Origin: Verrucomicrobiia bacterium
GTDB lineage: Bacteria; Verrucomicrobiota; Verrucomicrobiia; Limisphaerales; UBA11358
Length of the DNA stretch: 64,000 nt
Direction of reading: 5' to 3'
Assembly: GCA_031290985.1 (NCBI GenBank)
Contig: JARLJW010000084.1
Span: 1-64,000 of the forward strand
Position numbers and translations under genes: made by a program. Positions within the stretch are counted from its first letter, which is position 1, and the number at the start of each line of letters is the position of its first letter. Positions 1 to 64,000 of this stretch are shown one piece after another. Below the pieces are notes generated by a model, which saw only the letters and a list, made by a program, of their open reading frames with translations, was not told the origin of the DNA and searched no databases.

Positions 1-135
1 CAACGGCTAACCCCGCTTGCCGCCGCCAGGAAAACGTTTCAACCCTCGGACCCGGACGGAAAGGAAAAACCGAAAAACACTTCTAATAAAAAAACAAGAA
101 ATCGCTCCGGTCGCGCTTGACACAACTCATAGCAG

Positions 136-168
136 TGCGCCAGTCCTCTGGCGCTTTTGACCGCGTTC
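136..168. repeat. Dispersed hairpin repeat, copy 1
   Basis: These 33 bp match 3956-3988 at 31 of 33 positions. The core is a hairpin with arms gcgccag and ctggcgc, followed by a shared 'ttttgaccgc' tail. Both copies lie in gene-free DNA. Confidence 0.7.
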
Positions 169-193
169 CGCGATGCAACATCCCCGCATGAAT

Positions 194-218
194 GTTGAAT
201 GTTGAATGTTGAATGTTG
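194..218. repeat. Heptamer tandem repeat (gttgaat)
   Basis: Three head-to-tail units of gttgaat plus a partial fourth. A closely related heptamer (gttgagt) occurs inside ileS at 5985-6017. The units are adjacent without spacers, so this is not a CRISPR. Confidence 0.75.
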
Positions 219-391
219 GACGCTTGCTCAGCCATTCGTCATTAGGATTTCGTCATTCACCCTCCGTTCTCTCCGCGTTCTCCTGTGAAATCGCGGTTTG
301 AATTGCCTCACCGCAGCCCTTTGCGCCCGGCCACCCCGGCTGCCGGGGCGATTTTTTCTCGACAAAATTTTCAGCAGACGCAACATAAATC

Positions 392-1663
392 ATGCAGATG
401 CAAATTCTTGCGAAGGGACTTCGCCTGGGTCAGTTCGCGGTTATTTTGGCCGCCGTTCAACTGTTCGGTGGCTGTGCCACCCCGCCGGCTAATCCGCCTG
501 AATCTCAACCCGGGTTGGTGCGCAAACATATCGACGGCTCGCAACCGATCGCGTTCTACCGGGTGGTCGTTGATGTTGCGCCGGGAACGGAGATTGGCCG
601 GCACTACGGCGGCCTGCTGCACGTTCAGAACGGGACCTACTATTGGAACCATGGGGTCGTGGTGGGCGATCTTGCTTTCAAGCGCGCGGCCACGGAAGAA
701 TTCAAGGACAGCGGATTCACCCTGCTGGGCGGGGACAACCTTGTTTTTGGCGATGATAACTCGGCCAGGGCCCGCTTCCAGCTCGGCGCCACCATCAAGC
801 AGATCACCGCCAATGGCTATGATCAGTTTTGCGGCAATTACTCGGAGGCAACCGTCGAGGTGGAGTGGCAGTTGCGTGACACTTATGCCGACAAGATTGT
901 CCTGACCAACACGACTTCGGGTTACGTCCGCCAGACCACGGCCGTGTCACTTTATGCCGAGGCGTTCCGCAACGCGCTGGCGAAATTGATCGCCACCAGT
1001 CCCCTGACCGACATCATTGCCAAGAATCCCAAAACCGATGTTTCGGCCACAAATTCAGCGGCCCTGATTCCCATCACCAATCCCCAGCCGGCGACCCCCG
1101 TTTCACTGCCGGCGGACATGGACCGGATTCTGCAAGGCGTGGTGGTGATCAAAAGCGGCGCGACTTCTTCCAGCGGTTTCCTGGTCTCGCACGATGGTTA
1201 CCTGCTGACGGCCGCGCACTGCGTCTCCGGGCTGACCGAGGTCATGGTGAAATTGAAATCCGGCATCGAACTGACCGCCAAAGTCGTGCGGACGGATGAC
1301 GCCCAGGACGTGGCCTTGCTCAAATTACCCGGTGATGGCTATCCCGGTCTCACCATGGATTTAAACTCGCCCGCCCCGGTGGGCGATGAGATTTATGTCA
1401 TCGGCGAGCCGAAAGGCGAGGAGTTTTCCGTCACCAAAGGCGTCGTCAGCGGCTACCGCGAACGCGAGGGGGACCAGACGAAATTTATCCAGACGGATGC
1501 CGCCATCAACTTTGGCAACAGCGGCGGCCCCATGCTGATCGCCTCGGGAAAAGTCATCGGCATTGTCGACGGCAAGAAAATCGGTTTCGGCGTGGAAGGC
1601 CTCGGGTACGGCGTTCCGCTGGACGTGGTGGGCCGGCGCCTGGGCATCTCCTGGGTCCAGTAA
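392..1663 (+). CDS. Trypsin-like serine protease lipoprotein (S1C/HtrA-type fold)
   Basis: A 423-residue exported protease. The N-terminus has a hydrophobic stretch ending in a lipobox (LFGGC, Cys about 28), so it is probably a lipoprotein. Residues 40-230 form an unassigned domain. The C-terminal part is a trypsin-like fold with the full triad: His276 in TAAHC, Asp306 in DVALLKL and Ser377 in GNSGGP. No PDZ domain follows, unlike classical DegP/HtrA; the protein ends about 45 residues after the catalytic serine. It stands alone, with repeats upstream and a toxin-antitoxin pair downstream. The family cleaves misfolded or specific envelope proteins; the substrate cannot be told from the sequence. 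Confidence 0.85.
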   Translation: MQMQILAKGLRLGQFAVILAAVQLFGGCATPPANPPESQPGLVRKHIDGSQPIAFYRVVVDVAPGTEIGRHYGGLLHVQNGTYYWNHGVVVGDLAFKRAATEEFKDSGFTLLGGDNLVFGDDNSARARFQLGATIKQITANGYDQFCGNYSEATVEVEWQLRDTYADKIVLTNTTSGYVRQTTAVSLYAEAFRNALAKLIATSPLTDIIAKNPKTDVSATNSAALIPITNPQPATPVSLPADMDRILQGVVVIKSGATSSSGFLVSHDGYLLTAAHCVSGLTEVMVKLKSGIELTAKVVRTDDAQDVALLKLPGDGYPGLTMDLNSPAPVGDEIYVIGEPKGEEFSVTKGVVSGYREREGDQTKFIQTDAAINFGNSGGPMLIASGKVIGIVDGKKIGFGVEGLGYGVPLDVVGRRLGISWVQ

Positions 1664-1744
1664 GATCAGAAACCGGATAAATTCCGGCCTTCGCTCTTTG
1701 AAAAACCCAACGCAGGATGGGGCGGACGGTCAATCGATAATATC

Positions 1745-1807
1745 AAAACGTGCCAAGGCGGTTCCTTCTCCCCGGGGGAGAAGGCCAAGATGAGGGCGAG
1801 TGTTAAA
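1745..1807. repeat. 63-bp dispersed repeat, copy 1 (upstream of the TA pair)
   Basis: This matches 2644-2706 at 61 of 63 positions in the same orientation. The centre is palindromic (ccttctcc, then ccgg, then ggagaagg). The two copies bracket the toxin-antitoxin genes at 1853-2504. Confidence 0.85.
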
Positions 1808-1852
1808 CCGCTTTCTCTTGATTTCAAACTAAATTTAGACTATTTTTAGTCT

Positions 1853-2161
1853 ATGAAGATCGTCCGGCATTCTCGTATTCAAAATCGGAAAGTGAAGCGT
1901 GTCAATTTACAGTCCCAACAATTTTCTCTGAGCAATGCCAAGGCCTATCTGGGGCGTTTGATGGACAAGGCCGGCCGGGGGGAGGCGGTCTACATCGTCA
2001 AAGGCCAGCGCCGGTTCATTTTGCAGCCGGCCCCTGAAATTGATCCCATCCCCCTGCGTCCCGCCGGTTACTTTGCGCAGGCTTACAGCCGGGAAGAAAT
2101 CCGGGAAGAAAACCGTTTGGCCAAGGCTTCGGTGATCCGTGTTCCCCAAGACCTCGAATAA
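1853..2161 (+). CDS. Phd/YefM-like antitoxin
   Basis: A 102-residue protein whose middle (about residues 24-60) matches the Phd/YefM pattern: a Ser-Asn-Ala-Lys start to the DNA-binding part, a helix with YLGRLMDKAGRGE, and a strand VYIVKGQRRFIL. The C-terminal 35 residues are charged, as expected for a toxin-binding tail. The toxin gene begins four bases after its stop codon, so the two are probably co-translated. The family represses its own operon and neutralises the partner toxin. The N-terminal 20 residues are basic and may include a start later than the annotated ATG. Confidence 0.7.
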   Translation: MKIVRHSRIQNRKVKRVNLQSQQFSLSNAKAYLGRLMDKAGRGEAVYIVKGQRRFILQPAPEIDPIPLRPAGYFAQAYSREEIREENRLAKASVIRVPQDLE

Positions 2162-2165
2162 GAGC

Positions 2166-2504
2166 ATGAAACAGTGGGATATTGTCATGTTTCCATTTGG
2201 CAAGGAAAGGCGGCATCCGGCCGTCATCATTTCCAATGATGAAACCTGCCTGAATCCGGACATTGAGGAGGTCAATGCGCTGCTCTGCACTTCTGCCCGC
2301 GTAAATCGCGTGCCGAAAACCACCGAAGAAGTTTTGGATGAGGCCGATGGTCTGGACTGGCAGACGCTGGTGCGCTGCGACAAAATTCATTTGCTGCCCA
2401 AGGCTCGCTTCGCCGACCGAAAAGGAAGCGTCACCAGTGACCGCCGCCATTTGATTGCGCGAAAGATCGTGGAAGTGTTAAGACTTCCGATTCACCGCCG
2501 GTAA
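2166..2504 (+). CDS. MazF/PemK-like toxin
   Basis: A 112-residue protein starting MKQWDIVMFPFG, with HPAVIISND about 20 residues in. That is the usual N-terminal beta-strand pair of the MazF/PemK/CcdB fold (family proteins cut RNA or poison gyrase). I chose the ATG at 2166 because an upstream in-frame start would overlap the antitoxin and adds residues with no family match. The central segment (ARVNRVPKTTEEVLDEADGLDWQTLVRCD) includes the WQT...CD pattern often seen in PemK-type toxins. It pairs with the Phd-like gene immediately upstream; pairing Phd with a MazF-fold toxin is common shuffling. Confidence 0.7.
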   Translation: MKQWDIVMFPFGKERRHPAVIISNDETCLNPDIEEVNALLCTSARVNRVPKTTEEVLDEADGLDWQTLVRCDKIHLLPKARFADRKGSVTSDRRHLIARKIVEVLRLPIHRR

Positions 2505-2517
2505 TCAGGGCAGGGCA

Positions 2518-2589
2518 TCAGCCCTTAAACCCCTTCACCGCCTCCACACACCGCCCGCAAATCGTTGGAGGTTCCGTGCTCTGCCTTCG
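2518..2589 (-). pseudogene. Remnant of an ileS 3' end
   Basis: Read on the minus strand, this short stretch encodes QSTEPPTICGRCVEAV followed by a few residues and a stop. About 16 of 21 residues match the last 21 residues of the IleRS encoded at 4850-7768, including the final CxxC zinc knuckle. An in-frame stop lies just upstream, so only the tail is left. It looks like the debris of a second, diverged ileS copy or of a recombination event; it lies between the toxin gene and the second 63-bp repeat. Confidence 0.65.
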
Positions 2590-2643
2590 CTTTTACTTCT
2601 AACACCTTGCACGGGATGGGTCATAAGGTCGCTCGAAAACACA

Positions 2644-2706
2644 AAAACGTGCCAAGGCGGTTCCTTCTCCCCGGGGAAGAAGGCCAGGATGAGGGCGAGT
2701 GTTAAA
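2644..2706. repeat. 63-bp dispersed repeat, copy 2 (downstream of the TA pair)
   Basis: Direct repeat of 1745-1807, with two mismatches. With copy 1 it brackets the toxin-antitoxin pair and the ileS remnant. Confidence 0.85.
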
Positions 2707-2803
2707 ACTAACTTTATATCCATTGGAAGCATGACCGCCCCACTCCACGCTGGACAACCCCTCGCCGCAGGCCTAGCGTAAATCCAACACAGTAACGGGC
2801 ACC

Positions 2804-3223
2804 ATGCAAGATTACCTCCAAAAAGGCGACCAAAGATGGCGTTTGGTATGTGCCGTGGCTTGCGCCCTGGCCACCGTCCTGTTTCTTTTCTTTTTTGGCG
2901 TCCTGTGCGTCATGGCCTGGCAAGAGCGCGGCTCTCACCAGGACAGCCTCGGATTTGCCGTTGCCCTCTTCATCATGGGATTGCTCGCCTTTTTCACCTC
3001 CTTCCTGGCCTGGCGGCTCTGGCGGGGCAACTTGTCCACGAATGGAGTCACCACCATGCCGTCGTGGTTCATCCAGTTGTTTGGCTCCTTCCTTCTGGTG
3101 GGGGTGATTTTCGTCGGCTTTACTGGCGGCGGCATCATCTCTCTCATTGAAGGAATTTCAATTGCCCTGGCCATGATTCTGGTCTCCCGGAACATCGCCC
3201 GCCGTAAAAAACCCGGCGCCTGA
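2804..3223 (+). CDS. Small multi-pass membrane protein, function unknown
   Basis: A 139-residue protein with about four hydrophobic segments (roughly residues 14-38, 49-70, 86-107 and 111-128) and a basic C-terminus (ARRKKPGA). I do not recognise a family. The first segment is rich in Phe and Leu. It is followed 22 bases later by a 39-residue single-pass protein and then by another membrane protein; the three may form a small transcription unit, although the spacing to the third is larger. Confidence 0.6.
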   Translation: MQDYLQKGDQRWRLVCAVACALATVLFLFFFGVLCVMAWQERGSHQDSLGFAVALFIMGLLAFFTSFLAWRLWRGNLSTNGVTTMPSWFIQLFGSFLLVGVIFVGFTGGGIISLIEGISIALAMILVSRNIARRKKPGA

Positions 3224-3245
3224 CCGGCCCGATTGGAGCCAACTT

Positions 3246-3365
3246 ATGAAGCAAGCCAGCCCATTGGACGAACCCGGTTCGCAATTGTTCTGGAAAATCA
3301 CGCTCACTGTCTTATTCGCGATCATCGGCGCAATTCTTGCGCTCTATCTCTTCCGTGTAGTGTGA
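3246..3365 (+). CDS. 39-residue single-pass membrane protein
   Basis: A very short gene: MKQASPLDEPGSQLFWK, then one long hydrophobic helix (about residues 18-38) running to the stop. A purine-rich GGAG lies about eight bases before the ATG, and the gene directly follows another membrane protein gene, which supports its reality. The form (short polar N-terminus, one helix, two-residue tail) is that of small membrane-protein regulators, but no function can be assigned. Confidence 0.5.
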   Translation: MKQASPLDEPGSQLFWKITLTVLFAIIGAILALYLFRVV

Positions 3366-3487
3366 GCAAAGATGCCCGCAATCCTTCGCGTCCTTTGCGT
3401 GAGACCCTTTTCAACGCTGGACAACCCCGCTTCACCGGCTTAGCGTAAAACCGGTAAATTATCGGTGTCACTGTGCGCCACTATGAA

Positions 3488-3874
3488 ATGAAACGCATCA
3501 TCATCATCGGCCTGGCTTTGCTTGCCCTGTGCGCGTGGCGTTACAGCTCCCTTTCCCGGCACTATGTTTCGACCCAGGGCGTCATTGTGCGGCTCCATCC
3601 CTACGAGCATCAAAGCTTCGACTATCTCTACGTGGCCTCCGGGGCCTCCTGTTTTGGTACGGCCACCGCTGCCGGATTGGGGCGTGATTTTGCCGGCATC
3701 AAAATCAGGGACCCGTTGACGGTGTTCTACGACACGAAACATCCGGCCGATTCGACCGTGGAACCGCCGGTGCTGCCTGGCATCATGGCCGTTTGGTTCT
3801 TTGTTTTTCTGGGTGCCATCTTTTCAATTGGCGTCATTTCCTGGTTTCAATCCCGCAACCCGGGCCGAAAATGA
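3488..3874 (+). CDS. DUF3592-like membrane protein
   Basis: A 128-residue protein with an N-terminal helix (residues 3-20), a soluble middle and a C-terminal helix (about 97-118). The middle has the pattern I associate with DUF3592: a conserved small strand with a V-x-L start, a Y-x-Y segment, then DPLTVFYDTKHPADS, where the last part is the family's 'V.YDP..P..S' motif. The role of the family is unknown. I chose the ATG at 3488, immediately before the basic MKR that starts the first helix; an upstream GTG adds only five residues. Confidence 0.55.
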   Translation: MKRIIIIGLALLALCAWRYSSLSRHYVSTQGVIVRLHPYEHQSFDYLYVASGASCFGTATAAGLGRDFAGIKIRDPLTVFYDTKHPADSTVEPPVLPGIMAVWFFVFLGAIFSIGVISWFQSRNPGRK

Positions 3875-4180
3875 ACAAACGAGGCAGACCAGCGGGAAAC
3901 TTTCCATTAGGCATCATCGGCCAAGCGCTAACGCCAACGCGCCAGCGTCTTGGACTGCGCCAGCCCTCTGGCGCTTTTGACCGCATTCTGCACAAGCCTG
4001 AAGATCTACGCTTTGCCCGCACCCTCCATGCAACATCCTCCCTTGGATGTTGGCGCTTGGACGCTTGGTGCTTGCTTGGCCATTCGTCATTAGATGGACG
4101 TCAGGCGATCCAAAAGGTTGGAACCCGAAGTTCAGGAGGAACCTAATATTAGAATCTCTCCCCCAGCCATTCGCCCCGCG
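3875..4180. other. Intergenic region with dispersed repeats
   Basis: No gene is visible. The region holds the second copy of the 33-bp hairpin repeat (3956-3988), a 'caacatcc...ggatgtt' segment like that at about 177-220, and the phrase 'cattcgtcattag' (about 4081-4093). Confidence 0.55.
3956..3988. repeat. Dispersed hairpin repeat, copy 2
   Basis: Matches 136-168 at 31 of 33 positions, including the hairpin arms. Confidence 0.7.
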
Positions 4181-4588
4181 CTAGCGATGTGAGTGCATGC
4201 TCTTCACCAGCAAGATGAACCAATGTGGCGCCAGTCCCAGCAACCCCAGGCCCGTAAAAAAACAGAAAGCGGCGAAAATGACATAAATGGCGATCTGAAT
4301 CCAAAAGCCGGTCGGCGAAGCGTGCCGGAAGGTGACGTTTCCGAACCGGCCAGGCAGTTCCCCTTTCGCCACCCCGCGCCAAGTGTAAAACAGCATCATC
4401 ACCGCCGTGCCGATGAACAACGCGGCGAACAAAACCGCCAACCCCGGGGAGCCGATGACCGCCAGCCAGACCATCAATGCCAGCACCGACAGCACGGCCA
4501 AAGCCAGCGCCGCCTGCCATCGACGCTTGCGCCGCAAGGCCTGCTTCCTCGCGCGCATGCTCCACACGTCATCCTCGAAAGCTTTCAT
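4181..4588 (-). CDS. Membrane protein, three hydrophobic segments, function unknown
   Basis: A 135-residue protein. A basic, arginine-rich N-terminus (residues 10-23) precedes two adjacent helices (about 24-45 and 48-67) and a third long hydrophobic stretch (about 96-128). The arrangement suggests an inner-membrane protein with the basic end in the cytoplasm. I recognise no family. It lies alone on the minus strand, downstream of ileS, with 261 bases of repeat-like DNA between them. Confidence 0.6.
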   Translation of the reverse strand: MKAFEDDVWSMRARKQALRRKRRWQAALALAVLSVLALMVWLAVIGSPGLAVLFAALFIGTAVMMLFYTWRGVAKGELPGRFGNVTFRHASPTGFWIQIAIYVIFAAFCFFTGLGLLGLAPHWFILLVKSMHSHR

Positions 4589-4849
4589 GCCGGGTCAAAA
4601 AATATGCTTCGCCCCGGTCATTTTCAAACCATTAACAACGCCTTTGCCTGAGGCTGCCGGGGTGAGCTTGTCTGTGAGAATTATGCCTGTAGTCGTATCA
4701 AGATTCCCTTGGCAAGGGCCGGGGGAGGACGGTCGTTCCACCAACCAGTTTTTTTACCACCAAGCAACCAAGTATCCAGCCTTCGTTACTTGGTTCCTTT
4801 GTTGTTCACCCCGGTTCCCTTCCGTTCCCTCCGCACCCTCCTGTAAAAA

Positions 4850-7768
<2,919 letters not shown>

Positions 7769-7829
7769 CGGTAGCAGCGCGGAAAATCACTGTCAACGAA
7801 GGGGCGGGTGGTTGTTTGTCCGCCCGGCC

Positions 7830-7929
7830 AATCCCAACGGGATTGCGGCCTCCAGCCCAAGGTTGGCGCCCCGCGCCTACCTTGGGTAAACATACAAAAA
7901 TGGAAACAACCTCAACGGGGTTGCGGCCA
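7830..7929. repeat. REP-like repeat, copy 1
   Basis: About 100 bases composed of nested palindromes: 'cccaacggga', then a hairpin with arms cccaaggt and accttggg, then 'caacggggttg'. It is a close relative of 8433-8532 in the same orientation. The two bracket a broken REP-associated transposase gene. Confidence 0.75.
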
Positions 7930-7946
7930 TTTGCGCACGCATTAGA

Positions 7947-8399
7947 TCAATCCCAAACATATTTCTCATCCCATTCCAACTCATGCCGCTTCAATAATGC
8001 CCGCAATTCATCCTGAAACCCGATCTTCCGATGATGCTCCTGACCGGCGATATATTGCTTCACCGGCTCAAGATTGGACTGGCTCACGGAAAAATCCGCA
8101 TAACCACCCTGCCACTCAAAATCCACAAATTCGGCCCCGCGTTCCTTCAACCACAGATTTGAAACGCGTTTCAATTCCTTCACCCATTCCGCCTGCGTGA
8201 CCGTCCGACCGAACCGTACAAGCAAATGTACGTGATCTTCCACGCCACCGATCTGCAACGGTGGACAATCAAGCTGTTTTGAAACACCCCCAAGATAGGC
8301 GTGCAGAGCTTCTCGCGTAGTTTTATCGCGCAGGAATGGCCGTCAATCCTTGGTCGAAAAAACCAGATGAATATACACCGCCGAAAGTGATTGTGGCAT
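7947..8399 (-). pseudogene. REP-associated Y1 transposase, interrupted by a TGA
   Basis: The minus strand encodes a complete IS200/RAYT-type transposase from the ATG at 8399, starting MPQSLSAVYIHLVFSTKD. The next codon (8343-8345) is TGA where the family has Arg; CGA to TGA is one C-to-T change. The remaining 131 codons are open. They carry the HUH motif (DHVHLLV), the catalytic Tyr region (VKQYIAGQEHH) and the C-terminal LLKRHELEWDEKYVWD. The gene lies between two REP-like repeats, as expected for a transposase tied to such palindromes. A shorter product from an internal ATG (8258) would begin just before the HUH motif and lack the first strand, so it is probably inactive. Confidence 0.8.
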
Positions 8400-8432
8400 G
8401 GCGCAAGGATGTCCAAGAGCGGTATCCTTTGC

Positions 8433-8532
8433 CAATCCCAAAGGGATTGCGGCCTCCAGCCCAAGGTTGGTGCGTCAGCACCTACCTTGGGTAAACGCGG
8501 AGAAATGAATACAACCCCAACGGGGTTGTGGC
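8433..8532. repeat. REP-like repeat, copy 2
   Basis: Same structure as 7830-7929: a hairpin with arms cccaaggt and accttggg, then 'ccaacggggttg'. A further small palindrome, 'ccgcaaccgcgttgcggttg', lies at about 8558-8580. Confidence 0.75.
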
Positions 8533-8694
8533 CGTCGGGGCGTCGATGAAAACGTAATGGCCGCAACCGCGTTGCGGTTGAAACTGTTTCGTGGACCAAC
8601 CCTTCCGCCATCGCTCCCACCAAATCCCGCGCCCATCCTGCATCCGGATAACACCCCATGGCCTCCAAAATGATGCCAACCCATCATTCACGGT

Positions 8695-9573
8695 ATGGCT
8701 AGGATAAGTTTTTTAATCGGCGCGATGGCCATCGCGCTCCTCAGCGGTTGCACGACTGTTCCGCAAAATCCCTTGTGCGGCGAAAAATGCGACGTGGCCA
8801 CCATGAAGCAAATTATGGCGCGGCGAGATAAAATCATCCACGTATCGTCGGCGGCAACGGACGGCGGCAAACCCGTCCTCCTGCTCTTGCACGGGGCCAC
8901 GGATGACCCCACCGAAATGATGGACATTGTCCGGGAATGGCGCGGGAAATATGACGTCTATTTGTACGCCTATAATTATCACCGGCGGATTCAAAGCGTC
9001 GCCGCGGATTTCGACAAAGAATTGAAACGGGAAAAAGGTTTTGGCGGCGTCGGCGTGACCGTCGTGGTTTATTCCTATGCCGCGATTGTCTTTCGCGAGG
9101 CGGTGATTCTCGCGGACGACCGGACCTTGTTTTCGAAGGTGTCGCTGATCCAACTGGTTCCGACGGCCGGGGGATCGTATTTTGCGCGCGGCCTGAAAAA
9201 TCCGGTCACAGCCTGGGTGGTGTCGCTGTTCTCCCACCAGACCCGCGCCGTAATTCCCTACGGCGGTTTTGCGGAACGGCTCTGGGCGGGCGCCGGCAAC
9301 CAAAAATTTTATGAGACGATCAATTCTGGGCGGGTGCATTCCATTTTGGTGGAAGGCGACCCGCATTCGCTGGCCGGGATCGCAGACCGGGACGTTCGCG
9401 CGCGCTACGCCAATGGCCTGGGTCCGAATATCGTGGTGATCCGCAAATCCGCCGGTGTCACCCATGATTATTTCCCCACGCAACCGGCCGCGCTGGCGTA
9501 TCTGCGAAACCAGCTCGAACCGCCCGTGGCCACTGCCAGTCACAATCCGCTGCAACTAGTCGCCCGGAAATAA
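8695..9573 (+). CDS. Alpha/beta-hydrolase-like lipoprotein with atypical nucleophile elbow
   Basis: A 292-residue exported protein. The signal ends in a lipobox LLSGC (Cys about 19), so it is probably anchored to a membrane. Residues 60-110 have the start of an alpha/beta-hydrolase fold: VLLLLHGATDDP, which resembles the HG oxyanion loop, then YDVYLYAYNY. The nucleophile strand VVVYSYAA places Ser127 in a Y-S-Y-A context instead of the usual G-x-S-x-G. A late His (GVTHDYF) and an Asp (VEGDPHS) could complete a triad. The family includes lipases and esterases; with the altered elbow, activity is uncertain. It stands alone, convergent with miaA. Confidence 0.6.
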   Translation: MARISFLIGAMAIALLSGCTTVPQNPLCGEKCDVATMKQIMARRDKIIHVSSAATDGGKPVLLLLHGATDDPTEMMDIVREWRGKYDVYLYAYNYHRRIQSVAADFDKELKREKGFGGVGVTVVVYSYAAIVFREAVILADDRTLFSKVSLIQLVPTAGGSYFARGLKNPVTAWVVSLFSHQTRAVIPYGGFAERLWAGAGNQKFYETINSGRVHSILVEGDPHSLAGIADRDVRARYANGLGPNIVVIRKSAGVTHDYFPTQPAALAYLRNQLEPPVATASHNPLQLVARK

Positions 9574-9717
9574 TCACCGGAACATGAACCATCCGCACCA
9601 CCCGTTTCCACCCAAATCATCCGCCCGCCCGACCAACGGACGGCGGCTGTGTCGCAGACCAGCCGCAGCACAATCAAATTGCTGCAGTTGTACAGCCACC
9701 CGTTGCGACCTCCAATA

Positions 9718-9810
9718 AACGCCGAGGCGCGGAGGGCGCAGAGGTGACTGAGTCACGGCCATCATTAATTTCCTCTCGGCGTTTCTCTGCGTCCTCCGCG
9801 CCTCTGCGTT
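9718..9810. repeat. Long stem-loop of 'cgccgaggcgcggagg' type
   Basis: Inverted arms 9718-9743 and 9785-9810 match at 24 of 26 positions, with a 41-base loop. The right arm ends two bases before the miaA stop codon. The element lies between convergent genes and may act as a barrier to transcription in both directions. Related purine-rich phrases are common intergenic repeats in environmental genomes. Confidence 0.7.
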
Positions 9811-9812
9811 TC

Positions 9813-10784
9813 TCAGTATCCCCGCCTAATCCGCTCCAAAACCTCCTCCATCGGCTCCGCCCCCAACTCCACCCACTCACAATTCCCATGCCTTCGGAAC
9901 CACGTGAGCTGTCGCTTGGCAAACTGCCGCGTGCGGATCTTCACCAACTCCACCGTCTCCGCCAGCGTGGTCCCGCTCAGCGGGGGTTCCCCGCGCAGAT
10001 GCTCCACCACCTGCCGGTACCCGATGGCCTGCATCGCAAATTTATTTTCCGTCAGGCCGTGTTTTAACAACTCCCGCGTCTCTTCCACCAGACCCCGCGC
10101 AAACATCTCCTCCACGCGCGCATTGATGCGCCGGTGCATCTCCTCCGCCGGCCGCGTGAAACAATAGAATGCCGGGGCTGGAACTTGGACGGCGGCGGAT
10201 GTTTTCCACTCCGCCCGTTGCGCCGAAAACTTTTTCCCCGTCAACCGGATCACCTCCACCGCGCGGATGACCCGCCGCGGATTTTCCTTGTGAATCTTCT
10301 CGTAACATTCCGGGTCGCGCTCGCGTAGTTCACGCAGCAGTTCCGCGAACGGCAGCGCCGCCAGTTCCGCCCGCAATCTCTCATCCGCCGGCGGCGCTTC
10401 ACCCAAACCGCTGAGGAACCCCTTGAAGTAAAGCCCCGTGCCGCCGCAAAAAATCGGCGTGTGCCCGCGCGCGACGATCTCTGCCACCGCCGCCTGCGCC
10501 CGCTGCACGAATTGCGCCGCGTCAAACGCCTCGCCCAGATCGCAGATGTCCAGCAGATGATGCCGCACCCGTGCGCGTTCCGCCGCCGTGGGTTTCGCCG
10601 TGCCGATGTCCAGCCCGCGATACACCTGCATCGAGTCCACCGAGATGATTTCGCCGCCGATCCGCTCCGCCAACGCCAGCGCAATCGCCGATTTCCCCAC
10701 CGCCGTCGGACCCGCAATGAATATGGGGCGAGGATGGAGGATGGAGGATGGAGGATGGGACTCGTTGTTTTTTTCCATCATCAA
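9813..10784 (-). CDS. miaA: tRNA dimethylallyltransferase
   Basis: The 323-residue enzyme transfers a dimethylallyl group to adenosine 37 of tRNAs that read codons starting with U. The P-loop GPTAVGKS comes early, followed by ISVDSMQVYRGLDIGTAKP, the characteristic D-S-x-Q-x-Y motif. RHHLLD, FCGGTGLY and the C-terminal RQFAKRQLTWFRR block are also present, all typical. The first 18 residues (about 10-18 read PPSSILHPR) come from a ggatgga heptamer repeat and have no counterpart in the family; a start further in is possible but no good Met exists before the P-loop. Its start codon lies 11 bases after the lgt stop, so the two form an operon. Confidence 0.93.
   Translation of the reverse strand: MMMEKNNESHPPSSILHPRPIFIAGPTAVGKSAIALALAERIGGEIISVDSMQVYRGLDIGTAKPTAAERARVRHHLLDICDLGEAFDAAQFVQRAQAAVAEIVARGHTPIFCGGTGLYFKGFLSGLGEAPPADERLRAELAALPFAELLRELRERDPECYEKIHKENPRRVIRAVEVIRLTGKKFSAQRAEWKTSAAVQVPAPAFYCFTRPAEEMHRRINARVEEMFARGLVEETRELLKHGLTENKFAMQAIGYRQVVEHLRGEPPLSGTTLAETVELVKIRTRQFAKRQLTWFRRHGNCEWVELGAEPMEEVLERIRRGY
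10732..10758. repeat. Heptamer tandem repeat in the 5' end of miaA
   Basis: Three units of ggatgga and a partial fourth, lying over codons about 10-18 of miaA. This is the third 7-base tandem repeat of the window and the second within a coding region. Confidence 0.7.
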
Positions 10785-10795
10785 TCCTCAATCTG

Positions 10796-11572
10796 CTATC
10801 CGCGTTTCAACCCGGCGCGCCGCGCGAGCACCACATACAACCCCAGCCCCACGGCAAACATCGGGATGCTCAACAACTGCGCCGAGGTGATGCCATCATG
10901 AATGTGGTCCGCCGGATAATCCCCGCGAAAAGACTCCGCGATGGACCGGAAGATCGCATAGACCATCAGGTAGATCGCAAAAATCTGCCCGTCAAATTTT
11001 CGCCGGTGCCGGAACAGCCACGCCAGCCCCAGGTACAAAATCAGGTTCAGCAGCGCATCATAGATTTCCGTCGGATGCACCGCCGCACCGCCGGTTTCAT
11101 GGTCGGCGGGGAAATGGATCGCCCACGGCACGCTGCAGGCGTACCCGTAGCAGCAGCCGTTCAACAGGCAGCCGATCCGCCCGAACACGCTGCCCAGCGC
11201 GATGCTCGGCGCGAGGATGTCCGCAATCTTCCAGACCGGCGCCTTTTTCCACGCCAGATAGGCCAGGCCCGCGAGGCTTGAGCCGATCAGCCCGCCGTAA
11301 TAGACCAGCCCGCCGTGTTGCACCATGAAGATTTCCGAGAGCGGCTGGCCGGCAAACTGCGTTTTCCAATAGGTCGTCACATACACCACCCGCGCGCCGA
11401 CGATCCCGCCAACCATCAACCACAGCGTCACATCGGCGATGATGTCCGCATGGACGTTCACCAGCCGGGCGCGGCGCGTGGCCGTGACCAGGCCGGCCAA
11501 AAACGCCAGCGCCATCATCACCCCATAGGAGTGGACGGGATACGAACCGAGATTGAACGCAATCGGATGCAC
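10796..11572 (-). CDS. lgt: Prolipoprotein diacylglyceryl transferase
   Basis: A 258-residue inner-membrane enzyme that transfers diacylglycerol to the lipobox cysteine of prolipoproteins. It begins MHPIAFNLGSYPVHSYG, a usual Lgt start, has about seven hydrophobic segments, and carries HGGLVYYGGLIG and the signature region GRIGCLLNGCCYG. In the signature, the family's 'GNFxNGE' is replaced by 'GCLLNGCC', as in several non-proteobacterial Lgt proteins. HPTEIYD follows. Several lipoproteins in this window (392-1663 and 8695-9573) would be its clients. It is cotranscribed with miaA. Confidence 0.92.
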   Translation of the reverse strand: MHPIAFNLGSYPVHSYGVMMALAFLAGLVTATRRARLVNVHADIIADVTLWLMVGGIVGARVVYVTTYWKTQFAGQPLSEIFMVQHGGLVYYGGLIGSSLAGLAYLAWKKAPVWKIADILAPSIALGSVFGRIGCLLNGCCYGYACSVPWAIHFPADHETGGAAVHPTEIYDALLNLILYLGLAWLFRHRRKFDGQIFAIYLMVYAIFRSIAESFRGDYPADHIHDGITSAQLLSIPMFAVGLGLYVVLARRAGLKRG

Positions 11573-11625
11573 GCGGAGAAGTTAGCCGGAAGCCGGACAA
11601 ATACAAATTTGAAACTGCGCCGTAG

Positions 11626-11782
11626 CGTCAGGCCTCCCGGCCTGACGTAGAGGGCGGCATCCCTGCCGCCCGGAAAGAACCGTGACACCCCAACGATCCG
11701 CGAACATTTCGGCGCACTGGATTTCAGAGAGGTTTTATCCGCGGGCTGCAAGCCCGGCTCTACGGCAGGCAGGATGCCTGCC
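11626..11782. repeat. Cluster of four short palindromes
   Basis: Hairpins follow one another: 11626-11647 (9-bp arms cgtcaggcc), 11652-11671 (8-bp arms gggcggca), 11743-11755 (gggct and agccc) and 11764-11782 (8-bp arms ggcaggca). They lie between the end of the DUF3106 gene and lgt, both on the minus strand, and are probably REP-like; one may end the upstream transcript. Confidence 0.65.
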
Positions 11783-11795
11783 GCCACAACTCCAA

Positions 11796-12683
11796 TTAAT
11801 TCGTCGCCACGCTGGGGTGGATGGCATTGAGCGGGATGTGCGGCGGCAGCGGCGGCCCGGCGTGCCCGGGCAGCGGCGGCCATTGTGGGACATGCGCCAC
11901 GAGATCGCGCCAGGACTGCCGTTCCTTCGGCGACATCTGCGACCAATGCTCCGCGTTTTTCAGGAACTCCGCGCGTTCCGGCCCGCTCATCCCCGCGAAC
12001 TTCGCGTAATTGCGCACGCACAGGAGGCGTTGCTGGGGCGGAAGTTTTCCAAACGATTGCAGCGTCTTTTCCATCGCCGCGCGCTCACTTTCCGAGAGCG
12101 TGCCCAGCGCCTGCTGCTTTTCCGCATCCGTCAGTTCAAAGAACTGGTTGAACTGCTCGGAGATCTTTTGCGCCTCCGGGCTGGCGGCCGCGCCATTGGT
12201 CGCCTCCACGTGCGCGAAGTAATGCAGCGCGCGGTCGTTGTCCAAAAACTCCTGCTGCAACGCCGGCGGCAGCAGGTCCCACTGCGCCAGCCGTGATTCC
12301 GCCAGTCCGCGCACTTCCTCCGGCATCTGCGCCAGGCGGCCGGCGCGGTCCGCCGGCGCGGTGCGGAACAGCGGCGTGAGATACCAGCGCAGCTCGGTGG
12401 CGCGCAGCCGCAATTCCCGCTCGTTCGGATCCAGCTTCAGATATTCCTGCACTTTGGCCATGATCCGGGCGCGCGCCTCGGGCGTGCGGTTGGTCAGGGC
12501 GTTGTAGCGTTCCATGGGCGACAACATGAGCAGTTCGCGGAAAAGCACTACTGGCGGTTGCGGCACCGGTGGCATCAGCAACACGGAGGGAGGCATCGGC
12601 AACGCGGGGCGAGTTTGGGCGGACGCGGTAAAAACCGCCATCCCGGCGGCCAGGCAGAAGATCACTGTGCGCAGCCAGCTCAT
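11796..12683 (-). CDS. DUF3106 domain secreted protein
   Basis: A 295-residue exported protein: signal peptide (cut near TASA-QT, about residue 22), a proline-rich segment, then repeated helical units. These include LSPMERYNAL, LPPALQQEFL, LPPQQRLLCV, MSGPERAEFL and MSPKERQSWR. That L-S/P-P-x-x-R pattern defines DUF3106, of unknown function and often coded next to RNA polymerase sigma factor and anti-sigma genes. It ends in a Pro-rich tail. Its ATG overlaps the stop of the upstream anti-sigma-like gene (ATGA), so the two are translationally coupled and probably act together at the envelope. Confidence 0.7.
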   Translation of the reverse strand: MSWLRTVIFCLAAGMAVFTASAQTRPALPMPPSVLLMPPVPQPPVVLFRELLMLSPMERYNALTNRTPEARARIMAKVQEYLKLDPNERELRLRATELRWYLTPLFRTAPADRAGRLAQMPEEVRGLAESRLAQWDLLPPALQQEFLDNDRALHYFAHVEATNGAAASPEAQKISEQFNQFFELTDAEKQQALGTLSESERAAMEKTLQSFGKLPPQQRLLCVRNYAKFAGMSGPERAEFLKNAEHWSQMSPKERQSWRDLVAHVPQWPPLPGHAGPPLPPHIPLNAIHPSVATN

Positions 12684-13147
12684 TGTTGCATGGCCGCCAG
12701 CAGATCGCCATCCGCATGGGCCGACTGGCTCATGCGCTGGATGGCCTCCCAGTCTTTCAATGCCTCCACGCTCGGCGCGGACTTGTCCGTGGTCACCATC
12801 ACCACGGTCCGGACCATTTCATGCCGGTACGAACTCGCCTCATAACGCTGGATGCTCACCCCGGTGAAAACCAGCACCGCCGCCGCCACCGCCACGCGCG
12901 GAAACAAAAAACGCCAGCTCCAGCGCCAGCCATGCGCTCGCGCCGCCTGTTGTTCCTCCCGCTCAATCGCGTCCATCACGCGCGTGGTAAAATTGGATGC
13001 CACGGGCACATTGGGAGACCGGGCCAGCGCCGCCGTCAGCCGGGCTTCCGCCGCGAGTTCCGGCCGGTCGCGCAGCGCCGCACGTTCGGCGTCGGTCAGT
13101 TTCCGCCGCCACAGCGATTCGCGCGAGTTTGCAGGTTCATTTTCCAT
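12680..13147 (-). CDS. Anti-sigma-like single-pass membrane protein
   Basis: A 155-residue protein. The first 75 residues are soluble and charged (LTDAERAALRDRPELAAEARL), followed by one membrane helix (about 82-98, FLFPRVAVAAAVLVFTGV) and a periplasmic part. Position and form match the membrane anti-sigma factors that precede DUF3106 genes, but the zinc-binding His-x3-Cys-x2-Cys motif is absent. No sigma factor gene lies next to it here, which is unusual. I chose the ATG at 13147 (MENEPANSRES); an upstream extension would run over the region of the divergent cyclase gene's promoter. Confidence 0.5.
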   Translation of the reverse strand: MENEPANSRESLWRRKLTDAERAALRDRPELAAEARLTAALARSPNVPVASNFTTRVMDAIEREEQQAARAHGWRWSWRFLFPRVAVAAAVLVFTGVSIQRYEASSYRHEMVRTVVMVTTDKSAPSVEALKDWEAIQRMSQSAHADGDLLAAMQQ

Positions 13148-13246
13148 CGCTTTAGGTTGAAAACCGCCGGTCGCGCAAAGTTGCAAAAAAAAAATTTCCG
13201 GCCCCGGCCTGTTCAAATCCCCCCATATCGGCTAGGGTTTGCCCCC

Positions 13247-15058
13247 ATGCCGGCCCTGGTCAAAATCGAGGAAACAGTTGAACTGTCGCAACCGCGCGCC
13301 CTCGTCTGGCCGGTGCTGGCCAAGACCGACTGGATCAACCGCGCCGTCAAGCTCCCCGCCGTCCAATACGAGGTCAAACCCCTTCCCGAAGGCGGCAGCC
13401 AGATCAACGCCCGCGCCCGGATGCTCGGTATTCCGCTGGCCTGGCGCGAATTCCCCTTCGAATGGACCGAACCGGAATTCTACCAGGTGCGCCGAATCTT
13501 CCACGGCGGCCCCTTCGCCGAGGGCGTCATGGGCCTGCGCCTGCGCGAAACCGGCCCGGGCTGCGCCATCGACATCTTTGCCCACTTCCTGCCCCGCAAT
13601 GCCTTTGGCGCCTTCCTCGCCCGTAATATTATCGGCCCCAAAACCATGCGCGACATGCGCAAACTCGTCCGCCACGTCGGCGAACACCTCACCGGCCGGG
13701 AACCCGCCGTCATGCCCCAGCTCCCGCGCCAAGCGGCCAGCCTCGCCGCACTCGACCGTGGCCTGGAAACATTGCGGACTGAAAAGCTGCCGGCCACGCT
13801 GCTCGACCAACTCCGCGCCTTCCTCATCGAAGCCCCGGACGTCGAGCTCTCCCATATCCGCCCCTTCACCATCGCCAAACGCTGGCACGCCACCCGTTGG
13901 GAGGTCCTGCGGCTCTTCTTGCAGGCCACCCGCGCGGGCGTTTTGAACCTCCGCTGGGAAGTGCTCTGCCCCAACTGCCGTTCCACGCGCCTCCCGCGCA
14001 CCTCGTCCCTGGCCGATCTCGCCAGCACCGCCCATTGCGACGTTTGCAACATCCGCTTCGATGCTGAATTCGACCGCTCCGTCGAATTGAAATTTTCCGT
14101 CCACCCGTCCATCCGCCCGTGCGATGAACAGACCTTCTGCCTCGTCGGCCCCGGCGCGCGCCCGCACATCGCCGCCCAGATCCATCTCGAACCCTCCGAA
14201 CGCCGCGCTTGGCGCCTGCCGACGGTGCCGCAGGAACTCCGCGTCCGCTCCGTGCAAGTCAAGGACATCACCCCGCTGCCCCGCCACAGCGTCGAAGTCG
14301 TCTGCCACCCGCAAAAATTTGAACTGCACGCTTCGGACACCACCGTGTTTGTCCGCAACCCCAACCCGTTCCCGGTGCAGGTCGCGCTCGAATCCGGCGC
14401 GGGCGATGACGAAATCCTCACCGCCGCGCGCGTCACCAACTGGCAGGAGTTCCGCGACCTCTTCGCCACCGAAGTCATTTCGCCGACCGAACGCGTCCTG
14501 ATCGGCTCGCAGATCATCCTGTTCACCGATTTGCGCGGCTCCACGGCCTTGTACACCCGGATCGGGGATGCCCCGGCCTATGCCCTGGTGCGCGACCATT
14601 TCAAAATTCTGCACGATGTCATCTCCGCGCACCACGGCGGCGTGGTCAAGACCATCGGCGATTCCGTGATGGCCACCTTCAGCGACCTCACCGAAGCCCT
14701 CCAGGCCGCGCACGCCATGCAGACGCAGCTCGCCGGCCTCGCCGCCAAGCCCGGCGTCCGGTTGCGGCTCAAGTGCGCCCTCCACGCCGGCCCCTGCCTC
14801 GCCGTCAACGCCAACGACAAGCTCGATTACTTCGGCTCCGTCGTGAACCTCGCCGCGCGCCTCCTCGAAAAATGCGAAGGCGACGACCTCGTCCTCGCCG
14901 ATGAAATCTTCCACCGGCCCGAGACCCAGGATTTTCTCCGCGCCATCAAACAAAACGCCATCGCCGACAAAGAGCAATTCACCGGCTTCCACGAACCCAT
15001 CCGCGTCTGGCGCATCCCCCTGCTCGCTCCCCGCGCCGACCAGTCTCCTGAGTCATAA
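13247..15058 (+). CDS. Class III adenylate/guanylate cyclase with SRPBCC and DUF5939-like domains
   Basis: A 603-residue soluble protein. Residues 1-140 look like an SRPBCC lipid-binding fold (KIEETVELSQPRALVWPVL...). Residues 150-400 resemble DUF5939, with a zinc ribbon of Cys241/Cys244 and Cys264/Cys267. Residues 420-600 are a class III cyclase. Asp428 in FTDLRGST and Asp472 in GDSVMATF are the two metal ligands, and VNLAARLLEK is the typical late block. It would make cAMP or cGMP from ATP or GTP. The start at 13247 lies before the first domain; longer readings run into the divergent gene. The combination suggests that a hydrophobic ligand or metal state controls the output. Confidence 0.85.
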   Translation: MPALVKIEETVELSQPRALVWPVLAKTDWINRAVKLPAVQYEVKPLPEGGSQINARARMLGIPLAWREFPFEWTEPEFYQVRRIFHGGPFAEGVMGLRLRETGPGCAIDIFAHFLPRNAFGAFLARNIIGPKTMRDMRKLVRHVGEHLTGREPAVMPQLPRQAASLAALDRGLETLRTEKLPATLLDQLRAFLIEAPDVELSHIRPFTIAKRWHATRWEVLRLFLQATRAGVLNLRWEVLCPNCRSTRLPRTSSLADLASTAHCDVCNIRFDAEFDRSVELKFSVHPSIRPCDEQTFCLVGPGARPHIAAQIHLEPSERRAWRLPTVPQELRVRSVQVKDITPLPRHSVEVVCHPQKFELHASDTTVFVRNPNPFPVQVALESGAGDDEILTAARVTNWQEFRDLFATEVISPTERVLIGSQIILFTDLRGSTALYTRIGDAPAYALVRDHFKILHDVISAHHGGVVKTIGDSVMATFSDLTEALQAAHAMQTQLAGLAAKPGVRLRLKCALHAGPCLAVNANDKLDYFGSVVNLAARLLEKCEGDDLVLADEIFHRPETQDFLRAIKQNAIADKEQFTGFHEPIRVWRIPLLAPRADQSPES

Positions 15059-15623
15059 ATAACTTGTTTAATGTCTCGCTTGGAACTAACGCGGGTAGGG
15101 CGCGTCACTCCGTGCGCGCCGCGCCTGAAACCGAAGCAATCTAAACAAGGCAGACGTTGATGGCATACCGCTTCCGCCCCTTCCACTCAGAACCCCAGAT
15201 TTCGGTTTTCTAAGACTTAACAAAGCTTTACGAGGCTTACCCTTCGTCCTGTCGCTTTGGCCTTTAGCCTTTAGACCTCAGCCTTTGGCCTTCTCCCGTT
15301 CCATCCTCCATCATCGTCTTTTCACCCTCGCCCCTCCGTTCCCTTCTGTAAAAAACTCCGCTTTTCCCATTTCGTGTTTTTGGTGTGTTTCGCGGTTAAA
15401 AACATTGCGCCTTGGTTGTTAATCTCTTCGTTCCCTTTGTTCCCTTCTGATAAAACCCCGCTTTTCCCACATCCGTGTTCATCCGTGTCCATTGTTGTCG
15501 ATCATCGACCCGTGGTTAGACATGGGCTTTGACCGGCCAAAAATTGCGCTGTCCTTGGCAAAAAATGAGAAGCTGCCATCCCCCGGGATTCGGTTATGCT
15601 GTGCCCTGTCAACAATTGATGAA
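15059..15623. other. 565-base intergenic region with repeat phrases
   Basis: No gene is visible. There is a GC-rich hairpin-like phrase at about 15090-15125, then low-complexity pyrimidine-rich text. Two related stretches, about 15330-15370 and 15427-15470, share 'ttcccttctg..aaaa..ccgcttttccca'. The phrase 'catccgtgttcatccgtgtcca' at about 15468-15490 recurs in weaker form before hemN and hemH. The hemE promoter must lie in the last part. Confidence 0.5.
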
Positions 15624-16703
15624 ATGAGTGCGACTGTCCAACATCCTGTAGCTGCTGTAGCGGCCCTGACCGTTCTCACCGCCCGCGAACGCTTTGTCCG
15701 CGCCGCCCATTGCCAGCCCGTGGACCGCGCCCCGATGTGGCTCATGCGCCAGGCCGGCCGCGCCCTGCCGGAATATCGCAAGCTCAAGGAAACCTACACC
15801 TTCGTCCAGCTCGTGCAGAACCCGGAACTCGCCGTCGAAGTCACCCTCCAGCCCGTGCGCCGGTTCGGTTTCGACGCCGCCATCCTGTTCAGCGACATCC
15901 TCGTGATTCCCGAGGCCCTCGGCCAAACCTATCACTTCAAGGAAACCGGCGGTGTCCAGATGGACTTCGCCGTGACCTCCAAGGCGGACATCGACAAGCT
16001 TTCCGTCGAACGCGTCGTCGAGCGCCTGAGCTACGTGGACAAGGCCCTGCGGATCCTGCGCCGGGAACTCGGCGACCAGACCGCGCTCATCGGCTTCACC
16101 GGTTCGCCCTGGACGCTCGCCACCTTCATGATGGAAGGCGCCAGCGTGCCGAAATACAGCCGCGCCCTGCAGCTCTTCCGCGAAGACCCCAAGACCTACC
16201 ACGCGCTGGCCGAGAAATTGACCGCCGCCGTCACCGCCTATCTTCAGATGCAGATCGCCACCGGCGTGGATGCCGTGCAAATCTTTGACAGCCATGGCGG
16301 CCACCTCTCGTCCTCGGAATTTCAGGAAGCCAGCGGCCACTGGATGAAAGAAATCATCGCCCAACTCGGCGGCAAGGTGCCCGTCATCCAATTCTCGCTC
16401 GGCACCCACGGCAACTGGCCCGAACTCATCGGCACCGGCGCGAACGTCCTCGGCATCGACTGGCAAACCTCGCTCGCGGAGGCGCGGAAGCTCGTCCCCG
16501 CGCACATCGGCTTGCAGGGCAATCTGTCCCCCGTGCTCATCGCCGAGGGGACACCGGCGGCGGTCGCGACGGAAACAAGAAATATCTTGGAGACCATGCG
16601 CGGCCGTCCGGGGCATATTTTTAATCTCGGCCACGGCTTGACCCCGGCGGCAAAACTGGAAAATATCGCCGCCTTGGCGGAGACTGTGAAAGGTTTCAAA
16701 TGA
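15624..16703 (+). CDS. hemE: Uroporphyrinogen decarboxylase
   Basis: The 359-residue enzyme removes four carboxyl groups from uroporphyrinogen III to give coproporphyrinogen III. It has the N-terminal signature PMWLMRQAGRALPEYR, FSDILVIPEALG with the catalytic Asp, GFTGSPWTLATFM, and the C-terminal FNLGHGLTP. The start at 15624 (MSATVQ) gives a family-like length; longer readings enter repeat DNA. It opens the heme cluster hemE-hemN-hemG-hemH. The next clear gene starts 283 bases downstream. Confidence 0.95.
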   Translation: MSATVQHPVAAVAALTVLTARERFVRAAHCQPVDRAPMWLMRQAGRALPEYRKLKETYTFVQLVQNPELAVEVTLQPVRRFGFDAAILFSDILVIPEALGQTYHFKETGGVQMDFAVTSKADIDKLSVERVVERLSYVDKALRILRRELGDQTALIGFTGSPWTLATFMMEGASVPKYSRALQLFREDPKTYHALAEKLTAAVTAYLQMQIATGVDAVQIFDSHGGHLSSSEFQEASGHWMKEIIAQLGGKVPVIQFSLGTHGNWPELIGTGANVLGIDWQTSLAEARKLVPAHIGLQGNLSPVLIAEGTPAAVATETRNILETMRGRPGHIFNLGHGLTPAAKLENIAALAETVKGFK

Positions 16704-16986
16704 AGACCAGCGTGAAAAAAAGAATTGAAGTCAAATACGTCGAGGTCTCTTTCGGCATCGCTTGCCGCCGGACCGACGGCGAATTCGAGCGGCGCGCTGC
16801 GCCCTCTCTCGCCTCGCCAAACGAATGCGCGGCCGGCGTTCAGCCGCGGGCCGGGGGGAGGAGCCGCAAAAGCCGTGCGAACTTCCTGCCAAACATTCCA
16901 GCTCCCGAAGCGGTGCAAACCATCTCCGTCCGTGTCCATCGGAGTCTGGTGCCGGTCACCGGCTCCGTGGTTGAAAACGAACTCGC
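16704..16986 (+). other. Spacer between hemE and hemN; doubtful 96-codon frame
   Basis: A frame of 96 codons runs from an ATG overlapping the hemE stop (16700) to a TGA overlapping the hemN ATG (16990), with ATGA overlaps at both ends. Its product is arginine- and serine-rich with no recognisable fold. The DNA contains phrases common in intergenic regions here (about 16915-16975, 'ccgtccgtgtccatcgg...ggttgaaa'). I regard it as repeat-filled spacer, not a gene. Confidence 0.4.
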
Positions 16987-18363
16987 ATGAAAACCTTAAA
17001 CGTCGATCTCGACCTGGTGAAGAAATACAACGTGGCCGGCCCGCGTTACACCAGCTATCCGCCCGCGACCAAGTTCACCGACGCCGTCACCCTGGACCAG
17101 CTCACGGAAAAGCTTGAGGCCAACAACCGCACCCCCCGCGACCTCTCCGTCTATTTCCACATCCCGTTCTGCGAAACCCTCTGCTGGTTCTGCGGCTGCA
17201 CCACGGTCATCACCCTCAACCATGAGCGGGGCATGGGCTACGTCGAGGCGCTCGGCCGCGAAGTCGCCAAGATGGCCCCGCGCCTCCACAAGGACCGCAA
17301 GGCCGTGCAGCTCCATTTCGGCGGCGGCTCGCCCACCTTCCTGCGCCCGGATGAAATCCGCCGGCTCGGCGAAATCATCCACAAACATTTCACGTTTGCG
17401 CCGGACATCGAGGCCAGCGTGGAAGTGGACCCGCGCCGTCTCACCCGCGACCACGTCGTGGCGCTGAAGGAGATCGGCTTCAACCGCGCCTCCATGGGCG
17501 TGCAGGATTTCGACCCCGTCGTGCAGCAGGCCATCCACCGCATCCAGCCGCGCGAGATGACCCAGCAGGCCATGGACTGGATGCGCGAACTCGGGTTCAA
17601 CTCCATCAACCTCGACCTCATCTACGGACTGCCCTTCCAGACGCCGGCGACGTTCAACCAGACGCTCGACACCATTCTGGAGATGAAGCCGGACCGCCTC
17701 GCCGTGTTCAGCTACGCGCACGTGCCGTGGATCAAGCCCGCCCAAAAGATCCTTGAGGAAAAAGTCCTCCCCACGCCGGAAAGCAAACTGGAAGTCCTCA
17801 AGCTCGTCATCGAACGGCTCACCGCGGATGACCAGTACGTCTACATCGGCATGGACCATTTTGCCAAGCCCAACGACGAGCTGACCATCGCCCAGCGGAA
17901 CAAGCATCTGCAGCGGAATTTCCAGGGCTACAGCACCCGTGCCGGCTCGGACATCTACGCCTTCGGCATGAGCGGCGTTTCGCAGATTCCCGAAGCCTAC
18001 TGGCAGAACGAAAAGGAACTGCCCAAGTGGCAGGCCGCCGTGGACGCCGGCAACGTGCCGCTGCACAAAGCCTATTTCGTCACCGAAGAGGACAAGATCC
18101 GCCGCGAAACCATCATGCGCACCATGTGCGACCTCTCGCTCGACTTCGCCGCCATGTCGCAAAAGCTCGGCATCAACTTCGAGCAGCATTTCGCAAAGGA
18201 ACTCGCCGCGCTCGCGCCCTTCGCCGCCGACGGCCTGATCAAGCGCACCGCCACCGGCCTCGACGTGACCGATGCCGGCCGCCTGTTCATCCGCAACATC
18301 GCCATGTGCTTTGACAACACCCTCGGCGCGGCCAATGAGCGCCGGCATTCCAAGACGATTTGA
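16987..18363 (+). CDS. hemN: Oxygen-independent coproporphyrinogen III oxidase
   Basis: A 458-residue radical SAM enzyme that converts coproporphyrinogen III to protoporphyrinogen IX without oxygen. The cluster motif is CETLCWFCGC (Cys62, Cys66, Cys69, with Cys71 next), followed by GGGSPTFL, EVDPRR, GVQDFDPVVQQAIHR and the DLIYGLPFQTP block. The YTSYPPATKF start and 458 residues match true HemN, not the shorter HemW. Its stop codon overlaps an ancestral TTG start for add (18360). The intact add gene is now displaced downstream by an insertion. Confidence 0.95.
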   Translation: MKTLNVDLDLVKKYNVAGPRYTSYPPATKFTDAVTLDQLTEKLEANNRTPRDLSVYFHIPFCETLCWFCGCTTVITLNHERGMGYVEALGREVAKMAPRLHKDRKAVQLHFGGGSPTFLRPDEIRRLGEIIHKHFTFAPDIEASVEVDPRRLTRDHVVALKEIGFNRASMGVQDFDPVVQQAIHRIQPREMTQQAMDWMRELGFNSINLDLIYGLPFQTPATFNQTLDTILEMKPDRLAVFSYAHVPWIKPAQKILEEKVLPTPESKLEVLKLVIERLTADDQYVYIGMDHFAKPNDELTIAQRNKHLQRNFQGYSTRAGSDIYAFGMSGVSQIPEAYWQNEKELPKWQAAVDAGNVPLHKAYFVTEEDKIRRETIMRTMCDLSLDFAAMSQKLGINFEQHFAKELAALAPFAADGLIKRTATGLDVTDAGRLFIRNIAMCFDNTLGAANERRHSKTI

Positions 18364-18434
18364 ATTTTAAAACCCTCCCCAAAATCGACCTGCACCTGCA
18401 CCTCGACGGCGCGATCCGCGTCGCGACGATTTGA
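18360..18434 (+). pseudogene. Truncated 5' end of add left by an insertion
   Basis: From a TTG that overlaps the hemN stop codon, 24 codons encode the start of the adenosine deaminase (MNFKTLPKIDLHLHLDG...) and then hit TGA. The first 67 bp after the first base (18361-18427) are identical to the start of the intact add gene at 19218-19284. It marks the original hemN-add junction. Confidence 0.85.
18361..18427. repeat. Perfect 67-bp direct repeat, left copy
   Basis: Identical to 19218-19284. Together they flank 790 bp carrying two coupled genes. The 10-mer gacgatttga occurs at both ends of this copy (18354-18363 and 18425-18434). Confidence 0.95.
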
Positions 18435-18467
18435 CGGCGGCAGTGAATCGGATAAGCTTTGGCAGAC

Positions 18468-18686
18468 ATGAAACAAACCGACCAGCAGGCGGACGAAGCT
18501 TTCCGCGAGCAATGCCGCCGGCAGTTGGCGCGTCCGCTCGCGTTGCGCATCAAATACGGCTTCAACCGTGTTCACAAGCCGGTGCTGGACGACGCGCCGT
18601 GGCGGTCGTTTGATTCGTTGGCCGCATATCGCAAGTGGTGCGAAGAGAATCTTCCCGAATACCTTGGATTTCGGCGCGCCGCATGA
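18468..18686 (+). CDS. Small partner protein of a nucleotidyltransferase, function unknown
   Basis: A 72-residue, soluble, strongly charged protein (MKQTDQQADEAFREQCRR...), rich in Arg, Gln and aromatic residues near the C-terminus (SFDSLAAYRKWCEENLPEYLGF). I recognise no family. Its stop overlaps the ATG of the nucleotidyltransferase gene (ATGA), so the two are translated as a pair. Both lie in a 790-bp block inserted between hemN and add. Pairs of a small protein and a nucleotidyltransferase are often toxin-antitoxin modules; that role is an inference. Confidence 0.6.
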   Translation: MKQTDQQADEAFREQCRRQLARPLALRIKYGFNRVHKPVLDDAPWRSFDSLAAYRKWCEENLPEYLGFRRAA

Positions 18687-19207
18687 ACCGGGAATTCCGC
18701 CCACTTCAAGCCGAGGAAATCGCCCGGGCTTTCCGGGAAGAAGGGGTGGATTATCTTTTCATCGGCAAGAGCGGTGCGATTCTTCTCGGTTATCCCGGCA
18801 CGACGCAGGACGTGGATATTTTTCCCGCGCGCACGCCGGAGAACGGACGCTGCATCGTCGCCGCGTTGCGGAAACTGGATTTTGAAATTGATGTGGAACT
18901 GGAACGCGAGATTGTCGCGGGCAAAGATTTCGTGCAGATCAAAACCGGACCGTTTGATGTGGATCTGGTTTTTGCGCCAGACGGCATCAGCAGTTTTGCC
19001 AAGGCCAAAGCACGGGGTGTGCGGGAAGGAATTTTCCAGATCGCCAGCCTGCGCGACATCATTGCCAGCAAACGCGCCAGCGGACGCAAGAAGGACGAGA
19101 TTGAACTCCCGTTGTTGGAAAATTTCCGCGTCGAATACGAGAAGCTTCACCCGCCGCCGCTCCGTTCGGCAGCCGACATCGCCCGGAAAAAATCTCGCGG
19201 CAAATGA
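18683..19207 (+). CDS. Nucleotidyltransferase (AbiEii/MNT-like fold)
   Basis: A 174-residue protein of the DNA polymerase-beta-type nucleotidyltransferase superfamily. The core is YLFIGKSGAILLGYPGTTQDVDIFP (about residues 24-48). Here G-K-S-G replaces the usual G-S motif, and D-V-D supplies the two metal ligands; a third acidic strand is FDVDLVF (about 91-97). LRDIIASKRASGRKKDE is the helix seen in many AbiEii-related proteins. Such enzymes add nucleotides to tRNA or proteins and often act as toxin or antitoxin. It is coupled to the 72-residue gene upstream and lies in the block flanked by the 67-bp repeats, so it is probably an acquired module. Confidence 0.7.
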   Translation: MNREFRPLQAEEIARAFREEGVDYLFIGKSGAILLGYPGTTQDVDIFPARTPENGRCIVAALRKLDFEIDVELEREIVAGKDFVQIKTGPFDVDLVFAPDGISSFAKAKARGVREGIFQIASLRDIIASKRASGRKKDEIELPLLENFRVEYEKLHPPPLRSAADIARKKSRGK

Positions 19208-19216
19208 TTTTGCGCC

Positions 19217-20221
19217 GTGAATTTTAAAACCCTCCCCAAAATCGACCTGCACCTGCACCTCGACGGCGCGATCCGCGTCGCGACCATCGCCGCGCTGGGC
19301 GATGAGTTGGGCATCAAACTGCCGAGTTACGACCCCAAGGAACTCGCCAAACATGTGCAGGTGAACCGCGATTGCCGCTGCCTCGGGGATTTTCTGAAAC
19401 GCTTCGAGGTGTTCTATCCCCTGCTGGCTTTCGCCCGGACCCAGGAACGCATCGCCTACGAACTGTGCGAAGACTGCGCGCGCGACAACGTGATCTATTT
19501 CGAGGCGCGCTTCGCCCCCGCGCTCTGCCAGAGTCCCATGTTCACGATGGAGGATGCCGTGCTCGCCGCGCTGGAGGGTTTCCGCCGCGGCCAGCGTGAT
19601 TTCGGCGTGCGCTGCGGCACCATCCTCTGCTGTTACCGCTCCCTCTCCGTGCCGGAAAACATCGAAGTCGTGAAACTCGCACACAAGTACCGCGACCAGG
19701 GCGTCGTCGGCATTGATCTGGCGGGTGATGAGAATCATTTTTCCGCGATGCCCCATGCGGAGGCGTTCGCGCTGGCCCGCAAGCTGGAGATTCCCATCAC
19801 CATCCACGCGGGCGAGGGCGGCGATTCCGACCACATCCGCGAGGCGGTGTTCACGCACGGCGCCACGCGCATCGGCCACGGCGTCAGCCTGCAAAACGAT
19901 CCCGAACTGCTCAAGGCCGTGCGCGACCGCGGCACGACTTTCGAGATCTGCCTGACGAGCAATCTGCAGACCTGCACCGTGCCATCCATCTCGGCGCACC
20001 CGTTCCGGAAATTCTTGGACGAGCAGGTCCGCGTGACCCTGAACACGGATGACCCCGCCATCAGCAACCTCACGTTGACGGATGAATTCGCCCTGGCCGC
20101 CCGTGAATTCAGGCTGCAACCAGCCGAGGTGCGTGGACTGTTGCTGAACGCGGCGCACGCGGCGTTCGGCCCGGCTTCCCTGCGCCACGAACTGGCCGGC
20201 AAATTTGAACACCTGCCCTGA
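19217..20221 (+). CDS. add: Adenosine deaminase
   Basis: The 334-residue zinc enzyme deaminates adenosine (or a related purine) to inosine. The motifs are KIDLHLHLDGAIR (two metal His), TIHAGEGG (His and the catalytic Glu region), RIGHGV and LNTDDPAIS (metal Asp). Length is usual. The start is GTG at 19217, just before the repeat copy; in the ancestral arrangement a TTG overlapping the hemN stop would have been used. The insertion therefore gave add a new start codon and leader, and may have uncoupled it from hemN translation. Confidence 0.9.
   Translation: MNFKTLPKIDLHLHLDGAIRVATIAALGDELGIKLPSYDPKELAKHVQVNRDCRCLGDFLKRFEVFYPLLAFARTQERIAYELCEDCARDNVIYFEARFAPALCQSPMFTMEDAVLAALEGFRRGQRDFGVRCGTILCCYRSLSVPENIEVVKLAHKYRDQGVVGIDLAGDENHFSAMPHAEAFALARKLEIPITIHAGEGGDSDHIREAVFTHGATRIGHGVSLQNDPELLKAVRDRGTTFEICLTSNLQTCTVPSISAHPFRKFLDEQVRVTLNTDDPAISNLTLTDEFALAAREFRLQPAEVRGLLLNAAHAAFGPASLRHELAGKFEHLP
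19218..19284. repeat. Perfect 67-bp direct repeat, right copy
   Basis: Identical to 18361-18427; it covers codons 1-23 of add. It is the right border of the inserted block. Confidence 0.95.
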
Positions 20222-20302
20222 CCATCGAGGCTGGCGTTCCATGGCTTTTTTCGGCATTTTATCCGTAGTATTCGTAACAGGCCGCGATTTGCGGTCGTAA
20301 AT

Positions 20303-21283
20303 ATGTTCATGGATGATTTGATTTTATCGGCCACCAACACGTGGCTGTCCGCCATCAACCGGCCCATGGTGCGCGGTTACCGGGGTGCGCACGGGCGGCC
20401 GCCCGACATTGCCTGTCCCTCCAGCTATACTGAGCGGATGTTCTGGCGGAAGGTTGTTGATCGCAACCCCGACTTTGCGATGTTTTCCGACAAGCTGGCC
20501 ACCAAGGATTATCTGCGCCGCGTCTGCCCGGAACTTCCCGTGCCCCGCACGCTCTGGGTCGGTTCATCCGCCGCTGACATTCCAGATGAATTATTGCAAC
20601 AGGATGTCTTCGTGAAAGCGAACCACGGAAGCTCTTTTAATTTCCGCACCCGTGGCCGGCCCTGTGAACGGGCGGAGTTGTGCCGCCTGACCAACGGATG
20701 GCTCGCCACCAATTACGGGGTCGATAGTGGCGAATGGCCTTACGCCTTGGTGCAGCGAAAACTTTTTGTGGAGGAGCCGGTGGGCGATGCCGGAGCGGAC
20801 CTGCTGGAATTAAGCATCCGCGCCAGTAATGGCAAACCCATCCTTGGTTCCGTGCTGGGCAAATCCAAACTGCCCGGTCAATGGGCGTATTATCTGGATG
20901 CCGATGGCGCGCCAACCTGGGGCATGAGTGACCCGGAGGGAAGTGCCATTGTTCCGTTGCCACCCGGCTTGAACATTTTGGAGCCCTATCGTCGAGCCGT
21001 GCAATTCACCCGGCGGTTGAGCATCGGGGTGGACTACGCGCGGTTTGATTTTTTTTGGAATGGAACCCGATTATACGGCGGAGAAATCACCCTGTTTCCC
21101 GCCGGTGGCACCCTCGATCCTACGCATTCGCAATGTCATCGGATCATTCGCGAAGGCTGGGACTTGCGGGAATCGCATTTTTTGAAAACCCCTCAAAGCG
21201 GACTAAAACGGATTTACGCCGGGGCGCTGCGCCGGCGCTTGAACCGGGATCGCGCCGGCCTGAAAAATAATCATCCCGCATGA
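20303..21283 (+). CDS. ATP-grasp protein of the TupA type
   Basis: A 326-residue protein resembling the TupA-like ATP-grasp family, known from teichuronopeptide and surface polysaccharide clusters. The typical elements in order are YTERMFWRKVVDRNPDFAMF followed by DKLATKDYLRR, the ATP-binding strand VFVKANHGSSFN, and the metal-binding end YARFDFFWNGTRLYGGE. GGTLDPTHSQ comes last. The family joins amino acids or sugars using ATP. Its stop overlaps the start of hemG (ATGA), so it is co-translated with a heme enzyme, an unusual place for it. The start may be Met1 or Met3. Confidence 0.7.
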   Translation: MFMDDLILSATNTWLSAINRPMVRGYRGAHGRPPDIACPSSYTERMFWRKVVDRNPDFAMFSDKLATKDYLRRVCPELPVPRTLWVGSSAADIPDELLQQDVFVKANHGSSFNFRTRGRPCERAELCRLTNGWLATNYGVDSGEWPYALVQRKLFVEEPVGDAGADLLELSIRASNGKPILGSVLGKSKLPGQWAYYLDADGAPTWGMSDPEGSAIVPLPPGLNILEPYRRAVQFTRRLSIGVDYARFDFFWNGTRLYGGEITLFPAGGTLDPTHSQCHRIIREGWDLRESHFLKTPQSGLKRIYAGALRRRLNRDRAGLKNNHPA

Positions 21284-22638
21284 AATCCGTCGCCATCATC
21301 GGTGCCGGCATCACCGGGCTGACCGCCGCCTTTTACCTGAAACGCGCGGGCGTGCCGGTCACCCTCTTCGAGGCCGGCGACCGCGCCGGCGGCGTCATCC
21401 AGTCGGTCCGCCAAAACGGCTTTCTGGCGGAATACGGGCCGAACACCCTCCTCGAAACCTCGCCCAAAATCGCGCAGCTCATCCGCGATGCCGGGCTGGC
21501 TGCGCGCAAGCTCGCCACGGACCCGCAGGCCGAGGCGCGTTACGTCGTGCGCTACGGTCGCCCGATCGAAATGCCCGGCACGCCGCCGGGATTTTTCACC
21601 ACGCCGCTGTTCACCACCCGGGCCAAGTTCGCCGTATTGCGCGAGCCGTTCATCAAGCCGCGCCGCGACGGCGTGGAGGAAAGCATCGCGCAGTTCGTCG
21701 TGCGCCGCTTCAACCAGGAATTTCTCGACCACGCCATCGATGCCCTCGTCGCGGGCATTTACGCGGGCGACCCGCACCAGCTCTCGCTGCCGCACGCCTT
21801 TCCCAAACTCAAGGCGCTCGAGGACAATTACGGCTCGATGATCAAGGGACAGATTTTTGGCGCGCGCGACCGGAAAAAATCCGGTGAAGTGGCCAAGGAC
21901 CGTGCGCCCAAATTCTCGTTCGATGAAGGCCTGCAGGTTTTGACGGACACCCTGGCCGCGCACCTGGGTGACTCGCTAAAGCTGAACACGCCGGTCACCG
22001 CCCTGATGCGCACCGATGCCGGCTGGCGGGTGACGGCGGCGGGCGAGGCGCAGGAATTTGGCACGGTGCTCTACTGCGGCACGGCGTACCGGCTGGCGGA
22101 ACTGAAGATTGAGGCTCCGGCGGCGCTGGACCTGTCGGCATTTTCCGAAATCATTTATCCGCCGGTGACCAGCGTGGTGCTGGGGTTCCGGCGCGAGGAC
22201 GTGACGCATCCGTGCGGCGGATTCGGGATGTTGATCCCCAAGATCGAGGGGTTCAAAATTCTGGGCACGATTTTTTCATCGGCCCTGTTTCCGAACCGCG
22301 CGCCGGCCGGCCACATTACGCTCACGAGTTATATCGGCGGCGCAAGGTATCCGGAACTGGCATTGCTGCCCGCGGATCAGGTGGTTGAACTGGTGCTCGC
22401 CGACCTGCGCCGGCTGCTGGGCGTGAAAGGCAATCCGGTGTTCACGCACACCAAGGTGTGGCCCAGGGCAATTCCGCAGTACAACGTCGGCTACGGCAAA
22501 TACCGGCAGTTGTTGACCGACCTGGAAGCCGCCGCACCCGGCCTGTTTTTTGCCGGTTGCTACCGCGACGGTGTTTCGCTGGGCGATTCCATCGTGTCCG
22601 GCGTCAACATCGCCGGACGCATTGGCCAGGGATGCTGA
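21280..22638 (+). CDS. hemG: Protoporphyrinogen oxidase (HemG/HemY type)
   Basis: A 452-residue FAD-dependent oxidase that converts protoporphyrinogen IX to protoporphyrin IX (some relatives oxidise coproporphyrinogen). The dinucleotide motif GAGITGLTAAFYLKRAG comes first, with the second-strand acid in TLFEAGDRAGG; FLAEYGPNTLLE and AGIYAGDPHQLSLPHAFP are typical. The C-terminal FAD block is FAGCYRDGVSLGDSIVSG. Length and motifs match the oxygen-dependent HemY/PPOX group. It sits before hemH and is coupled to the ATP-grasp gene upstream. Confidence 0.93.
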   Translation: MKSVAIIGAGITGLTAAFYLKRAGVPVTLFEAGDRAGGVIQSVRQNGFLAEYGPNTLLETSPKIAQLIRDAGLAARKLATDPQAEARYVVRYGRPIEMPGTPPGFFTTPLFTTRAKFAVLREPFIKPRRDGVEESIAQFVVRRFNQEFLDHAIDALVAGIYAGDPHQLSLPHAFPKLKALEDNYGSMIKGQIFGARDRKKSGEVAKDRAPKFSFDEGLQVLTDTLAAHLGDSLKLNTPVTALMRTDAGWRVTAAGEAQEFGTVLYCGTAYRLAELKIEAPAALDLSAFSEIIYPPVTSVVLGFRREDVTHPCGGFGMLIPKIEGFKILGTIFSSALFPNRAPAGHITLTSYIGGARYPELALLPADQVVELVLADLRRLLGVKGNPVFTHTKVWPRAIPQYNVGYGKYRQLLTDLEAAAPGLFFAGCYRDGVSLGDSIVSGVNIAGRIGQGC

Positions 22639-22700
22639 TGCTAGATATGTGTTTTATCCATGTGCATCCAGGTTGATCTGTGGTTAAACTTTTTCAGCGT

Positions 22701-23720
22701 ATGAGCAAAGCTATTCTCCTCGTCAACCTGGGTTCGCCCGACTCGCCGTCCGTGCCGGACGTGCGGCGGTATCTGAACGAATTCCTGATGGACGGGCGCG
22801 TCATCGACACCGCATGGCCCATCCGCCGCCTCGTGGTCGGCCTGATCCTCATCAACCGCCCCAAGGAATCCGGCCATGCCTACGAGAAGGTCTGGACCAA
22901 GGACGGCTCCCCGCTCATCGTCTCCAGCCGCAACGTCCAGAAGCTGCTGGCCGCGCGCCTCACCGTGCCGGTGGAACTGGCCATGCGCTACCAAAACCCG
23001 TCCATCGAGTCCGCCGTGAAAAATCTCGCCGCCCAGGGCGCCACGGACGTGCTGCTCATCCCCATGTTTCCGCATTACGCGATGTCCAGCTACGAGACCG
23101 CCGTCGTGCGCGTGCAGGAGGTCGCCGCAAAACTCGCGCCGGCGATGAAGCTTACCGTGCAGCCGCCGTATTATAACGACCCGGATTACATCGCGGCGCT
23201 GGTGGCGAGCGCGGCGAACTTTTTAAAGTCAGACTACGACCACCTGCTGTTCAGCTATCACGGCATCCCGGAAAGGCATTTGCGCAAGTCCGACCCGACC
23301 GGCTGCCACTGTCTGGCGACGACCGATTGCTGCGAAACCGCCAGCCCGGCGCACGCGACGTGTTACCGCGCACAATGCTTCGCCACCACGGCGGCGTTCG
23401 TCAAGCTGGCGGGCGTGCCGAAGGAAAAATATTCCGTCTCGTTCCAGTCCCGGCTCGGCAAGGATCCCTGGTTAAAGCCCTACACGGATTATGAGCTGCC
23501 GCGCCTCGCGATCGAGGGCAAAAAGAAGATGCTCGTGATCTGCCCGGCCTTTGTATCCGACTGCCTGGAGACCATCGAGGAGATCGGGATGCGCGGCTAC
23601 GAAGAGTTTGCCGCCGGCGGCGGCAAGGATTACACGCGCATACCGTGCATGAACGAGCATCCGCAATGGATCAACGCGCTGGAAAAAATGGCGCAGTCCT
23701 TCCTGGGAGCGGGCCGTTAA
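22701..23720 (+). CDS. hemH: Ferrochelatase with an internal cysteine cluster
   Basis: The 339-residue enzyme inserts iron into protoporphyrin IX. LVNLGSPDSPSVPDVRRYL is the usual start, the catalytic His187 lies in SYHGIPERH, and CLETIEEIG is the late conserved block. Between them, Cys202, Cys204, Cys210, Cys211, Cys221 and Cys226 form a dense cluster. Some bacterial ferrochelatases carry a [2Fe-2S] cluster within the chain, and this could be one. I start at the ATG 22701 (MSKAIL), since the upstream GTG lies in repeat-like DNA. It ends the heme cluster. Confidence 0.95.
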   Translation: MSKAILLVNLGSPDSPSVPDVRRYLNEFLMDGRVIDTAWPIRRLVVGLILINRPKESGHAYEKVWTKDGSPLIVSSRNVQKLLAARLTVPVELAMRYQNPSIESAVKNLAAQGATDVLLIPMFPHYAMSSYETAVVRVQEVAAKLAPAMKLTVQPPYYNDPDYIAALVASAANFLKSDYDHLLFSYHGIPERHLRKSDPTGCHCLATTDCCETASPAHATCYRAQCFATTAAFVKLAGVPKEKYSVSFQSRLGKDPWLKPYTDYELPRLAIEGKKKMLVICPAFVSDCLETIEEIGMRGYEEFAAGGGKDYTRIPCMNEHPQWINALEKMAQSFLGAGR

Positions 23721-23748
23721 GACATTGGTCCCAGATCACCACCGAAGT

Positions 23749-23946
23749 TTAGAGCGGTTAAAGAAAAGTTGTAGCCATTCGGAGCGAGGATTTTTGGGTT
23801 TTGGCGAACGGTGCCGATCATCGGCCTTTGGCGAAGGAGCGGGTTTAAATAACCCCGTGACTGAGCCAAAACGAAGCCAAAACCCAAAAAGACCGCCCTC
23901 ACTCTTTCCCAACCGAATGGCTACAACTTTTCTTTAACTGCTCTAA
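23749..23946. mobile_element. MITE-like element with 34-bp terminal inverted repeats
   Basis: The ends, 23749-23782 and 23913-23946, are inverted copies with one mismatch in 34. Inside, a second perfect pair of 15 bp (23791-23805 and 23876-23890) is also inverted. There is no gene within the 198 bp, and no obvious target duplication. It lies between the convergent hemH and the RidA-fold gene. Confidence 0.7.
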
Positions 23947-24129
23947 TCTGCGCGTTGGCGGCGTGGCCATCCCGGGTGGAACCATCTCGGAAATTTACGG
24001 CTCCTCTATCTGTCGTCCATTCGGCACACCGGTTTATCCGCCCCCGGCCTCTTTCCAACCGAACGGCTGCGGTATTTCTGAAAATGCGCGGATCCTTGGC
24101 GGATCCGGGTGCGCCATGGGCCTCGCGGC
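23947..24129. other. Intergenic remainder after the MITE-like element
   Basis: I see no gene here. The only notable structure is a short direct repeat of 'gcggatcc' (about 24092-24109). Confidence 0.4.
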
Positions 24130-25236
24130 TCAGATTTTCATTTCCGCGTCGGCTTCCAGTTCAAACAGCAGGTCATCCCGGCAGACGTCGCACTGTGCCG
24201 TCGGAATGGCCAGCTTCACCGACGGGTTCGCGGCGAGCCATTCGACAAAAAACTGAGCATCGGCGGAATGGCGAAAATAGGCGGTGGCCCGGGTGAGGTC
24301 CGCAAATGTTAATCCCCGCGAGCGCAGGATCGCCTCCACCACATCCATCGTCAGCTCGATCTGCTTGCGGACATCGCCCACCCACAAGGTTTTCCCGCCG
24401 TGCGCGATGCTGGCCGTGCCGGAAATGAACAGGCGCCGGCCGCTGCTGGAGGCAATCTCCATCGCCCGGCTGAAAGTGCTGTTGTAGGCCGGCGCGGGGC
24501 ATTGCAGCGGTGAGGCGATCTCTTTCGCCTGTGTCGATGCGTTCAATGGCCGGACGGCCCAGGCCGCCAGCATGAGCGCGGTGCCGTCAGGATTTTTAGC
24601 GCCGACCCCGGTGCTGGCCGGTGCCGACCCCGAACGAAATTTTACTCCCGAATAGATTTTCGTCCGCGCCGGATTGAAGTCGTCATACCAGGACAGGATG
24701 TTTTCCAGAAAGAACCAGGTCCGCACGATGTCGGCGAGTTCAAACCCTGCCTGCCGCAAAATCGTCTGCAGATTTTCAAGCACCTCCGTGGTTTGTGCGG
24801 CGGGCGGGAGAGTTTTGCCGGCCGGCGTCAGGCCGCCGAGGAGGCATTGCCGCGCGCCGCCTTCCGTAAAAATGGAGCCGATGACCCGTCCCCCGGATTC
24901 GATGCGCTCCACATCGCCGGTGAACGCGTAAGCCTGCATGCCCGCAACCGGGCTGCCGTCGCACGCCGCGCCCTCCACCCACGTGATCGGAAAATTCAGG
25001 CGGCCAAAAGCACTGCGCAGCGCATCCAGAGTTGCGGAGTGTGCGCCAACCTTGCCATAGACCAGCAGATGCACCAGCGTCGCGCCCTGCGTGTGCAGGG
25101 ACTGGGCCAGCCGCCGGCAGAGCCCGGGAATTTCTTCATTGGGTTGCGGACGGAACGTGAGGGAAAGGAGCTCATCCGTCCTGATTGCAGGCTCCGTTGC
25201 CGGAGCCGCTCCCGGATTGGTAACGGGTAACGACAT
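24130..25236 (-). CDS. RidA/YjgF-fold protein, probably two domains (chorismatase-like)
   Basis: A 368-residue cytoplasmic protein. The segment from about 130 to 235 has RidA features (ARQCLLGGLTPA, TTEVLENLQTILRQAGFELADIVRTWFFLENI). The segment from about 255 to 360 repeats them (RRLFISGTASIAHGG, QIELTMDVVEAILRSRGLTFADLTRATAYFR). Two such domains in one chain, with the WYDDFNPARTKIY connection, recall the chorismatase (FkbO/Hyg5) group, which cleaves chorismate. Many relatives remain uncharacterised. It lies alone, convergent with hemH and divergent from the DUF1549 gene. Confidence 0.6.
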   Translation of the reverse strand: MSLPVTNPGAAPATEPAIRTDELLSLTFRPQPNEEIPGLCRRLAQSLHTQGATLVHLLVYGKVGAHSATLDALRSAFGRLNFPITWVEGAACDGSPVAGMQAYAFTGDVERIESGGRVIGSIFTEGGARQCLLGGLTPAGKTLPPAAQTTEVLENLQTILRQAGFELADIVRTWFFLENILSWYDDFNPARTKIYSGVKFRSGSAPASTGVGAKNPDGTALMLAAWAVRPLNASTQAKEIASPLQCPAPAYNSTFSRAMEIASSSGRRLFISGTASIAHGGKTLWVGDVRKQIELTMDVVEAILRSRGLTFADLTRATAYFRHSADAQFFVEWLAANPSVKLAIPTAQCDVCRDDLLFELEADAEMKI

Positions 25237-25394
25237 CGCCTTATTCGACGGGCGGCCGGCCAGAATGGTTACAAGTAAAACTATCCTTAATTTTTAAAAG
25301 AATTTAGATGCCTAATCATATCTTGTCATCAAGTTGCCAAAAACCGTGTCGTTTTTTCTGAAGCTTTTGCAATTGCACAGCGTCTGTTCTGTTG

Positions 25395-26981
25395 ATGAAT
25401 CATCGCGCCGGCAACCTCGCCCTCCGCACTCTCGCGCTGATGGCGGGATTGTTTTTTTGCGCCGCGAACAGTTTCGCCGCCACGCCCTTTGAAAACGACG
25501 CCGCGCCGATCCCGCAGAACCAGATCGATGAACTCGTGTTCGCCCGGCTGCAGGCCTTGAACATCCCGCCGGCGCACCTGTGTTCCGATGCGGTGTTTGT
25601 CCGGCGTGTTTCCCTCGATGTCACCGGCACCCTGCCCACGGCGGCCGAGGCGCGGCAGTTCATCCTCGACCGCAGCCCCGACAAGCGCCGCGTGCTGATC
25701 GACCGGTTGCTGGCGCGCGACGAGTACGCCGATTATCTCGCCTTGAAATGGGGCGACGTGCTCCGCATCAAGGCCGAATTCCCCATCAACCTCTGGCCGA
25801 ATGCCGCGCAGTCCTACCACCGCTGGATCCATGACGCGATCCGCGACAACCGGCCATGGAACGAGGTCGCCCATGACCTGCTCACCGCCAGCGGCAGCGA
25901 TTTTGAAAATCCCCCCGTGAATTTTTACCGGGCGATGCAAAACCGCACGCCCTCCGGCATCGCCCAGACCGTCGCGCTGACGTTTCTCGGTGAACGGGCG
26001 GAACACTGGCCGTCCAACGACCTCGCCCGGCTCGCGGTGTTCTTCGCCAACACCGGTTATAAATCCACCGCCGAGTGGAAGGAGGAGATCGTGTTCTTCA
26101 ATCCCGCCGCCACCAATGACGGCGCATTGCAGGGCGCGCCGCGAACCGCCGTTTTGCCGGACGGCTCGAAGGTGAAGCTTTCGCCGGACCAGGACCCGCG
26201 CGCCGTCTTTTCCAAATGGCTGGTGCAGGACCCGCAGTTTGCGCGGAACGTCGTCAATCGCGCGTGGTCGTGGCTCCTCGGCCGCGGCATCGTCCACGAG
26301 CCGGATGATTTCCGGGCGGACAATCCGCCCGCCAATCCGGAACTGCTCGCGTATCTGGAAAAGGAATTTGTTTCGTCCGGTTATGATTTCAAGCAGCTCT
26401 ACCGGCTGATCTTGAATTCCACGACGTATCAGCTCGCCTCGATTCCGGCGGGCAACCACCCGGCGGCGGCCGAGAATTTTGCGTTCTATCCGCTGCGCCG
26501 GCTGGAGGCGGAAGTGCTGATCGATGCGCTGGACCAGATCACCGGCGCGAATGAAAAATATTCCAGCGCCATCCCCGAGCCCTACACGTTCATCCCCGAC
26601 AACCTGCGCTCCATCGCGCTGCCGGACGGCAGCATCAGCAGCTCGTTCCTCGAGATGTTCGGCCGCCCGGCGCGGGACACCGGGCTGGAATCGGAGCGCA
26701 ACAACCGCATCACCGCCGCGCAAAAACTGAGCCTGCTCAACTCCAGCGTGATGCAGAAAAAAATCGAGGCGAGCCGGATGATTGATTTTCAAACGTCCTC
26801 CAACCGTCCGCCGGCGGAGGTCGCCACGGGCATGTATCTGGGGATTCTTTCGCGGTTTCCGACCGCGGCGGAAATCCGGACGGCGTCGGAGTATTTCCAA
26901 TCCGGCATCGGCAAACGCCAGGCCGCCGTGGACCTGGCGTGGGCGTTGATGAACAGCACGGAATTCCTTTACCGGCACTGA
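25395..26981 (+). CDS. Secreted DUF1549/DUF1553 protein
   Basis: A 528-residue exported protein with a signal peptide (cut near SFA-AT). DUF1549 covers about residues 40-240: IDELVFARLQALNIPPA, RRVSLDVTGTLPTAAE, DRLLARDEYADYLALKWGD. DUF1553 covers about 265-510: FARNVVNRAWSWLLGRGIV, PELLAYLEKEFVSSGYDFKQLYR, PLRRLEAE. The pair is typical of Planctomycetes and Verrucomicrobia, where many paralogues lie before DUF1501 genes; the biochemical role is unknown, perhaps in polymer breakdown at the cell surface. The DUF1501 gene begins 13 bases after its stop. Confidence 0.88.
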   Translation: MNHRAGNLALRTLALMAGLFFCAANSFAATPFENDAAPIPQNQIDELVFARLQALNIPPAHLCSDAVFVRRVSLDVTGTLPTAAEARQFILDRSPDKRRVLIDRLLARDEYADYLALKWGDVLRIKAEFPINLWPNAAQSYHRWIHDAIRDNRPWNEVAHDLLTASGSDFENPPVNFYRAMQNRTPSGIAQTVALTFLGERAEHWPSNDLARLAVFFANTGYKSTAEWKEEIVFFNPAATNDGALQGAPRTAVLPDGSKVKLSPDQDPRAVFSKWLVQDPQFARNVVNRAWSWLLGRGIVHEPDDFRADNPPANPELLAYLEKEFVSSGYDFKQLYRLILNSTTYQLASIPAGNHPAAAENFAFYPLRRLEAEVLIDALDQITGANEKYSSAIPEPYTFIPDNLRSIALPDGSISSSFLEMFGRPARDTGLESERNNRITAAQKLSLLNSSVMQKKIEASRMIDFQTSSNRPPAEVATGMYLGILSRFPTAAEIRTASEYFQSGIGKRQAAVDLAWALMNSTEFLYRH

Positions 26982-26994
26982 AACCAAACCGCGT

Positions 26995-28350
26995 ATGAAC
27001 CCAAAATATTTTGATTTTGAAAAACAGCGCCCGCGCATCAGCCGGCGCGAGGCCGTCCGCCGCGCCCTCTTCGCCGCCAGCGGACTCGTGCTGGCGGATC
27101 ATCTGTCCTTCCAGGCGTTTGCCGCGCCCGCCGCCGCCCGCGCCAAGGCCGTCATCCAGATCTGGATGTGGGGCGGGCCCTCGCATATCGACATTTTTGA
27201 TCCGAAGCCCGAGGCGGGCTATGACTATTGCGGGCCGCTGAAGACGCCCATCGAGACGAACGTTTCCGGCATCCGCATCGGCGAACTGCTGCCGTTGCTG
27301 GCCAAACAGGCGGACAAGTATTCCATCGTGCGCAGCCTGACGCATGGCAACAACGGTCACGAAACCGCGTCGTACATCGTCCAGACCGGGCGGCAGCCGG
27401 GCGGCCGCACTGTGTTTCCGTGCGTTGGCGCGGTCGTGTCGCTGGCAAAGGGCTACGATGCGGGCTACAAGGGATTGATTCCGCCCTACGTCGTGCTGAC
27501 CGAGCCGCAGGGACGCTTTGATGAAGCCGGCTTTTTGGGCCCGCGCTTCAAGCCGTTCGCCACCGGCGGCAACCCGGCGCTGACGCCTTTCGCGGTGGAA
27601 GGCGTCGTGCTGCCCGGCTTCTCCGATCAACGCCAAAAAAACCGCCGGGAACTGTTGCATCATCTCGACACGCTCGCGCAGGCGTTGCCGCAAGATCCGC
27701 AGGTCACGGCGGCCACGCAGGCGGAAAACATGGCCTATGACATGATCCTGGGCGATGGCGCCAAGGTGTTTGACCTGTCACAGGAAAAGCCGGAACTGCG
27801 CGACCGCTATGGGAAAACCAAGTTTGGCCAGTCCTGCCTGGTGGCGCGGCGGCTGGTCGAGCGCGGCATTCCTTACGTCACCATCAATTACGGCGGCTGG
27901 GACACGCACAAGGAAAACTTCCAGACCATGCGGCGGCAGTTGCCTGACATGGACCGGGGATTTTCCACGCTGTTGCAGGATTTATCCGAACGCGGCCTGC
28001 TTGACAGCACCATCGTCTGGTGGGGCGGTGAATTTGGCCGCACGCCGAAGGTCCAGTGGGAGGCGCCGTGGAACGGCGGGCGCGGGCATTATGGAAAAGT
28101 TTTTTCCGCCGTGCTCGCGGGCGGCGGATTCAAGGGCGGCCAGGTCATCGGCGCGTCCGATGCCCGCGGCGAGGAGGTCAAGGAACGGCCGGTTTATCCG
28201 GTGGACCTCATCGGCAGCATCTACGCGCAAATGGGCATCGAGCCGACGACCAAGCTGCCGAATCCCGAAGGCCAGCCGCTGTTCGTTTTGCCCGGCCCCA
28301 AAGATGGGATCAAATCCGCTGGCCTGCTGAAGGAGATCATGTCCGCATGA
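26995..28350 (+). CDS. DUF1501 protein with Tat-type signal
   Basis: A 451-residue protein of the DUF1501 family, related to sulfatase/alkaline phosphatase folds. The N-terminus has a twin-arginine-like signal (ISRREAVRRALFAASG). The core has IQIWMWGGPSHIDIFDPKP, the DUF1501 start, then GGWDTHKENF, LLDSTIVWWGGEFGRTPK and GGRGHYGKVFSAVLAGGG. The role is unknown, but the gene is nearly always adjacent to a DUF1549/DUF1553 gene, as here. It overlaps the next gene (ATGA). Confidence 0.9.
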   Translation: MNPKYFDFEKQRPRISRREAVRRALFAASGLVLADHLSFQAFAAPAAARAKAVIQIWMWGGPSHIDIFDPKPEAGYDYCGPLKTPIETNVSGIRIGELLPLLAKQADKYSIVRSLTHGNNGHETASYIVQTGRQPGGRTVFPCVGAVVSLAKGYDAGYKGLIPPYVVLTEPQGRFDEAGFLGPRFKPFATGGNPALTPFAVEGVVLPGFSDQRQKNRRELLHHLDTLAQALPQDPQVTAATQAENMAYDMILGDGAKVFDLSQEKPELRDRYGKTKFGQSCLVARRLVERGIPYVTINYGGWDTHKENFQTMRRQLPDMDRGFSTLLQDLSERGLLDSTIVWWGGEFGRTPKVQWEAPWNGGRGHYGKVFSAVLAGGGFKGGQVIGASDARGEEVKERPVYPVDLIGSIYAQMGIEPTTKLPNPEGQPLFVLPGPKDGIKSAGLLKEIMSA

Positions 28351-30614
28351 CCGTTTTCAAAGCCATCGCCCTTTTTCTTGCGCTGGGCGGAACCGCGCTG
28401 GCGCAGCAAGGGCCGCATCTGGCCTACGTCTATCCGGCGGGCGGACGCGCCGGCACGACGTTTACGATCACCGTCGGCGGGCAATTTTTGCTGACGGCCT
28501 CCAACGCGTTCATCACCGGACCCGGCATCACCGCGACGCTGCTGGACCATGACCGGCCGATGGGCCAGAAGGAATTCAACGAGCTGCGCGACCGCTTTAA
28601 AACGTTGCAGGATATATTTCAAGCCTCGCGCAAGGGCAATCCGGGCACCAATGTCTGGACGGCCGCAGACGCGCAGGAACGCGAGCAGATTCGCGGGAAA
28701 ATCCTCAAAAACCCGCCGAATCGCACGGCCAATCCGGCGATGATCGACACGGTGATCATCAAAGTCTCCATCGCCACCAATGCCGCGCCGGGCGCGCACG
28801 AAATCCGCCTCGCCACGCCGAATGCATTGTCCAACCCGCTCCGTTTCTGCATCGGCACGCTGCCGGAAATCTCGCGGCCCGCCGCCAAACCCGCAAATCC
28901 CGATCTGGATAAATTTATCGAACGGCTGGGCGGCCGGCCCGCCCCGGTGGGCACGCCAAAAAATGAAGCCCGCGTTGCCTTGCCGGTCGTCGTCAACGGC
29001 CAGATCCTGCCGGGTGGCGTGGACCGCTATCACTTTTTGGCGAAGAGCGGCCAGCAACTGGTCATCGCCGCCAGCGCGCGGTCGCTGATTCCGTATCTGG
29101 CCGACGCCGTGCCCGGCTGGTTCGAGGCGGTGTTGGTGATTTATGATGCCAAGGGCAAGGAGCTGATCAGCGGCGAGCGGTTCCACTTCCAGCCCGACCC
29201 GGTCGTCCATTTTGCCGTGCCGCGCGACGGCGAATATACCGTGGAGATCCACGACTCCATTTTTCGCGGGCGCGAGGATTTCGTTTATCGCCTGGCCATC
29301 GGTGAACTGCCGTTCGTCACCGGCATCTCCCCGCTCGGGGGCCGCCTCGGCGAAAAAACCACGGTCACGCTGACCGGCTGGAACCTGCCGGAGCCATCGC
29401 TTGCTCATGACAATGACAGCGTCGGCATCACTTCGCTGACCGGACCATTCATCAATGAAGTTCCGTTCGCCGTGGATGACCTGCCGGAAATATCCGAACG
29501 CGGGCCGGACAATTCCGCTGAAAAGGCGCAGGCCGTGACGCTGCCCGTCATCATTAACGGCCACGTCCGCAAGCCCGGCGAAGGCGATGTGTTCCGATTC
29601 ACCGGCCACGCCGGGCAGCCGGTCGTCGCGGAAGTTTTTGCGCGACGGCTGGATTCCCCGCTGGATTCATTTTTGCGGCTGACCGGTGCGGACGGCAAAC
29701 AACTCGCATTCAATGATGATTTTGAGGACAAAGGTTCCGGCCTGAACACGCATCACGCCGATTCTTATCTCACGGCCACGCTGCCCGCGGATGGAAATTA
29801 TTTCATCCACGTCACCGACACCCAGGGCCGGGGCGGGCCGGATTTTGCGTATCGCCTCCGCCTCAGCGGGCCGTTGCCGGATTTTGCCCTGCGCGTGGTG
29901 CCTTCGAGCCTCGGCCTGCGCGCCGGGTTGAGCGCGCCGGTGACCGTGTACGCGCTGCGACGCGACGGTTTCACCAATGCGATTGATCTGGATCTAAAGG
30001 ACAAGTCCGGCGGATTTTCCCTGAGCGGCGCCCGCATCCCGGCGGGCCAGGACAAGGCGCAGTTCACCCTGAAAGCGCCGGCGCAGCCGACCGATGAACC
30101 GGTGGCCCTCACCATCACCGGCCGCGGGATGATTGACGGGAAACCGCTCGTGCATGAGGCCGTGCCGGCGGAAGACATGATGCAGGCGTTCATTTACCGG
30201 CATCTGGTGCCCTCCAAGGAACTGGCCGTGACGGTGAACGGCCAGCAGCGCTGGTTCATGCGCGACGCCTTCAAAATCATCAGCCCGACCCCGCTGAAAA
30301 TTTCACCCGGCGGCACGGCACACGTCCGCATGAGCGCGCCGCCGGGAAATTTTTCCGACCGGTTCAAACTGGAACTGGCCGACGCGCCCGACGGAATTTC
30401 GCTCACCAACGTTTCCACCAGCACGTCCGGTTTGGAGTTGGAGTTCGCCTGCGATGCCGAAAAAGTAAAGCCGGGCTCCACGGGCAATTTGATCTGCGAT
30501 GTCGTGCCAAAAAATCAGGGAACGGCTGTCCCGCAGAAAAAAAACGGCAACTCGTCCCGCCGTGGAGCCGTGGCCACGCTGCCGGCGATTCCGTACACGA
30601 CGGTGGTGGAATAG
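28347..30614 (+). CDS. Secreted PPC-domain protein
   Basis: A 755-residue exported protein with a signal peptide (cut near ALA-QQ). Two or more PPC-type (bacterial pre-peptidase C-terminal) beta-sandwich domains are visible: about 205-310 (VNGQILPGGVDRYHFLAKSG...) and about 390-515 (INGHVRKPGEGDVFRFTGHAG..., DGNYFIHVTDTQG). The rest are IPT- or Ig-like strands. Such proteins are the usual third member of DUF1549-DUF1501 sets and may bind polysaccharide. Its start overlaps the DUF1501 stop, giving one operon with 25395-28350. Confidence 0.8.
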   Translation: MTVFKAIALFLALGGTALAQQGPHLAYVYPAGGRAGTTFTITVGGQFLLTASNAFITGPGITATLLDHDRPMGQKEFNELRDRFKTLQDIFQASRKGNPGTNVWTAADAQEREQIRGKILKNPPNRTANPAMIDTVIIKVSIATNAAPGAHEIRLATPNALSNPLRFCIGTLPEISRPAAKPANPDLDKFIERLGGRPAPVGTPKNEARVALPVVVNGQILPGGVDRYHFLAKSGQQLVIAASARSLIPYLADAVPGWFEAVLVIYDAKGKELISGERFHFQPDPVVHFAVPRDGEYTVEIHDSIFRGREDFVYRLAIGELPFVTGISPLGGRLGEKTTVTLTGWNLPEPSLAHDNDSVGITSLTGPFINEVPFAVDDLPEISERGPDNSAEKAQAVTLPVIINGHVRKPGEGDVFRFTGHAGQPVVAEVFARRLDSPLDSFLRLTGADGKQLAFNDDFEDKGSGLNTHHADSYLTATLPADGNYFIHVTDTQGRGGPDFAYRLRLSGPLPDFALRVVPSSLGLRAGLSAPVTVYALRRDGFTNAIDLDLKDKSGGFSLSGARIPAGQDKAQFTLKAPAQPTDEPVALTITGRGMIDGKPLVHEAVPAEDMMQAFIYRHLVPSKELAVTVNGQQRWFMRDAFKIISPTPLKISPGGTAHVRMSAPPGNFSDRFKLELADAPDGISLTNVSTSTSGLELEFACDAEKVKPGSTGNLICDVVPKNQGTAVPQKKNGNSSRRGAVATLPAIPYTTVVE

Positions 30615-30671
30615 GTTGCGGTATTTTTGGCCGCCGGCTTGGAGCAAGCTGGATCCGGTTGGCAAACCACG

Positions 30672-30795
30672 AAAAGCGCCGCCGCCGCTGCGCTCTGCCG
30701 GCGCAGTCCATGACGTTATCAGCCATGACGAAAGCCATGGTGAACCCGTAAACGTCATGGACTGCGGCGGGAAGCGCAGCGCCACGCCGCTTTCG
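30672..30795. repeat. Transposase-associated repeat, left copy
   Basis: About 124 bp that is itself a long hairpin (arms 30686-30717 and 30751-30781, with core 'gcagtccatgacg'). An inverted copy lies at 31507-31629, on the other side of the Y1 transposase gene. Confidence 0.75.
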
Positions 30796-30899
30796 GACGT
30801 GGCAGGGCATTCGTCTGGCAACGTCACCAGTCTTCAATAGGCGTGGTCCTATTATTGTGCGGGATTGCCATCGTGACCTCAATTCGCCAGCTTTATTTC

Positions 30900-31469
30900 A
30901 TGCCTGCCGAAAAAATCCCGTGGCCGCATGCACCGGAGCATCGTCTCTGTGTTCGCGGGACTTACTTTGTCACCGCCAGCACCTATTTGCACGGATATCA
31001 TTTTGCGGGCAAAACCCGGCTGGCGGTTTTGCATCGTGGGCTATTGAAAGTGGCCGCCGACTTTGGCTGGCGGCTGGAAGCGTGGGCGGTCTTTTCCAAC
31101 CATTATCACTTCGTCGGCCACTCGCCCGCAGATGAAGATTCCGCCGAGAGCTTGTCATCGATGCTTGGATTGCTCCACGAACGGACGGCCAAATGGGTCA
31201 ACAAACTTGATTCAGGCCCGGCCGGAAAAGTCTGGTACAACTTTCGTGAGACGCGGTTGACATACGAAAAAACATATCTGGCCCGGCTCAACTACACGCA
31301 TCAAAACCCAGTCAAGCACGGGCTGGTGCCGGTGGCGAATCAATATCCGTGGTGCTCGGCACGATGGTTTGAACGGACTGCCACACCAGCCCAGGTCAAA
31401 ACCATCTATCGCTTCAAAACCGGGCTGGTGAAAGTTGCGGATGATTTTAAGGTTTCGGGGGAGTGGTGA
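30900..31469 (+). CDS. REP-associated Y1 transposase (RAYT/IS200-like)
   Basis: A 189-residue single-strand transposase. It begins MPAEKIPWPHAPEHRLCVRGTYFVTASTY, has the HUH motif in FSNHYHFVGHS, and the catalytic Tyr in LNYTHQNPVKHGLVP. All are intact, so it may be active, unlike the broken copy at 7947-8399. The two transposases are not close relatives. It is bracketed by inverted long hairpin repeats (30672-30795 and 31507-31629), which are probably its substrates. I start at the ATG of 30900 since the upstream residues do not match the family. Confidence 0.88.
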   Translation: MPAEKIPWPHAPEHRLCVRGTYFVTASTYLHGYHFAGKTRLAVLHRGLLKVAADFGWRLEAWAVFSNHYHFVGHSPADEDSAESLSSMLGLLHERTAKWVNKLDSGPAGKVWYNFRETRLTYEKTYLARLNYTHQNPVKHGLVPVANQYPWCSARWFERTATPAQVKTIYRFKTGLVKVADDFKVSGEW

Positions 31470-31506
31470 AGGCGTTTCGAGGTCAGGGAGATTCAGTTAG
31501 CAGGCC

Positions 31507-31629
31507 AAAGCGGCGTGGCGCTGCGCTTCCCGCCGCAGTCCATGACGCGTTCGGGTTTGCTACGGTCTTCGTCGTGGCTGACACCGGCATGGACTGCGCC
31601 GGCAGAGCGGAGCGGCGACGGCGCTTTCG
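31507..31629. repeat. Transposase-associated repeat, right copy (inverted)
   Basis: An inverted counterpart of 30672-30795, sharing the palindromic core 'gcagtccatgacg' and the outer 'aaagcggcgtggcgctgcgc' phrase. The centre has diverged. Confidence 0.75.
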
Positions 31630-31721
31630 AACGTGGTAAGACAAGCGGCAACTTCAAAATCATGGCCGTGAGTACCACACGACGGTTTATGTGACTCAAC
31701 CCGCAAAAGACCGCTGTATTC

Positions 31722-32336
31722 TCACTCCGGCGGCTTGTGCTGGTGCGGGTGGGTGAATTTCAGCTTCACCGTTTCGAGCATCGCGAAGAAGCCTTTTTTC
31801 TTTTTCGGCGCGGCGACTTCAATGCGTTCGGCGGGATGGCTGCACAGGCGGCAGAGATAATGCGGGGCGCGGCCCTTCAAGCGCATCACCTTCACACAGC
31901 CGTTGCACATCATCTCCTTGCAGTAGGTGCACCGGAAAGTCGCGGGAATGTGCGAGTGGCGCGGGCAGGCGGTGCGGCCATCTTCCAGGATGACCGGCGC
32001 GGGGGGCGGCGGCTCGGTCCGGTCGTATTGCGGAATGGCCACCACGGCGGTGGTGGACTCCACGAGCAGTTCCACGTCGCCAAAACGGAGTTGCTGGCCG
32101 GGCTCCAGCCAGGCGTCGGCGCACGGCCGGCCGTTGATGAAGGTGCCGTTGGTGGAATCGCAGTCGCGCAGGTGCACCCCGTCGTCGGAGAGGGAGAGTT
32201 CGGCGTGCAGCGAGGAGACGGTGCTGTGCGGCAGGTGAAGCTCGCAATTGTCCTCGCGGCCGACGCGGTTGACCCCCATGCGAAGTTCCAGCGCCTGCTT
32301 GCCCAGGCCCTCGGTCTTGATGATCAATCGCGCCAT
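31722..32336 (-). CDS. FHA-domain protein with a B-box-like zinc finger
   Basis: A 204-residue cytoplasmic protein. Residues 1-95 are an FHA domain: GVNRVGREDNCELHLPHSTVSSLHAEL, then the LRDCDSTNGTFING hairpin. FHA binds phosphothreonine. A linker rich in proline (about 107-115) leads to CPRHSHIPATFRCTYCKEMMCNGC and LCRLC (about 124-165), a B-box-like zinc-binding pattern. A basic segment (PKKKKGFF) and a His-rich tail follow. The zinc part may bind a partner protein. No kinase gene is adjacent, so its phosphoprotein is unknown. Confidence 0.75.
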   Translation of the reverse strand: MARLIIKTEGLGKQALELRMGVNRVGREDNCELHLPHSTVSSLHAELSLSDDGVHLRDCDSTNGTFINGRPCADAWLEPGQQLRFGDVELLVESTTAVVAIPQYDRTEPPPPAPVILEDGRTACPRHSHIPATFRCTYCKEMMCNGCVKVMRLKGRAPHYLCRLCSHPAERIEVAAPKKKKGFFAMLETVKLKFTHPHQHKPPE

Positions 32337-32406
32337 AATGTTTTTCCCTGTCTGACTCTTGAGAAATTTGCTTGGGTAATGGTTTAAAGTCGAGCGTTAA
32401 AACGAA

Positions 32407-32769
32407 CTAGGACAGCGGGTTCTGAACAAAGGCAAACTCGGCCACGATTTTGCCGCCAATCAGGTGTTCCTGGATGATCCGTTCCAAAACTTCCGGGGTG
32501 CAACTGTGATACCACGCCCCCTCCGGATAGACGACGGCGATGGGGCCGCGCACGCAGACCCGCAGGCAACTGGCCTTGGTGCGGTACACCAGCGGCTCCG
32601 GCCCCACGAGATTCAGCTCCTTGAGGCGGTGCTTCAGGAAATTCCAGGCGGCGAGGGACTGTTCCCGCGGACAGCATTTGGGTTCGTCGGGGTCCGTGCA
32701 GAGAAAGATGTGGCGCTTGAACTTTTCAAGGCCGAGCGTTTCGGCGGCGGTCTGGAGTTCAGATTCCAT
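32407..32769 (-). CDS. Thioredoxin-like [2Fe-2S] ferredoxin
   Basis: A 120-residue protein with the thioredoxin-like ferredoxin fold. The first cysteine group is [17 protein letters not shown], and the second is [21 protein letters not shown], with a spacing like that of Azotobacter/Aquifex [2Fe-2S] ferredoxins. It probably carries electrons in the cytoplasm; the partner is not visible. The start could be ATG at 32769 (MESELQ) or a GTG 45 bases upstream; neither has a strong ribosome-binding site. It is divided from the transporter gene upstream by 49 bases. Confidence 0.75.
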
Positions 32770-32818
32770 GTTCGTTTGAGTATTTGACGCCACCGGCGGT
32801 TCAATCCTTTGCACTTTT

Positions 32819-33736
32819 TTATTTAAAATAAGTCAGGCCGATGACGCCCGTGACCGCGACGACCGCGCCGATGAGCGGGCGGACGCCGATTTTTTCCTTC
32901 TCCACAATGCGCGCCATCGGCAGGAGGAACAGCGGCGAGGTGGCGATGACGGCGGTGACCATGCCGGCCGGGGTGGATTTGAGCGCCCATTGCATGCACG
33001 TCACGCCCAGCGTCTGGCCGGCCAGGGCGTTGGCCAGCAGCCAGGGCCAGAGCCGGCGCCATTTGGCGCGCGTAACCTGCAGCGTTTCCTCCGCGAACGC
33101 CGGGCCGGGCGCCGGGGCCGTCCGCCATTTGACCACCACCAGCGCGATGAGGGGAATCAAAATGCCCCCGAGCACCCGCTGATAACCGGTCGTGCCGGCG
33201 TCGGGATGAAATCCGTCCGCCGCGGCAACTTGGAAGGCCTTGCGGATGAGCACCGCACCGATGGCCCCGCCGATCGCGCTGATGACGCAGGCAAGAATCC
33301 CCACCTGCCAGTCGCGCCGGGAGATTTTCAAGTGGTCGCCCGGGGCCAGCGCAATGGCCACACCGGCCAGTATGACCACCACGCATAGAATTTCCGGGAG
33401 GTTCAATTTTGTGCCCAGCGCGAGCCATTCGATGAGGGCGGCGAACGGTGCCGTGAAACATTGGCACAGCAGCACGGTGCGCTGGCTGCCCAGGCGGGGC
33501 AAGGACTGAAAATACGCGGTGTCGCCCACGCCGATGCCGAAAAATCCGCTCAACATGAACCAGCCGGGCGCCCCGGCAAACCCGGCACCGAAGGTGAACG
33601 CCCAGATCGTCAGGAAAATCGTGGCCAGGGTGATGCGCCAGAAATTGGCCTCGATGCCCCCGATCTGTTTGGAGGTGCGATAGCCACAGATGGCGGAGGT
33701 GGCAAAGAGCAGCGTTGTGAGCAGCGCGGCGAACAT
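32819..33736 (-). CDS. EamA/DMT-family transporter
   Basis: A 305-residue inner-membrane protein with about ten hydrophobic segments in two similar halves, as in EamA drug/metabolite transporters. The first half runs from [20 protein letters not shown] to about residue 130, the second from about 145 to the end ([19 protein letters not shown]...). The '[20 protein letters not shown]' segment is the usual second-half helix. The substrate is not predictable. It follows a small HTH-like gene by 12 bases, so the two are probably in one operon. Confidence 0.75.
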
Positions 33737-33748
33737 CCGGAATCGACC

Positions 33749-34066
33749 TTAGATGTCCTCGTCGATGTTGATGGGGTGGGCGCCTTCCACCTCCACGCCG
33801 CCTTCCTTGAGAATTTGGTTGATGTCCGGGGAGACCCAGCGGTGCGCCTTGTCGTGCTTGTTCTCGGGCTTGATGCGATAACGGCCGGAGGTGTCGCTTT
33901 CGAGAATCCCATTTTCCGCCAGACGCATCAGGACGGGCTTGGCCCAGTCAGGATCTTCGGAAAAACGTTTCTTGGTGCTGGCGCGGCGGGCGATTTCTTT
34001 CGCGTTCACAAAACTGCTGCCCCAAGTTTGGAGAAAGTGAACAATTTCGCGCTCGTCTGCATCCAT
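33749..34066 (-). CDS. Winged-helix-like small protein
   Basis: A 105-residue protein. MDADEREIVHFLQTWGSSFVNAKEIARRA is a helix-turn-helix start, and WAKPVLMRLAENGILESDTSGRYRI is a wing-like helix plus strand. The C-terminal third is acidic. It may be a DNA-binding regulator, or a scaffold. I chose the ATG at 34066. It lies 12 bases before the EamA transporter, which it might control. Confidence 0.5.
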   Translation of the reverse strand: MDADEREIVHFLQTWGSSFVNAKEIARRASTKKRFSEDPDWAKPVLMRLAENGILESDTSGRYRIKPENKHDKAHRWVSPDINQILKEGGVEVEGAHPINIDEDI

Positions 34067-34176
34067 GCCCACAACTTGCCACAAATTGGCAGGGGCGTCG
34101 AGCAATTAGCAGGCGGCAGTGGCTCAAATGGCGCAGCTTGACACTGCCCTCCGATGAACTCGGATGCCGGGTTTGG

Positions 34177-34235
34177 AGTTCCGCCATTAGGCGGTTCGGA
34201 GCGTATACCCCCCCAAGCCGCCTAAAGGCGGAACT
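34177..34235. repeat. Inverted repeat with nested palindromes
   Basis: Arms 34177-34197 and 34215-34235 match inverted at 18 of 21. Each is a small palindrome itself (ccgcc..taggcgg). It lies between two minus-strand genes, in a 244-base spacer without a gene. Confidence 0.6.
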
Positions 34236-34310
34236 ACAAGCAGGGGCCCGGCCAGACTGCGCCCGCCTCCAATCAGGCTGAAGCAGCGCCAACGCCGCGC
34301 AATCAAGGTC

Positions 34311-34895
34311 TCACCGGCGCGGTTGGACATCCGGCACGGCGGCGCCGCGGGCCTGCGGGAACTTGATCTTGGAGCGCAGCATCAGGGTGCCCATGCACAG
34401 GTCGGCGAAGGGCATCACCACGTTGAAATTCTTGTGCATGTACCTGTGATGCAGCAGGTGATGGCCGTTCAGCCGGTAAAAAACCCAGGACCGCTCGACG
34501 CGCCGCGCCTTCGGCAGATGCATGCACCAATGCATGTATTCATAGGCGCCGTAGTAGGAACCGAAGGCGAGCAGCGTGCCCAGCGCAATGTCCCAGTGGC
34601 CAAACGGCAGCGTGGCGATCAAAACCGGTATCATGCCCACCGTAATGATCGCCGGCCCGTTCCACCAGGCCATCGGGATGATTTTTTTGTCCGCCGGGTT
34701 GATGACGTGATACGTGTGGTCGGACTTGAAAATATGATGATGCACCAGGGCATGGGAGCGGAAAGGATAGGTGAAATTCAAGATCGGACGGTGCATGACA
34801 TACCGGTGCAGCGCCCATTCACAGAACGACGCCATGATCACGCCGCCGAGGAAGCCGGTCGCCAGCCAGGACAAAACAGTAAAAAAGGTCAGCAT
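34311..34895 (-). CDS. Fatty acid hydroxylase-family membrane enzyme
   Basis: A 194-residue membrane protein of the di-iron hydroxylase superfamily (fatty acid, sterol and carotene hydroxylases). Hydrophobic segments surround histidine boxes: HRYVMH (about 30-35), HALVHHHIFKSDHTYH (about 48-63), YMHWCMH (about 121-127) and GHHLLHHRYMH (about 143-153). The order matches the family's H-x3-4-H, H-x2-HH series. The substrate may be a fatty acid or carotenoid; length is close to beta-carotene hydroxylase-like proteins. It lies alone upstream of scpA. Confidence 0.75.
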   Translation of the reverse strand: MLTFFTVLSWLATGFLGGVIMASFCEWALHRYVMHRPILNFTYPFRSHALVHHHIFKSDHTYHVINPADKKIIPMAWWNGPAIITVGMIPVLIATLPFGHWDIALGTLLAFGSYYGAYEYMHWCMHLPKARRVERSWVFYRLNGHHLLHHRYMHKNFNVVMPFADLCMGTLMLRSKIKFPQARGAAVPDVQPRR

Positions 34896-35060
34896 AATAA
34901 AAAGGTTACCCGTTCTAAAATTGCTATTTGGTAGCTACATTTTGCCAGAATCACCGGCCGATGCACAGTTAAATTATCGGCACATAACCGACACTCCCCG
35001 GACATTGTTGGTTCAAACATTGCCAACGCGGGCGCTTCATTCTACGATACGCTTTCGCTC

Positions 35061-36233
35061 ATGGCGGAATACAAAGTCCAGTTCGAGGTCTTCGAAGGCC
35101 CGCTTGACCTTCTTCTTTACCTCATCAAGAAGGAGGAGGTTGATATTTACGAGGTCAACCTCACCAAGCTGGCCACCCAGTTCATTGAATACGTCGATTT
35201 GATGCGTCAATTCGACCTCGAGGTGGCCGGTGAATTCCTCGTGATGGCCTCCACGCTGATGTACATCAAGAGCCGCGAGCTGCTCCCTGTGGACCAGCAG
35301 GTCGTCGTCGAGGCCGAGGATGAGGGCGAAGACCCCCGGTGGGAGCTCATCCGCCAGCTCGTCGAGTACAAAAAATTCAAGGACGCCGCCGCCCAGTTGC
35401 AGACCCTCGAGGAACGCCAGGAAAACGTCTATCCGCGCCTGCCCGGCAAGATCGAATTCGTCGCCGAAACCGAGCCCGCCAAGAAGGAATCCGTCGGCAT
35501 CTTCGACCTCCTCAACGCCGTCAACGCCGTCCTCAAGCGTTTCCAGGAAAAGACCGCCGGCCAGCGCGAAATCTACGAGGACAAATGGACCGTCAGCGAA
35601 AAGATGGAGTTCGTGCTCAAGACCATCACCGAGCGCACTTCCGTCCGGTTTTCCGAGCTTTTTGCCACCGCCGCCAATCGCGCGGAGGTCGTCTGCACCT
35701 TCCTCGCCCTGCTCGAACTCATCCGCCTCAAACAGCTCGCCTGCGCCCAGCCGGAGCCCTTCGCGGAGATCGAAGTCACCAAGGCCGTCGCCCAGGCCGT
35801 GTTGCCGGAACACAGCCCTGAACCCGAACCCGCGCCCACACCCGGCGCCGCCGCCTTGGCCAACATCGCGGACAGCGACGAAGATGAAAACGAACAAGTC
35901 ACCGAACCCGCCGCCGCCGATGCTGCCAACGTCGCCAAGGTCCCTTTAGTCTCTGAAGTCCCTTCAGTCCCTGAAGACGCCGTCGCTGAAGTGGAAGACA
36001 CCGAAGCCGCTGAAGATGAGGAAGAGGAAGAATATGATGATGACGACGACGATGATGACGACGACGATGACGACGACGATGATGACGACGATGATGACGA
36101 CGATGATGACGACGACGATGACGACGACGATGATGGGGACGAAGACGAAGTGGATGAGGGCGACGACAATGAAGCGCCCGCCGACGGAGTGACCCCGCCA
36201 TCGCCGGACCAGCCGGACGCCCCGAAATCATAA
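35061..36233 (+). CDS. scpA: Segregation and condensation protein A with a poly-aspartate tail
   Basis: A 390-residue kleisin that joins SMC and ScpB in the condensin complex. The first 245 residues are ordinary ScpA: YKVQFEVFEGPLDLLLYLIKKEEVDIYEV, LVMASTLMYIKSRELLP, and the C-terminal winged helix with RAEVVCTFLALLELIRLKQ. The next 145 residues are an added acidic tail with 33 consecutive aspartates (residues 326-358, DNA 36036-36134), made of GAC and GAT codons. Usual ScpA is about 250 residues. The tail is probably disordered. The gene ends 14 bases before scpB. Confidence 0.92.
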   Translation: MAEYKVQFEVFEGPLDLLLYLIKKEEVDIYEVNLTKLATQFIEYVDLMRQFDLEVAGEFLVMASTLMYIKSRELLPVDQQVVVEAEDEGEDPRWELIRQLVEYKKFKDAAAQLQTLEERQENVYPRLPGKIEFVAETEPAKKESVGIFDLLNAVNAVLKRFQEKTAGQREIYEDKWTVSEKMEFVLKTITERTSVRFSELFATAANRAEVVCTFLALLELIRLKQLACAQPEPFAEIEVTKAVAQAVLPEHSPEPEPAPTPGAAALANIADSDEDENEQVTEPAAADAANVAKVPLVSEVPSVPEDAVAEVEDTEAAEDEEEEEYDDDDDDDDDDDDDDDDDDDDDDDDDDDDDDDDDGDEDEVDEGDDNEAPADGVTPPSPDQPDAPKS

Positions 36234-36247
36234 ACCCCAAGCTTAAG

Positions 36248-36970
36248 ATGGAACTGAAATTTATCCTCGAATCACTGCTCTTCTCGGCGCAAAAGCCGAT
36301 GAGCGTGAAAGAACTTCGCGACCTGCTCATCAACGCGGCCACGGCCGAAGATGCGGATGAATCCGCGAAGCCCTTCAAAAAGACCAAGGAAGACGACCTC
36401 ACCACCGCCCTCGAGGAACTGGCGCGCGACCACGAGACCGCCGCGCGCAGCTATCGCCTCGCGTGCGTCGCCGGTTCGTGGCAGTTCGTCACCCAGCCTG
36501 AATTTTCCCCGTGGCTCAAGGCCCTCGTCGGCGTCAAGAACCGCCCCTCGCGCCTCTCGCAGGCCGCGCTGGAGACGATGGCCATCATCGCCTATCGCCA
36601 GCCCATCACCCGCGCCGAGGTGGAATCCGTCCGCGGCGTCAATGTGGACGGCACCATGCAGACCCTGCTCGAACGCGGCCTGGTCGAGCAAAGCGGGCGC
36701 GCGGAAGTCGTCGGCCGCCCCGCGCTGTACAGCACCACGCCGTTTTTTCTGGAATACTTCGGCCTGGGCGGCCTCGAAGACCTGCCCGCCGCCGACGAAC
36801 TGCGCCGCATCCAGGTGGAACACCCGCCCGCACCCGTCACCGCGGATGCCGGCCTGGCCACCGTGCCGCCGGAACAACTTTCATTGAGCGACCCGCCAGC
36901 ACAGACTGAAGAGCCGGCTGCGCCCGCGGAACCCGCCGCGCCTGACGAAGCGGGGCCGGCGGCAAGCTAG
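36248..36970 (+). CDS. scpB: Segregation and condensation protein B
   Basis: A 240-residue partner of ScpA and SMC. ELKFILESLLFSAQKPMSVKEL is the usual start, and LSQAALETMAIIAYRQPITRAEVESVRGV is the central conserved block. LLERGLVEQSGRAEVVGRPALY then TPFFLEYFGLGGLEDLP is the second winged helix. The last 45 residues form an acidic, Pro/Ala-rich tail. It sits directly after scpA, the standard order. Confidence 0.93.
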   Translation: MELKFILESLLFSAQKPMSVKELRDLLINAATAEDADESAKPFKKTKEDDLTTALEELARDHETAARSYRLACVAGSWQFVTQPEFSPWLKALVGVKNRPSRLSQAALETMAIIAYRQPITRAEVESVRGVNVDGTMQTLLERGLVEQSGRAEVVGRPALYSTTPFFLEYFGLGGLEDLPAADELRRIQVEHPPAPVTADAGLATVPPEQLSLSDPPAQTEEPAAPAEPAAPDEAGPAAS

Positions 36971-37120
36971 TGATTTTGCCGCCCGCAGCAATATAGTCCG
37001 CCAATCCGCCACCCAGGCTCCGACGCAGCCCCCCGTCCCGCCCGGTTGATTCGTCATTAGTCATTCATGACCCCGACATTAGACTTTTGCTGACCGCCAC
37101 CTGTGCTATACTTTCCCCCC

Positions 37121-38194
37121 ATGTATCGGACGCAGGATTTACACGTCAAAGAAATCGTCCCGCTGCTGTCGCCGCGCGCCATCAAGGCCGTGTCGCCCGT
37201 CAGCGAGACCATCAACGCCACCGTCGCCCGCAGCCGCGAACGGATCATCCGCATTTTGCGCCAGGAAGACCCGCGCCTGCTTGTGGTCATCGGCCCCTGC
37301 TCCATCCATGACGAAAAATCCGCCTTGGAATACGCCACCAAGCTGAACGCCCTCCGCCAGGAATTTGCCGACCGTATGGAGATCGTCATGCGCGTCTATT
37401 TCGAGAAGCCCCGCACGACCATCGGCTGGAAGGGCCTCATCAACGACCCGCACCTTGACGGTTCGCAGGACATCGAGGCCGGCCTGCAACGCGCGCGCAA
37501 ACTCCTGCTGGAGATCACCGGCATGGGCCTGCCCGCCGCCACGGAATTTCTTGATCCCATCGTGCCCCAATACATCGCGGACCTCATCACCTGGGCGGCC
37601 ATCGGGGCGCGCACCACGGAATCGCAGACCCATCGCGAGATGGCCAGCGGCCTGTCCATGCCGGTCGGCTTGAAAAATTCCACCGACGGCAGCCTGCAGG
37701 TGGCCATCGATGCCATGGGCGCCACGCGCCATTCGCACAGTTTTCTGGGCATCAACGAGGAGGGCGTGACCAGCATCGTCCGCACCAACGGCAACCCCAA
37801 CGCGCACGTCGTGCTCCGCGGCGGGCGCGCCATGACGAATTACGACGCCGTGAGCATCCGCGCCGCCGAGGCCAAGCTGGTTTCCGAAAAGCTGCCGCCG
37901 GTCCTGATGGTGGATTGCAGCCACGCGAACTCGGAAAAGAAATTCGCCAAGCAGGAGGACGTCTGGCACAGCGTGATCGAACAACGCATCGCCGGCACGA
38001 AATCGTTGATCGGCATCATGGTGGAAAGCCATTTGCGCGAGGGCAACCAGCCCATCCCCAAAAATCTGTCGGACCTGCGCTACGGTGTGAGCATCACGGA
38101 TTCGTGCATCGGCTGGGAGACCACCGAACGCATGCTGCGCTGGGGTTACGAGGCGCTGGAAAAAGCCATCCCCGGCCACGCCGTCACGGCCTGA
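37121..38194 (+). CDS. DAHP synthase (class I, AroG/F/H type)
   Basis: The 357-residue enzyme condenses phosphoenolpyruvate and erythrose 4-phosphate in the first step of aromatic amino acid synthesis. LLVVIGPCSIHD, EIVMRVYFEKPRTTIGWKGLINDP, ATEFLDPIVPQYIADLITWAAIGARTTESQTHREMASGLS, VDCSHANS and GIMVESHL are the characteristic blocks. The N-terminal extension of the regulated E. coli enzymes is present, so feedback by an aromatic amino acid is likely, but which one (AroF, AroG or AroH) cannot be told. Start at ATG 37121. Confidence 0.92.
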   Translation: MYRTQDLHVKEIVPLLSPRAIKAVSPVSETINATVARSRERIIRILRQEDPRLLVVIGPCSIHDEKSALEYATKLNALRQEFADRMEIVMRVYFEKPRTTIGWKGLINDPHLDGSQDIEAGLQRARKLLLEITGMGLPAATEFLDPIVPQYIADLITWAAIGARTTESQTHREMASGLSMPVGLKNSTDGSLQVAIDAMGATRHSHSFLGINEEGVTSIVRTNGNPNAHVVLRGGRAMTNYDAVSIRAAEAKLVSEKLPPVLMVDCSHANSEKKFAKQEDVWHSVIEQRIAGTKSLIGIMVESHLREGNQPIPKNLSDLRYGVSITDSCIGWETTERMLRWGYEALEKAIPGHAVTA

Positions 38195-38290
38195 GGCGGA
38201 GCGCCTTGCCAAGTGGGGCGTCGCCGCCGCGCCGCCGGCCTGCCAACCGGCGTTGATCGGCCATTCGTCATTCGCGCTTCGTCATTTCCC
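38195..38290. other. Short spacer with a dispersed phrase
   Basis: This spacer lies between convergent genes and contains 'cattcgtcattcgcg...cgtcatttcc' (about 38261-38289), a relative of the phrases at about 233-260 and 4081. Confidence 0.4.
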
Positions 38291-39424
38291 TCACGGCCAC
38301 GTCCACGCGTACGGAAACTTCACCCGGTAAAACCGCTGCGAATTCGTCGGCGTCACCAACACCCCCTGCGTCAGCGTGAGGCTGCTGAAGGTGGAATTCG
38401 TCAGCCATGCCGCCGACGTCACGTTCGTGGCATAAAGCACCGTGCCGTTCAAGCCCACCGGCACGTTCACGAGGTCCAGCCGGTAATTGCTGTCAACCGG
38501 GGCGATGCCCGTCAGTTGTGCCGGGGCGATGCTCTCCTGCACAAAGTTCCCGATCACCGCGTGCGTCCGCGCCGTGGGATCCAGAAAGTCCCAAAAGATG
38601 TAATTTCCGCCCGGCCCGTTCAGCGTCAAATTTTTCAGGTTGGGATCATCCAGGGCGTCGATGCTGATGCCGTTTTTAAGCACGTTGGTGAGGCCGTAAT
38701 CCGCCGGGTTCGCAAACAGGTCGTCCACCAGCGAAAAAATATCCGGCGTATAAACCGTGAGCGCGGGGCACGTCGTGCGGATGCGCTTGACGGTGTTGGC
38801 CAAGGCGGCGTTGTAATTCTGGCATTGCTGGCGGATGAAATTCGTCTGCGCGTAATGGTTGAAGTACGGCACCTTGGAAATGTCCGCGGCATTCGGCAGC
38901 ACCAGCGTGCGGACATTTTTGGCGAAATAAAGGTTCGTGACCGCCTTGAAATAATTCGTCTGTGAAACATTGATGGCGTTGGCCCATTCGGCGGCGAGCG
39001 TGTCGTTATTGAGGGCCTCATCGTAAAGGTCGGCGTTGTTCACCCAGATCACCACCAGGGCGTTGGAGATGCTGGTGGGCGGATTGAAATGGGCCACATT
39101 GGTCACCACATCGCCGCTGCCGCAGTCAAAGAAGGACCAGTTCTTGTTCGAGTCATACAGGATGCCCTGCTGTTCCGCGAGGCATTCCACCCACACCCGG
39201 CCGTTGCAAAAACGGCGGCCATAATAGTTGGTCGACTGGGGAAAGACCTGCACGTTGTTCGTCGTGGTGGAAAGCGAATCGCCAAAAACATACAGCGCGT
39301 TGAAGGCGGCGCGGGCGTGAAAGCGCATCACCGCCAGAAAAATTACGGACATGACCAACCAGGCACGCCTGTTCACACGCAAAATCTGCCGCACCCGCCG
39401 GCAAAGTAAAGCCCGATTGAACAC
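38291..39424 (-). CDS. Secreted SGNH/GDSL-type hydrolase
   Basis: A 377-residue exported esterase-like protein. After an N-terminal basic and hydrophobic signal (cut near ARA-AF), block I is YVFGDSLS with the catalytic Ser, block II is NGRVWVE, block III is VVIWVNNADL, and block V is WDFLDPTARTHAVI with the Asp-x-x-His-like pair. The C-terminal 85 residues form a separate beta domain ending FYRVKFPYAW, a tail seen on verrucomicrobial secreted proteins. The start is uncertain: a GTG at 39424 gives a basic n-region, and an ATG at 39352 gives a short one. The substrate may be an ester or acetylated sugar. Confidence 0.8.
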   Translation of the reverse strand: MFNRALLCRRVRQILRVNRRAWLVMSVIFLAVMRFHARAAFNALYVFGDSLSTTTNNVQVFPQSTNYYGRRFCNGRVWVECLAEQQGILYDSNKNWSFFDCGSGDVVTNVAHFNPPTSISNALVVIWVNNADLYDEALNNDTLAAEWANAINVSQTNYFKAVTNLYFAKNVRTLVLPNAADISKVPYFNHYAQTNFIRQQCQNYNAALANTVKRIRTTCPALTVYTPDIFSLVDDLFANPADYGLTNVLKNGISIDALDDPNLKNLTLNGPGGNYIFWDFLDPTARTHAVIGNFVQESIAPAQLTGIAPVDSNYRLDLVNVPVGLNGTVLYATNVTSAAWLTNSTFSSLTLTQGVLVTPTNSQRFYRVKFPYAWTWP

Positions 39425-39513
39425 GGCGGTTATTTGCTGGCGAAAAATCCGGCGGCGGGTAATCTGGCGCGCCCGGTCAATCAGTGGAACACCCCGATCA
39501 TCAGACTTAAAAT

Positions 39514-40791
39514 ATGAACCGCCGCCCCGCCTTCCTGCCGGCCGCCGTGCTGTTTTCCGGACTGGCCGTTATAAAGGTTTCCGCCAATGGCTTTGGGCTG
39601 CCGGACCAGGACGCCTTCGCCACCGCGCGCGGCGAGGCGTTTGCGGCCACCGCCGACAATCCGTCCGCCATCTTCTACAATCCCGCCGGCATCACCCAGC
39701 TGACGGGGGATAATTTCCGGGGCGGCCTGGACGGCATTTATCTCGACCCCACCTTCCAGCCGCCGCCGGGCGCGCCCAACAGCGGCAAGGTCTACCATGT
39801 CCAGAACAACCTGGCCGCGGTGCCGCAGTTTTTTTATACGCACTCCCTCAAAGAATTGCCGTTGAGCTTCGGCCTGGGGCTGTATGCGCCCAACGGCGGC
39901 AGCCTTAGCTGGCCGGCCGATACCGGGTTCAGCGTCGTGGCCACCAAGGGATCGCTGCTCGACCTGCGCTTGAACCCGGTCCTGGCGTGGCAAATCCTGC
40001 CCGGCCTGTCGGTCGCCGCCGGCGCCTCGGTGGATTACATGAAGCTGAACCTGGAGCAGGACCTGCTCGCCGCCCCCACGCGTTTCGCCAATTTTTTTGA
40101 ATTCACCGGCGAGGGCTGGACGTTCGGCTACAACCTCGGCCTGCTGTGGCAGCCGGTCAAGAAAGTTTCCATCGGCGCCACGTTCCGCAGCCAGACGAGC
40201 GTGAAGTTTGACGGCCATACGGAGTACGAGCTGCAGCCGCTCCCCAACCTCTCCGCCCAGGACGGCCGGCACGCTTACGGCAGCATGACCTTCCCCATGA
40301 CCGCGGTGCTCGGCGTTTCCTACCGGCCCTCGCCGAAGTGGAACCTGGAAACCGATGCGAACTACACGGACTGGAGCAGCGTGGGAACGATGAATATTTT
40401 TCAAGACTCGCCGCCCCGGCCGTTCAATGAAAAGCTGCCCGTGATCCTCGGCTGGCGGCCAAGCTGGCTGGTGGGGTTTGGCGCCACCCGTTACCTTGAC
40501 AACGGCTGGCATGTCAGCGCCGGTTATGCCTTCAGTGAAAACTCCGTGCCGGACGGCCATTATACCCCGCTGGCGGCGGATCTGGACCGGCATTTTTTAA
40601 GCGTCGGTTTCGGCCACCAGGGCAAGACGCTCGCTTTCGACATTGCCTACCAGTTCGGCTACGGCCCGGACCACACCGTCACCGGCAGCCAGCCGTCCTC
40701 CAAGCCCGCCAGCTTCGCCAATGAAATCGCCGACGGTGTCTACGCCTTCATCAGCCACTCCGTGCTGGTATCGGTCGGCCTCCGCTTCTGA
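39514..40791 (+). CDS. FadL/TodX-family outer membrane transporter
   Basis: A 425-residue outer membrane beta-barrel that imports fatty acids or other hydrophobic molecules. A signal peptide (cut near VSA-NG) is followed by NGFGLPDQDAFATARGEAFAATADNPSAIFYNPAGITQL, the typical FadL start with the N-terminal hatch, and then by alternating strands. The last residue is Phe after VSVGLRF, which marks a barrel. A second gene of the family lies convergently downstream (40818-42086), and both have the ATADNPSAI-YNPAG block. Confidence 0.88.
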   Translation: MNRRPAFLPAAVLFSGLAVIKVSANGFGLPDQDAFATARGEAFAATADNPSAIFYNPAGITQLTGDNFRGGLDGIYLDPTFQPPPGAPNSGKVYHVQNNLAAVPQFFYTHSLKELPLSFGLGLYAPNGGSLSWPADTGFSVVATKGSLLDLRLNPVLAWQILPGLSVAAGASVDYMKLNLEQDLLAAPTRFANFFEFTGEGWTFGYNLGLLWQPVKKVSIGATFRSQTSVKFDGHTEYELQPLPNLSAQDGRHAYGSMTFPMTAVLGVSYRPSPKWNLETDANYTDWSSVGTMNIFQDSPPRPFNEKLPVILGWRPSWLVGFGATRYLDNGWHVSAGYAFSENSVPDGHYTPLAADLDRHFLSVGFGHQGKTLAFDIAYQFGYGPDHTVTGSQPSSKPASFANEIADGVYAFISHSVLVSVGLRF

Positions 40792-40817
40792 CCCCGCCCG
40801 CACGGCGTTTGGGCGGG

Positions 40818-42086
40818 TTAAAACCGATAGCCCACGGAAAAGGACAGCGACGGGATGAACAGCTGGTATTTTCCCGCCGACGACGCGAGGGTGTAAGGGT
40901 TTCCGTTATACGGCGAGGCCGCAATCGTGCGTTGCGGTCCCGTGATGATCTGTCCCGCCACGGCCCAATGCCAGTGTTCGCCATCGCGCCCAAAGCCAAG
41001 GCTGCCCGTGTGCAATTGCGTATCCGGCACCGCCGGCGTGAAATATTCCTCGGAGGTCGTGGACGTGGTGAAGAAATAACCGGCGCTCACAAACCAGCCG
41101 TTGTCAAAGTACCGCGTCACCCCAAATTTATACATCCAGGTGTCATGCCAGTGGAGCGGGAACGGCAGGTCGGATCCAAAGATCGCCGACGTGCCTTGCA
41201 AATTGAGCCCGGTCGTCCGATGCGTGTTCGCCCATTCCACGTCGGCTTCCGCGTTCCAGTGCGGGGTCGGCCGGTAGGAAACACCCCAGCTCAGCGACTG
41301 CGGCAGGGCCGTTTCCGTTGACGTCGGGACGGTCAAAACCGCGCCGTTGCCCGGCCGGTAGTCGGAATGCCCGCTGTAATTCATCATCGACTCGCTGCGA
41401 TAGTCCACGCCAAAAGCCAGTTGCTTGATCGGCTGCCAGCGGATGCCGGCGGTGGCGCCTAAAGAAGTATCATGGCCGTTGAACGTGTATTCATCCACCG
41501 CTGAAAGCAGTCCGCGCCGGAACTTCAAGGTCGAATAACTCGCCGTCGGGCCGGCCGCGATGGACAGGCTGGGCAGCGGCTTCCACGCGATCACCGGGCT
41601 GACCGTGATGACTTGCATCCGCGCCTCGAGGTCCAACGTGCGCAGGCTGCTGTTCGCCGGCCATTCCACCCCCAGGCCGAACGGGGCATAGAGGCCCAGA
41701 CCGAAGGCAAACGGCAGGTTCGTCGGCGAATAAACCGCATAGATCTGCGGCACCGGCGTGACTTCAAATTTTGAATTCACCTCCGGCCCGCCCCCCGCCG
41801 GGACGTAATTGGCGCTGATACCCAGGTAATTCAGTTCCCCGACCTCGATATCCCAGCCTGAAATTTGCGTGATGCCGGCCGGGTTATAGTAGATGGCTGA
41901 AGGATTATCCGCCGTGGCCACGAACGCATTGCCGCGGGCGATCGCCTGCGGGTCCTGGTTCGGCAGCAGGAAGCCGATGGCGCGGGAAACCTCCGGCACC
42001 AGCAGCGCCATCAGCAGTGTGGCAAACGGATACAGGCGTTGACACATTTTGCGGCGAAACGGAGTTGCGGTTATCATGGTTGTCAT
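40818..42086 (-). CDS. FadL/TodX-family outer membrane transporter (second copy)
   Basis: A 422-residue barrel protein, paralogous to the gene next to it. The signal (cut near SRA-IG) is followed by GFLLPNQDPQAIARGNAFVATADNPSAIYYNPAGITQI. It ends in SFSVGYRF. The two ends nearly meet (26 bases apart). It lies 103 bases after the desaturase gene on the same strand, so a fatty acid desaturase and a fatty acid importer may be cotranscribed. Confidence 0.88.
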   Translation of the reverse strand: MTTMITATPFRRKMCQRLYPFATLLMALLVPEVSRAIGFLLPNQDPQAIARGNAFVATADNPSAIYYNPAGITQISGWDIEVGELNYLGISANYVPAGGGPEVNSKFEVTPVPQIYAVYSPTNLPFAFGLGLYAPFGLGVEWPANSSLRTLDLEARMQVITVSPVIAWKPLPSLSIAAGPTASYSTLKFRRGLLSAVDEYTFNGHDTSLGATAGIRWQPIKQLAFGVDYRSESMMNYSGHSDYRPGNGAVLTVPTSTETALPQSLSWGVSYRPTPHWNAEADVEWANTHRTTGLNLQGTSAIFGSDLPFPLHWHDTWMYKFGVTRYFDNGWFVSAGYFFTTSTTSEEYFTPAVPDTQLHTGSLGFGRDGEHWHWAVAGQIITGPQRTIAASPYNGNPYTLASSAGKYQLFIPSLSFSVGYRF

Positions 42087-42189
42087 TTATTTCGTTTTTT
42101 GGACTGCATTACCATCACTGCTTTTGGACAGTTGTACCGGTTTTAGGCAGAAATGTATTTGCCCCGCCCGTATGGGCTGCGTCGGCGGT

Positions 42190-43272
42190 TTAAGCTTTTT
42201 CTGTGCCGGAACGCGGAAAAAGGCGGTCCGTGGTGGGGGTCCCGTCAAACTTGAGCCAGCGGTGCTGCTCGTAATCGTATAGTTGGCAGACATTTAAATT
42301 GGTCGAAAACTTGAAGACGGAGCCGTTCTGGATGGTCACGTCCCCGGCAAACCGTTTTTCCAAATTGCTCTGGCATTCCGGAAGGTTGTACAGCGGAATC
42401 TTTGGATCCGCGTGGTGCGCGGTATGTTCGAGGATGTTGTGAAACAACAACTCGATCGGGCGCGGCAATTTTACGTGAACGGTGCCCCGGACCTGGCCGT
42501 TGAAATAGTTCCATTCTTCCCGGGTGGAAAACCACGCCACATTCGGATGCGTGTGGTGCTGCACCGTGACGTAGGCCGAGATCCAGTTCCAGAACAGAAA
42601 GGGCAGGAGCAGCAGCGCAAAAACGTCGAATGCCTGGTGCCCGGGCGAGGCTGCCCGGTCAAGATACAGCAGCAGGCCGGTCTCCGAGGCGGCAAACAGC
42701 ACGACCAGCCCGAGGTCGAAATAATAAATGCCCTTGGCGAGTTTGGCCCACTCCGCCGGGCGCGGCACGATCAGGTGGTTCCACCATACTTCAATCAGGT
42801 AAAAAAAACCCACGCCAAAAACCGTGCGGTAAAAACGCTCCCGCCACCGCCGGTGCCACGGCAGCGCGTCAAATTCCGCCTTGGAAAACGGCGGGTAGAC
42901 ATAGTCCATCCCCCGCAAATTCGTCCAGCCATGATGCAGCTGGTTATGGCCCAGCTCCCAGGTGGCATAGGGATGCAATGAAGGCAGAAAGGCGATGCGC
43001 GCCAAAACCGCATTCAACCAGCCCGCCGGCGTGAGGCTGTCATGACAGGCATCGTGCCCGATCACGAACAGGATCGAATACGACAGCCCGATCAACAAAC
43101 CGAGGGCGATTTTGACGGGCCAGCGGTCGGTCATCAGCCCGAGCCAGCAAAAGGTGAGATAAAATGCAAAGGTCAATACAAACAGCCCGCAGCCCTTGAC
43201 CGTGGAACGGAAGCGGCTGTGCTGGGGAAAGGTGGCCCGGATTTGACCGACACTTGGTTCTTTCATGCTCAA
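42190..43272 (-). CDS. Fatty acid desaturase
   Basis: A 360-residue membrane di-iron enzyme that introduces double bonds into acyl chains. The three His boxes are HDACH (about 73-77), HNQLHH (about 109-114) and HTAHH (about 284-288), with four hydrophobic segments between them. The order and spacing match the FA_desaturase family. It is divergent from the methyltransferase gene at 43369, with 96 bases between, where control of both may lie, and upstream of a FadL gene. Confidence 0.85.
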   Translation of the reverse strand: MSMKEPSVGQIRATFPQHSRFRSTVKGCGLFVLTFAFYLTFCWLGLMTDRWPVKIALGLLIGLSYSILFVIGHDACHDSLTPAGWLNAVLARIAFLPSLHPYATWELGHNQLHHGWTNLRGMDYVYPPFSKAEFDALPWHRRWRERFYRTVFGVGFFYLIEVWWNHLIVPRPAEWAKLAKGIYYFDLGLVVLFAASETGLLLYLDRAASPGHQAFDVFALLLLPFLFWNWISAYVTVQHHTHPNVAWFSTREEWNYFNGQVRGTVHVKLPRPIELLFHNILEHTAHHADPKIPLYNLPECQSNLEKRFAGDVTIQNGSVFKFSTNLNVCQLYDYEQHRWLKFDGTPTTDRLFPRSGTEKA

Positions 43273-43368
43273 CCTGACGATTAAAGGCTTTGTATCCCTT
43301 GCAAGTCAACGCGCAATTTTTGGTTCGCGGCCGGAGCAAATTGTTTTTGTTTTGGCGCGGAAAATGTT

Positions 43369-44880
43369 ATGTCTGGCCCTGCAATGAGACAACCTCCCAA
43401 AGGAACCGGGGCCAGCCCAACCGTCACGCCCCCCAAGCCGGAGCTGACGGACGCCCAGGTGAAGACGGCCGTTCCGGACGCCGCCCTGGCCCACGTGACC
43501 TTTGAGACCGGCGGGGGCGGCCCCGTGCGGGCCACGCTTTTGCGCCTCACCCGCCACGCGCTGGCGTTTGAAGTCTACAATCCGGCCTGGATACCGCAGT
43601 TGTCGGAAAACTTGAAGGACTTCAAGGTCATCGGCCCCGCGGGCCGGCTTTATTCCGGCCACGCCGTGATCCGCAGCCTCATCAACACCGGCACCAAGGT
43701 CGTCTGCGAAGTGGCGATCGACGAGAAAGCCTGGCAGGAACTGGCCTTGCATCCCGATGGCACCGCCCCGAAAAACATCCGGGGCGGCTTTCAGGAATTC
43801 CTCAACGGCTGGCAAAAATTTTACCGCGTCGGCAACGATTACAAGATAGTCATCGCCGACCTGCACTCGTTTTTGACCGATGTCCGCCTGTGGCTGGACA
43901 AGCTCGAACTGGAGCTGAGCTCCCTTCCCGCCAAGGAACGGCTGCAGCGGGAGCAGGGCTACGCCCTCGAATTGCGCGAGCCGGTTTTGCGCGCCCTGAA
44001 CGGGTTGTTTGACCGCTTTGAAGAAATCTCGGACCAGATCGAACCGGACCTCCTGCCTGTGCACCGGGCCTATGGGCAGCGGCTGTTGCACCCGTTTTTG
44101 CTGTCCTCCCCCTTTTTGCACCGCACCTACGCCAAGCCCCTCGGCTACGCCGGCGATTACGAGATGATGAACATGATCGTGCGGAACCAGATGAACGGCG
44201 GTTCGCTCTTCGCCAAATTCATGGACGCCTTTCTCCTGGTGCAGGCGGCGCCCCAGGCCGTCCGGAACCGGGTCGGCTTTCTCCATGACCGGATCGTGGC
44301 CGAAACCGGCCGGGCCGCCCGGCTCGGCCGCAAGGCCAAGATTTTCAGCGTCGCGTGCGGGCCGGCCTGGGAGGCCGTGAACTTCCTCGCCGAACATCCG
44401 CTGGCCGACCATGCCGACATTGAGTTCATGGATTTCGAAGCCGAAACCTTGCGCAATGTGGCCGCCCAGGTGGACGCGGTGAAACGGAAAAACCACTGCC
44501 AGGCCACCGTCAAGTTCACCAAAAACTCCGTGCAAAACCTGTTGCGGGCGGGCGGGCGGGCCGCCCCGCCGGAAGGCCAGTTCGACCTCGTCTACTGCTC
44601 GGGGCTTTATGATTATTTGAACGATCAGGTCTGCCAAACCCTGAACAACTGCTTCTACCATTTTTTGAAACCCGGCGGTTTGATGGTGGTGGGCAATTTC
44701 AGCCCGGACACCCGGCATCAAAACATCATGGAGCATTTTGCCGAATGGTTTCTGATCTACCGTAACAGCCAGGAGCTGGCCGCGTTGTCCCCCGCGCTCG
44801 CCCCCAAGGATTATTGCGTCGTGCGCGCCGAATCCACGGGCACCAACTTGTTTTTGGAAGTTCGCAAGCCCTCATCATGA
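43369..44880 (+). CDS. PhcB-like SAM-dependent methyltransferase with N-terminal PilZ-like domain
   Basis: A 503-residue protein. Residues 40-130 form a small beta domain resembling PilZ-type folds (RATLLRLTRHALAFEVYNP...). The middle has GYAGDYEMMNMIVRN, GSLFAKFMDAFLL and APQAVRNRVGFL, which I associate with the family annotated as 3-hydroxypalmitate methyl ester (PhcB-like) biosynthesis proteins. A class I methyltransferase follows: motif I IFSVACGPAWE, the acid EFMDFE, and FDLVYCSGLYDYL. The family methylates the carboxyl group of 3-hydroxy fatty acids to give a diffusible signal. Its stop overlaps the kinase start (ATGA). Confidence 0.7.
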   Translation: MSGPAMRQPPKGTGASPTVTPPKPELTDAQVKTAVPDAALAHVTFETGGGGPVRATLLRLTRHALAFEVYNPAWIPQLSENLKDFKVIGPAGRLYSGHAVIRSLINTGTKVVCEVAIDEKAWQELALHPDGTAPKNIRGGFQEFLNGWQKFYRVGNDYKIVIADLHSFLTDVRLWLDKLELELSSLPAKERLQREQGYALELREPVLRALNGLFDRFEEISDQIEPDLLPVHRAYGQRLLHPFLLSSPFLHRTYAKPLGYAGDYEMMNMIVRNQMNGGSLFAKFMDAFLLVQAAPQAVRNRVGFLHDRIVAETGRAARLGRKAKIFSVACGPAWEAVNFLAEHPLADHADIEFMDFEAETLRNVAAQVDAVKRKNHCQATVKFTKNSVQNLLRAGGRAAPPEGQFDLVYCSGLYDYLNDQVCQTLNNCFYHFLKPGGLMVVGNFSPDTRHQNIMEHFAEWFLIYRNSQELAALSPALAPKDYCVVRAESTGTNLFLEVRKPSS

Positions 44881-47540
44881 GCGACCCGCAGTTCCAGAAA
44901 GCCTACGAGGCGCAAAACCGGGCGGACTACGTCACCAACGCCACGGTGGCCACGGTCATCCAGATTCCGCTCAACCTCGCGTGCTCCTTCATGGATCACG
45001 TCATGTATCCCGCCCAGGCGGCGCTGTTCCTGAAGGTCCGCCTGGGCTGCGCCTTGCTGGTCACCTTCGCGTGGCTGCGGTTCAAACTGCACCGCGATCC
45101 GTCCCGGCACCACTTCGGCATCGTCTGGATCATGTGCCCGCTCGTGATGATCCTGTGGATGATCTACATCGCGGATGACCGCTACTCGCCCTACTACGCG
45201 GGGCTGAACATCATCCTGCTCGGCATGGGGCTGCTCACGCCCTGGGCTTACTGGCAAAATTTGTTGATCACCCTGTTCGTGCTCGCCATGTATGTGGTCA
45301 TTTCGCTGGGATCAAAAACCCCCCAGCCCGTCGGTTTTCTGGTCAACAACATCACCTTCCTCGCCGTCACCTCCGCCATCGTCGTCAGCGCCAGCGTGTC
45401 CAGCGCGCGCCAGCGCCTGCGCGAATTCACGCTCCGCTACGAACTGGACAAGAACAAACGCGAGCTGGAAGCCACCAACCACAAGCTCATCGAGCTCGAC
45501 AAGCTCAAGAGCCGGTTCTTCGCCAATGTCAGCCACGAGCTGCGCACCCCGCTCACCCTCCTGCTTGGCCCGCTGGAGGTGCTCATCCAGAAGTTCAGCC
45601 AGTCGGTCGACTCCACTTCGCAGGAAATGCTCGCGACCATGCATGCCAATGGCATGCGCCTCCTCAAGCTCATCAACGACCTGCTCGAGCTCATCCGGCT
45701 GGAGGCCGGCCGGCTCGAGAGCAAGACCGAGCCGCTGCCGGTGATGGACTTCATGAACGGCATCGCCAGCTCCGTCCGCCAGATGGCCCGCGAAAAAAAC
45801 ATCACCTTCGAAACCCATTCCGCCCCCGAGCTCGGCACCATCCTCGCCGACCGCGACAAGCTCGAAAAGATTGTGCTGAACCTCCTGTTCAACGCCCTCA
45901 AATTCACCCCCTCCGGCGGCCGCGTCTGGTTCCTCGCGGAACAAAAAGACGATCAGTTCATCATCGTGGTCGGCGATACGGGGAAAGGCATTGATGGAAA
46001 AAGCCTCCCGTTCGTCTTCGACCGCTTTTGGCAGGAGGACAGCTCCTCCAAGCGCAAATTTCAGGGGGTCGGCATCGGCCTCGCCCTCGTGAAGGAGCTG
46101 ACCGAGATGATGGGTGGTCTCGTCACTGTTCAAAGCCAGCTTGGCAAAGGCGCCACCTTCACCGTCAAACTGCCGTACAAACCCGCCGGCGCCGCCACAC
46201 CGCAAACCCCGGCCGCCGCCCCCGCCCCCGCCCACACCGAGGAGTGGCTCACCAACCTCTACCGCCGCGCGGAGCTGTTTCCCACCGTCACCGTCCCGCG
46301 GCAAACGACCCCCGGCACCACTCTTTTTTCCCGCCGCTCCCAGCGCCCGCTCGTCCTGGTGGCCGATGACGAGCCGGATATGCGCCGTTTTCTCGTCTCG
46401 CAATTGATGGATGACTACGAAGTCATCGAGGCCGCGGACGGCCTGGAGGCCACCGACAAGGCCCAGGAAACCCTGCCGGATGTCATCCTGCTCGACCTCA
46501 TGATGCCCCACAAAGACGGCCTGCAGGTCTGCCGCGAGCTGCGCGAATACGCCCCGACCGCCGGCATCCCCATCATCCTCCTGACCGCCCGGGCCGACGA
46601 AGAGGTCAAGTTCGACGCCCTCCAGATGGGCGCGAATGACTTCCTCGCCAAGCCTTTCTCCTCCACCGAGCTCCAGGCGCGCATCAAGAACCTCATCGAG
46701 TCCCATCATTACCAGCGCCGCCTCACCAAGCAGAACCAGGCGCTGAATGAAGCCATCGAGCAGATCAAGGAAACCGAGATGCAGCTCGTCCAGTCGGAGA
46801 AGCTCTCCTCCCTCGGCCGCATGAGCGCCGGCATCATCCATGAGATCAACAACCCCTTGAATTTCTCCATGACCGGCCTCTTTGCCCTCCGCAACAAGGG
46901 CAAAAAACTCCCGGAGGCGGACCGCCCGGATTACGATGCCATCATCAACGACATCGAGGAAGGCTTGAAGCGCGTGCGCAACATCGTCTCGGACCTGCGC
47001 ACCTTCACCCATCCCGGCGGCGGCACCGGCGAACCGGTCGAGGCGGGCGATGCCGCCGACGCCGCCGTGCGTTTCCTGGGCGGGGAATGGAAGGACACCG
47101 TCGAGATCCATCAGGACATCCCGCCCGCGCAAAATCTCTGGGCCAACCGCAACAAGCTCATCCACGTCCTCGTCAACCTCCTGCAGAACGCCATCGACGC
47201 GTTGCGGGACAAGCAATTTTTCGCCGGGGAGAAACCCCAGATCTGGATCGAGGGCAAAATCGTCGGCGACCGCAGCCTCATCATCGTCCGCGACAACGGC
47301 CCCGGCATCGAACCCAAGATCATGGACAAGATTTTTGACCCCTTCTTCACCACCAAGGAGGTCGGCAAAGGGATGGGACTCGGCCTCAGCATCTGCTACC
47401 GTATCGTGCAAGGCTATGGCGGAAAAATCTCGGTGAAAAGCGAGCCGGGCAAATTCTGCCAGTTCACCCTCGACTTTCCGCTGGATGCCGACGCGGTCAC
47501 CAACCTGGAAATTGAAAATGGACAATCCGTACGACTATAA
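44877..47540 (+). CDS. Membrane hybrid histidine kinase, kinase-receiver-kinase (PhcS-PhcR-like fusion)
   Basis: An 887-residue protein. Residues 20-180 hold about six hydrophobic helices, with no large periplasmic part. A coiled linker leads to kinase 1: His220 in NVSHELRTP, then N-box NLLFNALKF and G-boxes GDTGKGI and GVGIGLAL. A receiver follows (about 490-605; Asp540 in LLDLMMP, Lys in AKPFSS). Kinase 2 has His655 in GIIHEINNPLN, N-box NLLQNAIDAL and DNGPGIEP. The helical sensor without a periplasmic loop suits a hydrophobic ligand. In Ralstonia, PhcS (membrane kinase) and PhcR (receiver plus kinase-like end) are separate; here they look joined. Confidence 0.85.
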   Translation: MSDPQFQKAYEAQNRADYVTNATVATVIQIPLNLACSFMDHVMYPAQAALFLKVRLGCALLVTFAWLRFKLHRDPSRHHFGIVWIMCPLVMILWMIYIADDRYSPYYAGLNIILLGMGLLTPWAYWQNLLITLFVLAMYVVISLGSKTPQPVGFLVNNITFLAVTSAIVVSASVSSARQRLREFTLRYELDKNKRELEATNHKLIELDKLKSRFFANVSHELRTPLTLLLGPLEVLIQKFSQSVDSTSQEMLATMHANGMRLLKLINDLLELIRLEAGRLESKTEPLPVMDFMNGIASSVRQMAREKNITFETHSAPELGTILADRDKLEKIVLNLLFNALKFTPSGGRVWFLAEQKDDQFIIVVGDTGKGIDGKSLPFVFDRFWQEDSSSKRKFQGVGIGLALVKELTEMMGGLVTVQSQLGKGATFTVKLPYKPAGAATPQTPAAAPAPAHTEEWLTNLYRRAELFPTVTVPRQTTPGTTLFSRRSQRPLVLVADDEPDMRRFLVSQLMDDYEVIEAADGLEATDKAQETLPDVILLDLMMPHKDGLQVCRELREYAPTAGIPIILLTARADEEVKFDALQMGANDFLAKPFSSTELQARIKNLIESHHYQRRLTKQNQALNEAIEQIKETEMQLVQSEKLSSLGRMSAGIIHEINNPLNFSMTGLFALRNKGKKLPEADRPDYDAIINDIEEGLKRVRNIVSDLRTFTHPGGGTGEPVEAGDAADAAVRFLGGEWKDTVEIHQDIPPAQNLWANRNKLIHVLVNLLQNAIDALRDKQFFAGEKPQIWIEGKIVGDRSLIIVRDNGPGIEPKIMDKIFDPFFTTKEVGKGMGLGLSICYRIVQGYGGKISVKSEPGKFCQFTLDFPLDADAVTNLEIENGQSVRL

Positions 47541-48771
47541 AAAATTTGCCGTCCTCTACGTGGACGACGAAGAGCGCTCGCTGACCAATTTTGCGCGGGC
47601 CTTCGGCGAGGAATTTCGCGTCTTCACCGCCTCCAGCGCGCAGGCCGGCCTGAAGATTTTCGAGGACCACGCCGATGAGATCGGCATCCTCATGACCGAC
47701 CAGCGCATGCCCGGGGAAAAGGGCGTGTGGCTCCTTGAAAAAGCCCGCCAGTTGCGCCCGCGCGTCCTGCGCATCCTCGTGACCGCCTTCGCGGACATGG
47801 ACGCCGCCATCGCCGCCGTCAACAGCGGCGCCATCTACAAATACGTCTCCAAACCCTGGGACCCGCAGCAGCTCGACATGACCCTCAAGCAGGGCCTCGA
47901 GTTTTTCCTCGTCGCCGCCGAGCGCGACCAGTTGCTCCGCGAAAAAATGTCCGTGCTGCGGAACATGATGATCGCCGACCGCATCGTCAGCCTCGGCCTC
48001 CTGGCCGCCGGCCTCAGCCATCACATCAAAAATTCCATGGTGGCCGTCAAGACCTTCCTCGAACTCGCCCCCATGAAAATGAACGAGGAAAAGGCCAGCA
48101 ACGCCGAGCTGCGCGACCCCGATTTCTGGCGCGACTACCACGCCAACGTCCAGGGCCAGATCGAGAAGATCAACAGTCTCCTCGCCGACCTCCGCTCCGC
48201 CTCGGAAAACAACAAAAACAGCGAGCCGTTCCCGGATGAGATCGTCCTCAAAACCGCCGTCGGCCAGCGGCTCGAAGGCCTCCGCGAAGCCTTCGCCGCC
48301 CGCCGCATTGCCGTGGACAACCAGATTCCCGATGCCCTCCCGCACATGCATGTGGATCGTCCCAAATTCGACCGCCTCTTTGATTTGTTGCTCAAGGACG
48401 AACTCGCCATGCTTCCGGCGGGCAGCCAGATTGTCATCACCGCTGAAGCCCAGGGGCGGGATGTCGCCATCAAGCTCACCGACAACGGCCCCGCCCTGCC
48501 CCTGGCGGCCTTGCAGGTCGTCCTCGACCCTTTCACCGTCACCAGCGGGGTGCCGTCCGAGTATGGCATCAACCTGATGGCCTGCTTCTTCATCGCCCAC
48601 CACCACGGTGGCAAGATCGAGGCGGCCAGCCACCCCGGCGGCAACGTCTTTACCGTCCGCCTGCCCATCAAGCCCGAACGGCAGGTCGTCGCCCCCGCCG
48701 AGGACGCCGATTTCATGAAACGGGCGCTGCTGAATGACAGCCTCTGGGACAAGCTTCTCACCAGCGGCTGA
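47518..48771 (+). CDS. Response regulator with degenerate kinase-like C-terminus (PhcQ-like)
   Basis: A 417-residue protein. Residues 8-125 are a receiver (VLYVDDEERS; phospho-acceptor Asp61 in MTDQRMPG; YVSKPWD). A helical part follows, with LSHHIKNSMV (His168/His169) where a kinase would have its H-box. The ATPase-like part has DNGPAL but lacks the N-box asparagine (RLFDLLLKDEL) and the second Gly-box, so it is probably not an active kinase. Its start overlaps the kinase gene by 23 bases, which implies co-translation. In Ralstonia, PhcQ is likewise a receiver protein ending the phcBSR operon; similarity beyond layout is unproven. Confidence 0.75.
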   Translation: MDNPYDYKKFAVLYVDDEERSLTNFARAFGEEFRVFTASSAQAGLKIFEDHADEIGILMTDQRMPGEKGVWLLEKARQLRPRVLRILVTAFADMDAAIAAVNSGAIYKYVSKPWDPQQLDMTLKQGLEFFLVAAERDQLLREKMSVLRNMMIADRIVSLGLLAAGLSHHIKNSMVAVKTFLELAPMKMNEEKASNAELRDPDFWRDYHANVQGQIEKINSLLADLRSASENNKNSEPFPDEIVLKTAVGQRLEGLREAFAARRIAVDNQIPDALPHMHVDRPKFDRLFDLLLKDELAMLPAGSQIVITAEAQGRDVAIKLTDNGPALPLAALQVVLDPFTVTSGVPSEYGINLMACFFIAHHHGGKIEAASHPGGNVFTVRLPIKPERQVVAPAEDADFMKRALLNDSLWDKLLTSG

Positions 48772-48786
48772 ACCGGGGCGGATCCG

Positions 48787-48804
48787 GGCCGGCGCCGGCC
48801 TTTT
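48787..48804 (+). terminator. Possible terminator after the response regulator gene
   Basis: A 14-bp GC palindrome (ggccggc-gccggcc) is followed by TTTT, 16 bases after the stop codon. The short T run makes it weak. Confidence 0.35.
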
Positions 48805-48870
48805 AGATGGTTTGAATACAGCAATCTGTGGGTTGCCGGCCAACGGCTGAACTATCAGCATAAGTTTCGT

Positions 48871-48899
48871 TTGACGGCGTGGCACGCAACGTGGAAAAT
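48871..48899 (+). promoter_or_regulatory. Possible promoter of the REC-GAF-PAS kinase gene
   Basis: TTGACG (48871-48876), 17 bases, then GAAAAT (48894-48899). The -35 matches well and the -10 matches at four of six. A GAGG site (48951-48954) precedes the ATG at 48961 with good spacing. Confidence 0.25.
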
Positions 48900-48960
48900 G
48901 CTTTTTAGCAGTTACGGAAACCAAATGTGTACGGATTTTTGGATGTTCTAGAGGCACCGA

Positions 48961-50997
48961 ATGAAAACAATCCTGGTTTTATCGCCCCACCCCGATTTTG
49001 CGGAGGCCATCCGCGCGGCGCTCAATGCGGATCAATACCGCATCGTCCACCGCCTCAACGTCGAGGAGGGCGAGCCGCTGCTCGTTCACGGCCTGGTCAG
49101 CACCTGCATTCTGGACGCCGACCTCATGGGCGTGGAAAGCGTCTGGGTCATCGAGCGCCTCCGCCGCCGGGACACCAAGACGCCCATCATCGCCTTCACC
49201 TCGAACGCCCAGTCCGACTGGGAGGAAGAAGCCTTTCTGCGCGGCGTCACGCATGTGCTCTCCAAGCCCGTCCGCACCCGCCTGTTGAATTCGGTCATGG
49301 AACGCCTCGCCGCCGCCGCCGTCCCCGCGCGTTTTACACCCAGCGTTCCGCCCGGCAACACCGCCGTCTTTGCGCGCACGGTGAATGAACCTGACGCCGT
49401 CAACCGTTTCGCCAACACCTCGCAGACCCTCGATGTCCTGCGCGATTTTTCCTCGATCCTCACCCACTCGCTTGACGCCGAGGCGATGCTCAAGCAGTTC
49501 CTGCTCTTCCTCCGGGAAACCCTGAGCGTCAACCGCGCCGGCATTTTCCTGAACCGCCCGTGTGCGCCCCTGACCGAGGTCGTTTCCCACGAAGACTCGC
49601 GCCGCCTCCGTTCCGCCTCCGCCATCGGCCTCGCCTCCGGCCTCCTTGAACACTTTGAACTCTCCCTGGACTCCGGCATCGGCGCCCAGATCGCGCGCCT
49701 CGGCCGCATCCTCCGCCGCGACAGCGATGAAGCCCGGGCCGACAGCGAAACCCAGAAGGAATTTGAACTCCTCGGCGCGCAGGTCGCCGTGCCGATCCTC
49801 GACCGCGACGTGATTGTCGGCGTCGCCGTGTTTGACGGCCGCGTCACCGGCGAACCGCTCGTCAACGTCGAGCTCGAGCTCATCTTCCGCCTCCTCGAAC
49901 AGGTCGGCCTCGGCCTGCGCAACATCTGGCTGCACGACCAGCTCGCGGGCAACCACGAGATGATGTCCAACGTCCTCCGTGAACTCAGCAGCGCCTGCAT
50001 CGTCGTCGGCCGCGACCTCAAGGTGCTCCACGCCAACAAGGCCGCCCGCCGCCATTTCGGCCGCAAAAACGAACGCAGCGGCGGACTCGAATTCAGCGAC
50101 CTCCCGCAGCAGCTCGGCTCCAAGATTTATCAGGTCTTGAAAACCGGCTCCGCCCTCGAACCCTTCCGGTATGAACCGGAAAACTCGCCGGGCATGGTTT
50201 ACAACGTCAGCATCGTCCCCTTTCAACGCGGCAGCTCCGCCATGCCCTCCTCGGCCCTGCTCACCGCCGATGACCTCACGCAAAGCGAACAGCTCCGCAA
50301 GCTCGAGGTCGAGACCGCCAACCTCCGCCTGGTCCGCACCATGGCCGACCGCATGGCCCACGAGATCGGCAACGCCATGGTGCCCCTCTCCACGCACCAG
50401 CAGTTGATCGCCGAAAAATTTGACGACGCCGAATTCCGCGAATCGCTCGACCTCGCCATGGGCGAAGGCGTCAAGCGCGTTTCCCGGCTCATCAACCAGA
50501 TGCGCTTCCTCGCCCGTGACGGCCACATCGAGGAGGAAGCCTTCCCCATCGAGAAGGTCATCGAAGAAGCCTACCAGGATGCCATGCGCCAGCAGCCGGC
50601 TGTCGGCGCGCAACTGAAGATGGACCACCCCGGCAAACCTTTCATCATCACCGGCGACCGCGCCGCGCTGCGCCACGCCCTCTCCGAGATCATGCTGAAC
50701 GCCCTGCAGGCCAACCCCAAGTCTCCGCAGATCGGCGTTAAATTCCAGACCGAAGGCGCCCTTGGCGGCCGCGCCCTCACCATCGAGGTGCAGGACAACG
50801 GCGCCGGCTTCACCGCCGACGCCGCCAAAAAAGTTCCCGCCCCGTTTTACACCACCCGCAGCGTCGGCCTCGGCCTCCGCCTGGCCGTCACCCACAAAAT
50901 AATCGAGAACCACCACGGCAAACTCGAGATCGTCCCCTCGCCCTCCGGCATCGTCCGCGTCTCCCTGCCCATCGAGCAGGCCGCCGGTCAGGCCTGA
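48961..50997 (+). CDS. Histidine kinase with receiver, GAF and PAS domains
   Basis: A 678-residue cytoplasmic protein. Residues 3-115 are a receiver (TILVLSPHPDF; Asp52 in CILDADLMG; LSKPV). Residues 155-320 look like a GAF domain (DFSSILTHSLDAEAMLKQFLLFL... LGAQVAVPILDRDVIVGVAVFD). A PAS-like segment (about 335-430; ELSSACIVVGRDLKVLHANKAA) precedes the kinase. His467 lies in RMAHEIGNAMVP, the N-box is EIMLNALQANP, and the G-boxes are DNGAGF and SVGLGLRLAV. It follows the Phc-like genes on the same strand after 189 bases, with its own probable promoter. It may take part in the same relay. Confidence 0.85.
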   Translation: MKTILVLSPHPDFAEAIRAALNADQYRIVHRLNVEEGEPLLVHGLVSTCILDADLMGVESVWVIERLRRRDTKTPIIAFTSNAQSDWEEEAFLRGVTHVLSKPVRTRLLNSVMERLAAAAVPARFTPSVPPGNTAVFARTVNEPDAVNRFANTSQTLDVLRDFSSILTHSLDAEAMLKQFLLFLRETLSVNRAGIFLNRPCAPLTEVVSHEDSRRLRSASAIGLASGLLEHFELSLDSGIGAQIARLGRILRRDSDEARADSETQKEFELLGAQVAVPILDRDVIVGVAVFDGRVTGEPLVNVELELIFRLLEQVGLGLRNIWLHDQLAGNHEMMSNVLRELSSACIVVGRDLKVLHANKAARRHFGRKNERSGGLEFSDLPQQLGSKIYQVLKTGSALEPFRYEPENSPGMVYNVSIVPFQRGSSAMPSSALLTADDLTQSEQLRKLEVETANLRLVRTMADRMAHEIGNAMVPLSTHQQLIAEKFDDAEFRESLDLAMGEGVKRVSRLINQMRFLARDGHIEEEAFPIEKVIEEAYQDAMRQQPAVGAQLKMDHPGKPFIITGDRAALRHALSEIMLNALQANPKSPQIGVKFQTEGALGGRALTIEVQDNGAGFTADAAKKVPAPFYTTRSVGLGLRLAVTHKIIENHHGKLEIVPSPSGIVRVSLPIEQAAGQA

Positions 50998-51015
50998 TGC
51001 ATTTTACAAAAACAA

Positions 51016-51045
51016 AAAACCCGCAGGCCTGAACCTGCGGGTTTT
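51016..51045. terminator. Bidirectional Rho-independent terminator
   Basis: A perfect 12-bp stem (51016-51027 with 51034-51045, 'aaaacccgcagg' and its complement) has a 6-base loop. A-rich and T-rich flanks on both sides let it end the kinase transcript (plus) and the ferredoxin transcript (minus). Confidence 0.9.
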
Positions 51046-51064
51046 GCTTTTAAAATTAGCTGGA

Positions 51065-51295
51065 TCAGCCGTTGTCGCCGATCGCTTCCACCGGGCAGCC
51101 TTCTTTGGCTTCCTTGCAGCGCGCTTCCTCGTCGGGCGAGGTCGGCTGCTTGTAGACGAAGGAATAACCGCCGTCATCGTTGCGTTTGAAATTGTCCGGG
51201 GCGGTTTCGCGGCACAGGTCGCAGTCGATGCACTGGTTGTCCACGTAGTATTTGCCGGTGATATTCTCTGGATATTTGTTTGCTACATCAGCCAT
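51065..51295 (-). CDS. Single-cluster ferredoxin
   Basis: A 76-residue [4Fe-4S] or [3Fe-4S] ferredoxin. The cluster motif is CIDCDLC (about 22-28), and a distal ligand lies in EGCPVEAIG near the end; APDNFKRND between them is typical of the short D-type ferredoxins. It carries single electrons in the cytoplasm. The partner is not encoded nearby. It ends at the bidirectional terminator and is divergent from pyk. Confidence 0.88.
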   Translation of the reverse strand: MADVANKYPENITGKYYVDNQCIDCDLCRETAPDNFKRNDDGGYSFVYKQPTSPDEEARCKEAKEGCPVEAIGDNG

Positions 51296-51414
51296 AAATT
51301 TAGTTTTAAGTTAGGTTGTCATTATGACATTTGCGCCAGTCATGGCAAGCGGGATTTGTGATTCTTCCGGGATAAAAAACTTTTTTTTAGCATTAACACG
51401 GCTATTTTAACCCC

Positions 51415-52833
51415 ATGCGACAAGGACAAACGCGCCGGACGAAAATCGTTTCCACCCTCGGCCCCGCCACCGATTCCGCCGCCATGATCGGCAAGCTCAT
51501 GGATGCGGGCGTCAACATCTTCCGCCTGAACATGTCCCACGCCCCGCACGACTGGGTCCGCCGCGTGTTTGCCGACATCCGGGCCGAGTCCACCAAACGC
51601 GCCCGCCATTACGGCATCCTCATGGACACCCAGGGCCCCGCCATCCGCACCGGCGACATCGCCGTCCCCCTCGACCTCCAGCCCGGCCAGAAATTCACCC
51701 TGACCGTCCGCGGCGAAAAACGCGAGGAAGAGCATTCCGTGGACGTGAACTACGAAAATTTCGTCAACGACATCAGCGTCGGCGACGTCGTCCTCATCGA
51801 CAACGGCACCATCCAGATGAAGGTGCTCGCCAAGACCGGCAACAAGGTGGAATGCGAGGTCCTCACCGAAGGCAAGCTCGGCAGCCGCCGGCACATCAAC
51901 CTCCCCGGCGTCAAGGTCAGCCTCCCCGCCCTCACCTCCAAGGACATCAAGGATGTGAAGCTCGGCCTGGAACTCGGCGTGGATTTCATCGCCCTCTCCT
52001 TCGTCCGCGAATCCCGCGACCTCCTCCAGCTCCGCGAAATGTTCGAGGAAGGCAAGCCCCATCCCCTCGTCATCGCCAAGATCGAGGACCAGGAAGCCAT
52101 CAAGAATCTCGAGGCCATCATCCATGAAGCCGATGGCATCATGGTCGCCCGCGGCGACCTCGGCATTGAGATCCCCTACGAGGAACTCCCCATCGTCCAG
52201 CGGCGCATCGTCAAAACCTGCCTGCGGATCGGGCGGCCCGTCATCGTCGCCACCCACATGCTCGAAAGCATGATCGATTCCCCCATGCCCACCCGCGCCG
52301 AGGTCACCGACGTCTCCAACGCCGTCTTCGAGGAGACCGATGCCATCATGCTCAGCGGCGAAACCACCGTCGGCAAATACCCGCTCAAATGCATCGAAGT
52401 CTTTGACAAGATCGCCACCCGCACCGAACGCAGCGGCAACGCGCTGTTCCACGATGCCGCCGAGCTGACCAGCGCCCGTCAAAAACTGGTGAAAAGCGCC
52501 GTCGTCATGGCCAACGAACTCAAGGCCGCCGCCCTGCTCTCCTTCACGCGCCACGGCCACATGGCCAGCTACGCCTCCTGGATGCGCCCGCGCTACTCCC
52601 CCATCTTTGCGTTGTGCGACAACCAAAAAACCGCGAACGAGCTCACCCTTAACTGGGGCGTCACCCCCTTCGTCATGGAATTCGATTTCATCGACCCGCA
52701 AAACACCATCGAAAACGGCTTGAAGATGCTCACCGAACTAGGCCGCCTGCATAAGGGCGAAACGGTGGTCATCATCGGCGCCATCTCCGTCGGCACTGAA
52801 ATCGTGGACGCCATCCAGATGCGCACCATCTGA
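51415..52833 (+). CDS. pyk: Pyruvate kinase
   Basis: The 472-residue enzyme transfers phosphate from phosphoenolpyruvate to ADP in the last step of glycolysis. TKIVSTLGPATDSAAMI, VNIFRLNMSHAPH, the catalytic loop IAKIEDQEAIKNLEAI, VARGDLGIEIPYEELP and ATHMLESMIDSPMPTRAE are all present. MLSGETTVGKYP is the late block. The C-terminal domain is complete. It stands alone with no neighbouring glycolytic gene. Confidence 0.95.
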   Translation: MRQGQTRRTKIVSTLGPATDSAAMIGKLMDAGVNIFRLNMSHAPHDWVRRVFADIRAESTKRARHYGILMDTQGPAIRTGDIAVPLDLQPGQKFTLTVRGEKREEEHSVDVNYENFVNDISVGDVVLIDNGTIQMKVLAKTGNKVECEVLTEGKLGSRRHINLPGVKVSLPALTSKDIKDVKLGLELGVDFIALSFVRESRDLLQLREMFEEGKPHPLVIAKIEDQEAIKNLEAIIHEADGIMVARGDLGIEIPYEELPIVQRRIVKTCLRIGRPVIVATHMLESMIDSPMPTRAEVTDVSNAVFEETDAIMLSGETTVGKYPLKCIEVFDKIATRTERSGNALFHDAAELTSARQKLVKSAVVMANELKAAALLSFTRHGHMASYASWMRPRYSPIFALCDNQKTANELTLNWGVTPFVMEFDFIDPQNTIENGLKMLTELGRLHKGETVVIIGAISVGTEIVDAIQMRTI

Positions 52834-53042
52834 CCGTTCCGCCCATCGTCTGCCAAAAGCCCTGCGCGATGAACCCGGTTGCGCAGCAACGTGGTGACCC
52901 GTCCCGCACAAATCGGCGGAAAAACCATCCAGCCTGGCGCGCCACATCTTGAATCCACCCCCGCCTAATTTTCACACCTATTTGCCGCGTCACCATAACA
53001 GTGGAGGATGACGTCGGTTTGTGGACGGGTTAGATTGTCTGC

Positions 53043-56000
53043 ATGTATTCCCGTTTCCATGGTGCGCGCCGCCGCCGATTTCCGGCGGCCGTCTGTTTTC
53101 TTTTGATATTCTGTGCCCTGCAAAATATTTTCGCCCAAACCGTCGCCTTTCCCGGTGCGCTGGGCTTTGGGGCCTATGCCACCGGCGGACGAAATGGCAC
53201 CGTCTTCCACGTCACCACGCTGGCGGACACTTACCCGACGGTCACGCCCGGCTCCTTTCGCGATGCCGTCAGCCACAGCGGACGCACCATTGTGTTTGAT
53301 GTCGGCGGCACCATCACCCTCGCCGCCGCCGTCAGTTGTTCCAGCAGCCTGACCATCGCGGGCCAGACCGCGCCGGGCGGCATTTGTTTTAACGCCGGTG
53401 AAATCGCCTTTGCCGGCCGCAACAATGACATCTGCCGCTATATCCGCATCCGGCCCGGCAGCGCCACCTCAAGCACGGGTGACGACTGTCTGAGCCTCTA
53501 CCAGGCCACCAACGTGATCCTCGACCACGTCTCGCTGGAGTTCGGCCCGTGGAACAACATCGACGCCGTCACCGCCAACAACATCACCGTCCAGCATTGC
53601 ATCGATGCCAACCCGATCTACCAGCAATTCGGCGCGCACACCGAGAACGTCGGCGCCGCCTACGCGTGGCAGTACAACCTCTTTGCCAATTCACATAACC
53701 GCAACCCGCTGGCCAAGATCAACACCGTGTTCGTCAACAATCTGGAGTACAACAACTCCGCCGGCTACACCACCCACACCAGCACCCGGTTCAAGCACGA
53801 CATCGTGAACAACTATTTCATCGCCGGCCCGGCCAGCGGTGGAAATTTTCCGTGGTACCAGATCGACAAAAACCAGAGCATCTACTATTCCGGCAACCTC
53901 TATGACGCGGATAAAAACGGCGCGCTGAACGGCACCACCACCACGCCTTATTGGTATCAGGGCGTCGGCACCGTGCTCACTGCGCCGTGGTCATCCTGGA
54001 CCACCGTCATCCCCACGATGTCGCCGGATTTGGCGGCACGCTACGACCTCTCCGCCGCGGGCGCCTTTCCCCGCGACGACATCGATTCGCTCGTCGTCAG
54101 CCAGGTCAAAACCTTCGGCAGCGGCACCACCGGACCGGGCGTCGGCACCACCGGACCGGATGGCGGCCTCTACACCAGCCAGGCGCAAACCGGTTTAAGC
54201 AACAACGGCTATGGCACCCTCACCGGCCTGACCGCCGCGACCGATACCGATGGTGACGGCATGCCCGACTACTGGGAACTTGCCACCGGCTCCAACCCCA
54301 ACGTCGCCAATCCGCTCACCAACACCATCACCGGCTACACCCTGCTCGAAAATTATCTAAACTTCCTCGCCGCCCCGCACGCCGTCACCCAGACCAACAC
54401 GCCGGCGGACCTCAACCTCAGCCAGTTCACCGGCGGCTTTGCCGCCAGTTCAACCTTCACCGTCAGCAGCGCCACCAACGGCACCGTCAGCATCCTCAAC
54501 GCCACCAATGCGCACTTCGTTCCCAGCGCGAATTTCTCCGGGCTGGGCAGTTTCACCTTCACCGTCACCGATGGTGGTTATACGTTGAACGTCGGGGTCA
54601 CCGTCTGCGTCACTCCCGCCGTTCCGCCCGCCAGCGCCACCGCCTTTAACGGCGCGATCATCGGTGTCGTGCTCGCTTCCGTGCCGTTGCCATCCAACTT
54701 GACCTGGCGCGGTGATGGCAGCGCGAACAACTGGAACCTCACCTCCTCGAACTGGTTCAACGGTTCCGGCCCCGCCGCCTACAAGGGCGGCGATGTCGTC
54801 TCCTTCGACGATACCGGTTCCAATACGCCGGCCATCAACCTGTCCGTCACCACCGCTCCCGGGTCGTTCACGTTTGATTCCACGAAGAATTATGCCATCG
54901 CCGGCAGCGGTTCGCTCAGCGGTTCCATGAGCCTCTCCAAATCCGGCGCGGGCAGCCTGACCTTGTACGGTCCGAACAGCTTCACCGGCGGCACCACGCT
55001 GAACGAAGGCACGCTCATCTTGAGCAACATCACCTCGCTCGGTTCCGGCGCTCTCACGCTAAATGGCGGCGCCGTCTCACTGCTCGCCACCGGCGGCCCC
55101 GCCATCTTCAACAACCCCATCACCGTCGCCGCGCCCGCCACGGTTCTGGTCACCAACTCGGTCAGTTTCAACGAGGCTTTTGGCGCGGCGTTGAGCGGCG
55201 GCGCCAACCTCGATTTCTACGTTGGCAGCGGCGCGACCTTTTCCGTCCGCAGCGGCATGACCATGACCAGCTACAGCGGCGTCATCGCCCTCCGGGCTCC
55301 CGGCACTTTTCGCTGGCAGGGCGGCACAGGCAGCGCCAGCGCGGCCTTCGACCTCGGCACCAATGGCGTCATGATCACCCGCGATGGCGGCACCGTCATC
55401 CTCGGCTCGCTTACCGGCGGCGCGGGAACATTCCTCAAGGGTGCGGGCGGTTCATCGGTCGCAACGACGTATGTCATCGGCGGTAAAAATACGAGCACCA
55501 CCTTCGCCGGCCAGATCACCAACGGCACCATTGCCGCCCCCAACACCACCGCCATCATCAAGGCCGGCACCGGCACCCTCACCCTGACCGGCACCAATTA
55601 TCACACGGGCACCACCTCCGTCACCAACGGCGCGCTCGTCGTCAACGGCACCCTCACCGCCGGTGCCGTCACCGCCAACGCCGCCGGCACCCTCGCGGGT
55701 GCCGGGACCATCGGCGGGCTCGTGACCATCAGCGCCGGCGGAAAATTTTCGCCCGGCAATGGCGCGGCCGGAACCATCACCCTCGGCGGCGGGCTCACGC
55801 TCAACGGCGGCACGGTCAACCTGGACCTCGCCAGCCTCACCACGGCGGGCGGCGGCGTAAACGATCTGATTGCCCTCACCGGCGGCACGCTGACCTTGAA
55901 CGGCACGACCACCATCAACCCCAACCTGTTGAACGGCCCGCTCGCGAACGGGAGCTACACGCTCATCTCCGGCGGCACCGCCACCACCGGCACATCCGCC

Positions 56001-57707
56001 AACCTGCTCTGGGGCGGACCCGCCGGCACCCGGCAGACCATCGCGCTGGACGCCGGCACACCCGGCAGCCTCCTGCTCGATGTCAGCGGCCCGCCCGCCG
56101 GCAATCTTGTCTGGCGCGGCACCAATGGCACCAGTTGGGACACCACCACCGTCAACTGGGCCAACGGCGGCGGGGCCGACATTTTCTACAATCTCGACAC
56201 CGTGCTCTTCGATGACACCGGGTCCAATCCTTCCGGCGTCACGCTCACGACCACGCTCGCACCCTCGGCCATCGTCGTGAACTCCTCGCAGAATTACACC
56301 TTCAGCGGTGCCGGCGCCCTGTTTGGCAGCGGCTCCCTGACCAAGCTGGGCGCCAGCACTTTGACCATTGGGACGGCCAACAACTCCTTCACCGGAGCCA
56401 TCAATCTGTTTGGCGGCACCCTGTCAGCCGCGGCCGGCAGCGTCTTGGGCGGCGGCAACATGACCATCAGCAACGGTGCGACCTTCGCTCTTCCCTCCAG
56501 CAGCCCGTCCGTATTCTTTGGCGGCTCGGTCACGGTTCCTGCCGGGCAATCGGCCACGATTTCCTCCGGTGCGCTCGGCAACGGCATCTCCGGCAATATT
56601 TTCTCCGGCGATACCAACAGCCTCCTCAACATCGCTGGCGGCGTGAGTTTCAGCGGCACCACCCCGGCTCAGTTCGACAACTTCACCGGCACCATCAACA
56701 TCCAGCCCGGCGGCACCCTGCGCTTTTCCCCCAACAGCAGCGGCAACACGTTTGGTTCGTTGAATCCCGCCCTCGTCATCAACGGAACCCTGCAACCGCG
56801 CAATGCCGGCAATACGGTTCAAATCGGCGCCTTCACCGGCTCGGGCCTGCTCGCCGGCGCACAGGCGGCCAGCGGCACCGGCGACACGCTTTACATCGTT
56901 GGCGGCAACAATGCCGATTCCTATTTCACCGGCGTCATCAGCAGCAACTCCGCCGTCGCCGGCAGCGATTGCGACCTCAACAAGGTCGGCACCGGCACGC
57001 TCACCTTGACCGGCAACAGCACCTTTGGCGGCGGCACCACCGTGAACGCCGGCACGCTCCGCATCAACAACCTCACCGGCACCGGCACCGGCACCGGCGA
57101 CCTCGAAGTCTTCTCCGGCGCCACCCTCACCGGCAAGGGCATCATCGGCAGCGCCACCACGGTTGCCGACGGCGCCACCCTCGCCCCCGGCGACCCGACT
57201 GGCACGCTTACCATCTCCAACAATCTTACCTTGAATGACAACTCCCTCCTGCCGTTCGCCCTCGGCACAAACAGCGACGCGCTGGTTGTCAGTGGCGATT
57301 TATTTTTGACGGGCAGGTTGACCCTCTCAGCCGCAGGTGGTTTCGGACCCGGCACGTACACCCTGTTCACCTGCGGCGGGGCGCTGACCTTCGACAACCT
57401 CGTGCTGGTCTCCGCGCCAGCCGGCTACAATTACACCATTGATACCACCACGCCCGGCGTTGTGAAACTCATCGTCGCCCTGCCCGCGCCGCCCGCCTTT
57501 GCCGGCGTGAATTTGACCGGCGGCAGCCTCACCCTGAGCGGCAGCAACGGCACGCCTTTCAAAAATTATTACGTCCTGCAATCCTCCAACCTGGCCACCT
57601 GGACGCCCATCGCGACCAACCAGTTTGATGTGAACGGCGGCTTCAGTTTCACCACCAACGCCCCCGCCGGCTCGCTCCAAAACTTCTTCCGCTTGCAGCT
57701 CCCGTAA
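53043..57707 (+). CDS. Giant secreted pectate-lyase-like protein with autotransporter-associated beta-strand repeats
   Basis: A 1554-residue exported protein. The signal (cut near IFA-QT) precedes a right-handed beta-helix (about 33-330), whose FPGALGFGAYATGGRNG start and DCLSLYQATNVILDHVSLEFG resemble pectate lyases of family PL1. A short calcium-like motif (DTDGDGMPDYWE, about 400) and an Ig-like part (about 440-525) come next. At least four autotransporter-associated beta-strand repeats follow (GSLTLYGPNSFTGGTTLNEGTLIL at about 640, and others). There is no barrel domain. The C-terminus (YYVLQSSNLATWTPI... NFFRLQLP) is the tail of verrucomicrobial surface proteins. It probably binds or cleaves pectin-like polymers. 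Confidence 0.8.
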   Translation: MYSRFHGARRRRFPAAVCFLLIFCALQNIFAQTVAFPGALGFGAYATGGRNGTVFHVTTLADTYPTVTPGSFRDAVSHSGRTIVFDVGGTITLAAAVSCSSSLTIAGQTAPGGICFNAGEIAFAGRNNDICRYIRIRPGSATSSTGDDCLSLYQATNVILDHVSLEFGPWNNIDAVTANNITVQHCIDANPIYQQFGAHTENVGAAYAWQYNLFANSHNRNPLAKINTVFVNNLEYNNSAGYTTHTSTRFKHDIVNNYFIAGPASGGNFPWYQIDKNQSIYYSGNLYDADKNGALNGTTTTPYWYQGVGTVLTAPWSSWTTVIPTMSPDLAARYDLSAAGAFPRDDIDSLVVSQVKTFGSGTTGPGVGTTGPDGGLYTSQAQTGLSNNGYGTLTGLTAATDTDGDGMPDYWELATGSNPNVANPLTNTITGYTLLENYLNFLAAPHAVTQTNTPADLNLSQFTGGFAASSTFTVSSATNGTVSILNATNAHFVPSANFSGLGSFTFTVTDGGYTLNVGVTVCVTPAVPPASATAFNGAIIGVVLASVPLPSNLTWRGDGSANNWNLTSSNWFNGSGPAAYKGGDVVSFDDTGSNTPAINLSVTTAPGSFTFDSTKNYAIAGSGSLSGSMSLSKSGAGSLTLYGPNSFTGGTTLNEGTLILSNITSLGSGALTLNGGAVSLLATGGPAIFNNPITVAAPATVLVTNSVSFNEAFGAALSGGANLDFYVGSGATFSVRSGMTMTSYSGVIALRAPGTFRWQGGTGSASAAFDLGTNGVMITRDGGTVILGSLTGGAGTFLKGAGGSSVATTYVIGGKNTSTTFAGQITNGTIAAPNTTAIIKAGTGTLTLTGTNYHTGTTSVTNGALVVNGTLTAGAVTANAAGTLAGAGTIGGLVTISAGGKFSPGNGAAGTITLGGGLTLNGGTVNLDLASLTTAGGGVNDLIALTGGTLTLNGTTTINPNLLNGPLANGSYTLISGGTATTGTSANLLWGGPAGTRQTIALDAGTPGSLLLDVSGPPAGNLVWRGTNGTSWDTTTVNWANGGGADIFYNLDTVLFDDTGSNPSGVTLTTTLAPSAIVVNSSQNYTFSGAGALFGSGSLTKLGASTLTIGTANNSFTGAINLFGGTLSAAAGSVLGGGNMTISNGATFALPSSSPSVFFGGSVTVPAGQSATISSGALGNGISGNIFSGDTNSLLNIAGGVSFSGTTPAQFDNFTGTINIQPGGTLRFSPNSSGNTFGSLNPALVINGTLQPRNAGNTVQIGAFTGSGLLAGAQAASGTGDTLYIVGGNNADSYFTGVISSNSAVAGSDCDLNKVGTGTLTLTGNSTFGGGTTVNAGTLRINNLTGTGTGTGDLEVFSGATLTGKGIIGSATTVADGATLAPGDPTGTLTISNNLTLNDNSLLPFALGTNSDALVVSGDLFLTGRLTLSAAGGFGPGTYTLFTCGGALTFDNLVLVSAPAGYNYTIDTTTPGVVKLIVALPAPPAFAGVNLTGGSLTLSGSNGTPFKNYYVLQSSNLATWTPIATNQFDVNGGFSFTTNAPAGSLQNFFRLQLP

Positions 57708-57819
57708 GCGCGGCCGCCGAAAAAGGTCGCCCCGGTTGCGCTGCCTGCGGAGCAGGCACCTTGCGCCCGCGCCCGGCGCGGGGGTGCGGCGACCGCCACC
57801 AAACATCTAATCACCCGTG

Positions 57820-58260
57820 CTAACGCAGTTCATCCAGCGCATCCGCCACGGCGGCGGCGATTTTACGCGGCCCGTCACCGCGCAAACGGGCATCCAAATC
57901 CTCCAGCCGCCGGATCAGATCCACCACTTCCTTGCGCGCATACGGCCCGCCCGCCGCCTCGCAAAAATGCGTGCGGCACGCAAACGGCCGGTCGGCGTAG
58001 ATCATGCAGCGGCCGGTCTGGCGCTGGAGCATGGGGCAGATGCCGTCATCGGCCTCCGGCAGTTCCTTGCGCCCCGTGGCGCGAAACGCCTTCGCCGCCA
58101 GCAACGCCTCGCCCTTGGTGAGATGCGGCGTGAGGCCGGTAAGTTGAAACTGGCAGCATTCCGTCCGCGCGATGCAGTTGCGCTGCACCGGCCGTTGGGC
58201 CAGCTCCTGATAGATCGCCCGCACCCCGGCGAGTGTACTGGAAAGATTTTCTCCGGCCAT
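57820..58260 (-). CDS. YkgJ-family zinc/iron-chelating cysteine protein
   Basis: A 146-residue protein with the cysteine pattern of the YkgJ family (UPF0153): RNCIARTECCQF near residue 30 and ICPMLQRQTGRCMIYADRPFACRTHFC at about 75-100. These would bind a metal cluster. Its function is not known; relatives near flagellar or methylation genes exist. I start at ATG 58260 (MAGENL); the reading upstream belongs to the NAGPA gene's end. It follows that gene by 16 bases, so it is probably the last member of the operon that starts at 60907. Confidence 0.75.
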   Translation of the reverse strand: MAGENLSSTLAGVRAIYQELAQRPVQRNCIARTECCQFQLTGLTPHLTKGEALLAAKAFRATGRKELPEADDGICPMLQRQTGRCMIYADRPFACRTHFCEAAGGPYARKEVVDLIRRLEDLDARLRGDGPRKIAAAVADALDELR

Positions 58261-58276
58261 GGCGCGCCCGTTCGCT

Positions 58277-59125
58277 TTAATTTTGATCCACGGAAATGCC
58301 GAGCACATTGCCCACGGACCGCTCGCGGCCATCGGTCGGCTCATTCAAAATCTTCAACTGGCCGGCCGCGCGCACGGCCATCACGGAACTGCCGCCGCCA
58401 TCCAGGTTGAAGGCTTGGCGGCAGCCGAGCCGCAACATTTCCGCCGCCTCTTCGTCATACGTCATGCCGATGGCCACGCCGGGTTTGCGCCCGTCCACCA
58501 GCAGGAGAATGAGTTTGCCGCCGGTCGCATCCAGACCCGCCACCGTGCGCGGGTGCCGCGCCGTGGACTTGTGCGAAACGATGGCGCCATCCTTGACCAA
58601 CATGACATTGCCCCCGATCACCTCCCAATCATCGGCCGCCGGCTGCTTCAGCAGTTCAATGGTCACCGCATGATTTTTGTGGACCACCAGGGCGGGCCGC
58701 GCGTTGGTGCCGATGGACCAGGTTTCCCCGTCCGTCATCGCCGGGCCTTCCATCCGCGCCCATTGGGCGGCGCGAAAGGCCGCATTGGTTCCTTCGCCGT
58801 CATTGACACCCTTGGCGATGAAAAAATCCCCGTTCACCACAAAGTCAAACTTCTCCCGCCCGGCGATCTTGGTCGGCTCCAGCAACGTGGTCTGCCAGAT
58901 GCCGGGGCCGTCGGGATCGGGGCCGCCGCGCGAAACCCGCAGGTGCAGCTTGGGATTCTTCAAGTCCACTTCCGCCACAAACAGGTGCGTGGGCGGATTG
59001 GTGCGGGTCTCAGCATGGATGAATATTCCCGGCACCACTTCATTCGTGGCCGACACTTCGCCGCTGGCGCGCAACCCGGACGCCAGCACCGCAAAAATAA
59101 ACAGCGGGCAGAAAACGCATTTCAT
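58277..59125 (-). CDS. Secreted phosphodiester glycosidase (NAGPA) family protein
   Basis: A 282-residue exported protein. A signal peptide (about 1-22) precedes the NAGPA-like domain of phosphodiester glycosidases: VEVDLKNPKLHLRVS-type start, FVVNGDFFIAKG, ARHPRTVAGLDATGGKLILLLVDGRK and the signature FNLDGGGSSVMA. The human enzyme of the family uncovers mannose 6-phosphate; in bacteria the domain acts on exopolysaccharides. Here it is in a polysaccharide-related operon. I start at ATG 59125 (MKCVFC). Confidence 0.78.
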   Translation of the reverse strand: MKCVFCPLFIFAVLASGLRASGEVSATNEVVPGIFIHAETRTNPPTHLFVAEVDLKNPKLHLRVSRGGPDPDGPGIWQTTLLEPTKIAGREKFDFVVNGDFFIAKGVNDGEGTNAAFRAAQWARMEGPAMTDGETWSIGTNARPALVVHKNHAVTIELLKQPAADDWEVIGGNVMLVKDGAIVSHKSTARHPRTVAGLDATGGKLILLLVDGRKPGVAIGMTYDEEAAEMLRLGCRQAFNLDGGGSSVMAVRAAGQLKILNEPTDGRERSVGNVLGISVDQN

Positions 59126-59250
59126 GCCCGCAGCTTGCATAATCCGGCGTTGGTTTTCAACGCCTCAAATCCCGGGCCTCCTCCGCACCGACACCGCTGC
59201 CGGCGAAAAACGCGTTCGTGGCCAAAGCCACGGTGGGCCAGGGTGCGTTT

Positions 59251-59913
59251 TCACGGCTCTGGTTTGACCCACAGACTGATGTTCCGGTAACGCACGTCGG
59301 AACGGTCGCTGTCCTTCCGCGAATAGACGCCGCACTTGAAGTAATACTCACGGGGACCGCGGCTGTTGTATGTGCCGGCCAATACATTGTCCACGTAGAT
59401 CCTGATTTTGCCGCCGTCCTTTGTATCGACCGTCATCTTCAAATTCCACCAGTTGCCGATGGCGTTGGTCTTGATCACGTCATGGCCGACCGTGACCGTG
59501 CCGTTGGTATGCGCGATGATCATCGTCACCGGCCCGTGCCCGGCGTCGAACACCTGCGCAATGCACGCAAAGGTGCCGGGGCTGATGTTCACGTCGCCAT
59601 CAAACATCCGTTCGCCGGTGCGGAAGGTTTCGAGCCGCATCTCCGTGCGCGCGGTGGTCTTGTTCGGCGGCGGCGCGTGCGGCTTGTCCGTGAAATAAAC
59701 CCAGAAGTGATGGGTGTGGTTCTTCGCGTCAAATTCGTAACGGTCGGCCGCCTTCAGATCGTAGGGGTGCTGAATCTCAAACGTGAACGGCACCGGCTTC
59801 CAGCCCTCCGTCAGGCGGGCGGGCGCATTCGTCTCCGCACCGGGAGCCGGCCGGACCGGCAAAAAGCCGAGCACAAAAACAATTCCAGCGGCGGTCAGGC
59901 GGGGAATTTTCAT
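59251..59913 (-). CDS. Secreted PL7/concanavalin-type polysaccharide lyase-like protein
   Basis: A 220-residue exported protein: signal peptide (about 1-26) and one beta-jelly-roll. ARTEMRLE (about 88-95) resembles the RxELR motif, and YYFKCGVYSRKDSDRSD resembles the YFKAGVYNQ motif of alginate lyases of family PL7. The usual QIH block is replaced here by IAQVF. Such lyases cleave alginate or glucuronan. Because two of the motifs are altered, the substrate is uncertain. Its ATG lies one base after the stop of the preceding glycosidase-like gene, so they are tightly coupled. Confidence 0.6.
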   Translation of the reverse strand: MKIPRLTAAGIVFVLGFLPVRPAPGAETNAPARLTEGWKPVPFTFEIQHPYDLKAADRYEFDAKNHTHHFWVYFTDKPHAPPPNKTTARTEMRLETFRTGERMFDGDVNISPGTFACIAQVFDAGHGPVTMIIAHTNGTVTVGHDVIKTNAIGNWWNLKMTVDTKDGGKIRIYVDNVLAGTYNSRGPREYYFKCGVYSRKDSDRSDVRYRNISLWVKPEP

Positions 59914-59914
59914 G

Positions 59915-60907
59915 TTAATTCTGCGGGGTGTAATTTTTCACCGGCTGCACCACCACGCGCGCCGGCCCTGCCTTCGGCAGGCAGGCCGTGAACAGCGCGA
60001 TGGCCTCGCCCTTTTCATTCGTGTAGATGAACGGGCGTTCGCGGCGGCTGAACGTCTCGCTCGTGCCGTCATCGTAAGGCACCGTCTTCGTGAACACCGG
60101 CTCCCTGCTCAGCAATTGAAAATGCAGGCCGTCCTTGGAAAAATACTGCGCCCCGCCCTTGCTCATGCCCGTGGCCTTGCCCTTCCAGTCGTTGAGCAGG
60201 AGGTTGTATTGATTATTCGCCCACCAGATCGTCGGGTCTTCCAATTCGCAGTTGTTCGCGAGCAGATTGTCCCCGTTCGCCACGACCGAGTAAGGCCCCG
60301 CGTAACTTGGCGCGGTGAAGGCGATGCCGCGGTTCACCTCGTGGCTGTCCTTCAAGCGGCCGAAAACATAGATGCTCAAATCCGGTTTCACGAAGATGGC
60401 CGGGTTGCTCACTTTCATCGCCGGCTCGTCCAGGCGCGTCCACGGCCCGGTCACGGCATCAGCGACCGCGTAGCCGGTCTGGTTTGCCGAGTTGATGTAG
60501 TACAACACAAATTTATCCCCCGCCTTCACGATCTTCACGTTGTGGACGCGCGAATTATCCCAGTTGTTCGTCCGCTTTTGCAGCACGACTTCCTGGAATG
60601 TGTAGGGTCCGTAGAGATTGGTGGAGGTCGCGCGGACGCACTCGGAATATTTTGACCAGCCGCCAAGACCGTATTGCGCCGGCCAGCGCGAGGCGAACAT
60701 GTGGTAGGTGTCCCCCACCTTGATCACCGAGGCGCACCATAGAATGTAATCCTCCATGGCAAAACCGCCGTGCTTCGGCGCGGGCAGCAGGCAATCCTTC
60801 AGGCTGCGGGCTTCCGGTTTTGCCGGGGTCGGCGGCGCTTCACCGGCAAAGCCGCCAAATGCCAGTTGCAGCGACAGGGCGGCCACCAGCCAGAGTTGAG
60901 GTTTCAT
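59915..60907 (-). CDS. Secreted five-bladed beta-propeller glycosidase (GH43-like)
   Basis: A 330-residue exported protein with a signal (cut near FAG-EA). The blades are visible: LWCASVIKVGDTYHMFASRWP, VHNVKIVKAGDKFVLYYINSA, NPAIFVKPDLSIYVFGRLKD, LEDPTIWWANNQYNLLLNDWKG and ERPFIYTNEKGEAIALFTAC. This order of short conserved strands with Asp and Glu is that of family 43-type glycosidases. Similar proteins occur in marine and soil degraders of algal polysaccharides. It heads the minus-strand operon that also contains the lyase-like gene and the NAGPA gene. Confidence 0.72.
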   Translation of the reverse strand: MKPQLWLVAALSLQLAFGGFAGEAPPTPAKPEARSLKDCLLPAPKHGGFAMEDYILWCASVIKVGDTYHMFASRWPAQYGLGGWSKYSECVRATSTNLYGPYTFQEVVLQKRTNNWDNSRVHNVKIVKAGDKFVLYYINSANQTGYAVADAVTGPWTRLDEPAMKVSNPAIFVKPDLSIYVFGRLKDSHEVNRGIAFTAPSYAGPYSVVANGDNLLANNCELEDPTIWWANNQYNLLLNDWKGKATGMSKGGAQYFSKDGLHFQLLSREPVFTKTVPYDDGTSETFSRRERPFIYTNEKGEAIALFTACLPKAGPARVVVQPVKNYTPQN

Positions 60908-60990
60908 GCAGGTGATTGATGGGAATGGTGCGCCCCAGGTTTCAGAAAGTCACCTGAACAAACGTTCACCCACCTGCTGCCGGCCCGGCC

Positions 60991-61326
60991 CTATGCCTTC
61001 TTCACAAAACACGCCTTCAGCCCGATGGCCATGCCGTCCATTTTGCAGGAGATTTCATGGTCGCCATCCACCAACCGGATGGGCTTGGACTTCGACCCGC
61101 CCTTGAGCACCTGCGAACCGCCGCCCAGCTTCAGGTCCTTGATCAAAATGACGCAATCGCCGTCGGCCAGTACATTGCCATGGGCATCCTTCACGACGCG
61201 TGGACCGGCGGGCGCTTCAGGCTCGGCCGCACGTTCCCATTCGTGGCCGCAGGTGACACACTCCCAGCGGTTGGGAAATTCCAGGACTTCGGTCATCTCG
61301 CACATCGGGCAGGCAGGTTTGCTCAT
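60991..61326 (-). CDS. PhnA/YjdM-like zinc ribbon protein
   Basis: A 111-residue protein. The N-terminus has a zinc ribbon (CPMCEM ... CVTCGHEW), and the C-terminal part is the PhnA domain: VVKDAHGNVLADGDCVILIKDLKLGGGSQVLKGGSKSKPIRL. The family was once linked to alkylphosphonate use; the real function is not known. Length is typical. It lies upstream of the polysaccharide operon, 83 bases away, and seems to be separate. Confidence 0.9.
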   Translation of the reverse strand: MSKPACPMCEMTEVLEFPNRWECVTCGHEWERAAEPEAPAGPRVVKDAHGNVLADGDCVILIKDLKLGGGSQVLKGGSKSKPIRLVDGDHEISCKMDGMAIGLKACFVKKA

Positions 61327-61554
61327 AAAGATTCAGTATGCCCTGATTTCATGGCGAAACTCAACCGCGCATTATGGGCGTGCGGGGAGCGCGAAACCAG
61401 CCGCGGCAACGTGTACCGGCGGCGGCGAAGCCGCTGCACCCCGGCCGCGCTCCGTAATTTTGACATTTCTTTCAGCTAATACTGCGGGCAAAAAAATGGC
61501 AGCCCGGCTGATTTCCCCGCTGGCATTTATGCCAAATTCAGCTACCTTCCACGC
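61327..61554. other. Intergenic region, PhnA-like gene to pilT
   Basis: No gene is visible in these 228 bases between divergent genes. It contains a hairpin (about 61421-61437, 'gcggcggcgaagccgctgc'). The promoters of both genes must lie here. Confidence 0.4.
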
Positions 61555-62643
61555 ATGGAACTTTTCTACAAAATTCTCAAGGCCGCCGTCGACGGCGTGG
61601 CTTCAGACGTCCACATCAAGGTCGGCACCCCGGTCATTTTCCGCATCAACCGCGAACTCGTCTCCATCGAATGCCCCCTCCCCACCGAGCAATGGATGAA
61701 CAACGTCATCGAAAAAATGACGCCGGCGCACATGAAGAAAAAGCTGGAGGAGGACCGCGAGGTGGACTTTTCCTACAACGTCCCCGGCATGGGCCGCTTC
61801 CGCACGAACGTCTTCCAGCAGCGCGGCACCTGGGCGCTGGCGATGCGTTATGTGAAAAACATCGTGCCGAGCTTCGAACAGCTTGGCCTGCTGGAAAGCA
61901 TCAAGCTGCTGGCCGAGTCCCCGCGCGGCATTGTTTTGGTCGCCGGCGCCACCGGTTCCGGCAAATCCACGACGCTCGCGGCGATGGTCGAGCACGTCAA
62001 CGCCAACTTCAAAAAGCATATCATCACCCTCGAAGACCCCATCGAATATGTCTTTGAAGACAACCAGTCCGTGATCGAGCAGCGCGAAGTCGGCCTCGAC
62101 ACCGCCAATTTTTACAACGCGTTGAAATACGTGCTGCGCCAGGACCCGGACATCATCATGCTCGGCGAAATGCGCGACGCCGTCACCTTCACCGCGGCCA
62201 TGAGCGCGGCGGACACGGGCCACCTGGTCTTTTCCACGCTGCACACCACCACGGCCGCCCAATCCATCACCCGCATCCTGGATTTCTTCAAGGCGGACGA
62301 CCGGGAACAGGCGCGCCGCCAGCTCGCCGGCTGTTTGCGCGGCGTGGTCTGCCAGCGCATGGTCCCCACCGTCGATGGTAAAATGACCCCGGCGCTGGAG
62401 ATCATGACCAATTCCCCCCTCGTCCGGAAATTGCTCGAGGAAAACCGCCTCGAAAAACTGACGGCCGCCATCGAGACCGGCGTGGACGACGGCATGTGCA
62501 CGTTCAACCAGTCCCTCTTTAATCTCGTGAAGTCCGGGCGCGTCACAGAAAAGGAAGCCCTGCTGAAGGCCACGAACGCGCAGGCCTTGGAGATGAATTT
62601 CAAGGGCATCTTCCTCAACGAGGGCGGTCGCATCGTCAGCTAA
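61555..62643 (+). CDS. PilT-type twitching motility ATPase
   Basis: The 362-residue hexameric ATPase retracts type IV pili. The N-terminal domain (about 1-110) is followed by the Walker A loop GATGSGKST (Lys137), the Asp box ITLEDPIEYV and the Walker B box IIMLGEMRDA. The conserved His box HLVFSTLHT comes next, and the C-terminal part is typical. No other pilus gene lies nearby, so it probably works with a pilus system encoded elsewhere. Length and motifs match PilT or PilU; the two cannot be told apart with certainty. Confidence 0.88.
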   Translation: MELFYKILKAAVDGVASDVHIKVGTPVIFRINRELVSIECPLPTEQWMNNVIEKMTPAHMKKKLEEDREVDFSYNVPGMGRFRTNVFQQRGTWALAMRYVKNIVPSFEQLGLLESIKLLAESPRGIVLVAGATGSGKSTTLAAMVEHVNANFKKHIITLEDPIEYVFEDNQSVIEQREVGLDTANFYNALKYVLRQDPDIIMLGEMRDAVTFTAAMSAADTGHLVFSTLHTTTAAQSITRILDFFKADDREQARRQLAGCLRGVVCQRMVPTVDGKMTPALEIMTNSPLVRKLLEENRLEKLTAAIETGVDDGMCTFNQSLFNLVKSGRVTEKEALLKATNAQALEMNFKGIFLNEGGRIVS

Positions 62644-62801
62644 ACTGTGGTGGTAGCGGCAGGCCGGCAAAAGGTGGAGTTTGTCGTGCGGCGACAGACT
62701 CTGCCTGCGCAGCCGGCACCTGACGCATGATCAACCCTCGACCCCCGCATAACCCAGCTTGCCTCCCGGTCCAAATTTACCGTTGAACTTCGAAATTCAG
62801 G

Positions 62802-63218
62802 TTAAAGGGTTTTTCCGCCACACAGCTTGGCCGCGCTTTTCAAGGCTTCATCTCGCGTCGCCAGCGGCAGCGACCGGCGCAATGCCAGTTCAAGATAGGT
62901 GGCATCGTAAATGGTGAGTCCGTGTTTTTCGGCAAGTTCACTGATTTTGCCAAAGGCCTGCCGCGTTCCTTCCTCGTCCACCGTGAACTGCATGGCGGCC
63001 AATTTTTCCAAAGCCGCCCTGCGTTGAACCGCCGTCAACCGATGGCGTCGTTGCGCGATCAAAAGCACATTCGCCATTTCCAGATGCCACAAGGCCGGCA
63101 CGATCACCGTGGCTCCGGCGGCGACTTCATTGAGCAGACGGTCGGTTTCCAGGGTGGCCTGACCCTGATAAACCCAGGCAAAGCCGGTGGACGCATCCAC
63201 AATGAAACTGGAGCTCAA
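62802..63218 (-). CDS. VapC-like PIN-domain toxin
   Basis: A 138-residue PIN-domain ribonuclease. SSSFIVDASTGFAWV gives the first acidic residue, LWHLEMANVL the second, and TIYDATYLELALRRSLPLATRDEAL the third and fourth. These four acids bind the metal for RNA cleavage. I chose the TTG at 63218, which overlaps the antitoxin stop (TTGA) and has GGAGG seven bases before it. An upstream ATG (63239) would add seven residues without family match. It is coupled to the antitoxin gene at 63215-63478. Confidence 0.85.
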   Translation of the reverse strand: MSSSFIVDASTGFAWVYQGQATLETDRLLNEVAAGATVIVPALWHLEMANVLLIAQRRHRLTAVQRRAALEKLAAMQFTVDEEGTRQAFGKISELAEKHGLTIYDATYLELALRRSLPLATRDEALKSAAKLCGGKTL

Positions 63219-63478
63219 CGCCGTCCCTCCCCGATCCAAGATTTGACTTCGGCGGCGGTGAGTTTTGGTTTGCCCCGGTTGCGGTCGGAAATTTGTCCGC
63301 GCAACTCAAACATTCCGGCCACGGCCGCCCGCACAGATTCCAGGTTGCGCCGTCCTTCCGGCACCAAACGGGCCACCGGTTTTTCATGCCGGGTGATGAT
63401 TACTTCCTCGCCTTGGGCAACCCGTTCAAGGAGTTGACCAAACCGGGTCTTGGCTTCCAATGCGGTGACGCTTTCCAT
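63215..63478 (-). CDS. Phd/VapB-like antitoxin
   Basis: An 87-residue Phd/YefM-type antitoxin. SVTALEAKTRFGQLLERVAQGEEVIITRHEKPVARLVPEG is the DNA-binding half; the rest is a helical toxin-binding tail. It precedes and overlaps the PIN-domain toxin gene. The protein should repress its own promoter and neutralise the RNase. Confidence 0.87.
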   Translation of the reverse strand: MESVTALEAKTRFGQLLERVAQGEEVIITRHEKPVARLVPEGRRNLESVRAAVAGMFELRGQISDRNRGKPKLTAAEVKSWIGEGRR

Positions 63479-63686
63479 AATTTTTACCTTCGTTAAATTA
63501 ACCGTTCACTAGCTATTTTAACACAACCCAGCACCGGCGTGCAACTGGGGATTGACCGGTTCGCGCGGTATTCCCATGACGCCTCGGCCATGAATCATCC
63601 CCGGGCACAACGCCTCACGTTGAACCTCACCCAATCACCCAAATTCCCCGCTTGACCAAACCTCAACCGGGTCTATCGTTTATGGC

Positions 63687-64000
63687 ATGAGAGTTTCCAA
63701 GCGGACTGATTATGCCCTGCGCGCCCTGTTCACGCTGGTGGAACACCACGGCGGCGCGCCGATTCCCATCCGCGAACTCGCGCGACGCAATGACGTGCCC
63801 AAGCGTTTTCTGGAGCAGATCATGCTTGCGCTCAAGTCCCAAGGCTGGGTGGCCAGCGCGGCGGGCATCCGCGGCGGCTATTTCCTCGCCAAAGGCCCGG
63901 AAAAGATCACTTTGGGCGAAGTCGTGCGGCATTTTGACGGGATCCTGGCCCCGATTGATTGCGTTTCAGTCACCGGCTACGTCCGCTGCTCGCAGGAGTC
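63687..64000 (+). CDS. Rrf2-family transcription regulator (cut by window end)
   Basis: The first 104 residues of a Rrf2-type regulator. MRVSKRTDYALRALFTLVEHHG and PIRELARRNDVPKRFLEQIMLALKSQGWV form the winged helix, and AGIRGGYFLAKGPEKITLGEVVRHFDGILAPIDCV leads to the cysteine region (DCVSVTGYVRCSQES). In IscR and NsrR, three Cys in that region bind an iron-sulfur cluster. Two are visible before the end. The gene continues past 64000. Confidence 0.88.
   Translation, partial: MRVSKRTDYALRALFTLVEHHGGAPIPIRELARRNDVPKRFLEQIMLALKSQGWVASAAGIRGGYFLAKGPEKITLGEVVRHFDGILAPIDCVSVTGYVRCSQE

What the first reader, a model, noticed from the sequence alone, without database searches (positions are those of the whole stretch)
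43369..50997. Phc-like quorum-sensing cassette in a verrucomicrobial genome
Three overlapping genes encode a PhcB-like methyltransferase, a membrane hybrid kinase and a receiver protein with a degenerate kinase tail; a fourth gene encodes another receiver-kinase. Gene order and domain content recall phcB-phcS-phcR-phcQ, the operon by which Ralstonia makes and senses 3-hydroxy fatty acid methyl esters. The first two genes overlap by ATGA and the next by 23 bases, so they form a unit. If this is right, lipid-ester signalling reaches well beyond the beta-proteobacteria.
Basis: partly seen in the sequence, partly recalled or inferred. Interest (0 to 1): 0.85.

Follow-up and report, generated by a model that had tools for sequence, protein, structure and literature searches.

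The report
Phc-type signalling cassette in another phylum
A gene set resembling the one that some beta-proteobacteria use to make and sense fatty-acid methyl esters is conserved, often next to fatty-acid channels, in a different group of bacteria, so this kind of cell-to-cell signalling may be more widespread than thought.

Summary
Gene 1 is a full-length PhcB homologue (34% over 456 residues to a Cupriavidus necator locus). Gene 2 carries the PhcS six-helix membrane sensor, with an extra kinase-receiver module before the PhcS-type kinase. In 97 genomes (own included) the sensor lies directly behind the methyltransferase at 61 of 64 places. Gene 3 is not PhcR but a PhcQ homologue (closer to PhcQ in 35 of 35). 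No PhcR is present; gene 4 is an accessory kinase, in 17 of 38 loci. So the cassette is phcB-phcS-phcQ. The cassette recurs in several families of the window's phylum, and beta-proteobacterial PhcB branches next to some of them; the direction of any transfer is unresolved (AU p 0.41). Best reading: quorum sensing by a fatty-acyl (probably 3-hydroxy) methyl ester, perhaps taken up through FadL. Homology and gene order are shown; ester, sensing and output are inferred.

The parts
43369..44880 (+). PhcB-type SAM-dependent methyltransferase (503 aa): beta-rich N-terminal domain, helical middle, Rossmann methyltransferase
   Evidence: 34% identity over 456 aa to the C. necator locus L127; trees; 16 of 26 residues checked are invariant in 90 homologues; model, mean pLDDT 76.6
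44877..47540 (+). PhcS-type membrane sensor kinase (887 aa): 6-helix sensor (about 1-205), kinase 1, receiver, kinase 2; kinase 2 is the PhcS-like kinase, kinase 1 plus receiver an extra module
   Evidence: sensor 65.5 bits and kinase 2 164 bits to L127 PhcS; Pfam; kinase 1 found in 19 of 38 loci
47518..48771 (+). PhcQ-type response regulator (417 aa): receiver plus degenerate histidine-kinase tail; no DNA-binding domain matched in Pfam
   Evidence: 142 bits to PhcQ against 112 to PhcR of L127; 35 of 35 homologues closer to PhcQ; tree; Pfam
48961..50997 (+). accessory receiver-GAF-PAS-histidine kinase (678 aa)
   Evidence: Pfam; present in 17 of 38 loci
40818..42086 (-). FadL-family outer-membrane long-chain fatty-acid channel
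   Evidence: PF03349, 4.6e-37
39514..40791 (+). second FadL-family channel
   Evidence: PF03349, 4.3e-49; a FadL near the methyltransferase in 30 of 38 loci; 41 of 55 FadL places within 6.5 kb
38291..39424 (-). GDSL-type lipase/acylhydrolase, possible ester-handling enzyme (uncertain member)
   Evidence: PF00657; in 12 of 38 loci
42190..43272 (-). fatty acid desaturase, divergent neighbour (probably not a core member)
   Evidence: PF00487; in 0 of 38 related loci

Best explanation
A PhcB-PhcS-PhcQ quorum-sensing cassette. The methyltransferase uses S-adenosylmethionine to methylate the carboxyl group of a long-chain fatty acid, probably a 3-hydroxy acid, giving an uncharged ester that accumulates outside the cell (inferred from PhcB). 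The ester re-enters through the neighbouring FadL channels (inferred from linkage) and is bound by the six-helix membrane sensor of the kinase (inferred from PhcS and from the tight pairing of sensor and methyltransferase). The kinase signals through its internal receiver and second kinase to the PhcQ-type receiver (inferred from domains), which has no recognised DNA-binding domain and would act by contact with another protein, as PhcQ is reported to do with PhcA. Shown here: homology of the three core proteins, gene order, conservation and pairing. Not shown: the molecule, the sensing, the output.
For: Methyltransferase homology over nearly the full length; 16 of 26 residues checked invariant in 90 homologues; trees that hold beta-proteobacterial PhcB and the window's protein together against short methyltransferases. 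Sensor domain shared with PhcS and found directly behind the methyltransferase at 61 of 64 places; 60 genomes with both, 2 with the methyltransferase only, 1 with the sensor only, 34 with neither. By reading, 20 of 21 genomes of the phylum sample pair them (one of the 21, G045, is also among the 97). Gene 3 is PhcQ-like. The 80 beta-proteobacterial loci kept all begin B-S and end in Q; one PhcB in each of 8 genomes searched. FadL linkage. Precedent: FadL is suggested to take up long-chain acyl-homoserine lactones (PMC9938287, abstract); PhcS-PhcQ named as the sensing pair (PMC12993560, start of abstract in a listing); PhcQ binds PhcA (PMC13320629, abstract and passages).
Against: Only about 33-36% identity to PhcB, so the substrate could differ. 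The Arg equivalent to residue 22 of the beta-proteobacterial proteins is kept in 60 of 90. PhcR is absent. No PhcA was identified; 11 LysR-type proteins are in the genome, none examined as PhcA. No transcription factor was recognised among the 13 neighbour clusters found in 4 or more loci, several of which were left unannotated. FadL is not linked to phc in the 80 beta-proteobacterial loci. In G338 methyltransferase and sensor lie on different contigs, and in G077 no sensor match was found. No biochemical data.
Confidence: 0.62

Rival explanations
1. A fatty-acid nutrient or membrane-stress sensor: FadL brings in environmental fatty acids, the kinase senses them, and the methyltransferase methylates them to buffer or tune the ligand rather than to broadcast a signal.
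For: FadL and lipases usually serve fatty-acid uptake and breakdown (general knowledge); GDSL lipase in 12 of 38 loci; FadL matches in only 3 of 16 genomes without the methyltransferase.
Against: Methyl-ester formation is not a usual step of fatty-acid use (general knowledge); the homologues with known role are quorum-sensing parts; the 80 beta-proteobacterial loci keep B-S-Q without a neighbouring FadL.
Confidence: 0.2
2. The methyltransferase has another small-molecule substrate (a different acid, or an acyl conjugate), giving a different signal sensed by the same sensor: Phc-like logic, other chemistry.
For: About 35% identity; a diverse family in this phylum (end branch of L223 1.65); short-form methyltransferases precede the same sensor in L225 and L226.
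Against: 16 of 26 residues checked are invariant across both groups; FadL linkage points to a long acyl chain.
Confidence: 0.15
3. Ordinary two-component genes that happen to adjoin a methyltransferase.
For: Signalling genes are plentiful in this genome (80 PAS_9 matches).
Against: Pairing 61 of 64, recurring order, sensor shared with PhcS.
Confidence: 0.03

Closest known systems
phcBSRQ of Ralstonia/Cupriavidus (3-OH PAME / 3-OH MAME quorum sensing)
   Same: Full-length methyltransferase with the same N-terminal domain; same six-helix sensor; PhcS-type kinase; PhcQ-type receiver; order B-S-Q and tight coupling (compared with Cupriavidus and allied loci)
   Different: No PhcR; kinase has an extra kinase-receiver module; gene 3 has a longer kinase-like tail; extra receiver-GAF-PAS-kinase; FadL (and sometimes lipase) neighbours; PhcA not identified; signal unknown
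beta-proteobacterial B-S-Q loci without PhcR (5 of 80; L141 is one)
   Same: Same three core genes without PhcR
   Different: Simple PhcS, PhcQ without recognised kinase tail, no neighbouring FadL
Short class I methyltransferases of Rhizobium plasmids and others (about 300-350 aa)
   Same: Related catalytic domain (about 25-30% identity in the rows listed)
   Different: Lack the N-terminal domain; the Rhizobium locus looked at has no kinase annotated within 4 kb, though a Pseudanabaena one has a HAMP kinase and a receiver on the other strand; outside the full-length clade in the careful tree
Lqs system (LqsA-LqsS-LqsR)
   Same: Kinase-based quorum sensing with small lipid-like signals (recalled and from PMC10653808 passages)
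   Different: Described there as having different genes and signal from Phc. Not compared by sequence here

Membership tests
Phc quorum-sensing system | PhcB-type methyltransferase | tested here: met
   34% over 456 aa; with named beta-proteobacterial PhcB on one side of a 96/98 branch against 5 short methyltransferases
Phc quorum-sensing system | PhcS: membrane sensor plus histidine kinase directly downstream of phcB | tested here: met
   sensor E 4e-18 and kinase E 7e-48 in pairwise comparison; directly downstream
Phc quorum-sensing system | PhcQ-type receiver protein in the operon | tested here: met
   gene 3:
Phc quorum-sensing system | PhcR (receiver plus kinase) between phcS and phcQ | tested here: not met
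   genes 2 and 3 overlap, so no gene lies between them, and gene 3 is not in the PhcR clade. PhcR is also missing in 5 of 80 beta-proteobacterial loci, and in one Ralstonia strain phcR deletion left the phenotypes largely unchanged (PMC8578825 abstract). Filed as a B-S-Q variant, not as a phcBSRQ operon
Phc quorum-sensing system | Output through the LysR-type regulator PhcA | not tested
   11 LysR-type proteins in the genome; none examined as PhcA
Phc quorum-sensing system | Signal is a 3-hydroxy fatty acid methyl ester | not testable with these tools
   needs mass spectrometry
phcBSRQ identity of the reference loci | Cupriavidus and allied loci used here are the phc operon of the literature | tested here: inconclusive
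   order and domains agree, one copy in each of 8 genomes; the Ralstonia reference proteins themselves were not fetched

The most novel reading that the evidence does not exclude
Fatty-acyl methyl-ester quorum sensing is an old and common system of the window's phylum, built as FadL port plus PhcB-PhcS-PhcQ, and the Phc system of Ralstonia and its relatives was acquired from that phylum (or a close group), later gaining PhcR and the PhcA link. PhcQ's uncharacterised tail would be a worn-down histidine kinase.
Probability: 0.38. Interest if true: 0.87.

Novelty: new variant of a known kind. Interest (0 to 1): 0.76.

Tried and rejected
Considered and rejected: gene 3 as PhcR; gene 4 as PhcQ (domain content); recent acquisition by the window genome (the cassette recurs in its genus and order; DAHP synthase and pyruvate kinase clusters recur in 11 and 9 of the 38 fetched regions); desaturase as a core part (0 of 38).

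Direction of transfer: the outgroup-rooted methyltransferase tree nests the beta-proteobacterial clade inside the phylum, but the AU test does not reject the alternative (p 0.409; receivers p 0.306 and 0.27). The first tree (109 rows) had an outgroup that was not one clade, with two long short-form rows falling beside the window's protein; 46 of the 109 rows (long-branched, near-duplicate or short-form ones) were dropped for the careful tree of 63.

Dead ends: NCBIfam has no useful model for either the window's methyltransferase (one 16.9-bit CheR match) or the Cupriavidus PhcB (none), so its silence says nothing; Pfam gives nothing for the first 334 residues; the solved-structure sequence search found one marginal match. 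Foldseek's 50 listed rows for gene 1 are mostly general methyltransferases (best 3ocj, a 'possible exported protein' of Bordetella parapertussis, E 9e-11); the sensor has no match at E 0.001 or better, best ImcA 8wcn at 2.8e-3. PhcS of Paraburkholderia graminis matches MASE8 below cut-off (E 0.0044). PhcQ tail against gene 3 tail: profile matches over 51 columns (order-level set), 40 (f50/f53/f62 set) and 173 (f51 set, E 2.5e-5), none to the PhcR kinase; the order-level gene 3 tail does match the PhcR kinase over 218 columns, the f51 tail does not. So the worn-down-kinase idea is suggestive only. The phylum name could not be verified.

Bias to note: the FadL count used the window's own FadL as query, so distant FadLs may be missed, and its 55 places count one split gene (G035) twice; related genomes are not independent, so the Fisher values are not true probabilities.
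Full report
OBSERVATION. The four ORFs lie at 43369-44880, 44877-47540, 47518-48771 and 48961-50997, all on the + strand. Genes 1 and 2 overlap by ATGA, genes 2 and 3 by 23 bases; gene 4 starts after a gap of 189 bases. Pfam gives gene 1 only generic methyltransferase matches below cut-off, gene 2 two kinase units around a receiver, gene 3 a receiver with a weak kinase tail, gene 4 receiver-GAF-PAS-kinase. In gene 3 the receiver Asp and an H-box histidine are present, but the Asn of the ATP-binding N-box is not recognisable by eye, so its kinase tail looks degenerate (read).

REFERENCE LOCI. tblastn of gene 1 against plasmids matched 143 records, one of them over at least 80% of the query: Paraburkholderia graminis pPHS1_P, 35.4% identity, where the methyltransferase is followed by a sensor kinase and two receiver proteins. 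In these 80 loci the methyltransferase is followed by the sensor kinase in 80; 59 show B-S-R-Q, 14 the same with a short R-type receiver, 5 B-S-Q, and 2 other patterns that also end in Q. Domain content in Cupriavidus necator (L127): methyltransferase, membrane kinase, receiver-kinase, receiver with no recognised tail, which is the published make-up of phcB, phcS, phcR, phcQ (PMC8578825, abstract and passages; PMC6989110, passages). Each of 8 genomes searched has one copy. The Ralstonia reference proteins themselves were not fetched.

GENE 1 IS A PhcB HOMOLOGUE. Pairwise to L127: 155/456 identical, 263 bits. In an alignment of 90 homologues from both groups (a few lack the N-terminal part) 26 positions were looked at; K256, P257, G259, G262, D263, R301, C330, G331, E335, D355, Y409, G412, D415, Y416, N443 and W460 are invariant, and eight others are kept in 82 to 89. 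Position 456 varies (43 of 90). The Arg equivalent to residue 22, a residue whose change lowered signal production in Ralstonia (PMC6989110, passages; Ralstonia numbering assumed to match), is kept in 60 of 90. AlphaFold2 (mean pLDDT 76.6) shows a six-stranded N-terminal domain, a helical middle and a Rossmann methyltransferase.

GENE 2 IS A PhcS HOMOLOGUE WITH AN EXTRA MODULE. Its first 205 residues align with the sensor of PhcS (65.5 bits; 11-row alignment), predicted as six helices. Its second kinase matches the PhcS kinase at 164 bits, the first less well. Among 38 loci of the order, 19 show the extra kinase. Of the other 19, L060 and L069 end at a contig edge within it and L055 has a broken kinase, which leaves 16 with a simple sensor-kinase of about 450-510 aa, near the size of PhcS (counted).

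SENSOR AND METHYLTRANSFERASE ARE A PAIR. In 97 genomes, own included, the methyltransferase search matches 64 and the sensor domain 61, at 64 places. 61 of 64 sensor places lie directly downstream of a methyltransferase on the same strand, median distance 23 bases between matches. Of the three others, G051 has its methyltransferase on another contig, G079 looks like a fragment of a pair split by a contig end, and G037 has no methyltransferase found. Taking methyltransferase matches over 900 bases, 60 genomes have both, 2 the methyltransferase only (G041, G077), 1 the sensor only, 34 neither. In the phylum sample 26 of 387 genomes match, 22 of these over nearly the full length, the window's genome included. 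Of 21 such genomes searched, 21 have the sensor and, by reading searches have it next to the methyltransferase; G338 has the two on different contigs. The 4 genomes searched that have only short or partial methyltransferase matches have no sensor match. In a Pseudomonadota sample 19 of 299 genomes match; 3 of these, the centre included, have the full-length form, the other 16 short forms.

GENE 3 IS A PhcQ HOMOLOGUE. Against C. necator, gene 3 scores 142 bits with PhcQ and 112 with PhcR. Of 35 gene 3 homologues, window included, 35 score higher with PhcQ than with PhcR. In a tree of the receiver part PhcQ (16 rows) joins the gene 3 of family f53 (100/97) inside the gene 3 family, while PhcR (14 rows) is a separate clade; the node uniting gene 3 and PhcQ has only 83/70, and the AU test does not reject gene 3 as a clade of its own.

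FadL. Two FadL-family channels (39514-40791 and 40818-42086) lie upstream. A FadL lies within 7 kb of the methyltransferase in 30 of 38 order-level loci (40 regions were fetched, the 2 with only short methyltransferases were dropped). In 59 genomes 41 of 55 FadL places are within 6.5 kb of a methyltransferase; 33 of 43 genomes with the methyltransferase have one that near, and 41 of 43 with it against 3 of 16 without it have any FadL match (query bias noted, short methyltransferase matches left out). FadL was found in 0 of 80 beta-proteobacterial loci. A role in taking the ester through the outer membrane is inferred; FadL-mediated uptake of long-chain acyl-homoserine lactones has been suggested from genetics and physiology (PMC9938287, abstract). 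A GDSL lipase is near in 12 of 38, gene 4 in 17 of 38, the desaturase in 0 of 38.

HISTORY. DAHP synthase and pyruvate kinase, which flank the cassette in the window, recur in 11 and 9 of 38 fetched regions (named by reading their first residues), so the locus looks old in this group. In the careful methyltransferase tree the beta-proteobacterial rows are one clade (100/100), sister to rows of families f50, f53 and f62 (98/95) and then f81 and f96 (100/99) of the window's phylum. With the outgroup used the clade is nested, but holding the phylum together costs only 4.9 log units (AU p 0.409). Transfer between the phyla is a likely reading of such a distribution; its direction is open.

LITERATURE. 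[quoted passage not shown] it did not look at other phyla. Searches for PhcB with Verrucomicrobia (two papers, unrelated by title), Verrucomicrobia with quorum sensing and methyl ester (10 of 12 listed), phcB, homologue, phyla, quorum sensing (10 of 263 listed) and 3-OH PAME with Betaproteobacteria, genomes and PhcB (2) showed no report of the system in that phylum in the titles and abstract starts seen; a 2026 review's main text does not hold the word stem Verrucomicrob (PMC13220807). Most subscription papers are not in the library.

VERDICT. The homology and the conserved cassette are firm. That it makes and senses a fatty-acid methyl ester is the best reading but untested. I file it as a new variant, PhcB-PhcS-PhcQ with FadL, of the Phc kind of system.

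Noticed in passing
L221:2089-4146 (G321): A homologue with a receiver domain fused to the N-terminus of the methyltransferase (685 aa), a fusion that ties the enzyme to the phosphorelay.
   Followed up: partly
L225:7505-11346 and L226:7360-11224: Second cassettes in one genus where a short (319 aa) methyltransferase without the N-terminal domain precedes the same sensor kinase and gene 3.
   Followed up: partly
L223 and L224 (G338): Methyltransferase and sensor-kinase/gene 3 pair lie on different contigs, the one clear unlinked case among 21 genomes of the phylum sample.
   Followed up: no
42190-43272: Fatty acid desaturase divergent from the methyltransferase, 96 bases apart; not seen in 38 related loci.
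   Followed up: partly
35061-36233: ScpA homologue with a long run of aspartates and other acidic residues near its C-terminus.
   Followed up: no
53043-57707: Large 1554-aa protein with autotransporter-type beta repeats (TIGR02601).
   Followed up: no
L214, L215, L218, L219: In families f50, f53 and f62, nearest to the beta-proteobacterial PhcB, two receiver genes follow the sensor kinase, recalling R plus Q, though the second one does not group with PhcR.
   Followed up: partly
L104:1981-3372: In one Cupriavidus MAG the methyltransferase is split over two frames; described only.
   Followed up: no
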